Notes under the pieces: model-generated
The model's input: the letters and a program-made list of their open reading frames with translations, nothing else
What the model was told of the DNA's origin: nothing
The model's database searches: none
DNA from: Calothrix sp. FI2-JRJ7
Lineage (GTDB): Bacteria; Cyanobacteriota; Cyanobacteriia; Cyanobacteriales; Nostocaceae
Assembly: GCA_019359675.1 (NCBI GenBank)
Contig: JAHHGX010000069.1
Location: forward strand, 124,001-188,000
DNA: 64,000 bases
Reading direction: 5' to 3'
Shown here: one piece after another, positions 1-64,000 of the stretch
Layout: every line of letters begins with the position of its first letter
How positions within the stretch are numbered: the stretch's first letter is position 1
Program-made: the position numbers and the translations under genes

Positions 1-109
1 CCGAAACTATACCAAGAGAACGTTTATGTGGTAGTAACGCTTGCTCACCTTCACTTTGATAATCTTCGTATGCAAGCAAAAGTCCAGCGGAAAGCTTTTC
101 GTGTCTCAT
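1..109 (-). CDS. N-terminal fragment of a conserved protein, possibly S8-peptidase-like (cut by window edge)
   Basis: Reading leftwards from an ATG at 109, an open frame of 36 codons runs off the window. It starts MRHEKLSAGLLLAYEDYQSE. A GAGGG ribosome binding site lies about 6 bases before the ATG, which supports the start. The N-terminus resembles, from memory, those of large cyanobacterial subtilisin-like (S8) proteins, but no catalytic motif is within the window, so the family name is a guess. Only the start of the gene is visible. Confidence 0.5.
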   Translation of the reverse strand, partial: MRHEKLSAGLLLAYEDYQSEGEQALLPHKRSLGIVS

Positions 110-439
110 TTTTACCCTCTATATTTTTAATTTTTACTAGTTAGTTATTTAGTTATATGCCTGTAGTAGATTAATCACCTGGTTGACTTCAGATATTAAA
201 TAAATTCTTAGATATCGTACATGTGACTGTATCGCTTTAGACAATGCAGACCTTTATAGCCCTCTCAATTTCAGATCGAAAAGGGGGCATGACCCCTCTT
301 TGTGTCAAATGAATTACTATACTGCTAGATAATTAAAGCTATACACGGTCAAATTTGAAGATTTCGGAAAATTCCAAATATAGAGAAACCTGGTTTCTTA
401 AAGAAACCAGGTTTCTGAGGCAAAAAATAAAGGTGATAC
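110..439. other. intergenic region between divergent neighbours
   Basis: AT-rich stretch without a convincing gene. It holds the upstream region of the minus-strand gene that starts at 109. A small stem lies near 284-297 (AGGGG, loop, CCCCT) without a clean T-run. The palindromic repeat at 383-416, just behind the small membrane protein gene, may end transcription coming from def. Confidence 0.5.
383..416. repeat. AGAAACC(T/C)GGTTTCT palindromic repeat, copy 1
   Basis: Two back-to-back copies of the 15-mer palindrome AGAAACCTGGTTTCT separated by one or two bases, so the whole block can fold into one long hairpin. It belongs to a dispersed family also seen near 4257, 6314, 15251, 16401 and 51730. 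It sits directly after the stop of the small membrane protein gene and could act as a terminator. Confidence 0.8.
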
Positions 440-643
440 TTATTTCATATTCGTTTTTGCGTCCTTGACTGCTGCTAAAAAGCTAAGTGCAGTTGCTGGA
501 ATGCTCAAAGCTAAGATGATGGCAGTGGTTTGCGTACCGAGGTTAGGTTGACCATAACTTAATTCAAAAACAGAACCAACTGCTGCAATTGCAGTAACGC
601 ACGAAACTGCTAGGAAGAAACCGCTTTTTGGGGTTAGATACAC
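440..643 (-). CDS. small two-helix membrane protein (hypothetical)
   Basis: 67 residues, GTG start at 643. Two hydrophobic segments are visible: residues about 9-27 (FFLAVSCVTAIAAVGSVFEL) and about 40-58 (TAIILALSIPATALSFLAAV). The tail is short and lysine-rich (KDAKTNMK). The gene starts 15 bases after the stop of the peptide deformylase gene on the same strand, with GGCGGA upstream, so the two are probably co-transcribed. No family with a known function is recognised; a small integral membrane protein conserved among cyanobacteria is the likeliest reading. Confidence 0.6.
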   Translation of the reverse strand: MYLTPKSGFFLAVSCVTAIAAVGSVFELSYGQPNLGTQTTAIILALSIPATALSFLAAVKDAKTNMK

Positions 644-658
644 TTTTAATATCCGCCT

Positions 659-1222
659 TTATACTATTGGTTTAACTGCTTGCTGTGAGAAACCATTTTT
701 AGATAGTTCCTGTCCCAATGCAAGGGAATTTTCTACGCGATCTACAAAAACCACACCGTTGAGGTGGTCCATTTCGTGTAGAATACAACGCGCGAGTAAA
801 CCATCAGCTTTCAGCGTTTTCGGACGACCGTATTCGTCTTTGTAAGCAATTTCCACGCTTTCTGGACGTTTAACATCCATGTAAACGTTGGGGATACTTA
901 GACATCCTTCTTGAGCAACGTCACATTTTTCGCTCGTTTGTTTAATGGTAGGGTTAATTAAAACCAATGGTGGACTGTTGGGTTTGTCGGGTTCTAAATC
1001 GATAACAATAAGTTGCTTATTAATGGCAACTTGAGGCGCCGCTAACCCAATACCATCGCTACTGTACATAGTTTGCAGCATTTGACGTGCGAGTTGACGA
1101 ATTTCATCGTCAATCTTTGTAACCCGCTTGGCTGGTTGACGTAGCGCACGGTCTCCCAGGTAGTGCAACTTCAAAGGGGGATTTTTTAACTTTTTCTTCT
1201 CAACGGCGATATCAGATGGCAT
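659..1222 (-). CDS. def: peptide deformylase
   Basis: Removes the N-formyl group from the initiator methionine of nascent cytosolic proteins, using a bound metal ion. All three family motifs are present in order: GIGLAAPQV, EGCLSIP (metal-binding Cys) and HEMDH (catalytic Glu between two metal-binding His). With the ATG at 1222 the protein has 187 residues and begins MPSDIAVEKKK, which matches what I recall of cyanobacterial deformylases. A GTG four codons upstream at 1234 is also open but has no better ribosome site. The gene leads a two-gene unit with the small membrane protein behind it. Length and motifs are normal for an active enzyme. Confidence 0.95.
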   Translation of the reverse strand: MPSDIAVEKKKLKNPPLKLHYLGDRALRQPAKRVTKIDDEIRQLARQMLQTMYSSDGIGLAAPQVAINKQLIVIDLEPDKPNSPPLVLINPTIKQTSEKCDVAQEGCLSIPNVYMDVKRPESVEIAYKDEYGRPKTLKADGLLARCILHEMDHLNGVVFVDRVENSLALGQELSKNGFSQQAVKPIV

Positions 1223-1440
1223 GGGGAAAGTCACTCGCTCTAACTGGCTAGTTTTATACGGTATGTTACTTCAATCTTAACAATTCTCGCAGCATTGGTC
1301 AGACAAAGGAAAAGGATGGCAAAATCTAAATAATATTAAGTGCTAAAACAAACTATTTTCTCTCGTGGTAGTATAAATACACCAATAAAATTGTAAATTT
1401 GATAAAAACTATGACCCTTCTTAAAGCAATGTTTTTGTAG

Positions 1441-1499
1441 GGTGCGTGACGCTAACAACAATTTTTAAACGAAGCGATAACCCTGTAGCGTCACGCACC
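1441..1499. repeat. GGTGCGTGACGCTA inverted-repeat element, copy 1
   Basis: The 14-base arm GGTGCGTGACGCTA (1441-1454) is exactly complementary to TAGCGTCACGCACC (1486-1499), with a 31-base centre. The same architecture recurs at 8686-8746 and 55611-55669 with variable centres. Short ends, no coding capacity and dispersed copies suggest a MITE-like or REP-like element. Confidence 0.85.
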
Positions 1500-1672
1500 A
1501 TATTCAATCAGTGTAAAATTATATAATTAATCAACCTAATAATAGTCATGAGCGACGATGATGGATGAATCTATAGCTAGATTAACAACTTTAAATGAAA
1601 GGCTATTAAGCAGGCGCCAGTTTTAACTCCTCCTCTGTGTCCTTTGTGTCTTTGTGGTAATAAGTAATATGT

Positions 1673-1726
1673 GTTGGGTTTCCCTGCGGGACACTACGTG
1701 AACGCAAAGCCTCCACCCAACCTACA
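1673..1726. repeat. GTTGGGT...ACCCAAC repeat, copy 1
   Basis: Starts with GTTGGGTTTCCCTGCGGGAC and ends with CTCCACCCAACCTAC. Related copies lie at 5565-5596 (short) and 55716-55769; a partial relative (CTCCGGAGACACTCCGTGAA) lies near 5733. It belongs to a repeat type common between genes of filamentous cyanobacteria. Confidence 0.75.
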
Positions 1727-1858
1727 ATTGTGACGGGGCTTGCGATACCCGTTCCACAAGAGTCTAACAAGAAAGTTTATACTCCCTTTACTGTTGCTTG
1801 TTGCAAAGGTTATAACAGTAGGCTGGTATTGAGTGCAATTAGGCACACAGGGGAAACC

Positions 1859-2761
1859 GTGTTAAAAATATTTACAAAGTTAGATTATCTTCTTAAAGAG
1901 ACGTTTTTGGGTTTAAAGCGGGGCGCCTGGATGAACTGGGCAGCGGTGAGTACTATTACAGTACTGCTGTTTTTATTCGGTATGAGTCTCCAAACTTCTT
2001 GGCAATTAGAAAAGTTGCTTAACCAGTTTGGTAGTCAGTTGGAGGTGTCGGTATATTTAGAAAGTAATGCTTCGGCTGCTGTTCTGGCGCCAATGGTAGC
2101 CCAAATCCCAGGAGTAGTGAATGTAGAAAATATTACAAAAGATCAAGCTTGGACAAAGTTGGTGCAAGAGTTGGGAATGTCTGATATTGAAGGCGCCACT
2201 CAGCAGCTTGGGACTAACCCATTGGTGGATGAATTAAAAGTTAAAGCGCGCTCGGCTGATGCAGTACCTAAATTAGCAACGCAGTTGGCGAAGTTGAAAG
2301 GTGTGGAAACAGTGCAATATGTTGATGAAGCGGTTGTACGCATTGCTCAGTTGCATCGCGGTTTGAATTGGATGACGTTGACTATTACAGTTATTTTAAC
2401 TTTGACTGCTATTGCTGTAACGAGTATTACGATTCGCTTGATTGTGATGGCACGGCGCCGTGAAATTGAAATTATGCAGCTTGTTGGCGCCACTTCTACG
2501 TGGATATACTTGCCTTTTATTTTCCAAGGTGTTGCTTTTGGATTATTTGGTGGTGGAATAGCTTGGAGTTTTATTAGTTTGACTTCTCGGTTTGTTAACC
2601 AGCTACTTCGTAACCAACCCGAATTTATTAAATTTCTGACTACAGGATTAAAATTATCCTTCGCACAAACATTACTTTTACCATTAGTTCTTTTGGGGTT
2701 CGGTGCAACGGTAGGATTAATGGGGAGCTTCGTAGCTGTCCGTCGGTTCGCAAAAGGATAG
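1859..2761 (+). CDS. ftsX: cell division protein FtsX (permease-like)
   Basis: Inner-membrane partner of the ATPase FtsE; the FtsEX complex links septum formation to cell-wall hydrolysis. The chosen GTG at 1859 is preceded by AGGGGA at ideal spacing and gives 300 residues, the normal FtsX length; the longer frame from 1730 would add a 43-residue tail beginning beside a repeat. The family layout is visible: a cytoplasmic lead (FTKLDYLLKETFLGLKRG), transmembrane helix 1 near residues 25-45, a periplasmic loop, then three more helices near 173-195, 215-240 and 272-295, with the MARRREIEIMQLVGAT signature between helices 2 and 3. FtsE is not in this window. The next gene follows after 4 bases. 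Confidence 0.93.
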   Translation: MLKIFTKLDYLLKETFLGLKRGAWMNWAAVSTITVLLFLFGMSLQTSWQLEKLLNQFGSQLEVSVYLESNASAAVLAPMVAQIPGVVNVENITKDQAWTKLVQELGMSDIEGATQQLGTNPLVDELKVKARSADAVPKLATQLAKLKGVETVQYVDEAVVRIAQLHRGLNWMTLTITVILTLTAIAVTSITIRLIVMARRREIEIMQLVGATSTWIYLPFIFQGVAFGLFGGGIAWSFISLTSRFVNQLLRNQPEFIKFLTTGLKLSFAQTLLLPLVLLGFGATVGLMGSFVAVRRFAKG

Positions 2762-2765
2762 GGTT

Positions 2766-3575
2766 GTGCTTAATCAGTGGGAATCTTTTCTAAAAAATCT
2801 TAATGTTTGGGTGGGTTCGTTTACACAGTTCTCACCCCAAGGAGAACAAGTTGACGACCGTGCGAGTCGTTTAATACTTGAGGGACTTAATGATAATCAA
2901 TCCGCACGCTTAACATTACAACGCGAAGGATTACAAGATTTAGTTTTAGAATTTAGTACGATAGCACGAAGTACGTTATTTTTTGAAAACGGTGCCTTTA
3001 GTCAAGGTACAATACAGTTCGCACCGTTTGCAGAATTTGGTGCCGAATTTGGATTAATTCATGAAAATCGCCGTTTGCGTTTAGTACAGTTATTTAATAA
3101 CGAAGGTAATTTGAAATCACTTACCCTAATCAGGGAGCATACTGAAGGAAGCAATAAAGCCGAACGTCCACCGTTGAGTGTGGAAGCTTTACTGGGAGAA
3201 TGGGAAGGGGAAACTACTACTATATTTACAGATTTACGTAACCCTGTGACTTCCACAACCAAGATGAAACTGCATCTCGAAGACGGTCGCTTAGTCCAAA
3301 ATCTTAGTTTCGCAAATCATACCATCACTTCAACAGCTAAAATCAACGGTTCTATTCTTGAGTTTGATGGCAACCCAAATAACCCTATACATATATTAAT
3401 GTTGCCTGACGGCACCTCGGCAACTTTCCCTGCCAAATTACAACCACGACAACCTTTATTTCTAGAAACCGGATGGCTTATTGAACCAAACTGGCGCCAG
3501 CGTATGATTCGTTCGTATGATGATAAAGGAGAATGGACGAGCTTGACTTTGGCATCAGAAAGAAAAATTGGGTAA
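2766..3575 (+). CDS. DUF3598-like conserved protein (lipocalin-like fold suspected)
   Basis: 269 residues, GTG start at 2766, 4 bases behind ftsX with its ribosome site (AAAAGGATAGG) over the ftsX end, so the two are coupled. No signal peptide or membrane helix, so probably cytosolic. The pattern fits the cyanobacterial DUF3598 family: an N-terminal WESFLKNL segment, repeated beta-strand patterns in two halves, and a C-terminal region with WLIEPNWRQRMIRSYDDKGE and SLTLASERK. Known relatives are beta-rich barrels; no reaction is established. Family assignment is from recall of the pattern. Confidence 0.75.
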   Translation: MLNQWESFLKNLNVWVGSFTQFSPQGEQVDDRASRLILEGLNDNQSARLTLQREGLQDLVLEFSTIARSTLFFENGAFSQGTIQFAPFAEFGAEFGLIHENRRLRLVQLFNNEGNLKSLTLIREHTEGSNKAERPPLSVEALLGEWEGETTTIFTDLRNPVTSTTKMKLHLEDGRLVQNLSFANHTITSTAKINGSILEFDGNPNNPIHILMLPDGTSATFPAKLQPRQPLFLETGWLIEPNWRQRMIRSYDDKGEWTSLTLASERKIG

Positions 3576-3576
3576 T

Positions 3577-4089
3577 CTATTTATTTAAGATTAACCACCA
3601 TTCTTTTTGCTGGGGGTTCCACATTGGTTCATGTGTTTCACCTACAATATATGGCCCCCAATAACGACGTGAACCGTCTTGGGCAAATGCGACGACGACA
3701 TCTCCTTTGGATAATTGGAGTTTGCCATCAGGAAGTGATAAAAGTAAACCTTTTTCGCTTCCTTCTTGCGGTGCAAAGTCCCAATGCGCTGCTGGGGAAG
3801 CTTGTTTACTTCTTGATAATAAAGCTAGACGCACGGGTTGGTTTGCTTGGTTGCTAAGACGCAAGGTTCCAACACCAATATTTTTATTGGTTTTGACTGA
3901 GCTATAAGCTAGTAGTTCGGATGTTTGGGACGTTGATACTGTTTTTGATGGAATTTCTACAGGTGATGTTGATGCTACTTCGGTACCTGATGGCTCAAAC
4001 GAAACACTGACTTGGTAGCATCCGGCAAACAGTCCTAATATACCCAAGCAGCAGGCCGCTAAAAGGGTTGGATGATATTTTGATACCAT
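3577..4089 (-). CDS. putative lipoprotein, function unknown
   Basis: 170 residues beginning MVSKYHPTLLAACCLGILGLFAGCYQ: a short basic start, a hydrophobic stretch and a lipobox-like LFAGC with Cys 24 as the likely lipidated residue. The mature part begins with a Ser/Thr/Pro-rich linker and then a compact domain (about residues 70-170) ending in WGPYIVGETHEPMWNPQQKEWWLILNK. The tryptophan- and tyrosine-rich end suggests a small beta-domain facing the periplasm. Stop codons of this gene and the plus-strand DUF3598 gene are 1 base apart (convergent). No specific function recognised. Confidence 0.7.
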   Translation of the reverse strand: MVSKYHPTLLAACCLGILGLFAGCYQVSVSFEPSGTEVASTSPVEIPSKTVSTSQTSELLAYSSVKTNKNIGVGTLRLSNQANQPVRLALLSRSKQASPAAHWDFAPQEGSEKGLLLSLPDGKLQLSKGDVVVAFAQDGSRRYWGPYIVGETHEPMWNPQQKEWWLILNK

Positions 4090-4423
4090 ATCAATAATAT
4101 AAAAAATATAAGAATTGGAAACCTTGAAAGGCTATATTTTAAACTGAATTACGCCGAGTTCTTAAATCGAGCAAGTATATTATCTTACTAGAAGCAGAAA
4201 TTAATAGGGGTAATTATCCCCTATACAATATGAGTAAGTTAAGAAGATATTAAGACAGAAACCCGGTTTCTTTGTCGATATTTTATAATGAAAACAAAAA
4301 TTTTGCTCATAAACCGGGTTTCTTTATATTATTTTTAGCAACTGAATCTAAAGTTTATTGCCTCGTAGCTCTAAACTTAATGATAATTTGATTTTCCGAA
4401 AATATCTATAGTATGCATAAGGT
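4090..4423. other. intergenic region with hairpin repeat
   Basis: AT-rich divergent spacer upstream of the lipoprotein gene (leftward) and ycf20 (rightward). It holds the repeat at 4257-4325 and a short stem TAGGGG...CCCCTA near 4205-4222. No gene seen. Confidence 0.5.
4257..4325. repeat. AGAAACCCGGTTTCT repeat pair, copy 2
   Basis: AGAAACCCGGTTTCT at 4257-4271 and ATAAACCGGGTTTCTT at the right end enclose an AT-rich centre with AAAACAAAAATTTTG. Each end is a palindrome and the two ends are also complementary to one another. Layout matches the copies at 6314-6379 and 16401-16467, which suggests one mobile unit with two palindromic ends. Confidence 0.8.
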
Positions 4424-4753
4424 ATGCAAAATACACGGCTAAATAATTTGGTTGGCGCCATTATACTACGGTTTGGGCAGTGGTTATCTAACCCCTGGCG
4501 CCGTTGGTCAGTAATGATTATCAGCTTTTTGCTAGGTATTTTTATAGGAACGGCTATTTCGACGAGTGCAGGACAAAGAGCAGAACTAGACATTTACGTA
4601 GCAGCGCTTATTGTTTTGGCAGTTGAGTTAGTCAGTAGATTATTTTATCGGCGCCGTGTTGGTGTGGAATCATTTTGGATAGAAGCATTAAATATTTTCA
4701 AGATAGGTTTGACTTATAGTTTGTTTATTGAAGCATTTAAGTTAGGTTCTTAG
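4424..4753 (+). CDS. ycf20: Ycf20-like protein (DUF565)
   Basis: 109 residues with hydrophobic segments near residues 30-47 (WSVMIISFLLGIFIGTAIST) and 55-72 (IYVAALIVLAVELVSRLFY), then the conserved end FWIEALNIFKIGLTYSLFIEAFKLGS. This is the DUF565/Ycf20 pattern shared by cyanobacteria and plastids. Plant homologues are linked to non-photochemical quenching; a cyanobacterial role is not settled. The glycerate kinase gene follows after 5 bases, suggesting one transcript. Confidence 0.88.
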   Translation: MQNTRLNNLVGAIILRFGQWLSNPWRRWSVMIISFLLGIFIGTAISTSAGQRAELDIYVAALIVLAVELVSRLFYRRRVGVESFWIEALNIFKIGLTYSLFIEAFKLGS

Positions 4754-4758
4754 AGTTG

Positions 4759-5568
4759 ATGAGTATCCACCAACAATTAGCAGCACAAATAGCCCAACTG
4801 CGCTCCCACACAGGTCGTCCTATTATCCAAGGCATTTTAGGTGGACAAGGAACAGGTAAAACCACGTTAGCACTTAGTTTAATTTCAATTCTTGAGCAAA
4901 TGGGGTATTCTACTGTTACCTTATCGCTCGATGATTTATATAAGACTTATGATGCGCGTTTGGCACTACAGCAGCAAGACCCCCGTCTAATTTGGCGTGG
5001 TCCACCCGGAACCCACGATGTTGACTTGGGTTTGAACGTTCTTGAGGCAGTACGTAATGCGATTAGTCCAATTAGCATTCCACGCTTTGACAAGTCAATT
5101 CATAGTGGTGCAGGTGATAGAACAACTCCAGATACTTATATAAATATAGATATATTACTATTTGAAGGCTGGTTTGTAGGCGCCCGTCCAATTGACCCAG
5201 TGAAATTTGAGGCGCCTGTACCACCTATTATTAATGCAGCAGACAAAGCATTTGCACGCGACATGAACCAAGAACTAGCAAATTATTTACCTTTATGGCA
5301 ACGGTTAGATAGTTTAATAGTGTTGTATCCTCAAGACTACCGTTACTCGGTTCAATGGCGTAAAGAAGCTGAACATAAAATGATAGCTTCCGGTAGACCA
5401 GGAATGACCGATATCCAAATCGAAGAATTTGTTAATTATTTTTGGCGCGCATTACATCCCGAACTGTTTATTAAAGCGCTAATAACATCACCGCAATATG
5501 TAGACTCAGTTATAGAAATTGATGCAAACCATAACTTCGTCAAACTCTACCACCCATCAACCCCGTAG
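4759..5568 (+). CDS. D-glycerate 3-kinase, plant type (GLYK-like)
   Basis: Phosphorylates D-glycerate to 3-phosphoglycerate, closing the photorespiratory cycle. Evidence: P-loop GGQGTGKTT near residue 29, then the family signatures SLDDLYKTY, PRLIWRGPPGTHDVDLG and IPRFDKSIHSGAGDR, and the segment LLFEGWFVGARPI; all fit the GLYK/uridine-kinase-like P-loop family. An ATG at 4759 is preferred over a TTG one codon upstream; the protein is 269 residues. Plant-type GLYK is known from heterocyst-type cyanobacteria and plants, which fits the inferred taxon. The 3' end overlaps a short dispersed repeat (5565-5596). Confidence 0.85.
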   Translation: MSIHQQLAAQIAQLRSHTGRPIIQGILGGQGTGKTTLALSLISILEQMGYSTVTLSLDDLYKTYDARLALQQQDPRLIWRGPPGTHDVDLGLNVLEAVRNAISPISIPRFDKSIHSGAGDRTTPDTYINIDILLFEGWFVGARPIDPVKFEAPVPPIINAADKAFARDMNQELANYLPLWQRLDSLIVLYPQDYRYSVQWRKEAEHKMIASGRPGMTDIQIEEFVNYFWRALHPELFIKALITSPQYVDSVIEIDANHNFVKLYHPSTP

Positions 5569-5596
5569 GTTAGGTGGAGCGCCAGCGCAACCCAAC
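5565..5596. repeat. GTTGGGT-type repeat, short copy 2
   Basis: GTAGGTTAGGTGGAGCGCCA followed by GCGCAACCCAAC. It is in the opposite orientation to the copies at 1673 and 55716 and shorter. It overlaps the last codon of the glycerate kinase gene. Confidence 0.6.
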
Positions 5597-5905
5597 ATCA
5601 ACAAAACTATGATATATTTTTACCTTATTAGGCGCAGATGCACAGAGTGAAGAGAGTTAGTTTAAGGCGCCTGATATAATCAAATCAGGCAATAATTATT
5701 ACTTTTATTTTTATAAATTAAGTATTATTCTCCTCCGGAGACACTCCGTGAACGCAAAAAAAGCGCATTGGTTACAGGATGAATGTGGGTAATTAACGTA
5801 ATTTTTATACAGATGACCCTAATCATCCCATCAGGTGATGTATATATAACGCAAGAGTAATATCTTAGAAATATCTAGAGTTCCCTGACTTGAAAGGGGT
5901 CAAGA
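5597..5905. other. intergenic region
   Basis: Upstream region of the exported protein gene at 5906. It contains a GGCGCC site at about 5668 inside a small stem (GCCTGAT...ATCAGGC) and a partial relative of the GTTGGGT repeat near 5731-5760. No gene seen. Confidence 0.45.
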
Positions 5906-6304
5906 ATGAAAAAGATTATTTATACTTTATTATCTTTAACAAGCGCATCAGTCTTTTTACTCAATAACGAACCAGCGCAAGCACATCGTTATCGACACCC
6001 TTACTCCCGTAACTATTATTACGGTGATTTTTATCGTCGAGCATATCCCAGAAGATATTGCTACCCTGTAACACGGTGGTATGTAAACCAAGACCCAGCA
6101 TATCATCCGCGCGCTTATTCCGACGGTTATCGTCAAGGACGAGAAAGTGCCAAAAATGGTAACTCATATAAAGAGCGTACCGCAGGTGGAGAATTTGCGC
6201 GCGGTTTTGAGGATGGTTTCTATGGTAGAGAGTTTCAAGGGCAAAAAAATATTGTCGCAAATGCTTATCAACCATTTACGACAAGTGAATGTGATTGGTA
6301 TTAA
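5906..6304 (+). CDS. exported Tyr/Arg-rich small protein, function unknown
   Basis: 132 residues with a Sec signal peptide: MKKIIYTLLSLTSASVFLLN, then a likely cut at AQA|H near residue 26. The mature part is rich in Tyr, Arg and His (YRHPYSRNYYYGDFYRRAYP) and ends with a region carrying GYRQGRESAKNG and EFARGFEDGFYGRE. A strong AAGGGG ribosome site precedes the ATG. Two or three Cys remain in the mature protein. Probably a periplasmic or surface protein; no family with known function is recognised. It stands alone, followed by a hairpin repeat. Confidence 0.75.
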   Translation: MKKIIYTLLSLTSASVFLLNNEPAQAHRYRHPYSRNYYYGDFYRRAYPRRYCYPVTRWYVNQDPAYHPRAYSDGYRQGRESAKNGNSYKERTAGGEFARGFEDGFYGREFQGQKNIVANAYQPFTTSECDWY

Positions 6305-6313
6305 TGTGAGTCA

Positions 6314-6379
6314 AAGAAACCGGGTTTCTAGGCAAATCATCGTTTTTATGACAATATCGAACAATAAACCCGGTTTCTA
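6314..6379. repeat. AGAAACCGGGTTTCT repeat pair, copy 3
   Basis: AGAAACCGGGTTTCTA at the left end and TAAACCCGGTTTCTA at the right end, with a 34-base centre. It lies between the convergent exported-protein and selO genes, where a hairpin could serve both as terminator. Confidence 0.8.
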
Positions 6380-6384
6380 AGATT

Positions 6385-7845
6385 TTAATTTTGTATTTCT
6401 TTGATTAAGTTGTAGAACGGTTCCCAGTTATTGTCTTGTGCGATGGGTTCCCATACCGATTCTATGACGGGACGCAGGATTACTGTTTTGGGGTTGGCTT
6501 GAATTAAAGTTTGACCAACTTTCTCGATTTCTTCCGGCGCCATGTTCGTTAAAATTTTATGGTACAACCCACACCAGTGTAAAAATAATTCTGATGCTCC
6601 TAGTTCTACAGCAATTTCTGAACCACTTAATATCAAGCTAGCATCATCACGCCATTTGTTCGAGAAAGTTGTAGCAAGGTCACTGAAAAAGTGGTGGTAG
6701 CTAACGGGATAATTATTTAGAAAGCGTAGTGTTGCTTTTAATAGTTCGTCATATTCAGCAGATTCTAGCTTTTCTAAGTTATTAAATCCTAATTTTTTGA
6801 GCATCAACACGCGGTATTGAGCGTGATAACAGTCTTCAAAGTGTGATAATCCTTGTTCCATGTCAGCTGTGGGAATGACTGCTGAAAGTGGTTTTTGTAA
6901 CAATTCTAGATTCAGCTTACAAATTCCTGGTTGGTTGGAATAACTGTAACGTCCGTAGTAGTCAAAATAAGCTGCTGTAAAAGTTGGGTCAAATTTAGGG
7001 ATAAATGCGTATGGTCCGTAGTCAAAACTTTCACCAGTTATTGACATATTATCTGTGTTTAAAACTGCATGACAGAAACCTGCTGCCATCCACTGTGCTA
7101 CAAGCAAAGCGACTCTTTGTACTAGCTCACTGTAGAAAAGGGCGTATTTATCTGGCTCGGCGCCAAGATGCGAATAATATATATAGATAACATGGTTTAA
7201 TAACTTAGTGATTAAATCTGGGCGCCGGATATAATTCAATCTTTCAAAAGTTCCGAAGCGAATGTGTGATTTACTAAAGCGCACCATTACCGAAGAACGA
7301 GTCGGTGACGGTTCATCACCACGCCATAAATCTAAACCTGTTTCAATCATACTCAAACAACGTGATGTGTTAACACCCATTCGGTGTAACATCTCAGCAG
7401 CTAAAACTTCGCGTACCCCTCCCTTGAGAGTCAACATTCCATCACCACCACGCGAATAAGGTGTTCTTCCTGAACCTTTTGTGCCAAAATCGTAGAGTTG
7501 CTCATCAGTCCCACGAACTTGAGCGTACAGAAAACCTCTACCATCACCTAGTTGCGGATTGTACTCACCAAATTGATAACCGTGGTACCGTAACGCTAGT
7601 AAGGGTTTATGCACCTCAAATTTTCCAAAAGCTTCGATAAAATGTTCGTCACTGACATTTGCTGCATCTAAACCTAAACGCGACAGTAGTGCATCGTTAC
7701 GCCATCGTAAAATATGTTGAGGAAATTCTCCTGCTTCTACTTCGTCATAATAATCATCACCCAGTTCCAGTATGGCTCTTTCGTAGTTTAGAGAAAGAAA
7801 TGGGTTTTGCGAAGAGGTGTTAAGGTTAGTTTCAGGCAAAGTCAT
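6385..7845 (-). CDS. selO: protein adenylyltransferase SelO (YdiU family)
   Basis: SelO is a pseudokinase-fold enzyme that transfers AMP from ATP to Ser/Thr/Tyr of target proteins. Typical blocks are all present: [70 protein letters not shown] and FDYGPYAFI, which include the metal-binding Asn/Asp of the NTDN motif and the DYGP Asp. At 486 residues it matches bacterial SelO forms that lack the C-terminal selenocysteine extension of animal proteins. Monocistronic, ending within a few bases of a hairpin repeat. Confidence 0.93.
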
Positions 7846-8025
7846 TACGAGTACGGCAATTATTGGTTCTGCTTTCAGTCTACCTAAGAAAGCGAATGGT
7901 TGACCAAGTTTGTTTTTAGTGGTACAGATAAGGAATTTTAGGTCAGTGCATCTAAAATCTAAGAATTACAGTCATATAAACTGTTGGAAAGATTAAATAT
8001 TTAAGAGAGCGTAACAAGTAAGTCT

Positions 8026-8685
8026 ATGAGTGATAAAGTACAAGATTTAAAAAATAAGCTTATTCGGTTAACAAGTTTAGATAAAAGCTTTGAAGTATTT
8101 GGTTCGGAATCGCACCAGTATAGATTAAATCCTTGCTTGAGTGAAGCTGAAGTTTATGAATTAGAGGCTAAGTATAAAGTAACACTACCAACAGAGTTTC
8201 GTGATTTTTTGTTGAACGTAGGAAATGGTGGTGTTGGTCCGGGTTATGGATTGATAGGTATAGATAGTGTGGAACTATCTAAAATGGAAATATTGGGTAA
8301 TAGCTTTTTATCTTTGCCGTTTTGTTTAAATGAAGAGTGGAATGATTTAGATTTATTACAAATTAGTAACGGAGACGCTCCAAGCGCGTATTATGACCCG
8401 ATGCTAGTGCAGGGGAGTCTTCTTGTTGCCGAGTATGGATGTGGGATTGAAGCTCGATTAGTGATTACAGGAGAACAAGCGGGTAAAATTTGGATTGATG
8501 ACCGAGTAGGGGAAGGTGGTATATATCCTTTAACTTGTCATTGTGCTGCTTTTTTCCATGACGACCCAGATATTGAAGATAATTTGTATGAGTCAGTAGA
8601 AGAGGTAAAAGAAGCCTTAACTTTTTACGAGTGGTATGATAATTGGTTAAATCGCAGCATCAGCCAAGTCGTACAGTTAGGGTAG
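8026..8685 (+). CDS. SMI1/KNR4 (SUKH) family protein
   Basis: 219 residues, soluble. The SUKH signature is near residues 40-80: LSEAEVYELEAKYKVTLPTEFRDFL, LLNVGNGGVGPGYGL. The rest is acidic, with a WIDDRVGEGGIYPL segment. In many bacteria SUKH proteins are immunity proteins of polymorphic toxins, but no toxin gene lies beside this one, so its role is open. The stop codon touches the repeat at 8686. It is flanked by selO (divergent) and a GT2 gene (convergent). Confidence 0.8.
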   Translation: MSDKVQDLKNKLIRLTSLDKSFEVFGSESHQYRLNPCLSEAEVYELEAKYKVTLPTEFRDFLLNVGNGGVGPGYGLIGIDSVELSKMEILGNSFLSLPFCLNEEWNDLDLLQISNGDAPSAYYDPMLVQGSLLVAEYGCGIEARLVITGEQAGKIWIDDRVGEGGIYPLTCHCAAFFHDDPDIEDNLYESVEEVKEALTFYEWYDNWLNRSISQVVQLG

Positions 8686-8746
8686 GGTGCGTGAAGGCTA
8701 CAATAATTTTAAAACGAAGCAACCAATCTAGTAGCCTTCACGCACC
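8686..8746. repeat. GGTGCGTGA inverted-repeat element, copy 2
   Basis: GGTGCGTGAAGGCTAC at the left and GTAGCCTTCACGCACC at the right are perfect complements (16 bases). Compared with copies 1 and 3, both arms changed together (AAGGCT for ACGCT), so pairing has been kept. The element begins right after the SUKH stop codon, and the convergent GT2 gene reads into it and stops inside it. Confidence 0.85.
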
Positions 8747-9909
8747 TCATTATAAGATAAGCTCCGACAAACTTTTAAAACATGTAACCATCTTTGGCGC
8801 CTAATTTTATCGTAGGGTTTCTGAGAAATCTCTTTTGGTTTAAGCATTTCTTTATGGATATCGGTAGGTGTTCTCATTTGCCCAACACCTATATTTTCAT
8901 GATAATGATTATTCTTTTCTTTATGCTTCCCTAAACTCTCATCTTTTGACAACATTAAATATTTTATCTTCGTAGATAATATTTTGATAATACATTTAAA
9001 ATAACATTTATAAACCCAAATTTGTAAAAGTCGAAATAAATCTAACTTTATAGCCTTATTGAGCCATAAGAAACTATTCCAATAGTCTTCGTTTTGCGTA
9101 CTTATAGTTAAAAGATAACTACAAAAATCACTGGCAGACCAATCATACATATAAGCTGGTATGTTTAAGTTTTGTCTTTTTGACTTTGCCATGACCAAAT
9201 CATAAGATTTTGCCATTGCTTCGTAGCATCTAGACATACTTCCTACTAATTGACGGTACCCAATCAAAAACTCTGGAACCACTCGGAATTCATAAAATTC
9301 AGCAATACGTAGGTAAATATCCCAATCCTCACAACCTTGGGCATTTTGCTCTCTCAGCTTGGAGTCGTAAAAGCCAATTTTATCAAAACAAGAACGGCGA
9401 ATTAGAGGGACACTACCATTACCGATTAAATTCATTTGTACCATAACCGGGTAAACATACCCCTCTACACTACGCATGTTTTGATAATGGAAAGGACAAT
9501 ATTCCCCAATAATATTATCTTTTGCATCAATAAACGTAGACCAAGCATAAATTAATCCTACAGTAGGGTCTCCTTCTAACATACATTGCACTTGTTTTTC
9601 TATTTTTTGAGGATACCAAATATCATCTGCATCAATTGGAGCTATATATTCACCCTTAGATTTTTCAATTGCTAAATTACGAGCAGCCGCCACTCCTGCA
9701 TTTGGTTGCTTTAATATAATTACACGACTATCTTTGTCAGCAAAAGATTCTATAATTTCAGCAGTTTTATCTAGTGAACCATCATCAACCACTAAAACTT
9801 CAATGTTTTTGTAAGTTTGAGACAGAACAGATATTAATGTCTGATTAATAAATGCTTCTGCGTTATAAGCTGGTATAATAACAGACACTAAAGGAGAATC
9901 GACCTTCAT
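8728..9909 (-). CDS. GT2 family glycosyltransferase
   Basis: GT-A fold sugar transferase using a nucleotide sugar. N-terminal domain: VSVIIPAYNAEAFINQTLIS, LVVDDGSLDKT, APIDADDIW (DxD-like metal site), then a middle block CEDWDIYLRIAEF with the ED acid/base motif. The C-terminal third (from about residue 290) is lysine-rich and not clearly GT2. The last six codons and the stop lie inside a palindromic repeat, so the natural C-terminus may have been altered. It lies apart from the main polysaccharide locus, between SUKH and GNAT genes. Confidence 0.85.
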   Translation of the reverse strand: MKVDSPLVSVIIPAYNAEAFINQTLISVLSQTYKNIEVLVVDDGSLDKTAEIIESFADKDSRVIILKQPNAGVAAARNLAIEKSKGEYIAPIDADDIWYPQKIEKQVQCMLEGDPTVGLIYAWSTFIDAKDNIIGEYCPFHYQNMRSVEGYVYPVMVQMNLIGNGSVPLIRRSCFDKIGFYDSKLREQNAQGCEDWDIYLRIAEFYEFRVVPEFLIGYRQLVGSMSRCYEAMAKSYDLVMAKSKRQNLNIPAYMYDWSASDFCSYLLTISTQNEDYWNSFLWLNKAIKLDLFRLLQIWVYKCYFKCIIKILSTKIKYLMLSKDESLGKHKEKNNHYHENIGVGQMRTPTDIHKEMLKPKEISQKPYDKIRRQRWLHVLKVCRSLSYNEVREGY

Positions 9910-10191
9910 TTTATTCTAAGTAATTACAAATGTTGACTGATGAATTAATAAGTTAACCTAAGACCCACACCATATTCTTACTCAATTCATCCCTGATTAC
10001 TAAATGGTGCCATCAATACTTGCGTAAAACTATATAATTTTATACACCATAATACCACAGTATTCAACAAAATTTGACAACATTAGGAATAATTATATAC
10101 TTTACACGCTGATTCATAAAAGAATAAGTAAAATCTATTTGACCCACAATATGTATTCTCCTATTCTTTTTCAATATATTTATTTCAGTAA

Positions 10192-10755
10192 TTACGACCA
10201 TTTATTGTTGATAAGGCTAGTCAGAATATGGTCTTCCCATTTGCCGTTTATTATTAGATAATCTCTCGCGTATCCTTCGACAAGAAATCCTAGCCGTTTG
10301 AGTAAGTTTGCACTACGTTGATTATGAGGCATATAATTTGCCATAATGCGGTGCATGTTGAATTCTTTAAATATATAGTCAATTGTGCCTTGCATTGCTT
10401 CAGTCATGTACCCTTTGCTTTGTTCAAACTCTGCTAAACTGTATCCCACTGTACAAAAATGAGCGGCGCCTCGAACAATGTTATTAAAGTTAATAGTGCC
10501 AATAATTCGATTTGAGGCAGTTTTTGGAAAGATAAAAAACCTTAAGGAGCGGTCGTTGGCAAATTCTTGGTAATTAACTTCAATTTGTAATTGCCAATAC
10601 TCTTCGGTGAAGAACCCATTATGCCAAGACGGGTAGTAAGGAGTGAGGTAGGTTTTATTCTGGGTAAAGTAATCTAGGATTTTGGGTATATCCTCGTTGT
10701 TTGCCATGCGAATCTGGACACGCGCGCATTTAATTTGTGGCAGTTCCAAAGGCAT
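10192..10755 (-). CDS. GNAT N-acetyltransferase, RimJ/RimL type
   Basis: 187 residues with the GNAT order: RMANNEDIPKILDYF at the start, a core strand IIGTINFNNIVRG, the acetyl-CoA loop region GYSLAEFEQSKGYMTEAM, and the typical RimJ/L end HNQRSANLLKRLGFLVEGYA with LIINGKWEDHI. Such enzymes acetylate N-termini of ribosomal proteins or small amines; the substrate cannot be told from sequence. It lies 61 bases behind prmA on the same strand, so a link to ribosomal protein modification is plausible but inferred. Confidence 0.88.
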   Translation of the reverse strand: MPLELPQIKCARVQIRMANNEDIPKILDYFTQNKTYLTPYYPSWHNGFFTEEYWQLQIEVNYQEFANDRSLRFFIFPKTASNRIIGTINFNNIVRGAAHFCTVGYSLAEFEQSKGYMTEAMQGTIDYIFKEFNMHRIMANYMPHNQRSANLLKRLGFLVEGYARDYLIINGKWEDHILTSLINNKWS

Positions 10756-10816
10756 AAACGTAGAGGGAATGTTTACTATTTACTATCTTTGATTATACGT
10801 TTATATGTGAGTTTGG

Positions 10817-11764
10817 TTAAAGCGCCCACACGTTGGCAACCCATTCGCTGAACCGTTCGGTGTTGAGGGCTTTAAATTCTTGTGCTTTTAATGCTTGTGT
10901 TACTGACTGTTCGTAATCTTGGTCGTAGCCAGACGTGATTAGTATACCACTTTGCTGATTTTGATGTAGCGCTTGTTTATAGTCCGGCGCCAGTGTTGTG
11001 TGTATTCGTCCTAAGATATTAGCAACAATTAAATCAAAGTCACCATTTGGGGAAATACTAGACACATTACCAGTATTGGCGCCACCCATCCAATTGCCCA
11101 AAGAGCTACCACGTCCTAAACTTCCTTGTAGTACTTGCACTTTATCTGTAACATCATTACGAGTAATAGCGTCTTGAGTTGCTTCGACGGCAACAGCATC
11201 ATTATCTAATGCTAAAACGTTTGCCCCTAGCTTTGCAGCAGCAATACTAAGAATACCTGAACCACAACCAAGGTCAAGGACATTCATATTATTGGTTACA
11301 TAACGTTCTAGAAGTTTAACTGCTAATATTGTTGCTGGGTGTAAACCGCTACCAAACGCTAAACTTGTTTTGAGTTGAATAATTATTTTCTCTGAAGTAT
11401 TAGGCAAGTTAAGGGCATCAGAGTTAAGTACAATAAATCTTTCACCAATTTGAATCGCTTCGCTTTTTATTTCTGATTTATTGGGTTTTTCAGTAATTAT
11501 ATATGCTTCGACTGTACTGGTTATTGCAGTACGATGTAAGGGTGAAAGTAAATTTTCTATTTCTTGAATGCGTACACTTGCTTGGGTGTTGTTGGGTAAA
11601 TAGAAATTAATTGTGTGTGTCCAATTATTTTGGCGCCGACTTTCTTCAGTACTAGTATATTTATTAACACTAATGTCACTTGTGTAGTTAGTTGATGCAA
11701 GTAATGTGCAAACCCAGTCAACTGCTTCCAGAGTTGAGAATACAGTTAATTCGATACATGACAT
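10817..11764 (-). CDS. prmA: ribosomal protein L11 methyltransferase
   Basis: SAM-dependent enzyme that methylates lysines and the N-terminus of ribosomal protein L11. The SAM-binding motif NVLDLGCGSGILSIAAAKLG and acidic LALDND, the family segment LAFGSGLHPAT and the substrate-side motif FDLIVANILG are all present. 315 residues. An AAGGGAAG ribosome site sits well before the ATG. The protein has a slightly divergent N-terminal half with an insert around residues 45-55, and an extra Gly/Ser-rich loop near residues 210-230, but the catalytic core is intact. Confidence 0.92.
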   Translation of the reverse strand: MSCIELTVFSTLEAVDWVCTLLASTNYTSDISVNKYTSTEESRRQNNWTHTINFYLPNNTQASVRIQEIENLLSPLHRTAITSTVEAYIITEKPNKSEIKSEAIQIGERFIVLNSDALNLPNTSEKIIIQLKTSLAFGSGLHPATILAVKLLERYVTNNMNVLDLGCGSGILSIAAAKLGANVLALDNDAVAVEATQDAITRNDVTDKVQVLQGSLGRGSSLGNWMGGANTGNVSSISPNGDFDLIVANILGRIHTTLAPDYKQALHQNQQSGILITSGYDQDYEQSVTQALKAQEFKALNTERFSEWVANVWAL

Positions 11765-11811
11765 GTTGTCTTCCCTTTTTAAACCAAGCTTTTATGATTA
11801 TCGCGCTTTTT

Positions 11812-11929
11812 GATCCCCCCACTACCCCCCTTAATAAGGGGGGAACAAGAAAGAAGATAATAATCTTAGCTACATAGTTATATATAGACAAAATCTTAGC
11901 CACCCTTATCAAGGGGGGTTGGGGGGATC
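11812..11929. repeat. GATCCCCCC...GGGGGGATC inverted repeat element, copy 1
   Basis: Left arm GATCCCCCCACTACCCCCC then TTAATAAGG; right arm CCCTTATCAAGGGGGG then TTGGGGGGATC. The ends are complementary over about 28 bases, and the left arm is itself palindromic. Related copies lie at 40251-40278 and 55455-55570. It lies in the divergent spacer between prmA and the next gene. Confidence 0.85.
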
Positions 11930-12011
11930 AAATTTCCATTCTAATTGCGGCATTTTAAGTTAAAATGAGGTACCTCAGCTAAAAATAGCTGCAATTAGTT
12001 TTGCCTGATTT

Positions 12012-12491
12012 ATGGTTCAGTATACTCTTGCTCAAAGCCCAGATATTATTCTTACAGTTTCTGGTAAAGATTCTGCCAAAGCCCGTGATAAAGCAATGGA
12101 TCAGTTGATGGAACTCATGGACTCAGGTAAATTGCCTACCGACTTAGACGAAGGATTTGGGCCTCAACAATTAATCGAAGTAAAGGAAACGAGCATTGAT
12201 AATGCTGGTGACGAAGACGCTGTGACACAAGCAGTTCAGGTTCTTAGCAACCTAGCGACGCTGAAGTTAAAAGTTCAAGAGTCGCGCTCGGAAGCTTTAG
12301 ACATTCGTAAAGCAGTCGATGTTCTTTTTACAGACGAATCTGTAAGTGAGGAAGAAATTACTCGCTTAAAGGAAGGGTTTAAAGTTTTAAAGACCTTTGC
12401 TCAAGCTAATCTTCGCTATCAAGAAGCACGTGCGAAAGCTGAAGGCGCCCGTCAAGTTCTTGATAAAGCGCTAAAATCGCCAGATAAATAA
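12012..12491 (+). CDS. conserved cyanobacterial hypothetical protein
   Basis: 159 residues, acidic and soluble, with no signal peptide. The N-terminal third (to about residue 60) has beta-alpha character (QYTLAQSPDIILTVSGKD, ARDKAMDQLMELMDSG), and the C-terminal two thirds are highly helical, probably coiled-coil (VQVLSNLATLKLKVQESRSE, RLKEGFKVLKTFAQANLRYQ). The pattern feels familiar from many cyanobacteria but no function is known to me. Stands alone; converges with the polysaccharide kinase gene across a palindromic repeat. Confidence 0.75.
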   Translation: MVQYTLAQSPDIILTVSGKDSAKARDKAMDQLMELMDSGKLPTDLDEGFGPQQLIEVKETSIDNAGDEDAVTQAVQVLSNLATLKLKVQESRSEALDIRKAVDVLFTDESVSEEEITRLKEGFKVLKTFAQANLRYQEARAKAEGARQVLDKALKSPDK

Positions 12492-12492
12492 A

Positions 12493-12522
12493 GTAGAGAC
12501 GCGAGGAACATCGCGTCTCTAC
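12493..12522. repeat. GTAGAGACG palindrome, copy 1 (possible two-way terminator)
   Basis: GTAGAGACGCGA pairs with TCGCGTCTCTAC around a short loop. Located between two convergent genes that end at 12491 and 12538, so it can stop transcription from both sides. Related copies are at 15405, 49922, 55805 and 58337. Confidence 0.8.
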
Positions 12523-12537
12523 TCATAAGTTTTAGTT

Positions 12538-14730
12538 CTACTTTCCTCGAACTTTGCGAATGATTGATGAATTGGTTTCTTGCAATTCTTCGACTTCGAT
12601 GCGTTCTGCGCTCATTCTCTCTTTGTAATATTGTTGATAGTACGTATGAGAAGCAGGCGCCGCTTCTTTTGATTTATTTGCTATGAAGCCTAAAACAGGA
12701 GTTCCGGAAACTTGAAGTTCTTCTAAGGCTTGTTGGAATATAGTGCGTTTGAGTTTACCTAATCCTGCAACTAGTATCATACCGTTTGTATTGGCTGCTA
12801 ACAAATTGGCATCAGCGAATCCAAGTATAGGCGGAGTATCATAAATTACAAAATCGAAACTATTTTGCAGGTCGCTCATCAAGTCCTGCATTTTTTGTGA
12901 GGCAAGTAAGCGAACTGGGTCAGGTGGAATAGGACCTGCGCTGAGGACATAAAGGTTGTCTTCAAAAGGTGAGCGCTCGATAACGTTACTCCAGTCTAAG
13001 TCAGAAGCGATAACATCGGTTAGTCCTTGAATGTTCATGACTCCAACCCGCTTGTGCAGTGTTGGACAGCGTAAGTTAGCATCGACTAGTAAAACTCGAT
13101 GTCCCATTGCCGCCGCAGCTAAAGCTAAATATAAAGCTACTGTTGATTTACCGTCTCCTGGTGTGGCAGAACTAATTACAAGTGAACGAATTTGTGTATC
13201 TGAACCCAACAACAGGATATTTGTGTAAAGCGAACGAAAGACTTCAAAGAAAGCTGCAATATTTGGCTTTTGATGACCGCTGTCGTGTAAAGAAACTGCC
13301 AGTTCTTTTCGTAATGGAATTGTGCCTAATAGTGGTAGATATGTTGCATCTTTAACATCTTTAGATGTGTAGAAGACGTTGCTAAGTTTATCAACTACAA
13401 GCGCTGCACCAGCACCCAAGAGTAGTCCAAGCATTCCTCCTAGTAGCAAGTTCCGCTTTGCACTATCAACAAGTGCTGATGGCTTTCTGGCATCAGTTAG
13501 CTGTTCATCAAGTAATTTCCACGGTTGAATTTTTTGGGTTTTCTCGATTTCTAATGCTTGTTGTTTAGCAATGAACTGTCCATAATTTTCGGTCGCAATT
13601 TTTATCTGTTGTTGAATATAATCGTAGTCGCGACTAACTATTGCTAACTTTCGCAATTCTTCATTAGAACGGTCAATTTTCTCTGCTAAAGATAAATCGC
13701 GTGCGACCAGTTCGTTGATGCGACTTACAAAATCGCGCTGTACTCGTGCTTCTTCTGCTTGCAGCAATGGCAGCAAATTCTTCTTTTTTTCCTCCAACGT
13801 TTGTATAGTTGGATTTTCAGAAGTAAATCGTGCAGATTCTTTTTTGATTAGAATATCAGCTTCTTGAATTTGGTCTAAAATCTTTTGGTAGCGAACATTT
13901 TCACTCAAAATTGAATTACCCGCACGTTCAGCAGGTTGTTGTGCTAGCTCACTTTTTAATTCTTCGTACTTAGCAGTCATTTGCTCGTGCTGTACTCGCG
14001 TTTCTATACGTTCTTGTGTGAGATTCGCGATTAAAGCAGAAACTTGTTGAGCTTTTTGTGCAGGTTCGACTAAATCATTTTTTTGACGTAAAACCCGCAG
14101 TTTATCTTGCCATTTCTCAACATTCTGTTGAATTTGCCCTTTCCTGAACGTGTCCTGAACAAACTTGATGGCTTGATTTATATCTTCTTGACGTTCAGCT
14201 AAACTGTAGTCTAAGTAAGATTTTGATAAAGCTTGCAATACATCTTTGACCTGCTGTTCATTCTCATTTGTGTATCCAACTTTCAATACGTTTGGCTGGG
14301 CAGGTAAAACATCTAAATCCCGCTCTAGCTGTTTATAAGTTAAATCTGGATATTTAGGCTGTAATTTTTTTACAATCGGCGCCAGTAAGCGAGGACTTTG
14401 TAGAACTTTTACCGTTGTAGTAATGTTTTCGCTTTCAGGTGACGAGATATTTTGGGCGCCAATCGTTTCTGGAATGCTAGCAATAGCTTTAGACTCGCCA
14501 GTTACAGGTTTGGTCAAAATCTCGAACTGACCGTAAAAAACTGGAGGGTCAGATTCGGCTTTAAGAACGGCGCCAGCAGCAACAATACCAGTGAATCCGG
14601 CAATTAATACTGCCCGACGGCGTAATGCCGCAGCGACTTGACTCAGATTCAATCCACCTTCATCAGTATCACTTAACTGGGTAGCATTTGCTTTTATCTG
14701 CAATTGAGAATGTTTTTCTGACTTCAGCAT
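12538..14730 (-). CDS. Wzc-like polysaccharide co-polymerase with tyrosine autokinase domain
   Basis: Controls chain length and export of surface polysaccharide; the kinase half autophosphorylates on a C-terminal Tyr cluster. ATG at 14730 (730 residues) is preferred to a TTG 49 codons upstream, because MLKSEKHSQLQ leads directly into the cytoplasmic start and first helix (VLIAGFTGIVAAGAVLKA). A Wzz domain and long periplasmic coiled coil follow (about residues 60-430), then helix 2 (LLLGGMLGLLLGAGAALVV). The kinase carries Walker A ATPGDGKST near residue 523, A' VLLVDANLR near 547 and B FVIYDTPP near 628; the tail has TYYQQYY near 697-702. It probably serves the locus that starts at 16.7 kb, although it is on the other strand. 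Confidence 0.93.
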   Translation of the reverse strand: MLKSEKHSQLQIKANATQLSDTDEGGLNLSQVAAALRRRAVLIAGFTGIVAAGAVLKAESDPPVFYGQFEILTKPVTGESKAIASIPETIGAQNISSPESENITTTVKVLQSPRLLAPIVKKLQPKYPDLTYKQLERDLDVLPAQPNVLKVGYTNENEQQVKDVLQALSKSYLDYSLAERQEDINQAIKFVQDTFRKGQIQQNVEKWQDKLRVLRQKNDLVEPAQKAQQVSALIANLTQERIETRVQHEQMTAKYEELKSELAQQPAERAGNSILSENVRYQKILDQIQEADILIKKESARFTSENPTIQTLEEKKKNLLPLLQAEEARVQRDFVSRINELVARDLSLAEKIDRSNEELRKLAIVSRDYDYIQQQIKIATENYGQFIAKQQALEIEKTQKIQPWKLLDEQLTDARKPSALVDSAKRNLLLGGMLGLLLGAGAALVVDKLSNVFYTSKDVKDATYLPLLGTIPLRKELAVSLHDSGHQKPNIAAFFEVFRSLYTNILLLGSDTQIRSLVISSATPGDGKSTVALYLALAAAAMGHRVLLVDANLRCPTLHKRVGVMNIQGLTDVIASDLDWSNVIERSPFEDNLYVLSAGPIPPDPVRLLASQKMQDLMSDLQNSFDFVIYDTPPILGFADANLLAANTNGMILVAGLGKLKRTIFQQALEELQVSGTPVLGFIANKSKEAAPASHTYYQQYYKERMSAERIEVEELQETNSSIIRKVRGK

Positions 14731-15250
14731 AGCGTTCGTCAATATTACTATTAGTTTTTTTAGGGTAATTTCACACGAGCAGTGATTTATTTGCAGGGTT
14801 GACGATGCACCCAGTAAATGACTGACAATTATGTGCGCGGTCAGCGAAGAGTAAAGAGCTACGTAGGATGATTGCAACCTACTTGTGAGCCTTCAACGCC
14901 ATTGAGTATCAAAAATATATAGTGATATTTGGGAGATGCATTATTACTACATTAGCACTACGCAGGAAATATTTACGAAAGGTTTTCAATATATAAACAA
15001 AAAATATACTTTTATACTTACATACTGCCATCTCCATCGAGAACACAGCAGCTTCCTAACACCTGTATTTAAACAAGGTCAGCCTCATATTTTAATCTAC
15101 CAACAAATATAAATAAGTAACTTTACTTACTTGAATACCCTGACTTTTTTATGTATACAATTTTTACAGAACTTTTCCGGATAATTGGACTTGGACAAAA
15201 ATTTTACTTTTAAGTACTTAATTAATGTTTTTAATATTACTCAGTATAGC

Positions 15251-15265
15251 AGAAACCGGGTTTCT
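15251..15265. repeat. AGAAACCGGGTTTCT palindrome, solitary copy 4
   Basis: A single palindromic 15-mer without the partner arm seen in the other copies, suggesting either the basic unit or a remnant. Confidence 0.7.
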
Positions 15266-15404
15266 AGGATTAAACTTTTACAGCATCATTCCCATAAAAG
15301 TGAAGACATTGCTGCCCAATATAGACAGCTGAGGCTAAATAAACTTGAATTATTTGCGACCCATAATAAAGTTAGGTGAACGCTTTACTTAAATTTTAAA
15401 ATTG

Positions 15405-15428
15405 AGAGATGTTACATATAACGTCTCT
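15405..15428. repeat. GTAGAGACG-type palindrome, degenerate copy 2
   Basis: AGAGATGTTACATATAACGT followed by CTCT; imperfect palindrome related to the copies at 49922 and 55805. Confidence 0.6.
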
Positions 15429-15475
15429 ACATATAAACAATAAAAAAGGGCAGCTGTTTAGCTACCCTTTTAATA

Positions 15476-15547
15476 CTGAGGCGCTAGGATTCGAACCTAG
15501 GGATGTCGGGACCAAAACCCGATGCCTTACCACTTGGCGACGCCTCA
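15476..15547 (-). tRNA. trnQ-UUG: tRNA-Gln (UUG)
   Basis: 72 bases folding into a full cloverleaf. Acceptor TGAGGCG pairs with CGCCTCA, discriminator G; D-arm with AAGTGGTAAGG; anticodon stem TCGGG/CCCGA with loop TTTTGGT, giving anticodon TTG; T-arm CTAGG-TTCGAAT-CCTAG. CCA is not encoded. It reads codon CAA (and CAG by wobble). Confidence 0.95.
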
Positions 15548-15827
15548 TTGCATTGACATTACTTAATATAGTAGCAGTCGCCAGTAATGTCAAGTACTTT
15601 TTGCCCAATTTTTTGTGCTGTGTTTTTCTAGACATTTCTGGCTGTCGCTAAATTCCCCGTCAGATAAGAGACTTGTGTGTAACTTGGCTTTTTTAGGAAC
15701 GTTAAGCAGGTAAAATTGGCAAGTTGGCATATCTAGTGGATTGTGCCGAACCAAAATAAATATAGAGAGGTTATGCTGGACTGAGCCAAAAGCCATCTCA
15801 ATAAAGTACACTTTACATCGCCTAGTC

Positions 15828-16148
15828 ATGTTGTCTTCTAAATTGGGTATAAATTTTACTAATATTTGGGGGCTATTAAATTTTCTTGTAGCCAAGCTGA
15901 AAGTCAAGAAACAAAAGACATATGACTATACTAGGCAGGTATCTGGTCAGGACTATGTATTTGAACCAATAGACGACGATACCAAGGGTTACATGACAGC
16001 ACAAGGCAAAGGTGTTGCAGTTGGCGATTTTATTACTTTACAAAACGGCGCCGAGATTTATCATTATCAAGTCGAGCAAATCGAGTATTACTCCCATCCA
16101 TCGGATATGTGGACTGCTGTGTTAAAGCGTGTGACATTAGCGTCTTGA
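15828..16148 (+). CDS. conserved hypothetical protein
   Basis: The well-formed part is the last 80 residues, from about KKQKTYDYTRQVSGQDYVFE to AVLKRVTLAS, with a core GYMTAQGKGVAVGDFITLQN and YQVEQIEYYSHPSDMW. This looks like a small cyanobacterial beta-rich protein. The start is uncertain: the ATG at 15828 gives 106 residues but has no ribosome site, the frame stays open back to 15741, and the only other in-frame ATG (near 15990) would cut off the conserved start. A TATCCGGATA inverted repeat lies about 20 bases after the stop. Function unknown. Confidence 0.5.
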   Translation: MLSSKLGINFTNIWGLLNFLVAKLKVKKQKTYDYTRQVSGQDYVFEPIDDDTKGYMTAQGKGVAVGDFITLQNGAEIYHYQVEQIEYYSHPSDMWTAVLKRVTLAS

Positions 16149-16170
16149 TTAGCTATGACTAAGTATTATG

Positions 16171-16201
16171 TATCCGGATATACTTTATACATATCCGGAT
16201 A
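16171..16201. repeat. TATCCGGATA inverted repeat (possible terminator)
   Basis: TATCCGGATA at 16171-16180 and again at 16192-16201. Each copy is itself a palindrome and the pair can form a hairpin with an 11-base loop, followed by AAAATTATAA. It lies 22 bases after the stop of the hypothetical gene. Confidence 0.6.
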
Positions 16202-16400
16202 AAATTATAAACTTTATAGAATCTTCTTAAAATAAATAAGGCATATTTAAACTAGCTACCGGAATTATTTCTAGGTAGCATCAGTGTTTTAACGGGTTTT
16301 TAAAAAAAGTTTTGCATAACTTATAGGTATTTTAATTTAAAGATATTGGGAATAGTTGCCAAATTGCCAAATAATTGTGACAGAATTGTTACGAAAAGTC

Positions 16401-16467
16401 AGAAACCGGGTTTCTTTGTGACATCTTGTAATTAAAGCGACAATTTTGCGTATAAACCCGGTTTATA
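16401..16467. repeat. AGAAACCGGGTTTCT repeat pair, copy 5
   Basis: AGAAACCGGGTTTCTTTG at the left, ATAAACCCGGTTTATAG at the right, with an AT-rich 33-base centre (CAATTTTGCG near the right end, as in the 4257 copy). Same architecture as copies 2 and 3. Confidence 0.8.
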
Positions 16468-16740
16468 GGGCTATAAGCGTGGTAAGAATTTTTACCAATA
16501 AATATAACTAATAATACGTCATTAGTATTTTATATAACATAACATTAATAGTTGTTGGCGTACTATAAATGGTGTTTAGTAGCAAAATCAAGGAGATTCA
16601 GAGAAGCAGAAAATAAATTAAAAAATATTAAGTATATTTCCTGACAGTGCATTCACAGTGATGAAGGAAGTGATAGACAATATGGCAAAGTATAAAATCA
16701 CAGGTCGTAGTCAAAATAAGTGCTGTAAACAGGTAAATAA

Positions 16741-17580
16741 ATGAATAGTAAAGAACTCGTAATTGAGGCGGGAAAAACAGAGGGGCAATATTGGCGAGAC
16801 CTGTGGAAATACAGGGAGTTGTTCTACTTTTTAGCTTGGCGCGATATATTAGTACGCTATAAGCAAACAGTGATTGGGATGGCATGGGCACTAATTCGTC
16901 CATTTCTAACGATGGTGGTGTTCACATTCGTATTTGGAAGTTTAGCTAAATTACCACCCGAAGGTAATACACCATATCCAATCATGGTTTTTGCCGCACT
17001 GCTACCTTGGCAGTTTTTCTCAGGCGCCTTGAGTGAGTGCAGCAACAGCTTGGTAAATAATGCTAACTTACTTGCTAAAGTTTACTTTCCGCGTTTAATT
17101 GTACCCACGAGTGCAGTCATTGTTAGCTTTGTAGACTTTCTGATTTCGGGGATGATTTTGCTAGGGTTAATGGCGTACTATAATTATGTACCCGATTGGC
17201 GGATTCTAACACTGCCAATATTTATAGCAATCGCGTTTGCTGCATCGATAGGCGCCGGGTTATGGTTAGCTGCGTTAACTGTAGAATATAGAGACTTTCG
17301 CTACGTGGTTCCGTTTATTGTTCAGTTTGGATTGTATGTCTCACCTGTAGGATTTAGTAGTAAGGTGATTGAGCAAAGGTTTTCAGAACAAATACGTCTA
17401 ATATATTCGCTGAATCCAATGGTGGGAGTAATAGATGGTTTCCGATGGGCAATACTAGGTGGTGAATCGCAGATATACATGCCTGGGTTTCTATTATCGC
17501 TGGGTTTTGTGATTTTGCTGCTCTTCAGTGGGATTTGGTACTTCCGCAGGATGGAGCGGACGTTTGCAGATGTGATTTAA
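16741..17580 (+). CDS. ABC-2 type polysaccharide export permease (Wzm-like)
   Basis: Membrane half of an ABC exporter that moves polysaccharide from the cytosol across the inner membrane. 279 residues with about six hydrophobic helices. Family features: the start ends in YRELFYFLAWRDILVRYKQT, then VIGMAWALIRPFLTMVVFTF, GNTPYPIMVFAALLPWQFFS, FPRLIVPTSAV, and the end LNPMVGVIDGFRWAILGG. The matching ATPase gene follows after an inverted repeat (17578-17636). This is the first gene of the plus-strand polysaccharide locus. Confidence 0.93.
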   Translation: MNSKELVIEAGKTEGQYWRDLWKYRELFYFLAWRDILVRYKQTVIGMAWALIRPFLTMVVFTFVFGSLAKLPPEGNTPYPIMVFAALLPWQFFSGALSECSNSLVNNANLLAKVYFPRLIVPTSAVIVSFVDFLISGMILLGLMAYYNYVPDWRILTLPIFIAIAFAASIGAGLWLAALTVEYRDFRYVVPFIVQFGLYVSPVGFSSKVIEQRFSEQIRLIYSLNPMVGVIDGFRWAILGGESQIYMPGFLLSLGFVILLLFSGIWYFRRMERTFADVI

Positions 17581-17636
17581 GGGCGGGTTTACCAGATATT
17601 TAGTACAGTTTTAGGATATTTATTAACCCGCCCTTA
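17578..17636. repeat. 12-base inverted repeat between exporter genes
   Basis: TAAGGGCGGGTT (17578-17589, containing the stop codon of the permease gene) is exactly complementary to AACCCGCCCTTA (17625-17636) across a 35-base AT-rich centre. It may be a mobile scrap or an attenuating hairpin that sets different permease and ATPase levels. Confidence 0.75.
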
Positions 17637-17667
17637 CAAGTAGGTAGTTTAGATAGGAGTGTAACAG

Positions 17668-18969
17668 ATGTCGGATACTGTCATCCGGGTTGAGAACTTA
17701 AGTAAGAAGTACGTTTTATCACATAAAGAAGAGAGCTACAAAACATTTCGCGGCGCCATGACTAATGCGACACAATCGTTTGTGAAGGCTTTAAACCCGC
17801 GCGCTAAGAAAGAAGCAAAACATAACACTGAGGAATTTTGGGCGCTTAAGGATGTATCGTTTGACATTAAGCAAGGCGATAGAGTTGGTATTATTGGACG
17901 AAATGGCGCCGGCAAATCAACTCTGCTCAAAGTTCTTAGTCGAATCACCGAGCCGACAAGCGGTTCAATTAAGATAAAAGGACGAGTCGCCAGTTTGTTA
18001 GAAGTAGGTACAGGTTTTCACCCAGAGTTGACAGGTAGAGAGAATATCTTTCTCAACGGTGCAATTTTAGGGATGAGCAAGGTAGAAATTCAAAACAAAT
18101 TTGATGAAATTGTTGCCTTTGCAGAAATTGAAAAGTTTTTAGATACTCCTGTTAAACGCTATTCTTCTGGGATGTATGTACGATTGGCTTTTGCAGTCGC
18201 CGCTCACTTAGAACCAGAAATTCTCATTGTTGATGAAGTATTAGCGGTAGGAGATAGCACTTTCCAAAAGAAATGTTTGGGTAAGATGGAAGATGTTGCG
18301 AGTGAAGGGCGAACAGTATTATTTGTCAGCCACAGTATGGAAACTGTTACAAGATTGTGCAATACTGCTGTTCTTCTTAAACAAGGAACAGTACAAATGG
18401 CAGGTGCAACAGATAAAGTAATTAGTGCTTATCTAAAATCAGATTTCGGCACCACTGCTAGACGTAAATGGGATGACATTAAGCGGGCGCCAGGTAGTGA
18501 TGTCGTGCGTCTAGTTGAAGTTAATGTTCACGATGAGAATGGCAAAGTTGGTGAAAGCTTTAATATTACAAAACCTGTAGGTATTACAATGACTTATGAG
18601 GTTTTGAAAGATAACCAAACCTTTACGCATTCAATTAATTTGTTTAATGAAACAGGAATTCATATTCTAAGTTCCCATGATAATGTTTCCGAGTTAAGAA
18701 ATAAACCCCGTCAAAAAGGTCAGTATTCTTCCACAATGTGGGTACCTGGCAATTTTTTAGCAGAAGGAAGCATAATTGTAAGCGTTGCTATTATTGAGCA
18801 AGACCCATTCATGGTTCATTTTCATGAACTTGATGCAGTTGCATTTAATGTTTTCGATCCAATGGATGGTAGCTCTGCAAGAGGAAATTATGCTTTAGGA
18901 TTTCCGGGAATTGTTAGGCCAATTTTAAATTGGAATACTAAACAAGAGATGAAAATGCACAAAGTATAG
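17668..18969 (+). CDS. ABC transporter ATPase for polysaccharide export (Wzt-like, with C-terminal binding domain)
   Basis: Powers export by the Wzm-like permease. 433 residues: the ATPase domain has Walker A GRNGAGKST near residue 78, signature YSSGMYVRLAFA near 166, Walker B EILIVDEVLAVGD near 187 and switch His in FVSHSMETV. Residues about 270-420 form an extra beta-rich domain (ESFNITKPVGITMTYEVL, GQYSSTMWVPGNFLAEG) like the Wzt C-terminal carbohydrate-binding domain, which recognises the finished chain end. AGGAG precedes the ATG. Its presence implies that a terminal modification of the glycan may signal export. Confidence 0.94.
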   Translation: MSDTVIRVENLSKKYVLSHKEESYKTFRGAMTNATQSFVKALNPRAKKEAKHNTEEFWALKDVSFDIKQGDRVGIIGRNGAGKSTLLKVLSRITEPTSGSIKIKGRVASLLEVGTGFHPELTGRENIFLNGAILGMSKVEIQNKFDEIVAFAEIEKFLDTPVKRYSSGMYVRLAFAVAAHLEPEILIVDEVLAVGDSTFQKKCLGKMEDVASEGRTVLFVSHSMETVTRLCNTAVLLKQGTVQMAGATDKVISAYLKSDFGTTARRKWDDIKRAPGSDVVRLVEVNVHDENGKVGESFNITKPVGITMTYEVLKDNQTFTHSINLFNETGIHILSSHDNVSELRNKPRQKGQYSSTMWVPGNFLAEGSIIVSVAIIEQDPFMVHFHELDAVAFNVFDPMDGSSARGNYALGFPGIVRPILNWNTKQEMKMHKV

Positions 18970-18999
18970 ATATTATCTAAAGTATAAGCTTCTTTAATT

Positions 19000-19770
19000 A
19001 TGAATACCAAGTCATTCCATATTTGTACCATTGCAAATAAATTAAAGCAATATGACGAAATGAAGGCTTCTTTTATTGAAGCTGGATTTGATGAGAATAG
19101 ATGCAGATATTCTCTGTTTGATAATTCTAATGGTAATGTTTATGAACCTTATGAAACATTTAACCAAATTAAATCTGATACACTAGAACCATATATAGTC
19201 TTTTGTCACCAAGATGTAATTATAAATCAAGGTGACGGATTTAATAGTCTTATAAAGGTTATTGAAGAGTTAGAAAAGTTAGACTCTAAATGGGCGATTG
19301 CAGGAAACGCAGGTTTAAACAAAAACTATGAAATTGTTGCAAAAATAACAGACCCTTGCACACCTAATTGGACTGGGGATTTCCCTCATAAAGTTCACTC
19401 ACTAGATGAGAATTTCTTTGTAGTAAAGACCTCTGCAAACATTAAATGTTCTCAAGAATTAGATGGTTTTCACTTCTATGCAACTGACCTATGTCTTAAT
19501 GCGATAGTTAAGGGCTACTCGTGCTATGTCATTAATTTTCATCTTACACATCTAAGCTCAGGTAATTTTAGCCAAGCATTTTATAAAGCACAAACAAAGT
19601 TTTATGAAAAATGGTGTTCACAATTCAATTTTTGCTACGTACAAACAACTTGCACTGCCGTAATGGTTCTTAGTAAGTATAAAATCTTTAGATATTTAGG
19701 TTCTCGAAATAAAGTAATGAAACTGTTATTAAGTCGTCATTTTTTTCATCCGTTAGTTAGCCCATATTGA
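19000..19770 (+). CDS. putative glycosyltransferase, StrF/GT2-like
   Basis: 256 residues. The pattern resembles the small GT-A-like family related to StrF: N-terminal SFHICTIANKLKQYDEMKAS, a segment YIVFCHQDVIINQGDGF where HQDV takes the place of the usual DxD, then DGFHFYATDLCLNAIVKGYS and a HLSSGNFS stretch. No membrane helix. It follows the exporter ATPase by 30 bases. Assignment is by pattern only; the donor and acceptor are unknown. Confidence 0.6.
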   Translation: MNTKSFHICTIANKLKQYDEMKASFIEAGFDENRCRYSLFDNSNGNVYEPYETFNQIKSDTLEPYIVFCHQDVIINQGDGFNSLIKVIEELEKLDSKWAIAGNAGLNKNYEIVAKITDPCTPNWTGDFPHKVHSLDENFFVVKTSANIKCSQELDGFHFYATDLCLNAIVKGYSCYVINFHLTHLSSGNFSQAFYKAQTKFYEKWCSQFNFCYVQTTCTAVMVLSKYKIFRYLGSRNKVMKLLLSRHFFHPLVSPY

Positions 19771-19872
19771 GCAATAATGATTTAAGATGTCAAGTAAATA
19801 TTTTAAAATTTTATGATTTACTAGCAAGTTTATAGTACATTTATTGAATTAGGATTGGCGGAGAATAAAAAG

Positions 19873-20952
19873 ATGCAAACATTCATGGTTACAGGTGGAA
19901 TTGGTTTTATCGGTTCTAACTTCATTCTCAAAGCGAGAAAAGAACAGTGGGCGAACATTATCAACCTGGATAAGTTAACCTACGCCAGCAATTCGCAAAC
20001 GCTCGCGGAATTAGAGAATGACCCAGGATATCATTTTATCCGTGGAGATATTGGTGATATTGAGCTAATACAGAATCTCTTAGAACAGTACCAACCTGAC
20101 GCAATTATTAACTTTGCAGCGGAAAGCCACGTTGACCGCTCAATCCTCAGCCCAATGGATTTTATTCAAACCAACGTAGTCGGAACTTTTCAACTTCTCG
20201 AAGCAAGCAAGGCTTACTGGCAAAAATTATCGCCTGAAAAACGCGCGTCTTTCCGCTTTTTACATGTTTCAACCGATGAAGTTTACGGTTCCCTAAGTCC
20301 AACTGACCCAGCTTTCCGTGAAGATACACCTTATGCACCCAATAGTCCGTATGCAGCGTCGAAAGCTAGTTCTGACCATTTGGTGCGCGCGTATTATCAT
20401 ACCTACGGCTTACCTACTTTAACAACCAATTGCTCGAATAACTACGGTCCGTGCCAGTTTCCAGAGAAACTAATTCCCTTGATGATTCTGAATGCACTAA
20501 ATGGTAAGCCTTTACCAATTTATGGGGATGGACAAAATGTCCGCGACTGGTTGTATGTTGAAGACCACTGCGATGCCATTTACTTAGTTTTGCAACAAAG
20601 TCAGGTTGGAGAAACCTATAACGTTGGTGGAAATAACGAGCAAAATAATGTAACGGTTGTTGGGAAGATTTGTGAAATTCTTGATGAATTAGCTCCTCAA
20701 CCTGGTTTGTCTCGTTCTTCGCTGGTAACTTTTGTGAAAGATCGTCCTGGTCATGACCGCAGGTACGCGATTGATTGTAGTAAAATTAAGCGCGATTTGG
20801 GTTGGGAACCAAAGGAGAGTTTTGAGAGTGGTTTATTAAAGACGATTCAGTGGTATTTAAATAATCCTAATTGGATTGAACAAGTCCAATCGGGCAATTA
20901 CCAAAACTGGATTGCACAAAACTATGGCGATAGAAAGCTGGTGCTACAATAA
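19873..20952 (+). CDS. rfbB: dTDP-glucose 4,6-dehydratase
   Basis: Second step of dTDP-L-rhamnose synthesis: dTDP-glucose to dTDP-4-keto-6-deoxyglucose, with bound NAD. The ATG at 19873 follows GGCGGAG and gives 359 residues starting [16 protein letters not shown]; a TTG six codons upstream is unlikely. Motifs: TGGIGFIGS (NAD loop), [12 protein letters not shown] (Asp-Glu of the dehydratase), [12 protein letters not shown] (catalytic Tyr/Lys) and [14 protein letters not shown]. First of four rhamnose genes in the order B-A-C-D. Confidence 0.96.
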
Positions 20953-20979
20953 CCGCCTGGTATAAATTTTATAAACCTT

Positions 20980-21029
20980 AGTCCATTTTAATGGACTTGC
21001 GCTATCAGCCTTGGATTTCAATCCAAGGC
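20980..21029. repeat. double hairpin repeat between rfbB and rfbA
   Basis: Two adjacent hairpins: AGTCCATTTTAATGGACT (20980-20997) and a second with arms GCCTTGGAT and ATCCAAGGC (21008-21029). I recall the paired unit as a common intergenic element of filamentous cyanobacteria. It lies within the rfb operon, so it could trim or stabilise the mRNA rather than end it. Confidence 0.75.
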
Positions 21030-21054
21030 GTGTAAGATAATTAAGGAGTGAAGT

Positions 21055-21990
21055 ATGAAAGGTATTATTTTAGCTGGCGGTTCTGGGACGAGGTTGTATC
21101 CATTGACACAGGTAGTAAGTAAGCAGTTGATGCCTGTGTACGATAAACCAATGATTTATTATCCTTTGTCAACTTTGATGTTGGCGGGGATTCGTGAAAT
21201 TTTGATTATTTCGACACCTGCTCATTTACCCCTATTTCAGCAATTGTTGGGAGATGGCAGTCAGTGGGGTTTGGAGTTTAGCTATGTTGAGCAACCAAGT
21301 CCTGATGGTTTGGCACAGGCTTTTATTTTAGGAAAAGATTTTATCGGTAATGACCCTGTTTGCCTAGTACTTGGTGACAACTTATTTTATGGGCACGGTT
21401 TGGTTGATGTGCTTAACCGTGCATCTAAGTTACATGATGGCGCCCTGATTTTTGGCTATCGAGTTGCTGAACCTGAGCATTACGGTGTCGTCGAATTTGA
21501 TAATACTGGACGGGTAGTAAGTCTTGAGGAAAAACCAATAGCTCCTAAATCTAATTATGCTGTACCAGGTATTTACTTTTATGACTCTCAGGTAGTAGAA
21601 ATTGCGTCGCAGCTTAAACCTTCCGCGCGTGGTGAACTTGAAATTACTGACTTGAGTCGAATTTATCTTAACCAAAAACAGCTAAAAGTGGAACTTTTAG
21701 GTCGAGGTTACGCTTGGTTAGATACTGGTACTCACGAGTCGTTACACCAAGCTGCTAGCTTTATTCAAACCTTGGAACAACGCCAAGGTTTTAAAATAGC
21801 TTGCGTTGAAGAAATCGCCTACCGTCAAGGATATATTGGCGCCGAACAACTTTATCAACTAGCAAAACCATTAGCAAAAAGTACCTATGGTCGCTATTTG
21901 ATGGATATTCTCAACTCTGAGAGTCATTCTAATCAAATACAGCATTATCATCAGGTAGTATTACCGATTGTTGAAATAGCTACTAAGTAA
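21055..21990 (+). CDS. rfbA: glucose-1-phosphate thymidylyltransferase
   Basis: First step of dTDP-L-rhamnose synthesis: dTTP plus glucose-1-phosphate to dTDP-glucose. Motifs: [17 protein letters not shown] (nucleotide loop), [30 protein letters not shown] (metal Asp), VVSLEEKP and [13 protein letters not shown]. 311 residues, slightly longer than the usual 290-300, with a short C-terminal extension. AAGGAG at ideal distance from the ATG. Confidence 0.96.
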
Positions 21991-22014
21991 TGTTTTTAAC
22001 GAGGATATATAAAC

Positions 22015-22560
22015 GTGAAGATAATTGAAACTGAAATTCCTGATGTACTGGTTATCGAACCGTGCGTGTTTGAAGATGAACGTGGCTTTTTCTTAGAAAG
22101 TTTTAACGAACGCGCGTTTCAAGAAAAAGCAAATATTTCCGCACGCTTTGTACAGGATAACCATTCGCGTTCAGCGAAGAATGTATTGCGCGGTTTACAC
22201 TACCAAATTCAACAGCCTCAAGGTAAATTGGTGCGAGTTAGCTTAGGCGAAATATTTGATGTCGCTGTAGATATACGGCGTAGTTCTAAATACTTTGGGC
22301 AATGGGTAGGCGTAAAATTAAGCGCGCAAAACAAGCATCAGATTTGGGTTCCTCCTGGTTTCGCACATGGGTTCTTGGTACTTTCCGAATATGCAGAAGT
22401 ACTTTATAAGACAACTAACTACTATGCACCTCAGTACGAACGCTGCATTTTATGGAATGACCAAGATATTGGTATTGCATGGAACCTTGAAGATCAAGCC
22501 ATTCTTTCTGGCAAAGACCAAGCGGGTAATCTACTCAAAAATGCGGAGGTATACGCATGA
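22015..22560 (+). CDS. rfbC: dTDP-4-dehydrorhamnose 3,5-epimerase
   Basis: Third step: double epimerisation of dTDP-4-keto-6-deoxyglucose. GTG start at 22015 after GAGGAT. 181 residues with the cupin core: FEDERGFFLESFNERAF, FVQDNHSRSAKNVLRGLHYQ (catalytic His near residue 63), QGKLVRVSLGEIFDVAVDIR and WVPPGFAHGFLVLSE. The stop overlaps the rfbD start by four bases (ATGA), so the two are translationally coupled. Confidence 0.96.
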   Translation: MKIIETEIPDVLVIEPCVFEDERGFFLESFNERAFQEKANISARFVQDNHSRSAKNVLRGLHYQIQQPQGKLVRVSLGEIFDVAVDIRRSSKYFGQWVGVKLSAQNKHQIWVPPGFAHGFLVLSEYAEVLYKTTNYYAPQYERCILWNDQDIGIAWNLEDQAILSGKDQAGNLLKNAEVYA

Positions 22561-23453
22561 AGATACTTTTAACAGGTAGTACTGGTCAAGTTGGTTGGGA
22601 ATTGCAACGTAGCTTGATGACTCTTGGTGAAGTAATTTGTGCTGGACGTGAAGCAACTTCCCCTAGTTTGCGGATGGATTTATCTGCACCGGAGACAATT
22701 CGTGCAGTAATTCGTGAAGTTAAACCCAACTTAATTGTTAATCCGGCTGCATATACTACTGTTGATAAAGCAGAAGCCGAACCAGAATTAGCAATGGCTG
22801 TAAATGGAGTGGCACCAGGTATAATTGCTGAAGAAGCCAAGCTTTTGGGTGCGGGAATTATTCATTACTCAACGGATTACGTTTTTAACGGTACTCAAGC
22901 AATACCGTATACAGAACAAGATGTACCTGACCCGCAAAATATTTATGGTAAAACAAAGCTAGCGGGAGAACAGGCAATTCAAGCAGTTGGTGTACCCCAT
23001 CTAATACTACGAACTAGTTGGGTCTATGGCTTAAGAGGGAAAAATTTTCTGCTAACGATGCTGAAATTGGCACGAGAACGTGAAGAGCTAAAAGTTGTAA
23101 ATGACCAAGTAGGAGCGCCAACCTGGAGCCGGATGATAGCTGAATCTACAGCACAAATTCTATCTCAAGGAACGCAGGGTCTAAATTGTTTTTTAAGCAG
23201 TAAAAGTGGAATATATCATCTAACAGCTACTGGTCAAACGAGTTGGTATAACTTTGCCAAAGCAATTTTTGAACATGACCCCAACTCCAGCAAACAGAAA
23301 CTAAAAAAATTGCTTGCAATTCCTTCAGAACAGTATCCTACACCAGCGAAAAGACCAGCTTATTCATCATTAGATACTCAAAAAATTTCTCATACGTTTA
23401 GATTAGTTTTGCCTAGCTGGCAAATAAATTTAGAGTTGGTGCTTGGCTCCTAA
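22557..23453 (+). CDS. rfbD: dTDP-4-dehydrorhamnose reductase
   Basis: Last step: NAD(P)H-dependent reduction to dTDP-L-rhamnose. 298 residues of short-chain-dehydrogenase type: KILLTGSTGQVGWELQRSL (cofactor loop), VNPAAYTTVDKAE, HYSTDYVFNGT, catalytic YGKTKLAGEQAI and LRTSWVYG. The rfb set is complete here, so the cell can make its own rhamnose donor for this locus. Confidence 0.96.
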   Translation: MKILLTGSTGQVGWELQRSLMTLGEVICAGREATSPSLRMDLSAPETIRAVIREVKPNLIVNPAAYTTVDKAEAEPELAMAVNGVAPGIIAEEAKLLGAGIIHYSTDYVFNGTQAIPYTEQDVPDPQNIYGKTKLAGEQAIQAVGVPHLILRTSWVYGLRGKNFLLTMLKLAREREELKVVNDQVGAPTWSRMIAESTAQILSQGTQGLNCFLSSKSGIYHLTATGQTSWYNFAKAIFEHDPNSSKQKLKKLLAIPSEQYPTPAKRPAYSSLDTQKISHTFRLVLPSWQINLELVLGS

Positions 23454-23528
23454 AGTTGATATAACGTTATTAATCACAGTCTATCTTTGTTATTAAACAG
23501 AGTAATTTTAACAGCAAATAAGCAAAAT

Positions 23529-24578
23529 ATGAATATAGTGCAAAGCTTACCTCAAGCTCCTTCTCAACACATTCGGATTCCAAATATTGACCCTATTTCA
23601 GAAGGGATTATTAGACCATTCTGGTCGGTTATGATTACAAGTTACAACCGTACAGAATATTTAGCACAGGCTCTTAGAAGTATTCTGGAGCAGGGATTTA
23701 AGCCTTCGGAAATGCAGATAGAGGTAGTAGATGATTGTTCACCAAACGAAATTAGTGAAAACATTGAAGCTATTGTTAAGGAAGTTGGTCAGGGTAGAGT
23801 TTCTTTCTACCGTCAACCCAAAAATGTCGGTATTTATGCTAATTGGAACACATGTATTGCTCGTGCTTGTGGTTATTGGGTTCATATTTTAAGCGATGAC
23901 GACTTAGTTATGCCTAATTTTTATGAAGTTTACCGTCGTTATATAGAAACTTATAAGTGCCAAGTGGTGCTAGGACAGTCAGTTAATATTAATGAAAAGA
24001 ATCAGTGGATCGGTGTATCAACTCCGCTTCAAGACTCTGATGGCTTACTGGATAATGCACTTTGGGTGCTTTCTAGAGGAAACCCAATTTATACACCAGG
24101 AATAGTTGTAGCTCGTCAAGCATACGAAAAGTTAGGAGGATTTACTTCTGATCTTGTGTTCACACCTGATTGGGAAATGTGGACACGATTGGCAGCATCC
24201 GTCAAATTAGCTTATGTAAACAGACCCTATTCTTTATTCCGTGAGCATTCTAAATCAGAGACAAGTAGACTGGTACTTACAGGAGTTTCTGTAACTGACT
24301 GTTTGGCAGCATCGCAAATAATACAATCTAGATTTAGTGAGCCTAAAGAAAGAAGAGAAATTCAAGACTTTGTGAATCATTCGTTAAGCTCTCAAAGTTA
24401 TTTTTTCAGTCGCAAATTAATTGGTAGCGGATACTATCAGTCAGCCCTATTACACGCAATTTGGGTATTGCGATTAACTCCATCATTTTTCTCAATTAAG
24501 AATATCTTGAGCGTATCATTGAGAATCTTGAAATCTATTTTAAAAAAGTCGCTCTCTATTCCATCATTGCAGAATTAA
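23529..24578 (+). CDS. GT2 family glycosyltransferase
   Basis: GT-A fold transferase. The ATG at 23529 (349 residues) is preferred to a TTG at 23487. Motifs: WSVMITSYNRTEYLAQALRS, EVVDDCSPNE, NVGIYANWNTCIARACGYWV, HILSDDDLV (metal site) and FTPDWEMWTRLAAS. The C-terminal 90 residues (after about 260) are helix-rich and hydrophobic near LLHAIWVLRL. Probably adds a sugar, perhaps rhamnose, to the repeat unit; the substrate is inferred only from location. Confidence 0.9.
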   Translation: MNIVQSLPQAPSQHIRIPNIDPISEGIIRPFWSVMITSYNRTEYLAQALRSILEQGFKPSEMQIEVVDDCSPNEISENIEAIVKEVGQGRVSFYRQPKNVGIYANWNTCIARACGYWVHILSDDDLVMPNFYEVYRRYIETYKCQVVLGQSVNINEKNQWIGVSTPLQDSDGLLDNALWVLSRGNPIYTPGIVVARQAYEKLGGFTSDLVFTPDWEMWTRLAASVKLAYVNRPYSLFREHSKSETSRLVLTGVSVTDCLAASQIIQSRFSEPKERREIQDFVNHSLSSQSYFFSRKLIGSGYYQSALLHAIWVLRLTPSFFSIKNILSVSLRILKSILKKSLSIPSLQN

Positions 24579-24662
24579 TTTAAACGCAATTAACTGCTGT
24601 TTGCAGTGAGGATTGAAACCAGTAGTGCTTTTATTACCTAATTTGTAACATAAATCAACAAT

Positions 24663-24710
24663 ATGAAAATAGCATATGTAATCTCAGCATATAAATATCC
24701 CCTGTATTAA
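24663..24710 (+). pseudogene. remnant of a glycosyltransferase start
   Basis: An ATG opens MKIAYVISAYKYPLY and then a stop. The first 13 residues look like the N-terminus of cyanobacterial GT14-like or similar sugar transferases. Nothing downstream continues the frame, so this is a truncated leftover. Confidence 0.5.
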
Positions 24711-24711
24711 A

Positions 24712-24798
24712 GTTATAATTGAAACCTCCCGTGACGTTGAACATTTCATCATAGACGCTGGTTCAACTGACTCAACTTTGGAATTGTTTAAACTTTAA
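24712..24798 (+). pseudogene. internal fragment of a GT2 glycosyltransferase
   Basis: The frame reads VIIETSRDVEHFIIDAGSTD then STLELFKL and a stop. EHFIIDAGSTDSTLEL is the nucleotide-binding strand of GT2 enzymes of the EHIIxDGGSTDGT kind. It has neither the preceding start nor the following DxD region. It sits one base after the other remnant (24663-24710), marking a place where two glycosyltransferase genes were deleted or fused. Confidence 0.65.
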
Positions 24799-24851
24799 AA
24801 AATATATAGCGCTAGCTAAATAAATTTAAATCTAATAATTATCTTTGATAT

Positions 24852-26120
24852 ATGAAAATAGCTGTTATTAGTAAATCAGATAGAAATGGCGGTGGAGCAA
24901 GCAGAGTGGCTGAAGATTTAGCAACTTGGTTAAATGAAGCGGGACATGAGACAGATCATTTTGTGGCAATGAATTGTAAAGAGCCTGTTTCATTTCAGCA
25001 TAATCTTTACGGAGAACATCTTAAACTCAAAATTTGTAGAAAAATTCATAAGACTACTTATAAATTAGGCTTTCCTGAAATTCTGCCTATTGAGTATTTA
25101 GTGAATGGAGATCAATTCATTGATAAATATGATGTTATTCATTTTCATGATTTATATACAGCAATATCTCCGCTGACTTTAGCTTTAACTTCTCGACGTA
25201 AACCTACTTTTTTTACAATACATGACTGTTCTGCTTTTACTGGTGGCTGCTTGTATCCTATGGATTGCGATAAGTTTACCAGCAATTGTCATCAGTGTCC
25301 GCAATTACCCATAGGCAGGAATCAGAATAAAATTCCTGATCATACAAAAGAAATTCAAGCTGTTAAGCGATGGGTTGCAAGTCAATTCAGCATTAAATAT
25401 ATATTCCCTAGTCGTTGGATGTTACAAGAAGCTCAAAAAGCACTAGAGTTTAAACTGCAACCAGCATTAATTTCAAATAGTATTGATCTTAAGCCTTTTC
25501 CTAATATAAGTAAGGTAGAAGCGAAAATCCGTTTAGGAATTCCAGAAAACCGTAAAGTTATAACTCTTTCAGCGCATGTACTTCATGACCCACGTAAGGG
25601 TGTTAAATATGCAATTTCAGCAATTAAGAACGCGCGCGATTTGTCACCGTTTATTATAGTTGTAGGAATTTGTAACGATGAATTACGGCAGGCTTTGGAT
25701 GGGTTTGAGTTTAAAGAGACGGGTTTTATTTCAAATCCAGATGATTTAGGCTTAGTCTATTGTGCAAGCGATTTAATAATGTTTTGTACTTTAGCAGATA
25801 ACTTACCATTAACAATTTTAGAGGCAATGGCTGCATCAACATGTGTTATAGGTTTTGCAACAGGGGGTGTCCCAGAAATGATTCAAAGTGGACACAATGG
25901 AATTCTTGTTGAAACTGGCAATCAATCGGGATTAAACCAAGCACTGCGTCAAGCACTACTTTCTGAGAATCTAAATATAATAGGGCAGCAGGCAAGAAAA
26001 GATATTGAAAATAATTTTTCTAAAGAAGCATTTATAGATAAGCACCTGCGACTATATCAAAATCTTCCGTTGTTTGATAATCAAGAAAAAGCAGAAGCTT
26101 TAGTGACGCGCGTTACTTAA
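24852..26120 (+). CDS. GT4 family glycosyltransferase
   Basis: GT-B fold retaining transferase, 422 residues. Evidence: start MKIAVISKSDRNGGGASRVA, FHDLYTAISPLTL, the cysteine-rich segment FTIHDCSAFTGGCLYPMDCD with CHQCPQL (seen in one GT4 subfamily), PSRWMLQEAQ, donor-domain IPENRKVITLSAHVLHDPRK, and LTILEAMAASTCVIGFATGG (the E-x7-E region). Six Cys within 40 residues could bind a metal. Follows the remnant genes. Confidence 0.9.
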   Translation: MKIAVISKSDRNGGGASRVAEDLATWLNEAGHETDHFVAMNCKEPVSFQHNLYGEHLKLKICRKIHKTTYKLGFPEILPIEYLVNGDQFIDKYDVIHFHDLYTAISPLTLALTSRRKPTFFTIHDCSAFTGGCLYPMDCDKFTSNCHQCPQLPIGRNQNKIPDHTKEIQAVKRWVASQFSIKYIFPSRWMLQEAQKALEFKLQPALISNSIDLKPFPNISKVEAKIRLGIPENRKVITLSAHVLHDPRKGVKYAISAIKNARDLSPFIIVVGICNDELRQALDGFEFKETGFISNPDDLGLVYCASDLIMFCTLADNLPLTILEAMAASTCVIGFATGGVPEMIQSGHNGILVETGNQSGLNQALRQALLSENLNIIGQQARKDIENNFSKEAFIDKHLRLYQNLPLFDNQEKAEALVTRVT

Positions 26121-26238
26121 GAAAGCACGACTGTCCGAAGCACTACGTAGGCAAAATAGACGGGTGTAATTAACTCTACTTGAGATGTTTACAACTAGCT
26201 CTACTAAAAGTTTAGACAATATTTGAGGATATTATTGT

Positions 26239-27234
26239 ATGGTTTTATCGGCAACTGCACCCCTTTCAACTTCACTCACAATAAGTAAATCCGGGAGCGA
26301 TCGCCTATACCTCATCTCTGGTTCAGCTCATACTGCGCTCGCTCAAGATATTGCCTACTATCTCGGCACTAGTTTAATTCCAACAATTCGTAAACAGTTC
26401 GCTGACGGTGAAATTTACGTTCAAATTCAAGAATCGATACGAGGTGGAGATGTTTATTTAATTCAACCAACATCTCGTCCTGTCAACGATTGCTTAATGG
26501 AACTCATGATTATGATTGACGCTTGCCGTCGAGCATCGGCAAGACAGATCACAGCGGTAATACCTTATTCGGGTTATACAAGAGCAGACCGTAAAGTATC
26601 TGGACGCGAGTCAATAACTGCTAAATTGATGGCAAACCTAATCACCACAGCAGGCGCCAATCGCGTTTTAGCTATGGATTTGCATTCAGCACAAGTTCAA
26701 GGCTTCTTTGATATACCACTGGATCACATTTACAGTACACCAGTTTTACTTAATTATTTACAAAGCAAACAGCTAAGAGACGTTGTTGTTGTTTCTCCCG
26801 ATATTGGTGGAGTAGGACGCGCGCGCGCATTTGCAAAAAAATTCAATGATGCACCACTGGCAATAGTCGATAAGCGTCGTACTGCTCATAATTGTGCTGA
26901 GGTCATGAATGTAATTGGTGATGTAAAAGGCAAAACTGCTATTCTTGTCGATGACATGATTGATACCGCAGGAACTATTACGGAAGCAGCTAAAATACTT
27001 CGTAAAGAAGGTGCGCGACAAGTTTTTGCTTGTGCAACCCATGCTGTTTTTTCTCCACCAGCGATTGAACGTTTATCAAGCGGTTACTTAGAAGAAGTAA
27101 TCGTTACAAATACTATTCCAATTCCAGAGGATAAACGTTTTCCGCAATTAACTATAGTATCTGTTGCTAACTTTTTCGGGGAAGCTATTTTACGCTTGCA
27201 TCAAGAAAGCTCAATCAGCACTATGTTTGGTTAA
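26239..27234 (+). CDS. prs: ribose-phosphate pyrophosphokinase
   Basis: Makes PRPP from ribose-5-phosphate and ATP for nucleotide, His and Trp synthesis. Motifs: RKQFADGEIYVQIQESIRGG, IPYSGYTRADRKVSGRESIT, AMDLHSAQVQGFFDIPLDHI, VVSPDIGGVGRARAFAKKF and the PRPP loop AILVDDMIDTAGTI. 331 residues, a normal length. It carries one of only two HIP1 octamers found in the window (26297-26304). A housekeeping gene inside a polysaccharide locus is odd; it probably marks an old chromosomal junction rather than a role in glycan assembly. Confidence 0.96.
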   Translation: MVLSATAPLSTSLTISKSGSDRLYLISGSAHTALAQDIAYYLGTSLIPTIRKQFADGEIYVQIQESIRGGDVYLIQPTSRPVNDCLMELMIMIDACRRASARQITAVIPYSGYTRADRKVSGRESITAKLMANLITTAGANRVLAMDLHSAQVQGFFDIPLDHIYSTPVLLNYLQSKQLRDVVVVSPDIGGVGRARAFAKKFNDAPLAIVDKRRTAHNCAEVMNVIGDVKGKTAILVDDMIDTAGTITEAAKILRKEGARQVFACATHAVFSPPAIERLSSGYLEEVIVTNTIPIPEDKRFPQLTIVSVANFFGEAILRLHQESSISTMFG

Positions 27235-27316
27235 TAAAGAGCATATATCAGAGAAAAACTGAGTATTAATTAAGCTCACTCTTATTTAATTACCATTAGC
27301 TCCAAACAAAAAAATT

Positions 27317-29338
27317 ATGAAACAGAAAGTTAATTCCTTTGATGTCTTTGAAACAGCGATAGTGCGAATTTGGGCAAAGCCAACAGATTTATTTTGGGAA
27401 CTAGGCAACCAACTTAAACAGGAAGGGTTAATTCAAGTATCTCCAGAATCCTGGCAACAGATGAGAATTGACGCTGAAACAAATGCGAGAAAAGCATCAC
27501 CAAAGGGTGAGGTAACATTAGAAGAAATATACAAACAATTTCTATCTTATTTTAATTGGTCAACTGAGCAATTAAAGCAAATAATGGAAAAAGAGATTGT
27601 ACTTGAAACAGCTAGTTTGCGACCAGTGCCAAAAATTCAGCAAAAAATACAATCTCTCCAAAAGCAGAATGCTAGAATTATATATATGTCTGACATGTAT
27701 CTTCCTAAAAATGTCATTCATGATTTTTTAGTAAAAAATAATACTTGGGCAAAAGAAAGTGAGCTATATGTTTCATCTGAAATAGGAGCAAGTAAAGCAA
27801 CAGGTGAGTTGTTTCCATACTGCTTAAAGCAGGAATCTATAAAAGCCAATGACTTAATACATATTGGAGACAATCTTAACTCTGATATTAAAAAACCGAA
27901 GAAACAAGGTGTTAAGGTTGAACCGTTTACTCAAACTCACTTAAATCGCTACGAACAATTGCTTGCTGACGAACAAAGTTTGCCGCTGCGGTTTCGTTCC
28001 CTACTTGCTGGAATGAGTAGACTAACTCGCTTGCAATCGGAACAAACCGATTTTCATAAACAGGTGATTTGGGATACAACTTCTAGCGCAATCGCACCAA
28101 TTTTATTTGGTTTTGTTTATTCTTGCTTACAGTCAGCACAAAAAAGAGGGATTAAAAGGCTTTATTTTGTCGCTAGAGATGGACAAATTCTACATAAAAT
28201 TGCCCAAGTTATATGTCGAAATTGGAACTATGATATAGATTGTCGTTATTTATATGGTTCCCGTCAGGCATGGAACGCACCTGCACTTCAAGAAATTGGA
28301 GAAACCGAACTCACCTGGATTTTTAATAACACCACGTTTTTATCGATTGATACGGTTTGTGAAAGAGTAAATATCCAACCCCAGAAAATTCAAGATGTTT
28401 TAAATCGCTATGGCTTCGACAAAGCAAAGTGGAATCTTAATCTTGACAATGAAGAACGCTCACGACTCAAACGTGCTTTTGCTGAAAAAGAAGTTGTAGA
28501 TATAATCTTGGCAACAGCAACTACTTACCGTGAGAAAGCAATTGGTTACTTTCGACAAGAAGAATTAGATGATGGTTTACCTTTTGCAATAGTTGACGTT
28601 GGTTGGACTGGCAGTTCATTGCGTTCTTTTAGCAAGGTGCTACAAAGTGCCGGATTTTATCCTCAATCAGGTACTCATGGATTTTTCTTTGCTTTAGAAA
28701 AACGGCTTAAAGCTTCTGCAAAAGACCAGTTATTAGCCTACTTTTACGATGGTGAAGCACCTGTTGGTAATCGCTCGAATATTTGCAAGTACAGATGCCT
28801 ATTTGAGCTTTTTGTCTCCGCAGATCATGGAGGTACAAAAGAATATGACCGAGACGGTGACAGATACTTACCTGTTCTGCGGTACCAAAAAAACGAAGTG
28901 GCGATTAATTGGGGACTACATGTGCTTCATGATGCTGCGGTTGAATTTGCTAATCAGTTTACTTCAAATCTGACCTCCCAAGAATGTTCTGTTGATCTAT
29001 TTTTGAAGGCAACTGATATTTTGATGGAAGAATTTGTTAATAATCCTTCTATTCAAGAAGCAAAAACGTTCGGTTCTTTCCTGATGGCTGAAGACCAGGG
29101 CGAAAAAATTCTTTATGAACTGGCGCCTGCTTATACTTTGATTGACTGTATAAAACTTATAACTCGCGGTAGGCATCCACATGGAAATATTTGGTTACCC
29201 GCGTCATTAGCAAGAACCAACCCAATCTTGAGAATCTTCCTCAACTCAAAAGCCGTTAGTATGACCCACAATATTAGAGTCTTAGGAAGTCGATTAAGAC
29301 GTACTATTCTCTCAAAACAAGTCAGCGAACCTGTTTAA
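27317..29338 (+). CDS. HAD-superfamily domain fused to a conserved surface-polysaccharide-locus domain (COG5610-like)
   Basis: 673 residues. Residues 1 to about 210 form a HAD-like domain: SFDVFETAIVR, YMSDMYLP, and HIGDNLNSDI near residue 191. The usual second Asp of motif I is Glu here (DVFET instead of DVFDT), which may change or abolish hydrolase activity. Residues about 215-673 form a second domain of unknown function: RLYFVARDGQILHKIAQVIC, YLYGSRQAWNAPALQEIG, FAIVDVGWTGSSLRSFSK and LFELFVSADHGG. The second domain is repeated as a separate gene directly downstream. Related proteins often lie in capsule loci; the reaction is unknown. Confidence 0.75.
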   Translation: MKQKVNSFDVFETAIVRIWAKPTDLFWELGNQLKQEGLIQVSPESWQQMRIDAETNARKASPKGEVTLEEIYKQFLSYFNWSTEQLKQIMEKEIVLETASLRPVPKIQQKIQSLQKQNARIIYMSDMYLPKNVIHDFLVKNNTWAKESELYVSSEIGASKATGELFPYCLKQESIKANDLIHIGDNLNSDIKKPKKQGVKVEPFTQTHLNRYEQLLADEQSLPLRFRSLLAGMSRLTRLQSEQTDFHKQVIWDTTSSAIAPILFGFVYSCLQSAQKRGIKRLYFVARDGQILHKIAQVICRNWNYDIDCRYLYGSRQAWNAPALQEIGETELTWIFNNTTFLSIDTVCERVNIQPQKIQDVLNRYGFDKAKWNLNLDNEERSRLKRAFAEKEVVDIILATATTYREKAIGYFRQEELDDGLPFAIVDVGWTGSSLRSFSKVLQSAGFYPQSGTHGFFFALEKRLKASAKDQLLAYFYDGEAPVGNRSNICKYRCLFELFVSADHGGTKEYDRDGDRYLPVLRYQKNEVAINWGLHVLHDAAVEFANQFTSNLTSQECSVDLFLKATDILMEEFVNNPSIQEAKTFGSFLMAEDQGEKILYELAPAYTLIDCIKLITRGRHPHGNIWLPASLARTNPILRIFLNSKAVSMTHNIRVLGSRLRRTILSKQVSEPV

Positions 29339-29358
29339 TCAAGAAGGAATGAAGCCCC

Positions 29359-30801
29359 ATGATGCAGAAAGTTGACCAATTTAACATCAAGCCAGCAATT
29401 CAGGCAAACCGAAATCGTTATGAACAGCTAATTGCCAATAACGAAGAACTGCCATTACAGTTTCGGGAGCAACTTACAGAAGTTAGCAAACTGACTCGCT
29501 TACAATCGAAACAAACCGCCCTAGATAAGCAAGTAATTTGGGATACATCTGCTAGTGTCATTGCGCCAGTATTATTTGGTTATGTTTACTGGTGTCTAGT
29601 CGAAGCGCAAAAAAAAGGCATTAAAAGACTTTACTTTGTTGCTAGAGATGGACAAATCCTTAATAAAATCGCCCAAGTGATTTGTCGTAACTGGGGTTAT
29701 GACATTGATTGCCGCTATTTCTATGGTTCGCGGCAAGCTTGGCACGCACCTGCACTTCAAGAAATTGGTGAAGCTGAACTGCAATGGATTTTAGACGGCA
29801 CTACATTTTTATCTATAAATTCGGTTTGCGAACGGGTAAATATTAAGCCACAACAAATTCATTCTGTATTAATTCGCTACGGTTTTGCAGAATCGAAGTG
29901 GAATCAAAACCTTAACCGAGAAGAACGCAATCAGCTTCAACAAGTTTTTGTAGAAAAGGAAGTTGTAGACTTAATATTGGCGACTGCTGCAACTTATCGT
30001 GAAAAAGCAATCGCTTACTTCCGTCAAGAACAATTAGATGATGGGTTGCCCTTTGCTATTGTTGATATTGGTTGGGTCGGACGCGCGCAACGTTCATTTA
30101 GCAGTTTGCTAATAAGTGCTGGAATATACCCAGAAAATGGTGTTCAAGGTTTTTACTTTGCTTTGGAAAAGAAACGTAAGGCACTTTCAAGCGATAATTT
30201 ATCAGCGTTTTATAATATAGACAAGGCTAATCGTCAGCATATCTCACAATATAGACATGTATTTGAGCTTTTTGTAACCGCAGACCACGGCGGTACAATG
30301 AGCTATGAGCAGCATAATAACCAGTATGTTCCTGTTTTGCGCTATCCAAAAAATCAAGCAGCTATTAATTGGGGATTATACGCTCTTCAAGATGCGGTAG
30401 TTGAATTTGCAGAGCAGTTTACCACTTATATCAATCCTGAAGTTTTCTCTCCTGACTTATTCTTACCTGTTGCTGATATTTTAATTGAATCTTTTATTTA
30501 TTATCCTTCCCCTTTGGAAGCGAAAGTTTTTGGTTCATTTTTAAATGCCGATGACCAAGGTGAGAAGGTTCTGTATCCACTGGCGCCTGCTTATAATTTG
30601 GTTAGTTGTTTAAAGCTATTGTTTTTTGGCAAGCAGCCATTTAAAGGCATTTGGTTCCCTGCTTCGCTTGTTAGAAGTAATTTTCTTTATAGATTAATCC
30701 TTAACTCAAGCTTATTAAACTTTACTCATAATACAAGAGTATTTGTAGGAAGATTTAAGCAGTTAATACGAGTCAGCACTCGAAGCATTCAAGCTAGTTA
30801 A
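29359..30801 (+). CDS. tandem paralogue of the second domain, without the HAD part
   Basis: 480 residues, aligning by eye along its whole length with residues about 215-673 of the gene upstream, at roughly 55-60 percent identity. Shared blocks: RLYFVARDGQIL, YDIDCRY, YGSRQAWHAPALQEIGEAEL, YREKAIAYFRQEQLDDGLPF and VFELFVTADHGGT. The first 15 residues differ, and similarity begins at NRYEQLIA, just after the HAD domain in the neighbour. It arose by partial tandem duplication that dropped the HAD part. ATG at 29359 or 29362. Confidence 0.75.
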   Translation: MMQKVDQFNIKPAIQANRNRYEQLIANNEELPLQFREQLTEVSKLTRLQSKQTALDKQVIWDTSASVIAPVLFGYVYWCLVEAQKKGIKRLYFVARDGQILNKIAQVICRNWGYDIDCRYFYGSRQAWHAPALQEIGEAELQWILDGTTFLSINSVCERVNIKPQQIHSVLIRYGFAESKWNQNLNREERNQLQQVFVEKEVVDLILATAATYREKAIAYFRQEQLDDGLPFAIVDIGWVGRAQRSFSSLLISAGIYPENGVQGFYFALEKKRKALSSDNLSAFYNIDKANRQHISQYRHVFELFVTADHGGTMSYEQHNNQYVPVLRYPKNQAAINWGLYALQDAVVEFAEQFTTYINPEVFSPDLFLPVADILIESFIYYPSPLEAKVFGSFLNADDQGEKVLYPLAPAYNLVSCLKLLFFGKQPFKGIWFPASLVRSNFLYRLILNSSLLNFTHNTRVFVGRFKQLIRVSTRSIQAS

Positions 30802-30827
30802 TCAATGTAAGACATAAAATAAAAATT

Positions 30828-31802
30828 ATGATTAGACAAAACTCTCTGAATAAAATAATATCGAACCCTAGCACCGAGCTATTTAGAACTTGGACACAAT
30901 GGCTAAATTTTAGCGGTGCCCATACATTTATCGATAGAAGTAAAGGTTCAGATAAACTGTTGATTATCCTGGCTGGATACAAAAGCTTTCTGTATCCGCT
31001 AACTTTAGCAAGAATAGCCAAGTTTGTCCCCCAGGATATTGATGTGTGTCTTCTCTCGTCTGGGTTACATTCCCAAGAACTGGCTGAAATGGCAGCAGTA
31101 AATAATTGGTCTTACCTCTATACAAAATCTAACAAAGTTTCACTCGTCCAAAATTTGGCTATCGCCAAGCATACTCAAGCAAAATGGATATATAAGATAG
31201 ACGAAGATGTTTTTATATCTGAGAACTTTTTCGAGAAACTTCTCGAAGGTTATTTAACTGTTAAAGCTGAAGGTCTGTATGACATTGGGTTTTGCGCGCC
31301 TTTACTTAATGTCAATGGCTACTCGTATATCAAATTTCTCGAACTCATCAACGCCAAGGACGAGTACAAAGCTAAATTTGGCGAACTCAAATATTCATGT
31401 GCTAACGCCAAGGCTTCTTATGATGGTGAGGCTGCTAAATGGCTATGGAAAAAAAGTTTGCCATTTGATGAAGTCGCTCAGTACATTAGTTCTAAAGAAT
31501 TTCAATACTCAGCATCCCCGCATCGCTTTAGTATCGGCGCCATTCTGCTTGAAAGAGAGTTCTGGGAACAAATAGGTGGTTTCAGAACCCCATTCAAACA
31601 AGGTGGGCTGGGTTTAGATGAATCACAGTTATGTAAAGATTGCATACAACAGTCGAGAGTAATGATTGTTATTCATAACGTGTTTGGAGGACATTTTTCG
31701 TTCGGTCCTCAAGCTTCTGCAATGAAGGAGTATTTACCTGAAATATATTCTCAACTTTCCTTACAACCTCAACTATCCTTACAAGGAAGCACAAAATTAT
31801 GA
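30828..31802 (+). CDS. putative GT-A type glycosyltransferase
   Basis: 324 residues. A nucleotide-sugar fold is suggested by LLIILAGYKSFLYPLTLARI, LVQNLAIAKHTQAKWIYKIDEDVFISENF (DED as DxD motif) and a late acceptor block IGAILLEREFWEQIGGFRTPF with the typical GGF. The C-terminus repeats SLQPQLSLQ. The stop overlaps the glf start by four bases, so the pair is coupled; a galactofuranosyl transferase is a reasonable guess from that coupling only. Confidence 0.65.
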   Translation: MIRQNSLNKIISNPSTELFRTWTQWLNFSGAHTFIDRSKGSDKLLIILAGYKSFLYPLTLARIAKFVPQDIDVCLLSSGLHSQELAEMAAVNNWSYLYTKSNKVSLVQNLAIAKHTQAKWIYKIDEDVFISENFFEKLLEGYLTVKAEGLYDIGFCAPLLNVNGYSYIKFLELINAKDEYKAKFGELKYSCANAKASYDGEAAKWLWKKSLPFDEVAQYISSKEFQYSASPHRFSIGAILLEREFWEQIGGFRTPFKQGGLGLDESQLCKDCIQQSRVMIVIHNVFGGHFSFGPQASAMKEYLPEIYSQLSLQPQLSLQGSTKL

Positions 31803-32929
31803 AATTTGACTGGGTAATAGTCGGCGCCGGATTTTCCGGTTGTGTTTTAGCTGAACGTATCGCGTCACAGTTGGGACAGCGAGTCCTAATAATCGAGCGA
31901 CGTGACCATATTGGTGGTAATGCTTACGATTACTATAATGAACACGGTATTTTAGTACATAAATATGGTCCTCATATTTTCCACACCAAATCTAAGAAAA
32001 TATGGGATTATCTTTCTCAGTTTACTGAGTGGCGCCATTACTTTCACCATGTATTAGGAGTTATTGAGGGGAAAAAGGTTCCAATTCCCTTTAATATCAA
32101 TTCGCTGTATGCACTTTTTCCACCGCGCTATGCTGAGAGACTTGAGGAAAAGCTTTTAGAAAACTTTGGCTTTGGTGTTAAAGTGCCAATTTTAAAGTTA
32201 CGCGAAAGTGCTAACGGGGAATTAGAGTTTCTGGCAAACTATATATACGATAATGTTTTCTTGCGCTATACCACTAAACAGTGGAACTTAAAACCCGAAG
32301 AATTAGATAGAGGTGTAACCGGACGAGTTCCTGTATATATCAGTCGTGATAACCGCTATTTCCAAGACCCTTACCAAGCAATGCCAAAGCACGGTTACAC
32401 AGAAATGTTTCGTCGGATGCTGTCTCACTCTAATATCAAAGTACTGCTAAACGCCGATTATCGTGAAGTCATTAACGATATTAAATTCGACAGGATGGTA
32501 TATACGGGACCAGTTGATACCTTTTTTGACTATATGCATGGTGAGTTACCTTACCGTAGCTTGCGCTTCCACTTTGAGACATTAGACCAAGAACATTATC
32601 AAGAAGTCGGTACAGTCAACTATCCTAATGAGTACGATATTACCCGTATTACCGAACAAAAGTATCTTTCCGGACAAACTTCACCTAAGACAACTTTGGT
32701 GATGGAATATCCCCAAGCTTACATACCTGGTGTAAATGACCCTTACTACCCTATCCCACGTGAAGAGAACCGTGAGCGTTATGACCTTTATTTGAAAGAA
32801 GCTGAAAAACTTAACGGTTCTGTAATATTTGTCGGGCGCCTAGCGGAATACAAGTACTACGATATGGATCAAGCAGCATTGCGCGCTTTAAGTTTGTTTG
32901 AAAAAGAAGTAGCGCCACTAATGCAGTAA
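31799..32929 (+). CDS. glf: UDP-galactopyranose mutase
   Basis: Flavoenzyme converting UDP-galactopyranose to UDP-galactofuranose. 376 residues. FAD loop VGAGFSGCVLAERIA, RRDHIGGNAYDYYNEHGILV, HKYGPHIFHT, and the conserved VFLRYTTKQWNLKPEELDRG, RVPVYISRDNRYFQD and VMEYPQAY all fit. The C-terminal FVGRLAEYKYYDMDQAALRAL is the usual ending. Shows that galactofuranose is probably part of the glycan made here. Confidence 0.96.
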   Translation: MKFDWVIVGAGFSGCVLAERIASQLGQRVLIIERRDHIGGNAYDYYNEHGILVHKYGPHIFHTKSKKIWDYLSQFTEWRHYFHHVLGVIEGKKVPIPFNINSLYALFPPRYAERLEEKLLENFGFGVKVPILKLRESANGELEFLANYIYDNVFLRYTTKQWNLKPEELDRGVTGRVPVYISRDNRYFQDPYQAMPKHGYTEMFRRMLSHSNIKVLLNADYREVINDIKFDRMVYTGPVDTFFDYMHGELPYRSLRFHFETLDQEHYQEVGTVNYPNEYDITRITEQKYLSGQTSPKTTLVMEYPQAYIPGVNDPYYPIPREENRERYDLYLKEAEKLNGSVIFVGRLAEYKYYDMDQAALRALSLFEKEVAPLMQ

Positions 32930-32941
32930 ATAATTTATCTT

Positions 32942-33005
32942 GCCTGTCCGTAACATCTTATCCGGATACAACTATTTGAGCCATGAAGGGAGTATACGGA
33001 CAGGC
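32942..33005. repeat. 11-base inverted repeat after glf
   Basis: GCCTGTCCGTA (32942-32952) pairs with TACGGACAGGC (32995-33005). The centre contains TATCCGGATA, the same 10-mer palindrome seen at 16171 and 16192. Between genes of the same strand, so perhaps a mobile element or partial terminator. Confidence 0.65.
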
Positions 33006-33066
33006 TCAAATTATACCAATTACGTAAATAATCAGTAGCAATTTTAACATTGTATTGAGAATATAT

Positions 33067-34155
33067 ATGCATAAATTAGCGACAGATGGACTTAGACCGT
33101 TGGAGCTTTCTCCACTGCCAGAAAATCCTCTGGTCTCTATCTTAATTCCTAACTACAACTACGTTAGATATATTGGCGAAGCATTAGATAGCGTATTGCG
33201 TCAAACTTACCCACATTTTGAAGCTATTGTATGTGATGATGGTTCCAAAGATAATTCTTGTGAAGTAATTAATACTTATGTGATTAAAGACCCTCGAATT
33301 AAACTTATTAGTCAAGAAAATGGTGGAGTTGCTAAAGCTTTAAATACGGCTTATCAAGAAAGCCGAGGTGATATAGTTTGTATATTAGATGCAGATGATA
33401 TCTGGCTAGAGAATAAATTAGAAAAAGTTTTACAAGTATTTAAAAACGATTTCAATTCGGGATTTGTAATTCATAATGTAATTCAAATTGATGGACAGGG
33501 GCAAGCTCTAAAATCTAAACCAATGTTGAGAAGTCTAGCTAATGGCTGGATGGGAAACTCTGCTTTAGAAAATGGTGGGTTTGTTTATAATATACCACCA
33601 GCTTCTGCTCTTTGTCTACGTCGAGAGATAGCTGATAATATATTTCCACTAAATCCGGAATTTGTCAGGAATGCAGATAGTTTAATTTTCCGCTGTGCGC
33701 CATTTATTACAGTTATTGGTTCGGTTTCAGAACCATTAAGTAAATTTAGGCTGCATGGAGCTAATACGACAAGTTTTACAAGCTTAACAGCAGATTTTCT
33801 CAAAAAAGAACAGAATACTTTAGAACGTATACATCAAGAGCAAAAAGAGTTTCTCAGAAAAAAATATGGAGAACAAATCGCTCTGAAGCTTACCGATTTA
33901 AAGTATAGCGCTGCTGTTTGTCACGACAGATATTTATTATCTCGCTTCCAATCAACAAATAATCCAGAACGTCGAGAAATTTATCAGCGATTAATGAATC
34001 ACCCAGATTTTGCAAACTGGTCTTTAGCTCAAAAAATACTCTTTAAGTGGGGTGAATATTTGCCTGACAAAATTTTTAAGATGTTCTTTGACTTAATCTA
34101 TGGTCCTAGTAAACTCAAACAATTATTCAGATGGGTAACCAAATGGAGTAAGTAA
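33067..34155 (+). CDS. GT2 family glycosyltransferase
   Basis: GT-A fold. ATG at 33067 (362 residues) preferred to a TTG four codons earlier. Motifs: PLVSILIPNYNYVRYIGEAL, AIVCDDGSKDNS, GDIVCILDADDIWLENKLEK (metal DxD) and a later FVRNADSLIFRCAPF. C-terminal region about 250-362 is helix-rich. Sugar unknown. Confidence 0.9.
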   Translation: MHKLATDGLRPLELSPLPENPLVSILIPNYNYVRYIGEALDSVLRQTYPHFEAIVCDDGSKDNSCEVINTYVIKDPRIKLISQENGGVAKALNTAYQESRGDIVCILDADDIWLENKLEKVLQVFKNDFNSGFVIHNVIQIDGQGQALKSKPMLRSLANGWMGNSALENGGFVYNIPPASALCLRREIADNIFPLNPEFVRNADSLIFRCAPFITVIGSVSEPLSKFRLHGANTTSFTSLTADFLKKEQNTLERIHQEQKEFLRKKYGEQIALKLTDLKYSAAVCHDRYLLSRFQSTNNPERREIYQRLMNHPDFANWSLAQKILFKWGEYLPDKIFKMFFDLIYGPSKLKQLFRWVTKWSK

Positions 34156-34274
34156 TAATCTCATATTTACACTGCTATTTGAATTGTTATGGACAAAACT
34201 AATTAAACACTTTTGTGTCATCTGCAGCAAACACAACCAGCCTTACTTCAATTTTGTAGAGGAGAAAAATTACA

Positions 34275-35447
34275 ATGGCTAGTTCCAGTTTACGTGTACT
34301 CTTTGTAAGCCAAGCTTATGTAGTCGGTGTTAATCAAGGTAAACTAAATGCAATTGCAGAAACTGGCAAAGTAGAAGTTGGTTTACTTGTACCAAGTAAC
34401 TGGAAAGCACTCGAATGGAACCGTCAATTTGTAGTTGAGACACCCTATCCTAAAATTAAAGTTTACACGGCGCCTGTATTATTTCCAGGTCGTGGTGGCG
34501 CCTACGTTTTCAACCCTTTAAGAATTTGGCAAGTTGTAAACGACTTTAAACCCGATATTATCCAGGTTGAACAAGAAGTGTTTTCACTTTGTGCTTTGGA
34601 ATTTGCGGTTTGGAGCCGTTTAACTGGTAAGCCCTTAGCGCTGTTTGGCTGGGAAAATATGGATCGCACTCTACCAACACCACGTCGTTGGGTATGCAAT
34701 TTTGTTATGGATACAGTCAAATTAATGCTTCCCGGTAATTATGACGGAGCAAATTTGATGCGTAAATGGGGTTACACCGGGTTAATGGAAATTATTCCCC
34801 AAATAGGAGTTGATACTCAGTTGTTTACTCCTAAATCGAAACAGACACAAAATAAAGTCTTTAATATCGGCTTTTTGGGACGGTTGGTACCAGAAAAAGG
34901 TGTCGATACTATTTTTGCCGCAGTTCGTCATCTTCAGGATAAAGGCTTGAAATGTCAAATTACAATCTGCGGCACGGGTTATGTGGAACAAGCGCTCCGA
35001 AACGAAGCACAAAAACTGCAAATCGCTGACTCAGTTATTTGGCGTGGTGGAGTCCGACACGACCAGGCGCCTGCTGAGATTAGCAATTTTGATGTTTTAG
35101 TATTACCTTCGCGTCAGGCTCCTGCTTGGAAAGAACAGTTTGGTCACGTACTTATCGAAGCAATGGCAATGGGTGTGCCTGTCATTGGTTCATCATCAGG
35201 TGAAATACCCAATGTGATTGGATGCAGTGATTTAGTGTTTCCAGAAGATGACGCACCTGCACTAGCAGCAATTATAGAACGCATGATGCAGGAACCAAAT
35301 TGGTGGCAATCTGTAGGTTTAGGCGGCATTGCTAGAGTTCAACAGCATTACACACACGAACGAATCGCCCAAAGATCAATCGACCTTTGGGAAAAAGTAC
35401 TTGTTATTCCTAAATTTAATAAAGCTGAGGTCAAGCAATGCGTGTAG
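34275..35447 (+). CDS. GT4 family glycosyltransferase
   Basis: 390 residues, GT-B fold. Strong ribosome site (AGAGGAG). Markers: LRVLFVSQAYVVGVNQGKLN, DIIQVEQEVFSLCALEFAVW, PQIGVDTQLFTPK, donor domain IGFLGRLVPEKGVDTIFAAV, and EQFGHVLIEAMAMGVPVIGS (E-x7-E). Overlaps the next glycosyltransferase gene by 10 bases, implying coupled translation. Confidence 0.92.
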   Translation: MASSSLRVLFVSQAYVVGVNQGKLNAIAETGKVEVGLLVPSNWKALEWNRQFVVETPYPKIKVYTAPVLFPGRGGAYVFNPLRIWQVVNDFKPDIIQVEQEVFSLCALEFAVWSRLTGKPLALFGWENMDRTLPTPRRWVCNFVMDTVKLMLPGNYDGANLMRKWGYTGLMEIIPQIGVDTQLFTPKSKQTQNKVFNIGFLGRLVPEKGVDTIFAAVRHLQDKGLKCQITICGTGYVEQALRNEAQKLQIADSVIWRGGVRHDQAPAEISNFDVLVLPSRQAPAWKEQFGHVLIEAMAMGVPVIGSSSGEIPNVIGCSDLVFPEDDAPALAAIIERMMQEPNWWQSVGLGGIARVQQHYTHERIAQRSIDLWEKVLVIPKFNKAEVKQCV

Positions 35448-36559
35448 TAATCGCTAGAACAATGCAGGAATTCAGTATGAACGTTTATGCTGATGGCATT
35501 ATATCGGGTTTGAGAAGTGCGCGTCCCAACTGGGAAATTATTAATTTGGTGCCTCGTCATTTTGACCGACGTAGTCACTCGTTGAGTCTGCGAGTTCAAA
35601 AATATTACGAACGATTTTGGGCTTTTCCGCGTCTTGTTAAGCAGCAAAAAGCTGACATATTTCACATTATTGACCCAAGCGAAGCGCATATTGTTTATTG
35701 GTTAAACAAAAAATCTCAACCTACTGTTGTTACCTGCCACGATTTAGTTAATTTTTACTATAAGAACAATCTTGAAGGTTCAGTGCAGTTACCATTTGTT
35801 AGCAAAGCAGCTTGGTTACATGCTGTGAAAGGTATGCGTCATGCTAACCATATTGTTTCAGTTTCATCGACTACAGCAAAAGATACAACTGAACTATTAG
35901 ATATCCTACCACAGAAAATTTCTGTCACTCCTAACGCCGTTGACTCTACATTTCAGCAGTTATCAAAATCTGAAATAACGTTACTGCGACAAAAATACAA
36001 TATTCCTGCAAATAAAACTTGCCTGTTAAATGTTGGTTCAAACCACCCACGTAAAAATATTGATAAAATTCTTCAGGCTGTATCTCATTTAGTCGAGAAA
36101 AATGTGCCTATTCACTTTTTAAAATGTGGTTCTGATTTTACAGACGAGCAGAAAAAGTATATTCAGGAATTTGGATTGGCTAATACTATTAGTTATATAG
36201 GGAAACCAGAAAAAGAAAGTTTAGTTGAAATATATAACGCTGCTGACATTCTGATCGCCCCTTCTTTACATGAGGGCTTTGGAATAACTATCTTAGAAGC
36301 TATGGCTTGCGGTACACCAGTCATTTCTTCTAATACATCTGCTCTACCAGAAGTTGCCGGAAATGCAGGAGTGTTAGTTAACCCACAAGACAGTCAAGCA
36401 ATAGCGGATGCTGTATGTCAGATACAAGCGAACCCAAATTATTATCAAGAATTAGTTGAAAAAGGAATTGAAAGAGCAAAATTATTTACTTGGGAGAAGA
36501 CAGGACAGCAGCTCGCTGAGATTTATGAAGATGTATTAAGTAAACAGAATATAAAGTAA
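35438..36559 (+). CDS. GT4 family glycosyltransferase
   Basis: 373 residues. Markers: IFHIIDPSEAHIVYWL, VVTCHDLVNFYY, VSVSSTTAKDTTELL, ISVTPNAVDSTFQQL, LLNVGSNHPRKNIDKILQAV, and SLHEGFGITILEAMACGTPV with the E-x7-E donor-binding pair. Start codon lies inside the preceding gene. Donor and linkage unknown. Confidence 0.93.
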   Translation: MRVVIARTMQEFSMNVYADGIISGLRSARPNWEIINLVPRHFDRRSHSLSLRVQKYYERFWAFPRLVKQQKADIFHIIDPSEAHIVYWLNKKSQPTVVTCHDLVNFYYKNNLEGSVQLPFVSKAAWLHAVKGMRHANHIVSVSSTTAKDTTELLDILPQKISVTPNAVDSTFQQLSKSEITLLRQKYNIPANKTCLLNVGSNHPRKNIDKILQAVSHLVEKNVPIHFLKCGSDFTDEQKKYIQEFGLANTISYIGKPEKESLVEIYNAADILIAPSLHEGFGITILEAMACGTPVISSNTSALPEVAGNAGVLVNPQDSQAIADAVCQIQANPNYYQELVEKGIERAKLFTWEKTGQQLAEIYEDVLSKQNIK

Positions 36560-36627
36560 TCGCGAATGAATTACTTTTATCGCATTCACTATAAGTCAAT
36601 TTTAATTAGTAAATCCTAACATCTATT

Positions 36628-37881
36628 ATGGTCATGAAAATTCTTATTTCAGCCTACTCCTGTGAACCAGGCAGAGGTTCCGAACGTGGTGTTGGTTGGA
36701 ACGTCGCGCGTGAAGCTGCTAAATACCACGAAGTTTGGGTTCTAACGCGACCAGACGAAAGCAAGGAAGCAATTGAAGCTGAACTTGCACGCAACCCAGT
36801 GCCCAATCTACATTTTGTTTATTTTACTATTCCTTTGTTAGGTGGTCTCTGGCGCCTGGGTTCCAACGGTGCCATGCAAATCCATTACTACCTGTGGCAA
36901 ATTCAAGCTTACTTCGTTGCACGGCACCTACATAGCGAAATCGGCTTTGACTTGATGCATCATGTTACGTTTGTCAAATATTCAAACCCTTGTTTTCTAT
37001 CTTTATTGCCTGTACCTCTTGTTTGGGGACCAGTCGGTGGTGGAGAAACAACTCCCAAGCCTTTTTGGCGTGATTTTAGTTTGCGTGCAAAAGTTTATGA
37101 AACCGCGCGCGACTTAGCACGTTTTATAGGAGAGCTAGACCCATTTGTACATGTTACAGCTAAACGCAGCGCTGTAGTTCGAGCCACAACCAAGGATACG
37201 GCGAATCGAATCTATAAAATGGGAGTATCCAAGGTACATATTACTCCAGAGTCAGGTTTAACTGAGGAAGAAATTACTTATCTTACCCAGTATAAAATGC
37301 CTGAAGCTTCCCGTGTCAGATTTATCAGCATGGGTAGATTGCTGCACTGGAAAGGCTTTCATTTAGGTATACGCGCTTTTGCTGCATCGAATATCCCAAA
37401 TGCAGAATTTTGGGTTGTTGGTGATGGACCAGAATTTCAAAGACTCCAAGACTTAGCCAAAAGCTTGGGTATTGCTGAAAAAGTTAAGTTTTGGGGCAGA
37501 CTAACGCGCGAGGAAACTTTAGAAAAACTTGGACAATGTCACGCACTAGTTCATCCTAGTCTACATGATTCCGGTGGATGGGTATGTATCGAAGCAATGG
37601 CAACTGGGCGCCCGGTAATTTGCCTTGATTTAGGAGGACCCGCAGTACAAGTAACTAAAGACACAGGTTTTAAAATTCCGGCAATAAATCCGGAGCAGGC
37701 AATAGATGGTTTGTCTAAAGCTATGGCGACTCTTGCTTTTGACTCGAAATTAAGGCTGCAAATGGGGCTATTGGGACAGAAGTTGGTTAGAGAAACTTAC
37801 AGTTTAGAAGCTCAGGGTAAAAACCTAGCTCAGGTTTATCAAGAAGTTGCATCCTATAAAATACCTACAGGTGTTGTATGA
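36628..37881 (+). CDS. GT4 family glycosyltransferase
   Basis: 417 residues. N-terminus KILISAYSCEPGRGSERGVG is typical of a GT4 subfamily common in cyanobacteria and Bacteroidetes. Other markers: HHVTFVKYSNPCFL, VWGPVGGGETTP, FISMGRLLHWKGFHLGIRAF, and HDSGGWVCIEAMATGRPVIC. Two ATGs are two codons apart (36628, 36634); the first is taken. Overlaps the next gene by four bases (ATGA). Confidence 0.93.
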   Translation: MVMKILISAYSCEPGRGSERGVGWNVAREAAKYHEVWVLTRPDESKEAIEAELARNPVPNLHFVYFTIPLLGGLWRLGSNGAMQIHYYLWQIQAYFVARHLHSEIGFDLMHHVTFVKYSNPCFLSLLPVPLVWGPVGGGETTPKPFWRDFSLRAKVYETARDLARFIGELDPFVHVTAKRSAVVRATTKDTANRIYKMGVSKVHITPESGLTEEEITYLTQYKMPEASRVRFISMGRLLHWKGFHLGIRAFAASNIPNAEFWVVGDGPEFQRLQDLAKSLGIAEKVKFWGRLTREETLEKLGQCHALVHPSLHDSGGWVCIEAMATGRPVICLDLGGPAVQVTKDTGFKIPAINPEQAIDGLSKAMATLAFDSKLRLQMGLLGQKLVRETYSLEAQGKNLAQVYQEVASYKIPTGVV

Positions 37882-38924
37882 AAAACAAACTATTGCTTGT
37901 AACGTTTCCAGTAGACTTGGGCAGTACCACATATGCTACAAGATTAATCAATACATTTGATAATTATGTAGATTTACAGGTTTATTCTTTCAAATCTCAA
38001 ACAAAAGAGCATACTTCTTCTAAATTAGATTATGCTCAAATTTTTATTAAAAGGCTGCTCAACTCACATCATCTTCAGCAAGTAGTTAGAAAAGCTCAAC
38101 GAGAAGGTAGAAAGGTATTATTTCAGGGAGTAACTCCTGCTTTATTTGCCTACCCCGCAATTCCAAAAAATAGTAGCTATATAGTTACTGACTGGACAAG
38201 AAAGCTGTACGAACCAATTTTAAATCAAAAATTTTCTTCTCGGTTCCAAACATTTATTCATAAAACAGTTCTGAACTCACAAAAAACTATACTTTGTTTA
38301 ACTCATGCTGTCCAAGAGCAAATATTAAAGGATTACCAAGTTTCAGCTAGTAAGCTTAAAAAGGCAAAAGTCCCATTTGACTTTGATCTGAAATGGTTTA
38401 CCCCTAGCCCCAAGCGTACAGATGACGAAGTAAGAATTCTTTTTGTAGGTGGCAGACTTTCTTACAAAGGTGGTGATGTTTTAGTTGATTGGTTTAGAAA
38501 AAATAATTATCCCAACTTAAAGCTAACATTAGTAACTAAAGATAAAATTAGCGCTCATCCAAATATCAAAGTGGAAACTGATCTAAACTACGGTGAACAG
38601 GCACATGCGGAAGTATTTAAAAATCACGATATTTTTGTTCTTCCTACAGTCTGTGATGCCTACCCCTCAGTTTTAGGTGAGGCAGCATGTTCTGGACTTG
38701 CACTTCTAACAACCAAACATGCTTTAGGCGCCCCAGAGGTAATACAAAACGGTGTGAATGGTTATATATGTGATGGACGCGAAGACTTATTAAATAAACT
38801 TAACCAATTAGTTCAAGATAAACCTCTGATTGAATCAATGAAGCTTAAAAGCCGAGAAATTATGGAGGAAGTATTTGAGCCAGAATTAGTTCGCAGTGAT
38901 TACTTAAGGATTATTTTTGGATAA
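37878..38924 (+). CDS. GT4-like glycosyltransferase
   Basis: 348 residues. The donor domain shows ILFVGGRLSYKGGDVLVDWF, NHDIFVLPTVCDAYPSVLGE with an acidic residue at the usual site, AACSGLALLTTKHALGAPEV and NGVNGYICDG. The N-terminal half is less typical of GT4. Coupled to the upstream gene by a four-base overlap. A 190-base spacer follows, without a clear gene. Confidence 0.85.
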   Translation: MKNKLLLVTFPVDLGSTTYATRLINTFDNYVDLQVYSFKSQTKEHTSSKLDYAQIFIKRLLNSHHLQQVVRKAQREGRKVLFQGVTPALFAYPAIPKNSSYIVTDWTRKLYEPILNQKFSSRFQTFIHKTVLNSQKTILCLTHAVQEQILKDYQVSASKLKKAKVPFDFDLKWFTPSPKRTDDEVRILFVGGRLSYKGGDVLVDWFRKNNYPNLKLTLVTKDKISAHPNIKVETDLNYGEQAHAEVFKNHDIFVLPTVCDAYPSVLGEAACSGLALLTTKHALGAPEVIQNGVNGYICDGREDLLNKLNQLVQDKPLIESMKLKSREIMEEVFEPELVRSDYLRIIFG

Positions 38925-39115
38925 TTTATCGTTCTTCGGGCTTCGGCTTGAGACAGAAGGAAAGAGTTATTTTACACAAAGCCTCCTGTCTTGCTCAATA
39001 GGGTTTAACAAAACGCCGTCAATAAGCGGCAAAGACATATGGTTGGGGTTTCAATTCCCATTCAATTGACCATAAAAGTCCTCTGCTTTGCTCAGTATTT
39101 GTAAGTTTTAGTAAT

Positions 39116-40273
39116 ATGCATATTTTAATTGCTGCTTTACACCGACCATCTAAACCAACAGGAGTTTGCCGATACGCGGTTAATCTTGCTCAATGTCTTG
39201 CTGATACTGATAAAGTTACGAAAGTTAGCTTAGTAATTGGAGCATGGCAAAAATCATATTTTGAGCAATCATTTAAATTTTCATCAGAAAAAATTAATTT
39301 AATCAGCGTAGATATAAAAAATACTTCTTCATCTAGAAATCTTTGGTTTTTATTTGCATTACCGAAACTAGCTAAACAACTTAATACTGATATTGTGCAT
39401 TTATCATTCCCACTTCCTGTTATTCGTCAACTTTTTGCTTGTCCTGTAGTTGCCACAATTCACGACCTCTACCCATACGAGTTTCCAGAAAATTTTGGTT
39501 ATCCAAACGTTATATTTAATCAAATTTTTCTCAAAATATGTATCAATAACAGCAATGGCTTATCATGCGTGTCTAAAACTACATATCAATCGCTAAAGCA
39601 ATACTTTCATAACATAGATAATAAAAAAATTACTACTGTCATTTACAATGAAGCTGATTTTAGTAATGTCAGCGATAAAAATCCTTTAAATACAACAAAT
39701 TCTCTTATTAATATACCGTTTTTTTTAGCGGTTGCACAACATCGTAAAAATAAAAATTTAGATATTATTATTAAATCATATCACTTATTAAAAGCCAGTA
39801 GTCAAATACATGAATCAACAAAATTAATTCTTGTTGGTAGTCCGGGACCTGAGACTGAAAACCTCAAGCAGCTAATAAGTGCATTATCGCTCGAAGCACA
39901 TGTAGAAATGCTTGCTTCGATTGATGATGAAGAGTTATGCTGGTTGTATAAAAACTGTCAGATGTTGGTTATACCTTCTACAACCGAGGGTTTCTGTTTA
40001 CCTTTAGCTGAAGCCTTATCGGTAGGCGCCAAAGTAGTATGTTCAGATATTCCGATATTTCGAGAAATTGGTAATTCGTCTTGTACGTACTTTCAACTAG
40101 AGGGGGATGGTATCCAAAATTTATCACAAGCTATAATTGACTCATTAGCGCAACCAACTCAAATAGTTGATGCTGATAATCGTTTTTCAAAAGTGCAGCT
40201 ATCTAAGCAATATATAAATTTTTACTCTCAAATTAAGAAAGAAATCTTTTCCCCTCTTGATAAGGGGGGTTAG
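39116..40273 (+). CDS. GT4 family glycosyltransferase
   Basis: 385 residues: MHILIAALHRPSKPTGVCRY, DIVHLSFPLPVI, ATIHDLYPYEFPENFGYPN, SCVSKTTYQSL, FFLAVAQHRKNKNLDIIIKS and STTEGFCLPLAEALSVGAKV. The final residues FSPLDKGG and the stop codon come from a CCCCTCTTGATAAGGGGGG repeat, so the natural end may be altered. Weak ribosome site. Lower GC and more AT-rich codons than the GT4 genes before it. Confidence 0.9.
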   Translation: MHILIAALHRPSKPTGVCRYAVNLAQCLADTDKVTKVSLVIGAWQKSYFEQSFKFSSEKINLISVDIKNTSSSRNLWFLFALPKLAKQLNTDIVHLSFPLPVIRQLFACPVVATIHDLYPYEFPENFGYPNVIFNQIFLKICINNSNGLSCVSKTTYQSLKQYFHNIDNKKITTVIYNEADFSNVSDKNPLNTTNSLINIPFFLAVAQHRKNKNLDIIIKSYHLLKASSQIHESTKLILVGSPGPETENLKQLISALSLEAHVEMLASIDDEELCWLYKNCQMLVIPSTTEGFCLPLAEALSVGAKVVCSDIPIFREIGNSSCTYFQLEGDGIQNLSQAIIDSLAQPTQIVDADNRFSKVQLSKQYINFYSQIKKEIFSPLDKGG

Positions 40274-40278
40274 GGGAG
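40251..40278. repeat. CCCCT...AAGGGGGG repeat, short copy 2
   Basis: CCCCTCTTGATAAGGGGGGT then TAGGGGAG; related to the elements at 11812 and 55455. It overlaps the 3' end of the glycosyltransferase gene and lies just before the polymerase-like gene. Confidence 0.7.
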
Positions 40279-40287
40279 ATTTAAATT

Positions 40288-41718
40288 ATGAATCAACAAC
40301 TACATGTAGAAGAGAAGAAAGGTAGTTTAAAAAACTTAACCTTAATTATTGCTTCATTCGCTAGCGTTTTTTATCCTCGGGTTCTAGATACTATTGGTGT
40401 TCCTTCTGCTATTAACTTTGTTCATTTTCTTATTGTACCATTCACATTTGGAGTGGCAATATTTACAACTACGGTTAAAAACAAAAAGCAAATTAATATT
40501 ACATGGGAAATAACTATAGGTTGTCTACTATTTTTTGGCGCAAACCTTGGCAGCGCGCTTTTAAATCGCGCAGGAGTTATTAATGTATTTTTAGAGTTTG
40601 TTCTGCTAACTGAACCTTATATGCTACTTTTGGCAATCATTTGTTTGCCATTATCTGAAGCTCATATTGCCAAGTTAAGAAGTTGGCTTTTAATTTCTGC
40701 GGTGATTAATTTAGTCTTAGCTATTGCTCAGTATTTTCTGCTAATCACTGGGATTCTTCGAGTTACTAGCATGTCATTAGCAGATAATATTCAGGGAGTA
40801 TTTTATTTAACAGGTGCTGGCAATTACGTATCAGTATCGGTATCAATTGCTGTTGCTTTATATTATTTATTTGATGCCAAAAAAGTTTCTATAGGGTTTC
40901 GATTATTTTGGTTATTAGCATCTTTCTACCAGCTACTCGTTTCTGACTCTAAACAAATACTTATAGTATTTGTTCTTGCATGGGGTCTATTAGTACTAAC
41001 AAAATATGATAAAATTGATAAACTTCTATTTTATATTGTTGCTTTTACGCTGTCTTTAACAGCATTTCTTTGGGCAGTTGAAAATGTAGACTTTAAAGGT
41101 TTAGATGCTTTTAAATACTGGTTTGGCCGAACTGAACTGTATGGACCAGATGGTGAAGCAGTTAATGCCAAAATGGCAGGGGCTACTATTATTATTTCAT
41201 ATTTTAAAACTCCTTTGAACTGGTTGTTTGGTCTTGGACCAGGTCACACAGTTGGACGAGTAGGAGGGTGGATACTCAGAGATTATGCACCTTTATTAGC
41301 TCCATTAAAACCCACTATTCATCCAGCAACGCAAGAAATTTGGAATGCATTAAATTCAAATTGGCTGGTATTAGAGTCATCAATGTTTGCTCCTATTTTT
41401 ACCTGGGTTGGTTTGTGGGGAGACTTAGGCTTTTTAGGTGTAGGAGCTTATTGCTTTCTTGCTGCTGTTACTTGGCAGCGTCTTTGTAAAGACGACCTTT
41501 CCAAGCTGTTAATGTTAACGATGTTAGTTTATGGTTTCATTTTTACTCAAGTCGAAGAACCCGGTCAATCGCTAACTGTAGCACTAATGATTGGACTGCA
41601 ATGGCATCAACGACAAAACCGTAGACTCGCGCGTTTTGCTGATTCGGCGCCATCTTCTGATTTTGAGCCTAAAGTAGCGAGTACTCCTTTATACGTTAAG
41701 CCGACCAAGCGACGCTAA
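40288..41718 (+). CDS. polytopic membrane protein, Wzy/O-antigen-ligase-like
   Basis: 476 residues with about ten hydrophobic helices and a large soluble loop near residues 270-365 (FGRTELYGPDGEAVNAKMAG, TIHPATQEIWNALNSNWLVL), the layout of Wzy polymerases and WaaL ligases. Such enzymes join or transfer lipid-linked glycan units on the periplasmic side. Sequence is too divergent to tell polymerase from ligase. Last gene of the plus-strand locus; a hairpin follows and the neighbour is convergent. Confidence 0.75.
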   Translation: MNQQLHVEEKKGSLKNLTLIIASFASVFYPRVLDTIGVPSAINFVHFLIVPFTFGVAIFTTTVKNKKQINITWEITIGCLLFFGANLGSALLNRAGVINVFLEFVLLTEPYMLLLAIICLPLSEAHIAKLRSWLLISAVINLVLAIAQYFLLITGILRVTSMSLADNIQGVFYLTGAGNYVSVSVSIAVALYYLFDAKKVSIGFRLFWLLASFYQLLVSDSKQILIVFVLAWGLLVLTKYDKIDKLLFYIVAFTLSLTAFLWAVENVDFKGLDAFKYWFGRTELYGPDGEAVNAKMAGATIIISYFKTPLNWLFGLGPGHTVGRVGGWILRDYAPLLAPLKPTIHPATQEIWNALNSNWLVLESSMFAPIFTWVGLWGDLGFLGVGAYCFLAAVTWQRLCKDDLSKLLMLTMLVYGFIFTQVEEPGQSLTVALMIGLQWHQRQNRRLARFADSAPSSDFEPKVASTPLYVKPTKRR

Positions 41719-41726
41719 TACAACAA

Positions 41727-41762
41727 AGGGGGCAAAGGATAGTTTATCTTTCCTTTACCCCT
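41727..41762. terminator. imperfect hairpin between convergent genes
   Basis: AGGGGGCAAAGGA pairs with TCCTTTACCCCT (one small bulge) between the polymerase-like gene and the nucleotidyltransferase gene, whose stops lie at 41718 and 41792. ATATTTTT follows on the plus strand. Confidence 0.6.
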
Positions 41763-41791
41763 AGATATTTTTGAAATCACGAAAAGTTTTG

Positions 41792-42907
41792 TTAGGCTTC
41801 CAAGCTATTACTCCAATTCCATTTATCAGGATGTACCAACCAATCAATAAATGATTGTAAATACATTGCTTTATCTTGCCAGCGCTCTCTAGCTTGAATG
41901 TGGTAAAATGTAGTACCCATGAACTTAGCAGATGCATTTTCTGGTCTAAATAGTTGTGTTCCAACCTCATTAGCTAATGTAGATATTTGTGATTCAGCCT
42001 GAATTTGCTGCAATACGAATTGAGGTAAAACAATTTCCATTAACTCGCTAGCTAAGAATAAGCCAAGAAATAGCATTCTTCGACAACCTAACGAAGAAGC
42101 AAAACTAATCGTTTTATCCCAATCTATATCATGGCGCCGAATTAATTCAGCAATATCACAAATCCAGCCTAAGCGTTCCCAACAATGTCGCGAACCGTGA
42201 ACGCATAAAATTGGCAACCAGTAATCGAGTGGTAAACTATTTACAGTTCTACCTGCAAACGTATATGGTTTAAGGTACTTCCAAAAGTGTTTAGGTTCGA
42301 TGAAGGATGAAAATCTGGGGGTTATTCTCCAGTGAATTTCAATCAAAGCCTTTTTGTCGTAATCAATAAAGTCATAAGTATGCTCGCGTTTAGATTTGAA
42401 ATACGCTATTTCTTGAGCTTCAGTTAATTCTGCTTCGCGTTTGTATCCCAAATCAAGCAATAATTGCTTAACTTTAAGGATATCAGGTAGTTGTACAATA
42501 ATATCTAAATCCCCACCTTGCCGCATCGCTAAATTTCCATACACCGAATTAGCCAGTACAGGACCCTTGTAAGGAACGGCTGTAATACCATTGGCTTCGA
42601 GTGATGCCAAGATTTTGAGTAGTTCTGCGGTTAAAAATAAATGTCGTTGAGCATTTGTTTGGAAAAGACTGCGAAATGTCTCTCGCAGTTCTTGAGGTGC
42701 TGCATCACCCGCAATCGTGTTTAAGCTGGTGTGGACAAGCGGCATTACCTTATGCTTTACTGCCATTTGCACAAATTGCTCCCAGTTAATATCACTTAAG
42801 AGCAAATCTTTGATTCTATATAGAGATTCATCATCGCGAGATGTACGCGCGCTTCTGACGAGTAACTCAAATTCTTTAGAAATATTTTGACCTAGTAGGT
42901 TTGGCAT
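41792..42907 (-). CDS. nucleotidyltransferase of the PF14907 type, lasso cluster tailoring candidate
   Basis: 371 residues. The nucleotidyltransferase signature is near residue 131: VPYKGPVLAN then LAMRQGGDLDIIVQ, giving the GG-x-DxD-type metal site, followed by LLLDLGYKRE and a helical C-terminal half (HDIDWDKTISFASSLGCRRM). In pseudomycoidin-type lasso clusters a protein of this kind works after a kinase and adds hexoses to the phosphorylated peptide end; that is family knowledge, not shown here. Last gene of the minus-strand operon, 113 bases behind the exporter. Confidence 0.8.
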   Translation of the reverse strand: MPNLLGQNISKEFELLVRSARTSRDDESLYRIKDLLLSDINWEQFVQMAVKHKVMPLVHTSLNTIAGDAAPQELRETFRSLFQTNAQRHLFLTAELLKILASLEANGITAVPYKGPVLANSVYGNLAMRQGGDLDIIVQLPDILKVKQLLLDLGYKREAELTEAQEIAYFKSKREHTYDFIDYDKKALIEIHWRITPRFSSFIEPKHFWKYLKPYTFAGRTVNSLPLDYWLPILCVHGSRHCWERLGWICDIAELIRRHDIDWDKTISFASSLGCRRMLFLGLFLASELMEIVLPQFVLQQIQAESQISTLANEVGTQLFRPENASAKFMGTTFYHIQARERWQDKAMYLQSFIDWLVHPDKWNWSNSLEA

Positions 42908-43020
42908 TTTTCTTTACGGGTCGTATATGTATAATTAATTATTAAGTGGGGAGCATCTGCTTAAATTCTGTTATTTTACTTATACGCGCGCATCGCACTC
43001 GGTAGAACTAATAGCGTGTC

Positions 43021-44841
43021 TTAGAGTTGATATTGCTGCGCTTGGGTTTCAAATAAGAATGCATAACTTCCACCCAATTTCATCAGTTGTTCATGTGTTC
43101 CACTTTCTACAATCGAGCCAGCTGACATTACGTAAATTCTATCAGCCATTTTTACTGTTGATAGACGATGGCTAATTAAAATTGCTGCCTGATTTTTGAT
43201 TAACTGACGGAATTTTTCAAATACTTCATACTCAGCTTTTGGGTCCATTGCACTTGTAGGTTCATCGAGGACGATGACTTGAGAGTCACGTAAAAAAGCG
43301 CGCGCTAAGGCGATTTTTTGCCACTGACCAATACTTAATTCTTCGCCCTTGTCAAATAATTTACCTAAAATGGTGTCATAACCTTGGGGTAGTTTTGTAA
43401 TCACATCATCGGCGCCACTTCGACGTGCTGCATTAATAATACTTTCGCGTTGCGCTGGTAAATCAATATTACCCATCCAAATATTATCTTGTGCCGAGAA
43501 ATGATATTTAGCATAATCTTGAAAAATCACGCTAACTTCTCGGCGTAAATCTGCTATTTTAAAGTCACGTAAATCAATTCCATCAATGGTAATGCTACCT
43601 GCTGTCGGGTCATATAATCGACAAAGGAGCTTAATTAATGACGTTTTGCCAGAACCATTTTCACCTACCAGTGCTATCACTTCTCCTGGCTTTACAGTCA
43701 AATTAATATCTTTTAGCGCCACACGAGTAGTAGTAGAGTATTGAAAACTGACATTTTTAAATATAATGCCACCCTGCATTGGTTGGGGAAGAGGTACAGG
43801 ATGTGAAGGTTCAATTAATGTAGGTTTGAGGTCGAGAAATTCATAGAGATTTGCAAGGAATAAATTGTCTTCATATAGGGCTGATACACTAGTCAGCAAG
43901 CTTTTAATGTCATTTTGTCCTCGTTGTAATGCTTGGTAATATAAAACTAAATCACCCAAGCGTAGGACACCTTGAATAGTTTGATAAATAATAAAGGCAA
44001 AAACACCAAACAGAAAAATTGCAGCTACAGCTTGAGCCGCAAAATTTGCGATAGACCTACCAGTATCAATTTTTAAACTTTCTTTATATATTTGTCGTCG
44101 TATACGAAGAAACCATTCACTAAAATAAGAACCTAAATTAAACAGGCGAATTTCTTTAGCAAACTGGTCGGATGTTAACATCCAAGCTAAATACATAGCT
44201 TGCCTTTCTTGAGGAGTTTTTTTACGCTGCCAACGATACATGACACCAGAATATTTTACCTTTACTACCATTGCTGGTAAAGCACTAAGAAACAAAATAC
44301 CAACAATCCCCCAATGTAAAGATAGCAGCAACCCTACCATTCCTACTAAAGAAATACTACTCTGACCTACCTGCGCTAAACGATTTAAAATTTGCGGTGG
44401 TCGGTAAGGAGCTTCTTGTTGCGCGCGCTGTAGTGTATCGTAGTAACGGGGATTCTCGTAATATTCCAGGTCTGCCTCAACTGATTTGGCATTAATAATG
44501 CCCTGCATGTAGTCAGTTACCAGTCGAGAATGGGCAGTATTGACAAGTTCTGTGAGAGAGTTGCAGAAGCTTGACAACAGGGTGACAGCACCAGTTACAG
44601 CAACTAATAATAATACTTGCTCAAAAGCTGCAGCTTTATCAACAGCATTAAGACTAGCAGCGACTGTATCTACAATTATTTTTGCTAAATAAATTGTGAC
44701 TAAGGGTAATACACCTTGAATTACTAGCAAAACTACGCGCGCTATCGTCCATCTAGGACTGCTTTGCCATACTAAGCGCAATGCAGGCACAAAGCGAAAA
44801 GTTTTCTGAATTTTTAGTTTAAATTTTTTGCCTACTTGCAT
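43021..44841 (-). CDS. ABC exporter with fused permease and ATPase (lasso peptide D protein candidate)
   Basis: 606 residues. Five or six hydrophobic helices lie in residues about 33-300, and the ATPase domain has Walker A GENGSGKT (393-400), signature LSIGQ (502-506, Ile for the usual Gly), Walker B VIVLDEPTS (522-530) and switch His in ILISHRLSTVK. No N-terminal peptidase domain, as expected when the leader is cut by a separate B protein. In lasso clusters such a protein exports the peptide and gives self-immunity. Position between kinase and nucleotidyltransferase genes on one strand supports that role. Confidence 0.9.
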   Translation of the reverse strand: MQVGKKFKLKIQKTFRFVPALRLVWQSSPRWTIARVVLLVIQGVLPLVTIYLAKIIVDTVAASLNAVDKAAAFEQVLLLVAVTGAVTLLSSFCNSLTELVNTAHSRLVTDYMQGIINAKSVEADLEYYENPRYYDTLQRAQQEAPYRPPQILNRLAQVGQSSISLVGMVGLLLSLHWGIVGILFLSALPAMVVKVKYSGVMYRWQRKKTPQERQAMYLAWMLTSDQFAKEIRLFNLGSYFSEWFLRIRRQIYKESLKIDTGRSIANFAAQAVAAIFLFGVFAFIIYQTIQGVLRLGDLVLYYQALQRGQNDIKSLLTSVSALYEDNLFLANLYEFLDLKPTLIEPSHPVPLPQPMQGGIIFKNVSFQYSTTTRVALKDINLTVKPGEVIALVGENGSGKTSLIKLLCRLYDPTAGSITIDGIDLRDFKIADLRREVSVIFQDYAKYHFSAQDNIWMGNIDLPAQRESIINAARRSGADDVITKLPQGYDTILGKLFDKGEELSIGQWQKIALARAFLRDSQVIVLDEPTSAMDPKAEYEVFEKFRQLIKNQAAILISHRLSTVKMADRIYVMSAGSIVESGTHEQLMKLGGSYAFLFETQAQQYQL

Positions 44842-44913
44842 CGTTGAAATTTAATTAAAAACATAAATAGAGAAATGAAGTTAAAAAGGGAAATAAAAAT
44901 ACTTCGTTATTAT

Positions 44914-45867
44914 CTAAGTCGCGTATGCCTGTAAGTTAATTTTATTTGCATCAAATGTAGTTTTAATAATTGGCGTCACAGCATCCGTCTTATTATCTTC
45001 TTCATTCATTTTTGCAATATCATCTTCAACTAACTTAACAAGTTTTGGTAAATCTTCTAAAGAAGGCTTGCGAATAAAGCGACAAAATCTCACACTTTTA
45101 ATAAGTTCGCTACAATATTGTAAATGTTCAGTAATAAATTTGTCCTCGGTAATTGTGTTAATAGCACGAGTATGACGCACAAGCTCTATAAAAGCTTCTT
45201 GTTGTTTTACACTAGTAATTTTGTGTTCATCTCCTTTACCTAGTATATAAAGTTGTTGTAGCTGAATCGGTTCTTTTTGAAAACCACTAGAAAGTTTATA
45301 AGCAACTTTATATGAATTTTTAGAAACAGGTAATAAGCTTTTGGTATTTTGTCCTAAAGAAGTTGCAGCATCTTTACAAAGTTTAAATTGAGGATAACTA
45401 GGAAAAACAAAAGCTTTATCTTTTTCAATTTTAATAGGTAATACATCGTCTGTTAAAACATTGTAGCCATGAGTATGAAATGTTGTTACCAAAGTGGACT
45501 TTCCCCAACCAGAACCACCTATAAATGCGACACCTTTATTATTAATGTCAACACAACTAGCATGTAAAACTAAAAATCCTCTTTGTCGCAATAATACACA
45601 AAGCACAGGACCCAAAACTACTATGCGAAGCAGAGCTTCATCAACGCCTGGTAAAGGATTAATTACAATTTCTCGCCCATCACGAATTAAAAATTCGCCT
45701 ACTTCTGGTACTTCTCCGACAAGAAGATTATTTTCTTGTTTAGTTTTAGGAAAACTACCGACTTTACTAAAGCTTATTGTTACATCTGCTTCTGCCTGAC
45801 TTTCTGTTAATTCGGGAAACTCTAATTCAGAAGCAATACATAAGTTAAAAGCGTGATAATATTTCAT
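44914..45867 (-). CDS. HPr-kinase-like protein of the lasso peptide cluster
   Basis: 317 residues. The kinase core has LHASCV (101-106), Walker A GGSGWGKST (117-125), and LTDDVLPI (138-145) with the Asp pair of HprK-like P-loop kinases. Lasso-cluster relatives (such as the paeninodin kinase) phosphorylate the hydroxyl of a C-terminal Ser. A tail of about 40 residues after ELIKSVRFCRFIRKPSLEDL is polar and atypical. The start ATG begins 353 bases after the end of the precursor gene, across a hairpin-rich spacer. The precursor here lacks a C-terminal Ser, so the target is uncertain. Confidence 0.85.
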   Translation of the reverse strand: MKYYHAFNLCIASELEFPELTESQAEADVTISFSKVGSFPKTKQENNLLVGEVPEVGEFLIRDGREIVINPLPGVDEALLRIVVLGPVLCVLLRQRGFLVLHASCVDINNKGVAFIGGSGWGKSTLVTTFHTHGYNVLTDDVLPIKIEKDKAFVFPSYPQFKLCKDAATSLGQNTKSLLPVSKNSYKVAYKLSSGFQKEPIQLQQLYILGKGDEHKITSVKQQEAFIELVRHTRAINTITEDKFITEHLQYCSELIKSVRFCRFIRKPSLEDLPKLVKLVEDDIAKMNEEDNKTDAVTPIIKTTFDANKINLQAYAT

Positions 45868-46219
45868 GTTTATATTAAGTTATTTTTTGAAAACATTAGG
45901 ATTAAAAGATGTCTAATAATCTGCCCTTATTAAACAAAAATATAATATTTTGAATGAAGAAGTTAGATATAAGTGCCGAAGTTGGGCGATTGGTGGGGGA
46001 TTTAATCCGCCACCAATTGTAGAGCATGAATCTACGGTTTGGCTCTTGGACTTGAACCCGTTTGATCAGAAGAAAGAAGACTTCTTCCTTCTTCCAAGAG
46101 GGCGAGCGTTAATTCTCCCCATCTTCAATAGGGGAGAATTAACCCCAAGTTAAAGTAGATTATAGTCTACCCTACAGAAATAAGATTTTTCCTTTTTAGA
46201 GTAAAAATCTATTCTGAGA
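45868..46219 (-). other. hairpin-rich spacer between lasso precursor and kinase genes
   Basis: At least four inverted repeats: ATTGGTGG/CCACCAAT (45989-46017); CTCTTGGA/TCCAAGAG (46043-46100) enclosing GAAGAAAGAAGA/CTTCTTCCTTCTTC; the strong stem at 46109-46142; and GTAGATTATAGTCTAC (46155-46170). They can fold in the transcript just behind the precursor and may reduce read-through into the downstream genes or protect the precursor mRNA. Confidence 0.65.
46109..46142 (-). terminator. strong hairpin after the lasso precursor gene
   Basis: TTAATTCTCCCC pairs perfectly with GGGGAGAATTAA (12 base pairs, 10-base loop). No long T-run follows on the minus strand, so it may be an RNA-stabilising or partially terminating hairpin. 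Confidence 0.6.
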
Positions 46220-46390
46220 TTAGCGTATATTTGAGACATCTACATCTCTTGATCCAAGGTCATTTCCACCGGACACTTGTTGACCGTTTTGGAACGCGAA
46301 ATCTGTTCTTTGAGCGCCACCAACGATTTGGGTAATCTCAGCAGCATTTCCGTGAACAGTGAGTTCGGGTGCAACGTATTGCTTCTTCAT
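46220..46390 (-). CDS. lasso peptide precursor (A peptide)
   Basis: 56 codons from ATG at 46390 to TAA at 46220, with AAGGA about 10 bases upstream. The leader begins MKKQYVAPELTVHGNAAEIT and matches the lasso signature: Tyr5, Pro8, Leu10, Gly14 and the penultimate leader Thr20. With cleavage after Gln21, the core starts at Ile22 (IVGGAQRTD), and Asp30 is core position 9, correct for a nine-residue macrolactam ring. The remaining tail FAFQNGQQVSGGNDLGSRDV then DVSNIR makes a 35-residue core, long for a lasso peptide. Located inside the operon between cyclase and kinase. The cut site and ring are predictions. Confidence 0.85.
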   Translation of the reverse strand: MKKQYVAPELTVHGNAAEITQIVGGAQRTDFAFQNGQQVSGGNDLGSRDVDVSNIR

Positions 46391-46459
46391 GATTGAATTT
46401 CCTTGTTTTTAGTTTGTAATTGAATTAATACAGTTGTCGTTTGTGGTAGTACCCCAGAT

Positions 46460-46535
46460 TTGGACTTACAGTGTAGATTGGTGGTTTTGCAACCACACAA
46501 TTCATCACTTGCCAAGATGTTTGGACTTACGGTGT
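46460..46535. repeat. 16-base direct repeat flanking a hairpin upstream of the precursor
   Basis: TTTGGACTTACAGTGT (46460-46475) recurs as TTTGGACTTACGGTGT (46520-46535), 60 bases apart, one mismatch. The right copy contains the stop codon of the cyclase gene. Between them, GTGGTT-TTGC-AACCAC (46482-46497) forms a short hairpin. Confidence 0.65.
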
Positions 46536-48551
46536 TAATTGCTTGTAGTCAAGCCACAAACTAATAACAACTACCTGCCAAGTTCGCATAATATCGTCAT
46601 TCTTAATTTCCTTTCCTGATATCAGTCGCTGATAACATGTTTGGAGGAAATCTAAATCAATGTATTTTTCTAGATGTTTAACTTGATTGGACATTGCCTC
46701 ATCTAAAAGTAGGCGATCGCGCTTCAAAAGTCCTTCATCGAAATTGTCAGATGCATCGGCTTTACCGCCGCGCCATTGAACTTTTTCAGGTAAAATTCCT
46801 TCTAAGGCACGACGCATTACCATTCGTCCCCATCCTTGGCTAAGTTTTTGCTCGGCAGGTAAGGCTAAACAAAATTCAATTAAGCGCTTATCCATGAAAG
46901 GATGACGAGCTTCTATCGAACAATTTGCCGTACATCGATCTATTTGTTCTAATACAAAAGGCAACACGCCTTGAGTTAGACTATACCAATGTTGTTCTCT
47001 AACAGTCAGAAAATTTTCACTCGGTAAATTCAACTTCTCAATTCGCTCATTTAAACCAATACTTTCTGCAAAGTCATTTTTGACAAGCGGATTTTGAGAA
47101 ACAGAGGATTTTGCAGCTTTCTGGTGTTTGCGTGGCCATTGTCGTATTTGACCTAGAACAGGCTTAATTCCGTGATTGACAATTAACTGCTTTCGAGAAA
47201 TACCAAAATGTTTGTGTATTAGCTGTACTCCCTGGAAAAATTCTATCCAACGGAATTTATGTGCAAAATCTTTTAGGTGCGGCAGTGCATAATTCCGAAA
47301 CACACCTGAAGGTGATACATGAACATGTGGTGCTAACGTTTTGACTTCATTTATGCATGTTTTCCAATCCCCTTGACGCGCTAATTCCGTAATTCTAGGC
47401 GTACCGTGACAAACTGTGGTGTCTCCATCAAAACCATCTAATGAAATCCGCAGTCCCAATTCTTTAGTCGCGCGGTAGTTCATCCAAGGGTACATATGGC
47501 TTGGACCCATGAATGCTTCATCTTCATACCGAAAAATTTCGTTTAGTTTGGATATCGGTCCGAGTTCATCACCGGGGATATAGTGGGGAATCAATCCACC
47601 TTGTTCGATGACTGCATTGATAAATGGGCGTTCATCACATTGTTTAATCTTATCAAAAATAATTGAAATTGTATGTAATTTATTTTGCTTTTCTTCTTCT
47701 TTTTCTTGACGAAGTATATCTCGTGCGACACAGGTGACGGATGAAGAATCTAGACCACCGCTTAACTGGGAAATAATCGGAAAGGCGCTACGCATCCGAC
47801 AACGCACTGCTTCTGTAAAAATTTTCCTAAATTCTTCTGCATAAGCTGTATCTGAATCTAACTTAATTTCACGTTTAGGGTCAAGTGACCAGTAACACCA
47901 ATTTTTAATTCCTGAGCTATCTATTATCATACTGTGCGCTGGCGGAAGTCGCAGAATATCTTGATAACTTGTGATAGTTTTGTCTTCCATCATTACTGTC
48001 AAGAAATCTGCAATTCTCACCTCATTTAATCTGCTTGGTACTTCTTGCAAGCACAGCAAAGCTTTAATTTCAGAACTAAAGGCAAAAAGTTTCCCTGAAT
48101 AATAGTAATAAAAGGGCTTCACACCCATATGGTCACGCGCGCAAAATAATTTCTGCTCTCTTGCATCCCATATTACAAAGGCAAAGTCACCGAGTAAATG
48201 CTGCGGACATTCTTCACCCCATTTCTCATACGCTGCCAATATCAACTGGCTATCCGTAATTTTCTCAGGTGGACAGTTGTGAAACTGTAACTTAGGAATA
48301 AGTTCCTCGCGGTTGTCTATGCGAGAATCAGATGTAATGATTAAATCGTTCCTAAAATTAACATACGGTAACTTTTCAATTAATGATTCTGGTGTTGTCC
48401 AAAGCATTCGATGTCCAAATCCCACCGAACCTTCTACCCAAATGTCGGCGCCATCAGGTCCTCGGTGTGCCAAGGTATCCACCATCTTCACCAAGTTTTC
48501 CCGTTCTACTGAACTGCCATCAAGGCAGTAAATCCCCATAATACCGCTCAT
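46527..48551 (-). CDS. lasso peptide cyclase (C protein, asparagine-synthetase-like)
   Basis: 674 residues. Adenylates the side-chain carboxylate of the ring Asp/Glu and closes the isopeptide bond with the core N-terminus. The N-terminal half resembles a glutaminase domain (GIYCLDGSS, LAHRGPDGAD, ILAAYEKWGEEC) but the second residue is Ser, not the Cys nucleophile of true asparagine synthetases (MSGI for MCGI), so glutamine hydrolysis is not expected. The synthetase half has the ATP motif SQLSGGLDSSS (262-272), DGFDGDTT and IEARHPFMDKRLIEFCLALP. Its start overlaps the B2 stop by four bases. The second HIP1 octamer of the window is at 46713-46720. Confidence 0.93.
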   Translation of the reverse strand: MSGIMGIYCLDGSSVERENLVKMVDTLAHRGPDGADIWVEGSVGFGHRMLWTTPESLIEKLPYVNFRNDLIITSDSRIDNREELIPKLQFHNCPPEKITDSQLILAAYEKWGEECPQHLLGDFAFVIWDAREQKLFCARDHMGVKPFYYYYSGKLFAFSSEIKALLCLQEVPSRLNEVRIADFLTVMMEDKTITSYQDILRLPPAHSMIIDSSGIKNWCYWSLDPKREIKLDSDTAYAEEFRKIFTEAVRCRMRSAFPIISQLSGGLDSSSVTCVARDILRQEKEEEKQNKLHTISIIFDKIKQCDERPFINAVIEQGGLIPHYIPGDELGPISKLNEIFRYEDEAFMGPSHMYPWMNYRATKELGLRISLDGFDGDTTVCHGTPRITELARQGDWKTCINEVKTLAPHVHVSPSGVFRNYALPHLKDFAHKFRWIEFFQGVQLIHKHFGISRKQLIVNHGIKPVLGQIRQWPRKHQKAAKSSVSQNPLVKNDFAESIGLNERIEKLNLPSENFLTVREQHWYSLTQGVLPFVLEQIDRCTANCSIEARHPFMDKRLIEFCLALPAEQKLSQGWGRMVMRRALEGILPEKVQWRGGKADASDNFDEGLLKRDRLLLDEAMSNQVKHLEKYIDLDFLQTCYQRLISGKEIKNDDIMRTWQVVVISLWLDYKQLTP

Positions 48552-48994
48552 ATTTTGACTCCTTCCAGAGATGGTAAAGGAACAAAGCGTGGAAGGTCTT
48601 GAAGATACCCAATTACCACCTGTCCTTGATATTCAATCCAAGCATGTGCTTCAAAATTTCCAGTTTCACTTTTAGCGACACCAATACGGAGTTCGGGTTT
48701 ATAGCCGCACCAATTCATGAGTATTTGGGTTGTCAAAGCGCGTGCAAGACATTTGGCGCCACCTGGTGTGTAACGGGTAACAACGTTTACTGCCCAAATA
48801 ATCTGACCGAGAGAAACTTTGTTTGCAGCTATGTTGTGTAAGAACCCTTCACTAATATTTGTTATTAGCTTAAACAAGTTACAAAACGGTAGCAACAATA
48901 AACCTAATCGAACACCTGTTAATAATATTAATGCTGCTGACAGCAAAACGCGCGCTCGGTTGCTTATCTTAAAAAAATTACGCAGTCGTTTCAT
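48548..48994 (-). CDS. lasso peptide leader peptidase (B2, transglutaminase-like)
   Basis: 148 residues. Cuts the leader from the precursor. Family pattern: an N-terminal hydrophobic segment (VLLSAALILLTGVRLGLLLL), then Cys82 in GGAKCLARALTTQ, and His117 in EAHAWIEYQG, the catalytic Cys and His. The Asp of the usual triad is not clear; Asp133 in YLQDLPRF is a candidate. Overlaps both neighbours (17 bases with B1, 4 with the cyclase), the tight packing typical of lasso B1-B2-C genes. Confidence 0.93.
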   Translation of the reverse strand: MKRLRNFFKISNRARVLLSAALILLTGVRLGLLLLPFCNLFKLITNISEGFLHNIAANKVSLGQIIWAVNVVTRYTPGGAKCLARALTTQILMNWCGYKPELRIGVAKSETGNFEAHAWIEYQGQVVIGYLQDLPRFVPLPSLEGVKI

Positions 48995-49292
48995 TATTAA
49001 TCACAATCAGTTCCGCTACTAAAAGGTTTTCGAGTAGTTCTATTACGTCGCTTTCACACTGTTCGGGTTCAACGTCGTATTCTTCCAAAAGTTTCTGTTT
49101 AATTTCTTCTATTGTTCTAGGTTCTTGAATCAGCTTCCAAATACTGGCGCCTACTTCATTTAACCCGTGGTAAACTCCAGACTTAAGGTTTAAAATTACC
49201 GCTTCCCCGCCAAGGTCAGAAGAAATTTGCTGGCTTGACGCAATTATAGTTGAAGCAAATAACGTTTTTTTTTCTAATTCTTTTAAATTCAT
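48978..49292 (-). CDS. lasso peptide leader-recognition protein (B1, PqqD-like RRE)
   Basis: 104 residues. PqqD-fold recognition element that binds the precursor leader and presents it to B2. Pattern: GGEAVILNLKSGVYHGLNEV, GASIWKLIQEPRTIEEIKQK and ESDVIELLENLLVAELIVI. It is the first gene of the minus-strand operon, so the promoter of the whole cluster should lie within 49293-49500. Confidence 0.93.
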   Translation of the reverse strand: MNLKELEKKTLFASTIIASSQQISSDLGGEAVILNLKSGVYHGLNEVGASIWKLIQEPRTIEEIKQKLLEEYDVEPEQCESDVIELLENLLVAELIVINNETTA

Positions 49293-50201
49293 AAGCTTTG
49301 TATTCTCTTTGTAATTAACTTAATTTATTTTTTATTGTATTAACTCTTCTAAGGATTTTACTCGTATCAGGAATTATTTTTTCAAAAGACAAAAATTTAT
49401 TTGTCAATTGCGTTACTACATATCAAAACCATAGTCGAATTTATAATAAGTATTTGTAATTCGATTTGAGCTTAGTTTCGTTTTGTAGTAACCTGACCCT
49501 TAGATGTTAGTTTACCGTTATGAGTTACCGAAAAACAATGAAGAAAAGCACTTATTAAATTCTCCAAATTTTTCAGACTCTATTTGCTTTAAAAACTTTA
49601 CTTTACGCTATGTTCTAAACTACAGACAGCCCTACTTTTGCTTGCATTTGGATGCTCCCCTTCTGCAAGAGAACAATTTTGGTTTGTTCGTTTTCTTAAC
49701 TTTCAACTTTTAAAGTTTAGCAATACGTAAGTAGTTACGCAACTGTTATGAAGAAGACTTATCACAAAATATACAAAACTCAGTTCAAACGACTTGAAGT
49801 GTAAAAATTATATGAAGTGCTACTAAAAAACGAAACTTTTAGAAACCGAATTTATTTGCATAAGTCTTATAATACTACAAACTTTAATAAATCATTCTAA
49901 AGATATAGTATAAAAATAAATGTAGAGACGTTCGTATAAAAATAAATGTAGAGACGTTACATGTAACGTTTCTACACAGGTTTGATGCTTTAAAAAGAAA
50001 TATTTCGCAGTCAAATAATATAACTTAATACCCTATTTGTTAATAAAGCTGATTTTACATGGTTACGCACGCACAATATTAATTATAGGAGCCAACTTTT
50101 GTACTAAAAACTTGCTTAGACGGCGACTTTTACCGCCGCCGGAGTGCAAGTTATTCGTGACGAGATTTCACGGAAATCTGATAGAAGCCTAAACTATAAA
50201 T
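49293..50201. other. long intergenic region upstream of the lasso operon
   Basis: About 900 bases of AT-rich sequence. It should hold the lasso operon promoter close to 49293. A 69-codon plus-strand frame at 49504-49713 lacks a ribosome site and resembles nothing. A GTAGAGACG repeat lies at 49922-49974, and a small GGCGGTAAAAGTCGCC-type stem near 50118-50133. Confidence 0.5.
49922..49974. repeat. GTAGAGACG repeat, copy 3 (one and a half units)
   Basis: A half unit GTAGAGACGTTCGTATAAAA followed by ATAAAT and a full palindrome with arms GTAGAGACGTTACA and TGTAACGTTTCTAC (49949-49974, with one mismatch). Confidence 0.75.
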
Positions 50202-50999
50202 TTAATCAGCGGTTCCATCAAGATATGCTTGGGCAATGGTTTTATCTGTTAGTAGTTGTTTAAGTGCTAGCCAGATAAATGGTGGAATTGTCTTGGTATA
50301 ACGCTGCCAAAGTCGGCGCGGTTCTTGCATCCAACGGTAGAGCCATTCTAATCCTAAATCACGAACAACACGAGGCGCCCGTTTGTGAATTCCTGCGTAA
50401 ACAGGGAAAACACCACCTAGTCCAATCATGACTGCTTGAACTTTGCCTTTGTGTTGAGCCATCCAGTTTTCTTGTTTGGGACAACCCAAAGAAATAAGCA
50501 CCACACCAGCACCACTAGAGTGAATTTTTTCAATCAGCGCTTGGTCTTCGCCTTCTGTCAAGGGACGAAAAGGTAGAGGTTCCATTGCTGCTATTTTCAG
50601 TCTAGGAAAATCGTTATTCAACTGTTTCCTCATCCGCGAAAGAATCTCGGACTGTGAACCTAGATAGAATACACTAATGTTATTAGCTTCTGCTAATTTA
50701 CACAGTGACATCATAATATCCATTCCCGCGACTCTGTCTTGATATCGGGCGCCCATTTGACGCATCATCCAAACCAGAGGCATACCATCTGGAGTCACAA
50801 TGTCTGCACCTTTAAGAACATTTGCAAACTCAGGATTCCAATGTGCTTCCATTAGCATGTGTACATTTGCTACACACACTGTTTTACTTTCACGTTCGGT
50901 TGCCCAATGCAAAATCGTTTGCACCTGGTCATCAAGTTTTAAAGCAGTTATAGGGAAATCAAGAACCTTCTTAGTAGGCAGAAACATTTCTCCTACCAT
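50202..50999 (-). CDS. WecG/TagA/CpsF family glycosyltransferase (GT26)
   Basis: 265 residues. Transfers N-acetylmannosaminuronate or related sugar to a polyprenyl-linked acceptor in relatives. Markers: VCVANVHMLMEA, ADIVTPDGMPLVWMMRQMGA, RVAGMDIMMSLC, VFYLGSQSEILSRM, ISLGCPKQENWMAQH, and the basic end GLEWLYRWMQEPRRLWQRY with the C-terminal membrane-attaching helix. A strong AAGGAG precedes the ATG. It probably belongs to the surface polysaccharide repertoire, though separated from the main locus by the lasso cluster. Confidence 0.93.
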   Translation of the reverse strand: MVGEMFLPTKKVLDFPITALKLDDQVQTILHWATERESKTVCVANVHMLMEAHWNPEFANVLKGADIVTPDGMPLVWMMRQMGARYQDRVAGMDIMMSLCKLAEANNISVFYLGSQSEILSRMRKQLNNDFPRLKIAAMEPLPFRPLTEGEDQALIEKIHSSGAGVVLISLGCPKQENWMAQHKGKVQAVMIGLGGVFPVYAGIHKRAPRVVRDLGLEWLYRWMQEPRRLWQRYTKTIPPFIWLALKQLLTDKTIAQAYLDGTAD

Positions 51000-51354
51000 A
51001 ACTAAACTCCTTGTGTTTAAAAAATAGACAATTCTGAATTCACAGCCAGAAATAAGTATGTGTTATCAACTACTTTTTCTTGCTGTAGTAATATTGCAAG
51101 TCAACACATGGAGATGCACACGCTCTCAGTAATTTTTCGGCTTCCCTGGTAATTATTTCATTAAGACTATTGTATATTACTTTACTCACGAAAAAAAAAC
51201 TTACAATTTATTTGTAACAACTTTACATTAAATTTACATTAGCTTGTTGTTGATTTTATATATTAAGTAAAAAAAGTTCTGGTCTATTAAATAAATTAAA
51301 AATCTGAATTAATACGTAATATAAAATACATTTCATTACGGCAATTAGAACTAT
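51000..51354. other. AT-rich intergenic region
   Basis: Upstream region of the WecG-like gene. Very AT-rich with poly-A and poly-T runs; no gene or repeat recognised. Confidence 0.5.
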
Positions 51355-51606
51355 TTATATATAAAACAATAATATATAAATAAATTGAAATATGTTGAAA
51401 TCGTTAGAAAAAAAACTGGGAGAAGAATTACTTTTCTTTTCCCAGTTTTGATTGTTTTTATTTTGATTGTTTTGCTTGGTTTCTTCCTTGAGTCGCTTCC
51501 GCAGCATTTGCTGTTGCTTCTTAAGTTGTCGTTGCCTTGCCGAACCACCTCGACCTTTGTCGTTCCTCCCTTTCTTTCGGGGAGATTCCCATCTTTTTAG
51601 TCTCAT
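51355..51606 (-). CDS. doubtful small basic protein
   Basis: 83 codons beginning MRLKRWESPRKKGRNDKGRG, with a strongly basic, Gln-rich first 60 residues and a repeated NQNKNNQNW stretch, then a hydrophobic end. A terminator-like hairpin (51407-51450) lies inside the frame, so only the first 60 or so residues would be unaffected and the C-terminus is suspect. No ribosome site. May be a real small nucleic-acid-binding protein or chance. Confidence 0.3.
   Translation of the reverse strand: MRLKRWESPRKKGRNDKGRGGSARQRQLKKQQQMLRKRLKEETKQNNQNKNNQNWEKKSNSSPSFFSNDFNIFQFIYILLFYI
51407..51450 (-). terminator. Rho-independent terminator, minus strand
   Basis: AACTGGGA (51414-51421) pairs with TCCCAGTT (51440-51447). 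On the minus strand the second arm is followed by a run of eight T's, a good intrinsic terminator for transcripts coming from the right. Confidence 0.65.
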
Positions 51607-51729
51607 ATTTATATACCCACGCTTGTTTTTTCAACTGCCAATTTAAATTACCCTATACTATTTATATTACTCCATACATTCACTATCGTCAAACTTGAAA
51701 TTTATCCATAAAACTCGCAAAATCTACAA

Positions 51730-51795
51730 AGAAACCGGGCTTCTTATCAAAATTTTGCTAGAAACCTTAATTTGCCATAAAGAAGCCCGGTTTCT
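51730..51795. repeat. AGAAACCGGGCTTCTT repeat pair, copy 6
   Basis: Left end AGAAACCGGGCTTCTT and right end AAGAAGCCCGGTTTCT are perfect complements (16 bases) around an AT-rich centre. Here the ends themselves are no longer palindromic, but complementary between ends, showing that the whole element, not each end alone, is conserved as an inverted repeat. Confidence 0.8.
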
Positions 51796-51888
51796 AACTA
51801 AGTATTTTTACTTTACTTACCTATATACATCATACGATATTTACTTTCCGGAAAATAACGTAGGTAATTTTGGTATTAATTTTTATTA

Positions 51889-51942
51889 TATATTCTCCTG
51901 TAACGGGGTAATGTTAGGCGCCATGAGTGGAGTGCTTGACCT
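51889..51942 (-). pseudogene. duplicated fragment of the RluD-type synthase gene
   Basis: TATTCTCCTGTAACGGGGT, then after a six-base deletion TTAGGCGCCATGAGTGGAGT and GCTTGACC. The same sequence, with one base change, lies at 53195-53252 within the intact pseudouridine synthase gene. It is a copied scrap of about 50 bases that now ends the neighbouring GT2 gene. Confidence 0.8.
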
Positions 51943-52882
51943 TGCTAGTGCGTAGTGCTAATAACCTTTTTGTTGTAAATCGCGAATTACAACGAAAAGC
52001 CCCAACTAAATATAAACCACCCTGTAATTTCTTACCTTCACCAATCAAGCTACCTGCTTGGCGAAAAAAAAGCTGTCCAGTACCATCTAAATATCTTTGG
52101 AATTGCTGCACACCCAAAGGTTTATCTAATTCTAGCCACTGAGCAAGAGGAATTTCTGATTCTCCATTTTTTCGTCGTTCGTCCATTTCCTCAACATATC
52201 GGGTGTTGGTTTGCATTTTCCAGAAAGAATTAAAGGTTCCCGCTTTACCATGAATTCGATATTTGACGAGCGGTTTTTTAATAACTGCTACTGAAAAAAG
52301 AGACGAAAACCTGAGTAACAGGTCATAGTCATCAACGGGATACAACTCTTGTCTATATCCACCAGCTTCTATAAATTTTTTTCTTCTAAAAAGAATTGTG
52401 CTGTGAACAATACAGCCATATCGTTTTGAATCGTAATCATCAATCTCGTCACTAGAAGCATTATTAGAAGTTTTTTGATAATAACCAAACTCTTTACCAT
52501 CAATTCCAATCCTAGAGATATTACTCAACACACAAGCATAACTTGGATTTTGCAGCATAAAATTCATCTGCTCCTCAAGACGAGACGGAAAAGAGATATC
52601 ATCTTGGTCTAAACGTGCCACAAATTCTGAATCTCTTCGCTCAATAATTGCTTTATTAAGCGAACCACATAAACCCATGTTCTCTTAGTGAATAATCTCA
52701 ATTCGCGGGTCGTCAAGAGAGTTCAAATATTCCGCAGTATTATCTGTAGAAGCATCATTAATAATAAGTAAATGAAAATTTTTATAAGTTTGAGACAAAA
52801 TTGATTCTACTGCATCTTTTAAAAAAGGCATTCCATTGTAAGCAGGAATAATAACGGTCAAACGAGAAGAAGATATTTCCAT
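51914..52882 (-). pseudogene. GT2 family glycosyltransferase, broken by an in-frame stop
   Basis: One continuous reading frame apart from a single TAA at 52685-52687. First part (65 residues): LTVIIPAYNGMPFLKDAVES, LLIINDASTDNTAEYL, ending RIEIIH. Second part (254 residues, internal ATG at 52678): MGLCGSLNKAI, FVARLDQDDISFPSRLEEQM (metal DxD), PVDDYDLLLRFSSLF. In relatives the junction reads H-Q-E-N-M-G-L, so a CAA to TAA change is likely. The last 12 or so residues and the stop come from the duplicated RluD fragment. Unless suppressed, no full enzyme is made. Confidence 0.85.
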
Positions 52883-53116
52883 AAACCTATTAGTTAGAAT
52901 AAATACTTAGAACATTTTAACTATAAATTCTTCTATATAAAACCACCATTGGTTTCATTGTATATTAATTTACTCACAAAAAATATTTACCAGTTTTTCT
53001 GAGCTAAATTTATACTTAAGCGGTCTACAGATATACATTCATCCATTGTCGGCACTATCGGGAAAATACACACTTAAATTATTCAATCGTTGTATAATCG
53101 CACCTGCTAGTTCTAC

Positions 53117-54049
53117 CTAGATACTGCCACTTCGTCTTCGTAGCGCTTCTAAAAGTTTTGTAAACTCCTGGGGAGGCGCCGCCGTAGCTTCTATATATTC
53201 TCCTGTAACGGGGTGTTGTAATTTTAGGCGCCATGCGTGGAGTGCTTGACCAGATAAATTGACACCTAGCGAGCGTGCAGAACTATATATTGGGTCGCCA
53301 ACAATAGGATGACCAATTTGTGCGCTGTGAACTCGAATTTGATGAGTACGTCCAGTTTCTAGCTGAAAGCGTACAAGTGTATAATTTCCCAAACGTTCTT
53401 GTGCTTGCCAGTGAGTAACAGCTTCGCGTCCTCCTTTTTCTATTGGAACTACTGCCATTTTTTTACGGTCTATCGGATGGCGCCCAATTGGTAAATCAAT
53501 TGTACCAGTTTCAGTTTTCGGCGCCCCGTAAACTATACCAAGATATTCACGACGCGCGGTTTTGGCTTTGAGTTGTGCTTGCAGGTGCTGGTGCGCTTGT
53601 TCGGTTTTGGCGATAACGATGGCGCCTGTAGTATCTTTATCTAAACGATGCACAATACCCGGACGCTGAACCCCACCAATTCCAGGTAAGTTAGGACAAT
53701 GTGCAAGTAAGGCATTTACTAACGTGCCGTTAGGATGACCTGGTGCAGGATGAACTACTATACCTGCTGCTTTATTAAGAATTATTAACTGGTCATCTTC
53801 GTAAAGAATATCAAGCGGGATATTTTCGGCAGAGAGTTCGAGAGGTTGAGCTTCGGGAATAGTAATCGTTACTAAATCACCCGATTTTACGACTACCTTT
53901 TTTGATGTGCATTCGTTGTTATTGACGTAAACACAACCTTGTTCGATAAGAGTTTGAACGCGCGAACGAGATAAATCTGGCAGTTCCGATGCCAAATAGC
54001 GGTCTAAACGTTCTCCAGTATCTTCAACTTCAAAATAAAATTCAGTCAC
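53117..54049 (-). CDS. 23S rRNA pseudouridine synthase, RluA/RluD family
   Basis: 310 residues. An S4-like RNA-binding domain (residues about 10-75: RLDRYLASELPDLSRSRVQT) precedes the catalytic domain with the RluA motif RPGIVHRLDKDTTGAIVIAK, Asp as catalytic residue. Further blocks: VVHPAPGHPNGTLVNALLAH and LETGRTHQIRVHSAQIGHPI. GTG start. Members modify U1911/1915/1917 of 23S rRNA (RluD) or other sites; S4 plus catalytic domain favours RluD. Part of its 3' region has been copied to 51889-51942. Confidence 0.93.
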   Translation of the reverse strand: MTEFYFEVEDTGERLDRYLASELPDLSRSRVQTLIEQGCVYVNNNECTSKKVVVKSGDLVTITIPEAQPLELSAENIPLDILYEDDQLIILNKAAGIVVHPAPGHPNGTLVNALLAHCPNLPGIGGVQRPGIVHRLDKDTTGAIVIAKTEQAHQHLQAQLKAKTARREYLGIVYGAPKTETGTIDLPIGRHPIDRKKMAVVPIEKGGREAVTHWQAQERLGNYTLVRFQLETGRTHQIRVHSAQIGHPIVGDPIYSSARSLGVNLSGQALHAWRLKLQHPVTGEYIEATAAPPQEFTKLLEALRRRSGSI

Positions 54050-54458
54050 AATTATCTATATTAATCTTACATTTGTAAATTATATTACAAATCTAATTAT
54101 AGTTAAATCTTGAATGTTCTCTATTTATCTCTATTTTTTGCAGCCTAATAGCCCATTTCTGAAAAATGCAACAATACAAAAGTATAAAAAAATGCATGTA
54201 CTTAAAACTTAAAACTAAACTCAAGTCATATTGAGAATTTCTAATTTTAAAATGTCCGGAAAATAATCTTGATATAGGAAATTGTATCTAATGTATATAA
54301 AGGATGATTCACCTGCAAGATTGACGAATAACTGCCAAATTGCTAAAAATAGGTTGTTCACGCACTTAATTTATTAGGTTACATTTATAAGTACAGATAA
54401 ACCTATCATAAGTAGTTTTTTATATTACCAACTTTATATTATTAGAATCAGTATAAAA
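54050..54458. other. AT-rich intergenic region
   Basis: Divergent spacer between the pseudouridine synthase and PatA-like genes. A weak palindrome TTTGTAAATTATATTACAAA lies near 54073. No gene seen. Confidence 0.45.
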
Positions 54459-55424
54459 ATGCAAACACTTCCTATTGGTCGATACCGATTTTTTCAGCGT
54501 TTACAACCATTGCAAATTTTAAGCTCTTCTGTTAATGCACACGCAACTGGTTGTTTACAAGTTTTTAGTGCTTCTGCTTCCTGGCTTATATATTTAGAGA
54601 AGGGTAAGCTTGTATACGCTTGCTATGAGTCGGGAATGTTTGAGATACTATATAAAAAGTTGCAGCTACTTAGTAAAACTGTTCCAACACTTAATCGTGA
54701 AGTATATACTCGACTAAAGGCTATTTTTGAAACTAGTATTCAAAATCAAGCAATACCCAATTCAGATTACTTAGCGATATGCTGGTTGGTCGAGCAGAAA
54801 TATATTAACCTAACTCAAGCTGCAATGCTTATTGAGGAAGTAGCAGTCGAAGTTTTAGAATCATTCTTATTATTACAAGAAGGTTGTTATGAATTCGCAT
54901 CTAATAGCTTCATTGATAAAATGCCAAAATACTGCCGTTTAAATATTCTGTCACTCGTTGAAAAAATTTCTTCTCCAAATAAACAAAAACATCACACTAA
55001 AAATACGACTAATAAATATAATACATTTAAACCATCATCGAAAAAACTTCCGAAATTACAATACACAATTATGTGTATTGATGATAGCCCAAGTATGCTA
55101 AATGCTATTAAAACCTTTTTAGATGAAACTTTTTTTGATGTTGTGCAACTCAATGATTCTGTAAAGGCTTTGATGCAAACTATTCGCGTCAAACCTGATT
55201 TAATTTTACTCGATATTGGAATGCCAAATTTAAATGGTCATGAATTCTGTTCTTTATTAAGAAAGCACTCGTATTTTAAAAATACACCTGTAATTATGGT
55301 GACAGCAAGAACTAGTTTAGTCGATAAAGCTAAAGCTAAAATGGTCGGCGCCTCTGGGTATATAACTAAACCATTTACACAAGTTCAATTGATGAAGGTT
55401 ATTTTCCAACATTTAGAAGTTTAA
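54459..55424 (+). CDS. PatA-like response regulator (PATAN domain plus receiver)
   Basis: 321 residues. An N-terminal PATAN/DUF4388-like region (residues 1 to about 150: ILSSSVNAHATGCLQVFS, SWLIYLEKGKLVYACY) is followed by a Lys/Ser/Asn-rich linker and a receiver domain (about residues 203-321) with CIDDSPSML (acidic pocket), LILLDIGMPNLNGHEF (phospho-Asp) and VTARTSLVDKAKAKMVGASG, then KPF. No DNA-binding domain. PatA itself controls heterocyst position; other paralogues control motility, so the function here is open. Monocistronic, followed by a repeat block. Confidence 0.85.
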   Translation: MQTLPIGRYRFFQRLQPLQILSSSVNAHATGCLQVFSASASWLIYLEKGKLVYACYESGMFEILYKKLQLLSKTVPTLNREVYTRLKAIFETSIQNQAIPNSDYLAICWLVEQKYINLTQAAMLIEEVAVEVLESFLLLQEGCYEFASNSFIDKMPKYCRLNILSLVEKISSPNKQKHHTKNTTNKYNTFKPSSKKLPKLQYTIMCIDDSPSMLNAIKTFLDETFFDVVQLNDSVKALMQTIRVKPDLILLDIGMPNLNGHEFCSLLRKHSYFKNTPVIMVTARTSLVDKAKAKMVGASGYITKPFTQVQLMKVIFQHLEV

Positions 55425-55454
55425 ATGTAATTTTTTAATAGTAGTCGGTTAAAA

Positions 55455-55570
55455 TTTAAATCCCCCTTAGCCCCCTTAATAAGGGGGGAAAAAGAGAGTT
55501 TTAAGCCCCTTATTAAGGGGGAAAAAGAGAATTTAAAGCCCCCTTATTAAGGGGGGTTGGGGGGATTTAA
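55455..55570. repeat. CCCCCTTA/TAAGGGGG repeat, copy 3 (expanded)
   Basis: TTAAATCCCCCTTAGCCCCC starts the element and GGGGGGTTGGGGGGATTTAA ends it, with three internal units of CCCCTTATTAAGGGG type separated by AAAAAGAGA. Outer ends are complementary. An expanded version of the elements at 11812 and 40251. Confidence 0.85.
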
Positions 55571-55610
55571 TCACATAAAAAGTTTAATTAAGCAGTAACA
55601 ATCATTAGTC

Positions 55611-55669
55611 GGTGCGTGACGCTACAAGTCTTATAACTACGTTGAAATATTTTCGTAGCGTCACGCACC
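55611..55669. repeat. GGTGCGTGACGCTAC inverted-repeat element, copy 3
   Basis: GGTGCGTGACGCTAC pairs with GTAGCGTCACGCACC across 29 bases. Same arms as copy 1 plus one more base pair. Confidence 0.85.
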
Positions 55670-55715
55670 CTACGTTTGAAATGGTACTTACTTAAGCTAA
55701 AAAATATTATTTTAT

Positions 55716-55769
55716 GTTGGGTTGCGCCTTCGGCGTACTACGTAAACGCAAAGCCTCCACCCAACCTAC
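55716..55769. repeat. GTTGGGT...ACCCAAC repeat, copy 3
   Basis: GTTGGGTTGCGCCTTCGGCG, ACTACGTAAACGCAAAGCCT, CCACCCAACCTAC; nearly identical to copy 1 in its second half. Confidence 0.75.
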
Positions 55770-55804
55770 AAAAGAGGCGCCGAATTACAATTAAATAAGA
55801 AACC

Positions 55805-55832
55805 GTAGAGACGTGATTAATCACGTCTCTAC
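55805..55832. repeat. GTAGAGACG palindrome, copy 4
   Basis: Perfect 28-base palindrome with arms GTAGAGACGTGATT and AATCACGTCTCTAC, 18 bases after the fba stop; identical to the copy at 58337. Possible terminator for fba. Confidence 0.85.
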
Positions 55833-55850
55833 ATTTAATTTCCTATTTAA

Positions 55851-56930
55851 TTATACTGTTGCAGCAGCTTTGGTGAGTGCGGCAAGTTCGCCTTTAGCGT
55901 ACTTAGCAGCGAAGTCATCCAAGGACATTTGCTTAATTTTGCTTCCGTTACCAGCAGTACTAAACTGTTGATATCGGTCAGCACAGACTTTTTGCATGTA
56001 CTTGATAGAAGGTTTGAGGAAGTGACGGGGGTCAAATTCCTTAGTGTCTTTCGCTAAAGCTTCACGCACAGCAGCGGTGATAGCCAAACGGTTGTCGGTG
56101 TCGATGTTTACTTTACGTACACCGCACTTGATACCTTTTTGAATTTCTTCAACGGGTACACCGTAGGTTTCTGGAATAGCGCCACCGTATTGGTTAATTA
56201 ACGCAATTAAATCTTCTGGTACAGATGAAGAACCGTGCATTACCAAGTGGGTGTTGGGCAAACGACGGTGAATTTCTTCAATGCGGCTGATTGCCAAAAT
56301 TTCGCCAGTTGGTTTGCGGGTAAACTTGTAGGCGCCGTGGCTGGTACCAATAGCAACAGCTAAAGCATCTACTTGTGTTTGTTCAACGAATTGAACCGCT
56401 TCGTCTGGGTCGGTTAGAAGTTGGGAATGGTCGAGTTTACCTTCAAAACCATGTCCGTCTTCTGCTTCACCCATACCTGTTTCCAATGAACCCAAACAGC
56501 CAAGTTCACCTTCAACACTTACACCCAAAGAGTGAGCTACTTTCACTACTTCGCGAGTAACGTTAACGTTATACTCAAAGCTTGCGGGGGTTTTGGCATC
56601 AGCTTGTAATGAACCATCCATCATTACACTGGTAAAGCCATTTTTCATTGCTGAATAGCAAGTTGCTGGCTCGTTACCGTGGTCTTGGTGCATCGCAATA
56701 GGAAGATGAGGATAAGTTTCCACTGCTGCCAAAATTAAATGGCGAAGGAAATTCTCACCTGCGTACTTACGGGCGCCGCGTGATGCTTGTAATATTACGG
56801 GGCTATCTGTCTCATGGGCAGCCTGCACAATTGCTTGAATCTGCTCCAGGTTGTTAACGTTGAAAGCTGGAATGCCGTAACCGTTCTCAGCGGCGTGGTC
56901 CAACATGAGCCGCATTGGTACGAGCGCCAT
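55851..56930 (-). CDS. fba: fructose-bisphosphate aldolase, class II
   Basis: Zinc-dependent aldol reaction of glycolysis and the Calvin cycle (fructose-1,6- and sedoheptulose-1,7-bisphosphate). 359 residues, normal for the cyanobacterial Calvin subtype. Motifs: [40 protein letters not shown] (metal His, catalytic Asp), [18 protein letters not shown] (metal His) and [25 protein letters not shown] consensus AGGAGG lies 7 bases before the ATG, fitting high expression. Confidence 0.97.
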
Positions 56931-57316
56931 AGATAGTCCTCCTGAATGTGTTGTCAGATAATCGGTTGAATGATGAGCGTATGTACTACGCTGAATCTTA
57001 ATCTTTTTTTCAACTTATAGGAAATTATAACTAGTGATTGGTGTTTATGTTTAAAAAGTTTAAGAGATTTAGTGTTCAGTGCTGAGTGCTGAGTGCTGAG
57101 TGCTGAGTGAATGGAGGATGATAATGAAGAATTATGAGTTGAAGAGAAAATTAAATCTGTAACTTATAGTTCAATAGTCTTATTCTATCTTGTGGAACAG
57201 TCTTGTGGAACAGGCATAGAAAGCCTGTTAATTAATTTAATTAAATTTATAGGGTAGGCAAGGATGCCTACCGCACAACAGTTTTTTCACTCACAAGAAT
57301 TTTTGAATGTTTAGTA
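56931..57316. other. intergenic region with STRR and hairpins
   Basis: Upstream of fba. Holds the heptamer array at 57078-57109, a 13-base direct repeat TCTTGTGGAACAG (57188-57213), then a stem AACAGGC...GCCTGTT (57209-57229) and another weak stem GGTAGGCA...TGCCTACC (57254-57274). No gene. Confidence 0.55.
57078..57109. repeat. short tandem repeat, AGTGCTG heptamer (STRR)
   Basis: Four complete AGTGCTG units and a fifth partial one in a row. Heptameric STRR arrays are a hallmark of heterocyst-type cyanobacterial genomes; copy number often differs between strains. Confidence 0.9.
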
Positions 57317-57388
57317 TGGGTAACCCGGGACTCGAACCCGGAACTAATCGGTTAAAAGCCGAGTACTCTACCATTGAGTTAGTCACCC
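57317..57388 (-). tRNA. trnK-UUU: tRNA-Lys (UUU)
   Basis: 72 bases, complete cloverleaf. Acceptor GGGTGAC pairs with GTTACCC (one G-T pair), discriminator A; anticodon loop CTTTTAA gives anticodon TTT; T-arm CCGGG-TTCGAGT-CCCGG. CCA not encoded. Confidence 0.95.
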
Positions 57389-57451
57389 GTGCCGCGTTTT
57401 TTTCGCTGGCTTATACACTCTAACACAAGGGTATATAGTTTTGTAAAGGGG

Positions 57452-58324
57452 TTAAGAGAAAAAATTTGCTGTGAGTTTGAAAAATGTTGAGTAACTGGCG
57501 CCTGGTTGGAGTACTGTAAGGTTTTCGCCTGTGTTAATGGCGTTTCTACCAGCGCTCCAAGGTTCGAGACAGTAGAAGTCTTTGCCTTTGAGTGTCCAAA
57601 ATACTAAAGTTGAAAATACGTTGTCGTAATCGAAGGTTAATTTGAGTTTACGGCTTAAGTCGGTAACGGTAGCTGTTTGACTGCTAAGTTGTTTGAAAGC
57701 TACATCGATTTCATCACGGTTAAAGTCAAAACTGCCGTTAAATGTGTGATTTTCTTTGGTTTTCTGGTCTTGGTACTCTCGCGATGGTATATCAAACTGA
57801 AGTTGATTTTTATCCTGCACGGAAAAGTAAGGATGAAAACCAAAGGAGAAAGGCATTGGTTGAGATGACTTGTTTGTATAATGCTGTCCAACATTCAGAC
57901 TGTTACCTTGAAGTTGATAGGTAAAAGTTATCTGAAAGTTGAAAGGATAAATTGCTTGTGTTTGCTCGTTGCTATGTAAAGTAGCTTGCAGCGACACTCC
58001 TTCATCTGAAACATAACCAAAAGATACCCAAGGTAAATCGCGTGCAAATCCATGCTGTTTAAGGGTATACTGTTTGCCCCCTGTGGTGTAAGTGTTTTCT
58101 GGCAAGTTACCGCAAATGGGAAATAAAATTGGATTACCTCCTCGAACACTCAACTCTGGGTTGACAAAGCGTTCTTCATCTAGGTAAAAAATTTCTTTTC
58201 CATCGAGGTGCCATTTAGTAATTATGCCACCACGTTCGGGTACAACTTCTAACTGGGAGTTAGTGCTTTCATCCGTGAGGATGTAGGTTTTATATTGATT
58301 CTGTTGAAGAGAAATTGAATACAT
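57452..58324 (-). CDS. aldose 1-epimerase family protein
   Basis: 290 residues. Galactose-mutarotase-like beta-sandwich: LEVVPERGGIITKWHLDGKE, SVRGGNPILFPICGNLPENT, KQHGFARDLPWVS (His as catalytic acid), FSFGFHPYF and a late CLEPWSAGRNAINTGE with the Glu base region. It may interconvert anomers of glucose or galactose, or act on hexose-6-phosphate; substrate not determinable. Monocistronic, located between tRNA-Lys and pdhA on the same strand. Confidence 0.88.
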   Translation of the reverse strand: MYSISLQQNQYKTYILTDESTNSQLEVVPERGGIITKWHLDGKEIFYLDEERFVNPELSVRGGNPILFPICGNLPENTYTTGGKQYTLKQHGFARDLPWVSFGYVSDEGVSLQATLHSNEQTQAIYPFNFQITFTYQLQGNSLNVGQHYTNKSSQPMPFSFGFHPYFSVQDKNQLQFDIPSREYQDQKTKENHTFNGSFDFNRDEIDVAFKQLSSQTATVTDLSRKLKLTFDYDNVFSTLVFWTLKGKDFYCLEPWSAGRNAINTGENLTVLQPGASYSTFFKLTANFFS

Positions 58325-58336
58325 ATGTTTAATACT

Positions 58337-58364
58337 GTAGAGACGTGATTAATCACGTCTCTAC
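58337..58364. repeat. GTAGAGACG palindrome, copy 5
   Basis: Perfect 28-base palindrome, arms GTAGAGACGTGATT and AATCACGTCTCTAC, between pdhA and the aldose epimerase gene. Identical to the copy at 55805. Confidence 0.85.
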
Positions 58365-58379
58365 GAATGCGTGTGTTGT

Positions 58380-59414
58380 TTACTCGTCTTCGGCGAAGAT
58401 AAAGCGGTATAACTCGTTTGGACTTGGTTCGGGACTGCTTTCGGCAAATTTGACGGCCTCTTCGACTTCTGTTTGTATTTTTTTGTCGATGGCTTTTAAT
58501 TCGTCGGCAGTTGCTAACTTTCTTTCAATCAATTCGCTGGCTAGCTTTTTGATTGGGTCGCGTGCGAACCAAAATTCTTTTTCTTCTTTGCTTCGCAGTT
58601 CGTCAGGGTCTGCTAACGAGTGTCCTCGGAAACGGTAGGTTAATGCTTCGATTAAAGTTGGTCCCTCTCCGGAGCGCGCACGTCGCACAGCTTCTTTTGC
58701 TGCTGAATACACTGCAAGAACGTCCATACCATCAACTTCAATACCCACCATGTTGAAGACGCTGGCTTTTTTATAGATTTCGGGGTCAGATGTTGCGCGT
58801 TCGTGCGCCATTCCTATTGCCCATTTATTATTTTCGACAACAAAGAGTATTGGCAATTTCCATAACGCTGCCATGTTGAGCGTCTCGAAAAATTGCCCGT
58901 TGTTGGCGGCGCCATCACCGAAGAAACAAGCTGTTACCTCCATTGGATTGGTATCACCTAACACTTCTTTGCGGTACTTGCTTTGAAATGCAGCACCCGC
59001 CGCTACAGGAATACCCTCAGCAACAAACGCATATCCACCGAGTAAGCGATGTTTCGCAGAAAACATGTGCATCGAACCACCGCGCCCTTTGCTACAACCT
59101 GTGGCTTTGCCAAATAGTTCTGCCATTACTTCGCGTGCTGGTACTCCAGCACTTAAAGCATGAACGTGGTCGCGGTATGTGCTGCTAACATAGTCTTCTC
59201 CCGGTTTCATGGCTTTGACAATACCACTGGAAACAGCTTCTTGACCGTTGTAAAGGTGGACAAAGCCAAACATTTTTCCTCGGTAGTACATTTCGGCGCA
59301 CTTATCTTCAAACATGCGCCCCAAAACCATGTCTTCGTAAAGCAGCAAGCCTTCTTGTTTCGTAATTTGTGCGGATGCCGCATCAAACGTTGGTAACGTG
59401 CGTTCTTGAACCAT
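58380..59414 (-). CDS. pdhA: pyruvate dehydrogenase E1 component, alpha subunit
   Basis: Thiamine-diphosphate-dependent decarboxylation of pyruvate, feeding acetyl-CoA. 344 residues. Motifs: [48 protein letters not shown], the TPP/Mg motif [20 protein letters not shown] ending near VVENN, and THE phospho-loop-like [19 protein letters not shown]. The beta subunit gene is not next to it, as is usual in cyanobacteria. Confidence 0.96.
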
Positions 59415-60161
59415 TATCTTTTGAGTATCCCCGTAGTAACACTTAATGTCACCATTATTTATATGACGCTCATGTGCGCTTACCCGATTTATAGGCGACT
59501 TCCTTTAAATGCAGGCAAGAGCGCTACCCAAGAGCGTCCAATTGCTCTGACTCTACTACTCTCTAAACTTAGAAGCAGCAAATAAACTGTCAAAATCAAG
59601 ATTCGATAACTCGAAGCTCGTTCATTTGACTGTAAAGAAGCAACTTTATTTGATGTCATAGCCGGCTCGCTTTCGCTACCCTCGGCTATACACTAACAGT
59701 TAGAATAGCAAGATTCTGCATATTGATTAACAATTTTTAGCTTTCAGCACAGCGTTACTTATCAGCAATCTGCTTCTAGGTAATTGTAACAATAATATCG
59801 TTGTGGTAGAATTTTACTCGCTCTATAGTAGCGAACAACGGTTCACAACGATGTATAATTCGTTGCTAGCCTGAGAATGAATATAGCTACCTATTTGTAA
59901 TAGTTAGTTATTCAATATCCTGGTATTGTTATATACTTGTCGATTACTTAACTATTTTTGACTTATGTTCATTAGTTAAGTGTAGAGGTAAGGTGACTTA
60001 ATATATCGGCGCCGATTACATACTTTAAACAACAGTTAAGTTGTTGTGTTGTACACGGAACGCGCGTGTAAGTTCAACAAGGTATTATTATGGCACGGTT
60101 TGATAATGCCTGGAATGGTCTAGGTGAAACATCACATAATACGCTGTAGGGGAAGTAGGCT
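59415..60161. other. long divergent intergenic region between pdhA and ftn2
   Basis: About 750 bases. No gene or known RNA recognised. It must carry both promoters. Small inverted motifs such as GTTGTGG...CCGTTGTTCGCTACT near 59800-59840 are weak. It holds a GGCGCC at about 60009 and a CGCGCG at about 60061. Confidence 0.45.
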
Positions 60162-62390
60162 GTGCGAATTCCGCTCGATTACTACCGTATATTAGGATTA
60201 CCGTTGGCGGCAAGCTCGGAGCAATTGCGGCAAGCTTATAATGACCGTATTGTCCAGCTACCACGACGGGAATATTCAATCGCAGCAACTACATCGCGAA
60301 AACAATTAGTTGAAGAAGCTTACGTGGTTTTATCTAATCCTTTAGAGCGCAAAGAATACGACAGGGTGTATTTAGCGTCTGCATATACTCAAAACGGCAC
60401 CGATGTCGCTGTCGCTGTTGAGAACAGAGTTGCTCGACACTCGAATTCAAATTCTGATACTCAAAACCCAACTATAGATGTTAATGAAGACGAATTAGTC
60501 GGTGCCTTGCTGATTTTACAAGAGCTTGGAGAATACGAACAAGTCCTTAAACTTGGGCGCCCATACCTTGTTAACAGAAATAAAACAGATAATGAAAGTT
60601 TTGCCTCCGAACGTCCGGATGTAGTACTAACAGTAGCATTAGCCTGTTTAGAGTTAGGACGCGAACAATGGCAGCAAGGAAACTATGAAAACGCAGCAAT
60701 TTCTCTGGAGACAGGGGAAGAATTGCTAGGCAAAGAAGGAATGTTTCCTAACGTTCGAGTCGAAATTCAAGCTGATTTAAATAGATTGCGTCCATATCGC
60801 ATTCTCGAATTAGTTGCATTGCCACTTGACCATGCAGCAGAAAGGAAGCAAGGATTACAGCTATTACAGCAGGTTTTAGAAGAACGTGGTGGTATAGATG
60901 GATCGCTCAACGATGAGTCAGGATTAAACGTTGATGACTTTTTACGCTTTGTTCAGCAGTTACGGCATCATTTAACCGTAGCTGAACAGCATCATCTATT
61001 TGAATCAGAAAGTAAACGTCCTTCAGCAGTTGCCACATATTTAGCTGTTTATGCTTTAATCGCGCGTGGATTTACTCAACGTCAACCAGCATTAATTAGG
61101 CAAGCAAAGCAAATGCTGTTGCGTTTGGGTAAACGGCAAGATGTTCACCTTGAGCAATCGTTATGTGCGCTACTTTTGGGACAAACAGAAGAAGCTACTA
61201 AAGCATTAGAATTAAGTCAAGAATACGAAGCTTTGGCTTTTATTCGCGAACATTCTCAGTCTTCGCCAGATTTATTACCAGGACTGTGCTTATACGGTGA
61301 ACGTTGGTTACAAAATGAAGTATTTCCACATTTTCGTGATTTAGAAGACCAAGTAGCATCGCTCAAGGAATATTTTGCAGACCCTGACGTGCAAGCTTAT
61401 TTAGAAGTTTTACCCAGTGATGCAGAAAATGTTGATGCTGACTGGCGTACTTCTACACTCAAGTCTCCAAATGGCACATCAAACACTACATCAAGTAATT
61501 ATAATAATTCTACAGTTACGGCTCGACCTAATTATCGCAATAGGGTAACAGAAATTCCCAAGTCGGCGCCAGCGAATTACAACATATCAACCGATAACTA
61601 CGATACTAGATTTAATCACGAGGCGCCTGTTACTTCTAGACCACAACCGAACGGTCGTGTACCAAAAAATCACAATAGCCAAATTGCGACAAGCACAGTT
61701 AGGGCGCCAAAATCGAAAAGACGTAGACATCAACCATCTGGTAGTGTAAAGAATATTCCGAAACCGAACCAACGTGTAGCGCCAAGACGTAGACAATCTC
61801 GTAATAAAAGTGCGAGTTTGTTGCTAAAAGTATTAGCTTCGGTCGCAGGTGTATTATTATTTTGGCTGTTAATTAGTACAACATTTGGCTGGTTAAAAAA
61901 TATATTAATTCCAGGCCCAGCATTACAAGGGAAACAGCTTGCAATAGAAATAAATGAACCACCTGTAGCGATTCCTACACCAGGTAGTCAACCGCAGTAC
62001 CCAGAAGGAGATTTAACCAAAGAATCTGCAACACAAGTAGTTCAGAGTTGGTTATCAGCAAAGTCAACTTCATTAGGTTCCAAGCATGATATAGATAGTT
62101 TGAACCAAATACTAACAGGTTCAGCATTATCATACTGGAGAGGTATTGCTTTGCAAGTTAAATCAAGCAATAAGTATCGACAGTACGAACATACAGTATC
62201 AAACGTATCTGTTAAACCAGATGCTAATAATAAAAACCACGCAACGGTAGAAGCAACAGTAGTAGAAAGTACGACTTACTACGAAAACGGAGAAAAGAAG
62301 GAACCAGAAAAAGATAAAGTCAGAGTTAGATACGAAGTAGTGCGCGTAGAGAACGGATGGCGTATTCGTGATATCGCTTTGGTCAACTAA
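60162..62390 (+). CDS. ftn2: cell division protein Ftn2/ZipN (ARC6 homologue)
   Basis: Membrane anchor that ties FtsZ to the inner membrane in cyanobacteria; ARC6 in plastids. 742 residues, GTG start after AGGGGAAG. A J-domain-like start (DYYRILGLPLAASSEQLRQA, EEAYVVLSNPLERKEYDRVY) lacks the HPD motif, as in the family. A long helical middle region follows, then a Ser/Asn/Pro/Arg-rich linker (about 420-555), one membrane helix (SLLLKVLASVAGVLLFWLLI) and a C-terminal periplasmic IMS-type domain ending YEVVRVENGWRIRDIALVN. The linker is longer than in many homologues. Confidence 0.93.
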   Translation: MRIPLDYYRILGLPLAASSEQLRQAYNDRIVQLPRREYSIAATTSRKQLVEEAYVVLSNPLERKEYDRVYLASAYTQNGTDVAVAVENRVARHSNSNSDTQNPTIDVNEDELVGALLILQELGEYEQVLKLGRPYLVNRNKTDNESFASERPDVVLTVALACLELGREQWQQGNYENAAISLETGEELLGKEGMFPNVRVEIQADLNRLRPYRILELVALPLDHAAERKQGLQLLQQVLEERGGIDGSLNDESGLNVDDFLRFVQQLRHHLTVAEQHHLFESESKRPSAVATYLAVYALIARGFTQRQPALIRQAKQMLLRLGKRQDVHLEQSLCALLLGQTEEATKALELSQEYEALAFIREHSQSSPDLLPGLCLYGERWLQNEVFPHFRDLEDQVASLKEYFADPDVQAYLEVLPSDAENVDADWRTSTLKSPNGTSNTTSSNYNNSTVTARPNYRNRVTEIPKSAPANYNISTDNYDTRFNHEAPVTSRPQPNGRVPKNHNSQIATSTVRAPKSKRRRHQPSGSVKNIPKPNQRVAPRRRQSRNKSASLLLKVLASVAGVLLFWLLISTTFGWLKNILIPGPALQGKQLAIEINEPPVAIPTPGSQPQYPEGDLTKESATQVVQSWLSAKSTSLGSKHDIDSLNQILTGSALSYWRGIALQVKSSNKYRQYEHTVSNVSVKPDANNKNHATVEATVVESTTYYENGEKKEPEKDKVRVRYEVVRVENGWRIRDIALVN

Positions 62391-62490
62391 CTTTTACTTA
62401 ATTGAGGTAACTTGGTAATGGACTGCATTTACGTTGGGAAGAAAGTAAATTTTACGGTTCCCAACTAGCCATTACAATTAAATTACTTTA

Positions 62491-63468
62491 ATGACTGACA
62501 CTTTATTTCAAGCTTATACACCTTTAATTATCTGGATAGGGTTAGGGTTACTGGTATGTCCCTTACTACCTAAGTCTTTCTCAAAGATATTAGGTCGTGG
62601 TCTTTACTGGGTTGGAGTCCCTCTGGAACTTATTGCGTTGTCTCGTCAGGGTAACTCTGAGCAGTATCAAGCAATTAATACCTCCGTATTGGCGCCAGTA
62701 ATAACCGTTGGTACATTAATAATTGGTTTAGTGGTGACACTATCAGTTATATGGATATGGAAATTATTAGCCAACCAGCAAAAGTCTGAACACGGCTCAA
62801 AAATACAACCACTGAGTCGAGTCAGCGAGGGGAGTTTTCTTCTCGCTGCTATTTTAGGTAATACTGGTTTTGTTGGACTGGCAATTGCACCTTCGTTAGT
62901 TGATGCCAATGCATTAAATTTAGCAGTAATATTCAGTATTACCCACAATGTTATTGGTCCATTTGGTTTAGGAGTATGGATTGCTAGTTACTATAGCCAC
63001 ACTCAGCAACAAAATAACTTTTTAACGCAACTACGGGATATTTTAACAGTACCTCCGTTATGGGCATTTATATTTGGATACTTTACGCGCTCTTTAAACC
63101 TACCAGATGCTGTTGAAATAGGACTTCAACAATCAATTGGCATCGTTATTGCATGTGCTTTTTTACTCATTGGAATTAGACTCGCTCAACTACAAGGATG
63201 GAAAAGCCTTAAATTAGCCCTTATTCCGGCTACTTTGCGAGTTATTATAATACCTTTACTAGTTGGAATTTTTACTAAATTTGTACTTAAGCTGCCTGCT
63301 TCATCAAGCTTGGCAATGGTACTGATGTCGGGGATGCCATCAGCATTTCTAGGTTTAATTCTGGCAGAAGAATATAATTTAGACCGCGATTTAATTGCTA
63401 GCAGTATTCTTGTATCAACAATATTGTTGCTTTTTGTATTGCCCTTATGGATTTTTATATTTGGATAA
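62491..63468 (+). CDS. AEC family transporter (auxin efflux carrier-like)
   Basis: 325 residues with about nine to ten hydrophobic helices in two five-helix halves. Family points: FLLAAILGNTGFVGLAIAPS, ITHNVIGPFGLGVW, LTVPPLWAFIFGYFTRSL and LVLMSGMPSAFLGLILAEEY. Bacterial members move small organic anions such as malate; plants have PIN/PILS relatives. Substrate unknown. It stands 100 bases after ftn2. Confidence 0.85.
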   Translation: MTDTLFQAYTPLIIWIGLGLLVCPLLPKSFSKILGRGLYWVGVPLELIALSRQGNSEQYQAINTSVLAPVITVGTLIIGLVVTLSVIWIWKLLANQQKSEHGSKIQPLSRVSEGSFLLAAILGNTGFVGLAIAPSLVDANALNLAVIFSITHNVIGPFGLGVWIASYYSHTQQQNNFLTQLRDILTVPPLWAFIFGYFTRSLNLPDAVEIGLQQSIGIVIACAFLLIGIRLAQLQGWKSLKLALIPATLRVIIIPLLVGIFTKFVLKLPASSSLAMVLMSGMPSAFLGLILAEEYNLDRDLIASSILVSTILLLFVLPLWIFIFG

Positions 63469-63493
63469 GGTCTTGTGCAAGTGACGCAATTTG

Positions 63494-63523
63494 GTACTAC
63501 TGGTGTGCGTTAACCAGTAGTAC
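63494..63523. terminator. hairpin between convergent genes
   Basis: GTACTACTGGT pairs perfectly with ACCAGTAGTAC around an 8-base loop. It lies between the convergent AEC transporter and the last gene. No clear T-run on either strand. Confidence 0.65.
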
Positions 63524-63537
63524 TACCCACCCCACTA

Positions 63538-64000
63538 CTAGATAATTTGATCAACTATGACGCGGCGAATAATTTCGGTGACATCCGCTGCCATACGCGC
63601 GTCAACTTCAACCAAGGTACGAGGTGGTTGTACCGCTGCTCGTAATGTCATTGCTAGGGTTTTGAATTTACCAGGTTGGTTTGCGCTAGTGTTACGTTCA
63701 TCGATGAATTCTACGAACGCAACGTAAGTAATTTCGTGTGAAGTTCTAGTTTCGCTAAAGCCATTACCTAATTTTGAGATAATGACCGGAGAGGTAATAA
63801 CATTTTCTAGTCCAAGAGTTTCTATTGCCACATCTATATATCTTGCTCTGTCGTTACCCATTGCTTGAACTATAGATTTTAAACTTTGCCATTGGGCGCC
63901 GGGTAAACGTGCATCTCCGGGTAAATGCCAATGCCATCCTAACATTGAGATTAACCGCGTCAAATCGTATGCTGATAATAAATTTTGACCATCCAGTGGG
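63538..64000 (-). CDS. C-terminal part of a conserved protein, possibly serine-hydrolase-like (cut by window edge)
   Basis: The frame is open from the right window edge (PLDGQNLLSAYDLTRLISML) to the stop at 63538; the visible part is 153 residues. Other blocks: HLPGDARLPGAQWQSLKSIV, SPVIISKLGNGFSETRTSHE, TYVAFVEFID, then MTLRAAVQPPRTLVEVDARM. The pattern recalls penicillin-binding/beta-lactamase-like proteins of cyanobacteria, but the catalytic Ser-x-x-Lys would lie outside the window, so this is weak. No in-frame start with a ribosome site is visible. Confidence 0.55.
   Translation of the reverse strand, partial: PLDGQNLLSAYDLTRLISMLGWHWHLPGDARLPGAQWQSLKSIVQAMGNDRARYIDVAIETLGLENVITSPVIISKLGNGFSETRTSHEITYVAFVEFIDERNTSANQPGKFKTLAMTLRAAVQPPRTLVEVDARMAADVTEIIRRVIVDQII

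Follow-up and report, generated by a model that had tools for sequence, protein, structure and literature searches.

What a cyanobacterium makes with a lasso peptide cluster that holds both a kinase and a nucleotidyltransferase, and why this cluster lies beside a large polysaccharide locus, are the questions raised by the window analysed here, a stretch of 64,000 nucleotides from Calothrix sp. FI2-JRJ7. In the available text of the papers concerned, characterised lasso kinases are described as modifying a C-terminal Ser (PMC8498205, PMC9266682) or Ser3 (PMC10368454), and the nucleotidyltransferase of pseudomycoidin as extending the phosphate by one or two hexoses (PMC9266682, PMC8498205). A literature search gave no paper with the phrase "cyanobacterial lasso peptide".

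Organization of the lasso cluster

The cluster (41792-49292) consists of seven open reading frames, B1, B2, C, A, K, D and N, all on the minus strand. The first-pass annotation had listed seven genes in one direction, with overlapping B1, B2 and C, and every one was recovered where it had been placed; B1 and B2 share 17 bases (48978-48994) and B2 and C share 4 (48548-48551). A, B1, B2, C and N all score above the cut-offs of their family models, which upholds a lasso cluster with a kinase and a PF14907 protein in a cyanobacterium.

B1 (48978..49292) is a PqqD-like RRE, expected to bind the leader (PF05402, 77 bits; NF033536, 84 bits for a cut-off of 80). B2 (48548..48994) is a leader peptidase of the Cys/His type (NF033537, 111 bits, cut-off 33), with C82 in a CLARA motif and H116 in an AHAW motif. 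The ABC exporter D (43021..44841; PF00005, 118 bits) is MsbA-like and scores under the specific cut-offs in the profile search. The lasso cyclase C (46527..48551) reaches 1041 bits with NF033535 (cut-off 525), against 279 bits with the asparagine synthetase model TIGR01536. Furthermore, it begins with MSGIMGIY and therefore lacks the glutaminase nucleophile Cys2 of asparagine synthetase B, a residue found in none of the 92 cyclases, out of 116, that have a recognisable start pattern. The possibility that C groups with primary asparagine synthetases, which would have told against a lasso cluster, was thus rejected. The presence of this macrolactam cyclase also sets the cluster apart from those for linear polyphosphorylated peptides (LPP).

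The gene order recurs in cyanobacteria. K belongs by rule to 89 of the 91 clusters with full flanks, the remaining two falling narrowly outside the rule. N accompanies 58 of these 91 clusters; the 33 others retain K and usually the G-S-x-D motif described below. The loci were collected via NF033528 or NF033537, so the sample is biased towards these models; NF033528 does not reach the tail motif. K was not found in 2 of 19 cyanobacterial records, L245 (17.3 kb) and L252 (at a contig end), which leaves hardly any kinase-less control for the Ser motif, and the precursor of L245 has no G-S-x-D in its strict form. Three PsaA/PsaB matches in the Calothrix genome mark it as that of a cyanobacterium. 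A single-protein scan of genome contigs gave no match.

Precursor peptide

The precursor A (46220..46390, minus strand; 56 residues) matches NF033528 (lasso_cyano) with 62 bits (cut-off 33). This is the single match of the model in the genome; none was obtained in any of 14 control genomes, and tblastn with the precursor against plasmids gave none either. The precursor is kept beside the B and C genes in related genomes, which disposes of the other objection foreseen in the first pass. Its leader (residues 1-21; 46328..46390) reads YxxPxLxxxGxxxxxTx with Thr(-2), the numbering Tyr(-17)/Pro(-14)/Leu(-12) being taken from the available text of PMC10368454. By this spacing the core should begin at Ile22 and carry an acid as its ninth residue, giving a predicted core of 35 residues (46223..46327) with a putative ring to Asp9 (codon 46301-46303), within the 7-9 range expected for the ring Asp or Glu. 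An acid at this position is found in 84 of 117 non-redundant cores, a set in which a few sequences are no lasso cores, being kinase-only peptides or, in at least one case, a chance ORF (L185). A core starting at Gly24, with a ring of seven residues and Ile(-2), as suggested by the available part of PMC10368454, was ruled out because the leader spacing and the relatives give Thr(-2) and an acid at 9.

The kinase and its candidate site

K (44914..45867, minus strand) had been called HPr-kinase-like. By profile this identity is weak, with PF07475 (25.5 bits, cut-off 33.3) and TIGR04352 (33.8, cut-off 200) both below their cut-offs, but the model (pLDDT 92.7) has the HprK/PEPCK fold. The His-Lys-Asp-Asp residues of the paeninodin and pseudomycoidin kinases are also intact, with H102, a P-loop GGSGWGKS (117-124) that includes K123, and D140-D141; among 60 relatives H102, K123 and D141 are invariant and D140 is conserved in at least 90%.

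The first-pass annotation further proposed that this kinase phosphorylates the peptide end. While the lasso cluster, the kinase, the PF14907 protein and the polysaccharide neighbour of that interpretation all stand, this part has to be abandoned: the peptide terminates in Arg, which does not agree with a terminal phosphate, and C-terminal phosphorylation as in paeninodin is ruled out for this precursor. Position 3 of the core, the site in BsfA, is Gly. The conserved hydroxyl residue is instead an internal Ser in a G-S-x-D motif, here G-S-R-D (46244..46255, minus strand). This motif occurs in 62 of the 84 cores with an acid at 9 versus 5 of the 33 other cores (Fisher 1.2e-8); 2000 shuffles gave a mean of 8.3 and a maximum of 18 for the former count. 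Merely 3 of these 62 cores also have a C-terminal Ser. Over the 117 cores, Ser within two residues of the end is not enriched (20 versus 22.4 by shuffling), and Ser at the very C-terminus is found in 18 (11.7 by shuffling, maximum 20). The kinases of clusters with G-S-x-D mostly group together: a single block of 79 (support 93, which is under the starred level) takes in 68 of the 71.

Judging from the motif in relatives, the likeliest phosphosite is Ser26 of the core (codon 46250-46252), with Ser19, Ser32 and Thr8 as alternatives. The motif could serve some other purpose. It might be a threading plug or a signal for trimming or export, K modifying another residue, a reading that we regard as possible but doubtful. 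It would accommodate the distance of the motif from the C-terminus, which ranges from 5 to 34 residues, unlike the known C-terminal Ser. On the other hand, the Ser is kept although both the length and the sequence of its flanks vary, and precursors with shorter cores (8-residue ring) and divergent kinases frequently end in Ser, as though a Ser were provided in every case. A terminal Ser is likewise found in all 11 precursors of rhizobial clusters with K and N (10 Mesorhizobium records and one other bacterium), and in the precursor from Paenibacillus cellulosilyticus.

The nucleotidyltransferase

N (41792..42907, minus strand) belongs to the PF14907 family (211 bits, cut-off 31.2). Its catalytic residues are intact: K114-G115, R129, D133-x-D135, H192 and D251 are invariant among 49 relatives. 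The model (pLDDT 91.8) gave nucleotidyltransferase-like fold matches, FKRP among them, with no Foldseek match at E 0.001 or better. FKRP uses CDP-ribitol. N shares 29% identity with its counterpart from Paenibacillus cellulosilyticus and 35% with that of Halopiger. A transfer of sugar by N would follow the example of pseudomycoidin, on which this assignment rests (available text of PMC9266682 and PMC8498205). In a heterologous host, the related LppN is reported to have no activity (available part of PMC13381572).

Linkage to the exopolysaccharide locus

Tail to tail with N lies P (40288..41718, plus strand), the last gene of the polysaccharide locus, which encodes a multi-pass membrane protein and is present in a single copy in the genome. 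P has no relative in Pfam, NCBIfam or PDB, and the name 'polymerase' would be a guess based on its position and on its membrane stretches. The remaining locus (16741..40273, plus strand) encodes an ABC-2/Wzt exporter, glycosyltransferases, a UDP-galactopyranose mutase (31799-32929) and a GDP-mannose dehydratase-like protein.

The adjacency noticed in the first pass proves stronger than first thought, as it recurs in relatives. P adjoins N in 31 loci in addition to the window, and many genes of the remaining locus recur next to the lasso clusters of relatives. In 31 of these 32 cases P and N face each other and hence do not form one transcript; in L068, N follows P by 3 bases on the same strand, with D, K and C on the opposite strand. 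Fischerella thermalis PCC 7521, Calothrix parasitica NIES-267 and Scytonema tolypothrichoides VB-61278 are among the strains that have the cluster together with its polysaccharide neighbour.

The linkage was counted over 138 N places (two short second fragments excluded), 85 P places and at least 106 precursor places from 84 of 90 genomes, places being typed from listings. Among the matches listed for family genomes holding both genes, 37 of 44 lasso-linked N genes, from 14 genera, lie within 12 kb of P; among those listed for N genes away from a lasso cluster, 2 of 17 are near P. In the same way, 44 of the 49 precursor places listed with N nearby lie within 25 kb of P, versus 2 of 13 without N (p 5.5e-7). 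Genomes within one genus are not independent, and counting by genus gives a Fisher value of 0.025. On the cyclase tree, N and P-adjacency change together (independent pairs: 6.0 the same way, 0.2 opposite, 12 pairs, median p 0.031), and they do so too within the genomes that hold P (6.4 and 0.0, 9 pairs, median p 0.031); the reverse form of the test gives a median p of 0.125. For these tests, P labels outside the fetched stretches and the list of P-less genomes were set by hand, and 14 of 97 clusters were scored as unknown. The sign test is modest, and the linkage can be inherited synteny. The adjacency nevertheless recurs on well-separated branches of the tree, in the three families f1, f27 and f38. 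The polysaccharide locus is not an incidental neighbour; its recurrence hints that peptide and sugar coat of the cell act together.

Alternative explanations

An ordinary phosphorylated lasso cluster could also account for the locus, K acting on the precursor, N being optional or idle and the polysaccharide locus an old neighbour by descent. The clusters devoid of N (33 of 91) agree with this, as do similar exopolysaccharide loci without lasso genes (4 of 4 lasso-less stretches inspected). In a sample of the class, P and the lasso cluster occur together in just 6 of the 29 genomes holding both (a hand count), most of the others having them on separate contigs. Furthermore, deletion of lppN in a heterologous host left the products unchanged, according to the available text of PMC13381572. 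However, P-adjacency tracks N and not the lasso genes, and its recurrence on separated branches fits poorly with mere descent; we consider this explanation rather unlikely. N could also be a LicD/FKRP-like phosphotransferase acting on the polysaccharide and not on the peptide, as its position at the end of that locus, its arrangement in L068 and the FKRP fold match might suggest. This is very unlikely, since PF14907 genes far from lasso clusters are seldom near P among the matches listed, N is absent from all four lasso-less polysaccharide stretches, and PsmN of pseudomycoidin works with a lasso kinase (PMC9266682, available text).

Proposed pathway

K and N probably decorate the lasso peptide with phosphate and sugar. 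For the fuller proposal, a long lasso of 35 residues phosphorylated on an internal Ser, then given a sugar or sugar-phosphate by tailoring tied to the neighbouring exopolysaccharide pathway, we see about even chances. The sequence itself gives the genes, the intact catalytic residues of K and N, the ring acid, the conserved Ser motif and the linkage of N to the polysaccharide locus; everything chemical, from the succession of steps to the modified residue, the sugar and where the peptide acts, is our inference, as follows. B1 would bind the leader via YxxPxL, and K would phosphorylate Ser26 in the tail motif of the precursor. B2 would cleave after Thr20-Gln21 and C would close a ring of nine residues between the Ile1 amine and the Asp9 side chain. 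The phosphoserine would be the substrate of N, which may transfer a hexose, a sugar phosphate or a nucleotide, the sugar donor coming from the pools of the polysaccharide pathway. The product would be exported by D, perhaps into the sheath. The calculated monoisotopic mass of such a lasso is 3658.78 Da, rising to 3738.75 with phosphate and to 3900.80 and 4062.86 with one and two hexoses. A bolder and improbable version would make phospho-Ser26 a handle through which N ties the lasso, via a phosphodiester, to the glycan of the adjacent locus, so that the exported peptide would sit on the exopolysaccharide sheath or be retained within it.

Comparison with known systems

The precursor and cyclase pass the NCBIfam models of cyanobacterial lasso peptides (NF033528 and NF033535); NF033528 covers only residues 1-35 of the precursor and extends neither to the tail motif nor to the kinase or the polysaccharide link. 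For Cyanocohniella sp. LLY, also of the Nostocales, a precursor with a predicted core of 36 residues, a cyclase, B1 and B2 were described, and the available part of that description (PMC9332814) does not name a kinase, a nucleotidyltransferase, a Ser motif or a polysaccharide link. The pseudomycoidin cluster (psm) of Bacillus pseudomycoides, compared by its partial description, likewise combines K and N, but its C-terminal Ser is modified, whereas the Calothrix peptide ends in Arg and has its conserved Ser inside the chain. As described in the available text of PMC10368454, BsfA/BsfK from Bradymonas sediminis also has a target Ser that is not C-terminal and an N gene; its site is core Ser3 and its ring acid is at 8, instead of Gly3 and an acid at 9. 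A kinase acting on an internal tail Ser would therefore be new among characterised lasso kinases.

Paeninodin-type and LPP clusters of Bacilli share K and N with the present cluster. Capsular polysaccharide loci often contain them, so the capsule linkage of such clusters is already published for Bacilli; the available text of PMC13381572 states that the function of phosphorylated or phosphoglycosylated lasso peptides and the reason for this placement are unknown. As far as these partial descriptions go, they differ from the cyanobacterial cluster in phylum, in locus, and in having terminal-Ser precursors (lasso) or no cyclase (LPP). In cyanobacteria, it is the nucleotidyltransferase that tracks the polysaccharide locus. 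If the bolder version were true, Cyanobacteria and Bacilli would both have reached glycan-bound lasso peptides with the same kinase-nucleotidyltransferase pair. With this pairing in a second phylum and a concrete internal Ser, it becomes directly testable what N acts on and what these peptides do.

Conservation of the Lasso Cluster

The window cluster is a real, conserved cyanobacterial lasso cluster. Seven open reading frames follow each other on the minus strand at 41792-49292, in the order B1 (PqqD-like leader binder), B2 (leader peptidase), C (lasso cyclase), A (precursor), K (HprK-like kinase), D (ABC exporter) and N (nucleotidyltransferase-like protein). In profile searches, A, B1, B2 and C passed NCBIfam lasso models and N passed PF14907, in agreement with the first-pass annotation of a seven-gene lasso cluster including a kinase and a nucleotidyltransferase. 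K scored below the cut-offs of the HprK profiles. It nevertheless retains H102, D140-D141 and the P-loop, and a search with its model (pLDDT 92.7) retrieved both PEP carboxykinases (best E 4.9e-8) and the HprK 3tqf (E 5.7e-7). K114-G115, R129, D133-x-D135 and H192 of N are kept across 49 relatives; the search with its model (pLDDT 91.8) gave no structural match at E <= 0.001, its resemblances being to the nucleotidyltransferases LnuA and ANT(2'')-Ia and to the phosphotransferase FKRP (E 0.004 to 0.03). Members of the LicD/FKRP family act as phosphotransferases.

The source genome is cyanobacterial and has one precursor match. The precursor family occurs in 6/7 genomes of the genus, 90/217 of the family and 46/388 sampled from the class. 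Among 91 cyclase-anchored clusters with full flanks, B1 (84), B2 (81), K (89) and D (81) lie on the same strand as the cyclase, and N, counted regardless of strand, is present in 58. In 84 of them there is a precursor with the strict leader; the precursor is conserved beside the B and C genes in relatives. The two clusters lacking K by the same-strand rule (L057, L089) carry it upstream of C. Of 19 cyanobacterial records selected by name, two gave no K in the search: L245 and, at a contig end, L252.

L245 (Aphanothece sp. CMT-3BRIN-NPC111) encodes a lasso cyclase and N, but its 17.3 kb yielded no kinase, so this cyanobacterial cluster may be kinase-less. In L045 (5373-5830), B2 is split over two frames, with two TAA stops within. 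A WecG/TagA-type glycosyltransferase (50202-50999), upstream of B1 in the window, is kept in three genus relatives (L124, L125, L126).

Nostocales lasso precursors have been described (PMC9332814), and PMC8600333 names Tietz et al. (2017) as the source for cyanobacterial lasso peptides. Our search of open-access papers found no publication on cyanobacterial lasso kinases, the Ser motif inside the core or a link with polysaccharide genes.

Precursor and Candidate Phosphosite

The window precursor consists of the leader MKKQYVAPELTVHGNAAEITQ and the predicted core IVGGAQRTDFAFQNGQQVSGGNDLGSRDVDVSNIR. Tyr5, Pro8 and Leu10 match leader positions -17, -14 and -12 as numbered in PMC10368454, which places the core start at Ile22 and makes Asp30 core residue 9. 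The 175 precursors of 118 loci gave 117 non-redundant cores (<60% alike), some of them from peptides other than lasso precursors. Position 9 is acidic in 84 of these cores, and 25 lack an acid at all of positions 7-9. Long lasso tails are exemplified by pandonodin.

The lasso kinases known so far from Bacillota and Proteobacteria act on a C-terminal Ser (PMC8498205, PMC9266682) and BsfK on Ser3 (PMC10368454), whereas in the window precursor the last residue is Arg and core position 3 is Gly. The phosphate initially proposed for the peptide end therefore does not fit this precursor, whose conserved Ser is internal. The tail motif [GD]S-x-[DN] occurs in 62 of the 84 acid-at-9 cores, against a shuffle mean of 8.3 (maximum 18, 2000 shuffles), and in 5 of the 33 cores without acid at 9; the strict form GS-x-[DN] is found in 63/117 (shuffle mean 6.8, maximum 17, 1000 shuffles). 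The motif Ser lies at median core position 27 (26 in the window), a median of 13 residues before the C-terminus, and only 3 of the 62 cores also end in Ser. In contrast, rhizobial precursors associated with both K and N have a terminal Ser in 11/11 cases, as does that of Paenibacillus cellulosilyticus. When the presence of G-S-x-D is mapped on a kinase tree (110 sequences), it requires 11 changes, versus 32.3 when shuffled, a clustering that is weak support because anything inherited together would cluster likewise. These data suggest that Ser26 of the core would be the phosphosite.

L129 (from the window's genus), L057, L089 and L182 encode another type of precursor, whose core is shorter and, as in paeninodin, has Ser as its last residue (..DVPFGT...DITS).

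Related Kinase and Nucleotidyltransferase Loci

In seven loci from one genus of family f40 (L053, L060, L061, L065, L074, L077, L078) and in L082, an HprK-like kinase adjoins a lasso-leader peptide (..WT.P.LEIHGAIEELTQ..). No B1, B2 or C was found in the examined stretches, nor an acid at core 7-9; these loci perhaps produce a phosphopeptide modified by the kinase alone, a concept similar to that of LPP. The Crinalium epipsammum PCC 9333 plasmid (L208, 1-4296) encodes consecutively a PqqD protein, a nucleotidyltransferase and an HPr kinase, then an FkbM methyltransferase and a glycosyltransferase; lasso cyclase is absent from its annotation. The archaeal cluster of Halopiger xanaduensis plasmid pHALXA01 (L204, 3875-8980) comprises B1, B2, C, precursor, N and a kinase fragment holding the HAS, P-loop and DD residues.

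Link with a Polysaccharide Locus

The neighbouring polysaccharide locus ends with P (40288-41718), a single-copy gene lying tail to tail with N, whose multi-pass membrane product has no relative in Pfam, NCBIfam or PDB. A relative of P is present in 31 of 140 examined loci, N being present every time. P and N are convergent in 31/32 cases, window included (median gap 376 bases), the exception being L068, where they share direction 3 bases apart. Other genes of the polysaccharide locus recur as well: of 20 extended flanks, 17 contain the glycosyltransferase encoded at 36628 and 9 contain the UDP-galactopyranose mutase encoded at 31799.

Linkage was then counted across 217 family genomes, the lasso-linked set being defined by the precursor matches listed (84 of 90 genomes). 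Among these matches, 37 of the 44 lasso-linked N genes of P-holding genomes lie within 12 kb of P, in 14 genera, so the adjacency reported by the first-pass annotation recurs; two others are at 12.5 and 13.9 kb and five on other contigs. In P-holding genomes, only 2/17 N genes away from listed precursors are near P. Likewise among the matches listed, 44 of 49 precursor places with N near are within 25 kb of P, versus 2/13 without N (p 5.5e-7 when places are counted, 0.025 when genera are). The P-N-lasso link is also seen outside the family, in G162, G243, G350 and G210 (f27) and in G214 (f38). In the class sample, P and a lasso match lie within 12 kb in 6 of 29 genomes holding both (hand count, window's included); in the others they are mostly on different draft contigs, or sometimes distant on one contig.

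Such a link could reflect common descent or function. A tree of 97 cyclases requires 15 changes for N and likewise 15 for adjacency to P. When 12 independent pairs with unlike N states are compared, P adjacency differs in the same direction as N in 6.0 and in the opposite direction in 0.2 (p between 0.008 and 0.375, median 0.031); the reverse form gives 5.2 and 0.5 (median p 0.125), and restriction to P-holding genomes leaves 9 pairs, with 6.4 and 0.0 (median p 0.031). N was not found in 4/4 lasso-less stretches around P. The link with the polysaccharide locus is thus real: it recurs and goes with N, but it is not universal, and it may be functional.

In Bacilli, paeninodin and LPP clusters are frequently located within capsular polysaccharide loci, with roles given as unknown, and lppN deletion had no effect in a heterologous host (PMC13381572). 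Lasso clusters of rumen Firmicutes include HprK, nucleotidyltransferase and EpsH-type genes (PMC7533575). The window cluster is a variant of this kinase/nucleotidyltransferase kind that has an internal serine and a link to polysaccharide genes, both of which are open to bench testing.
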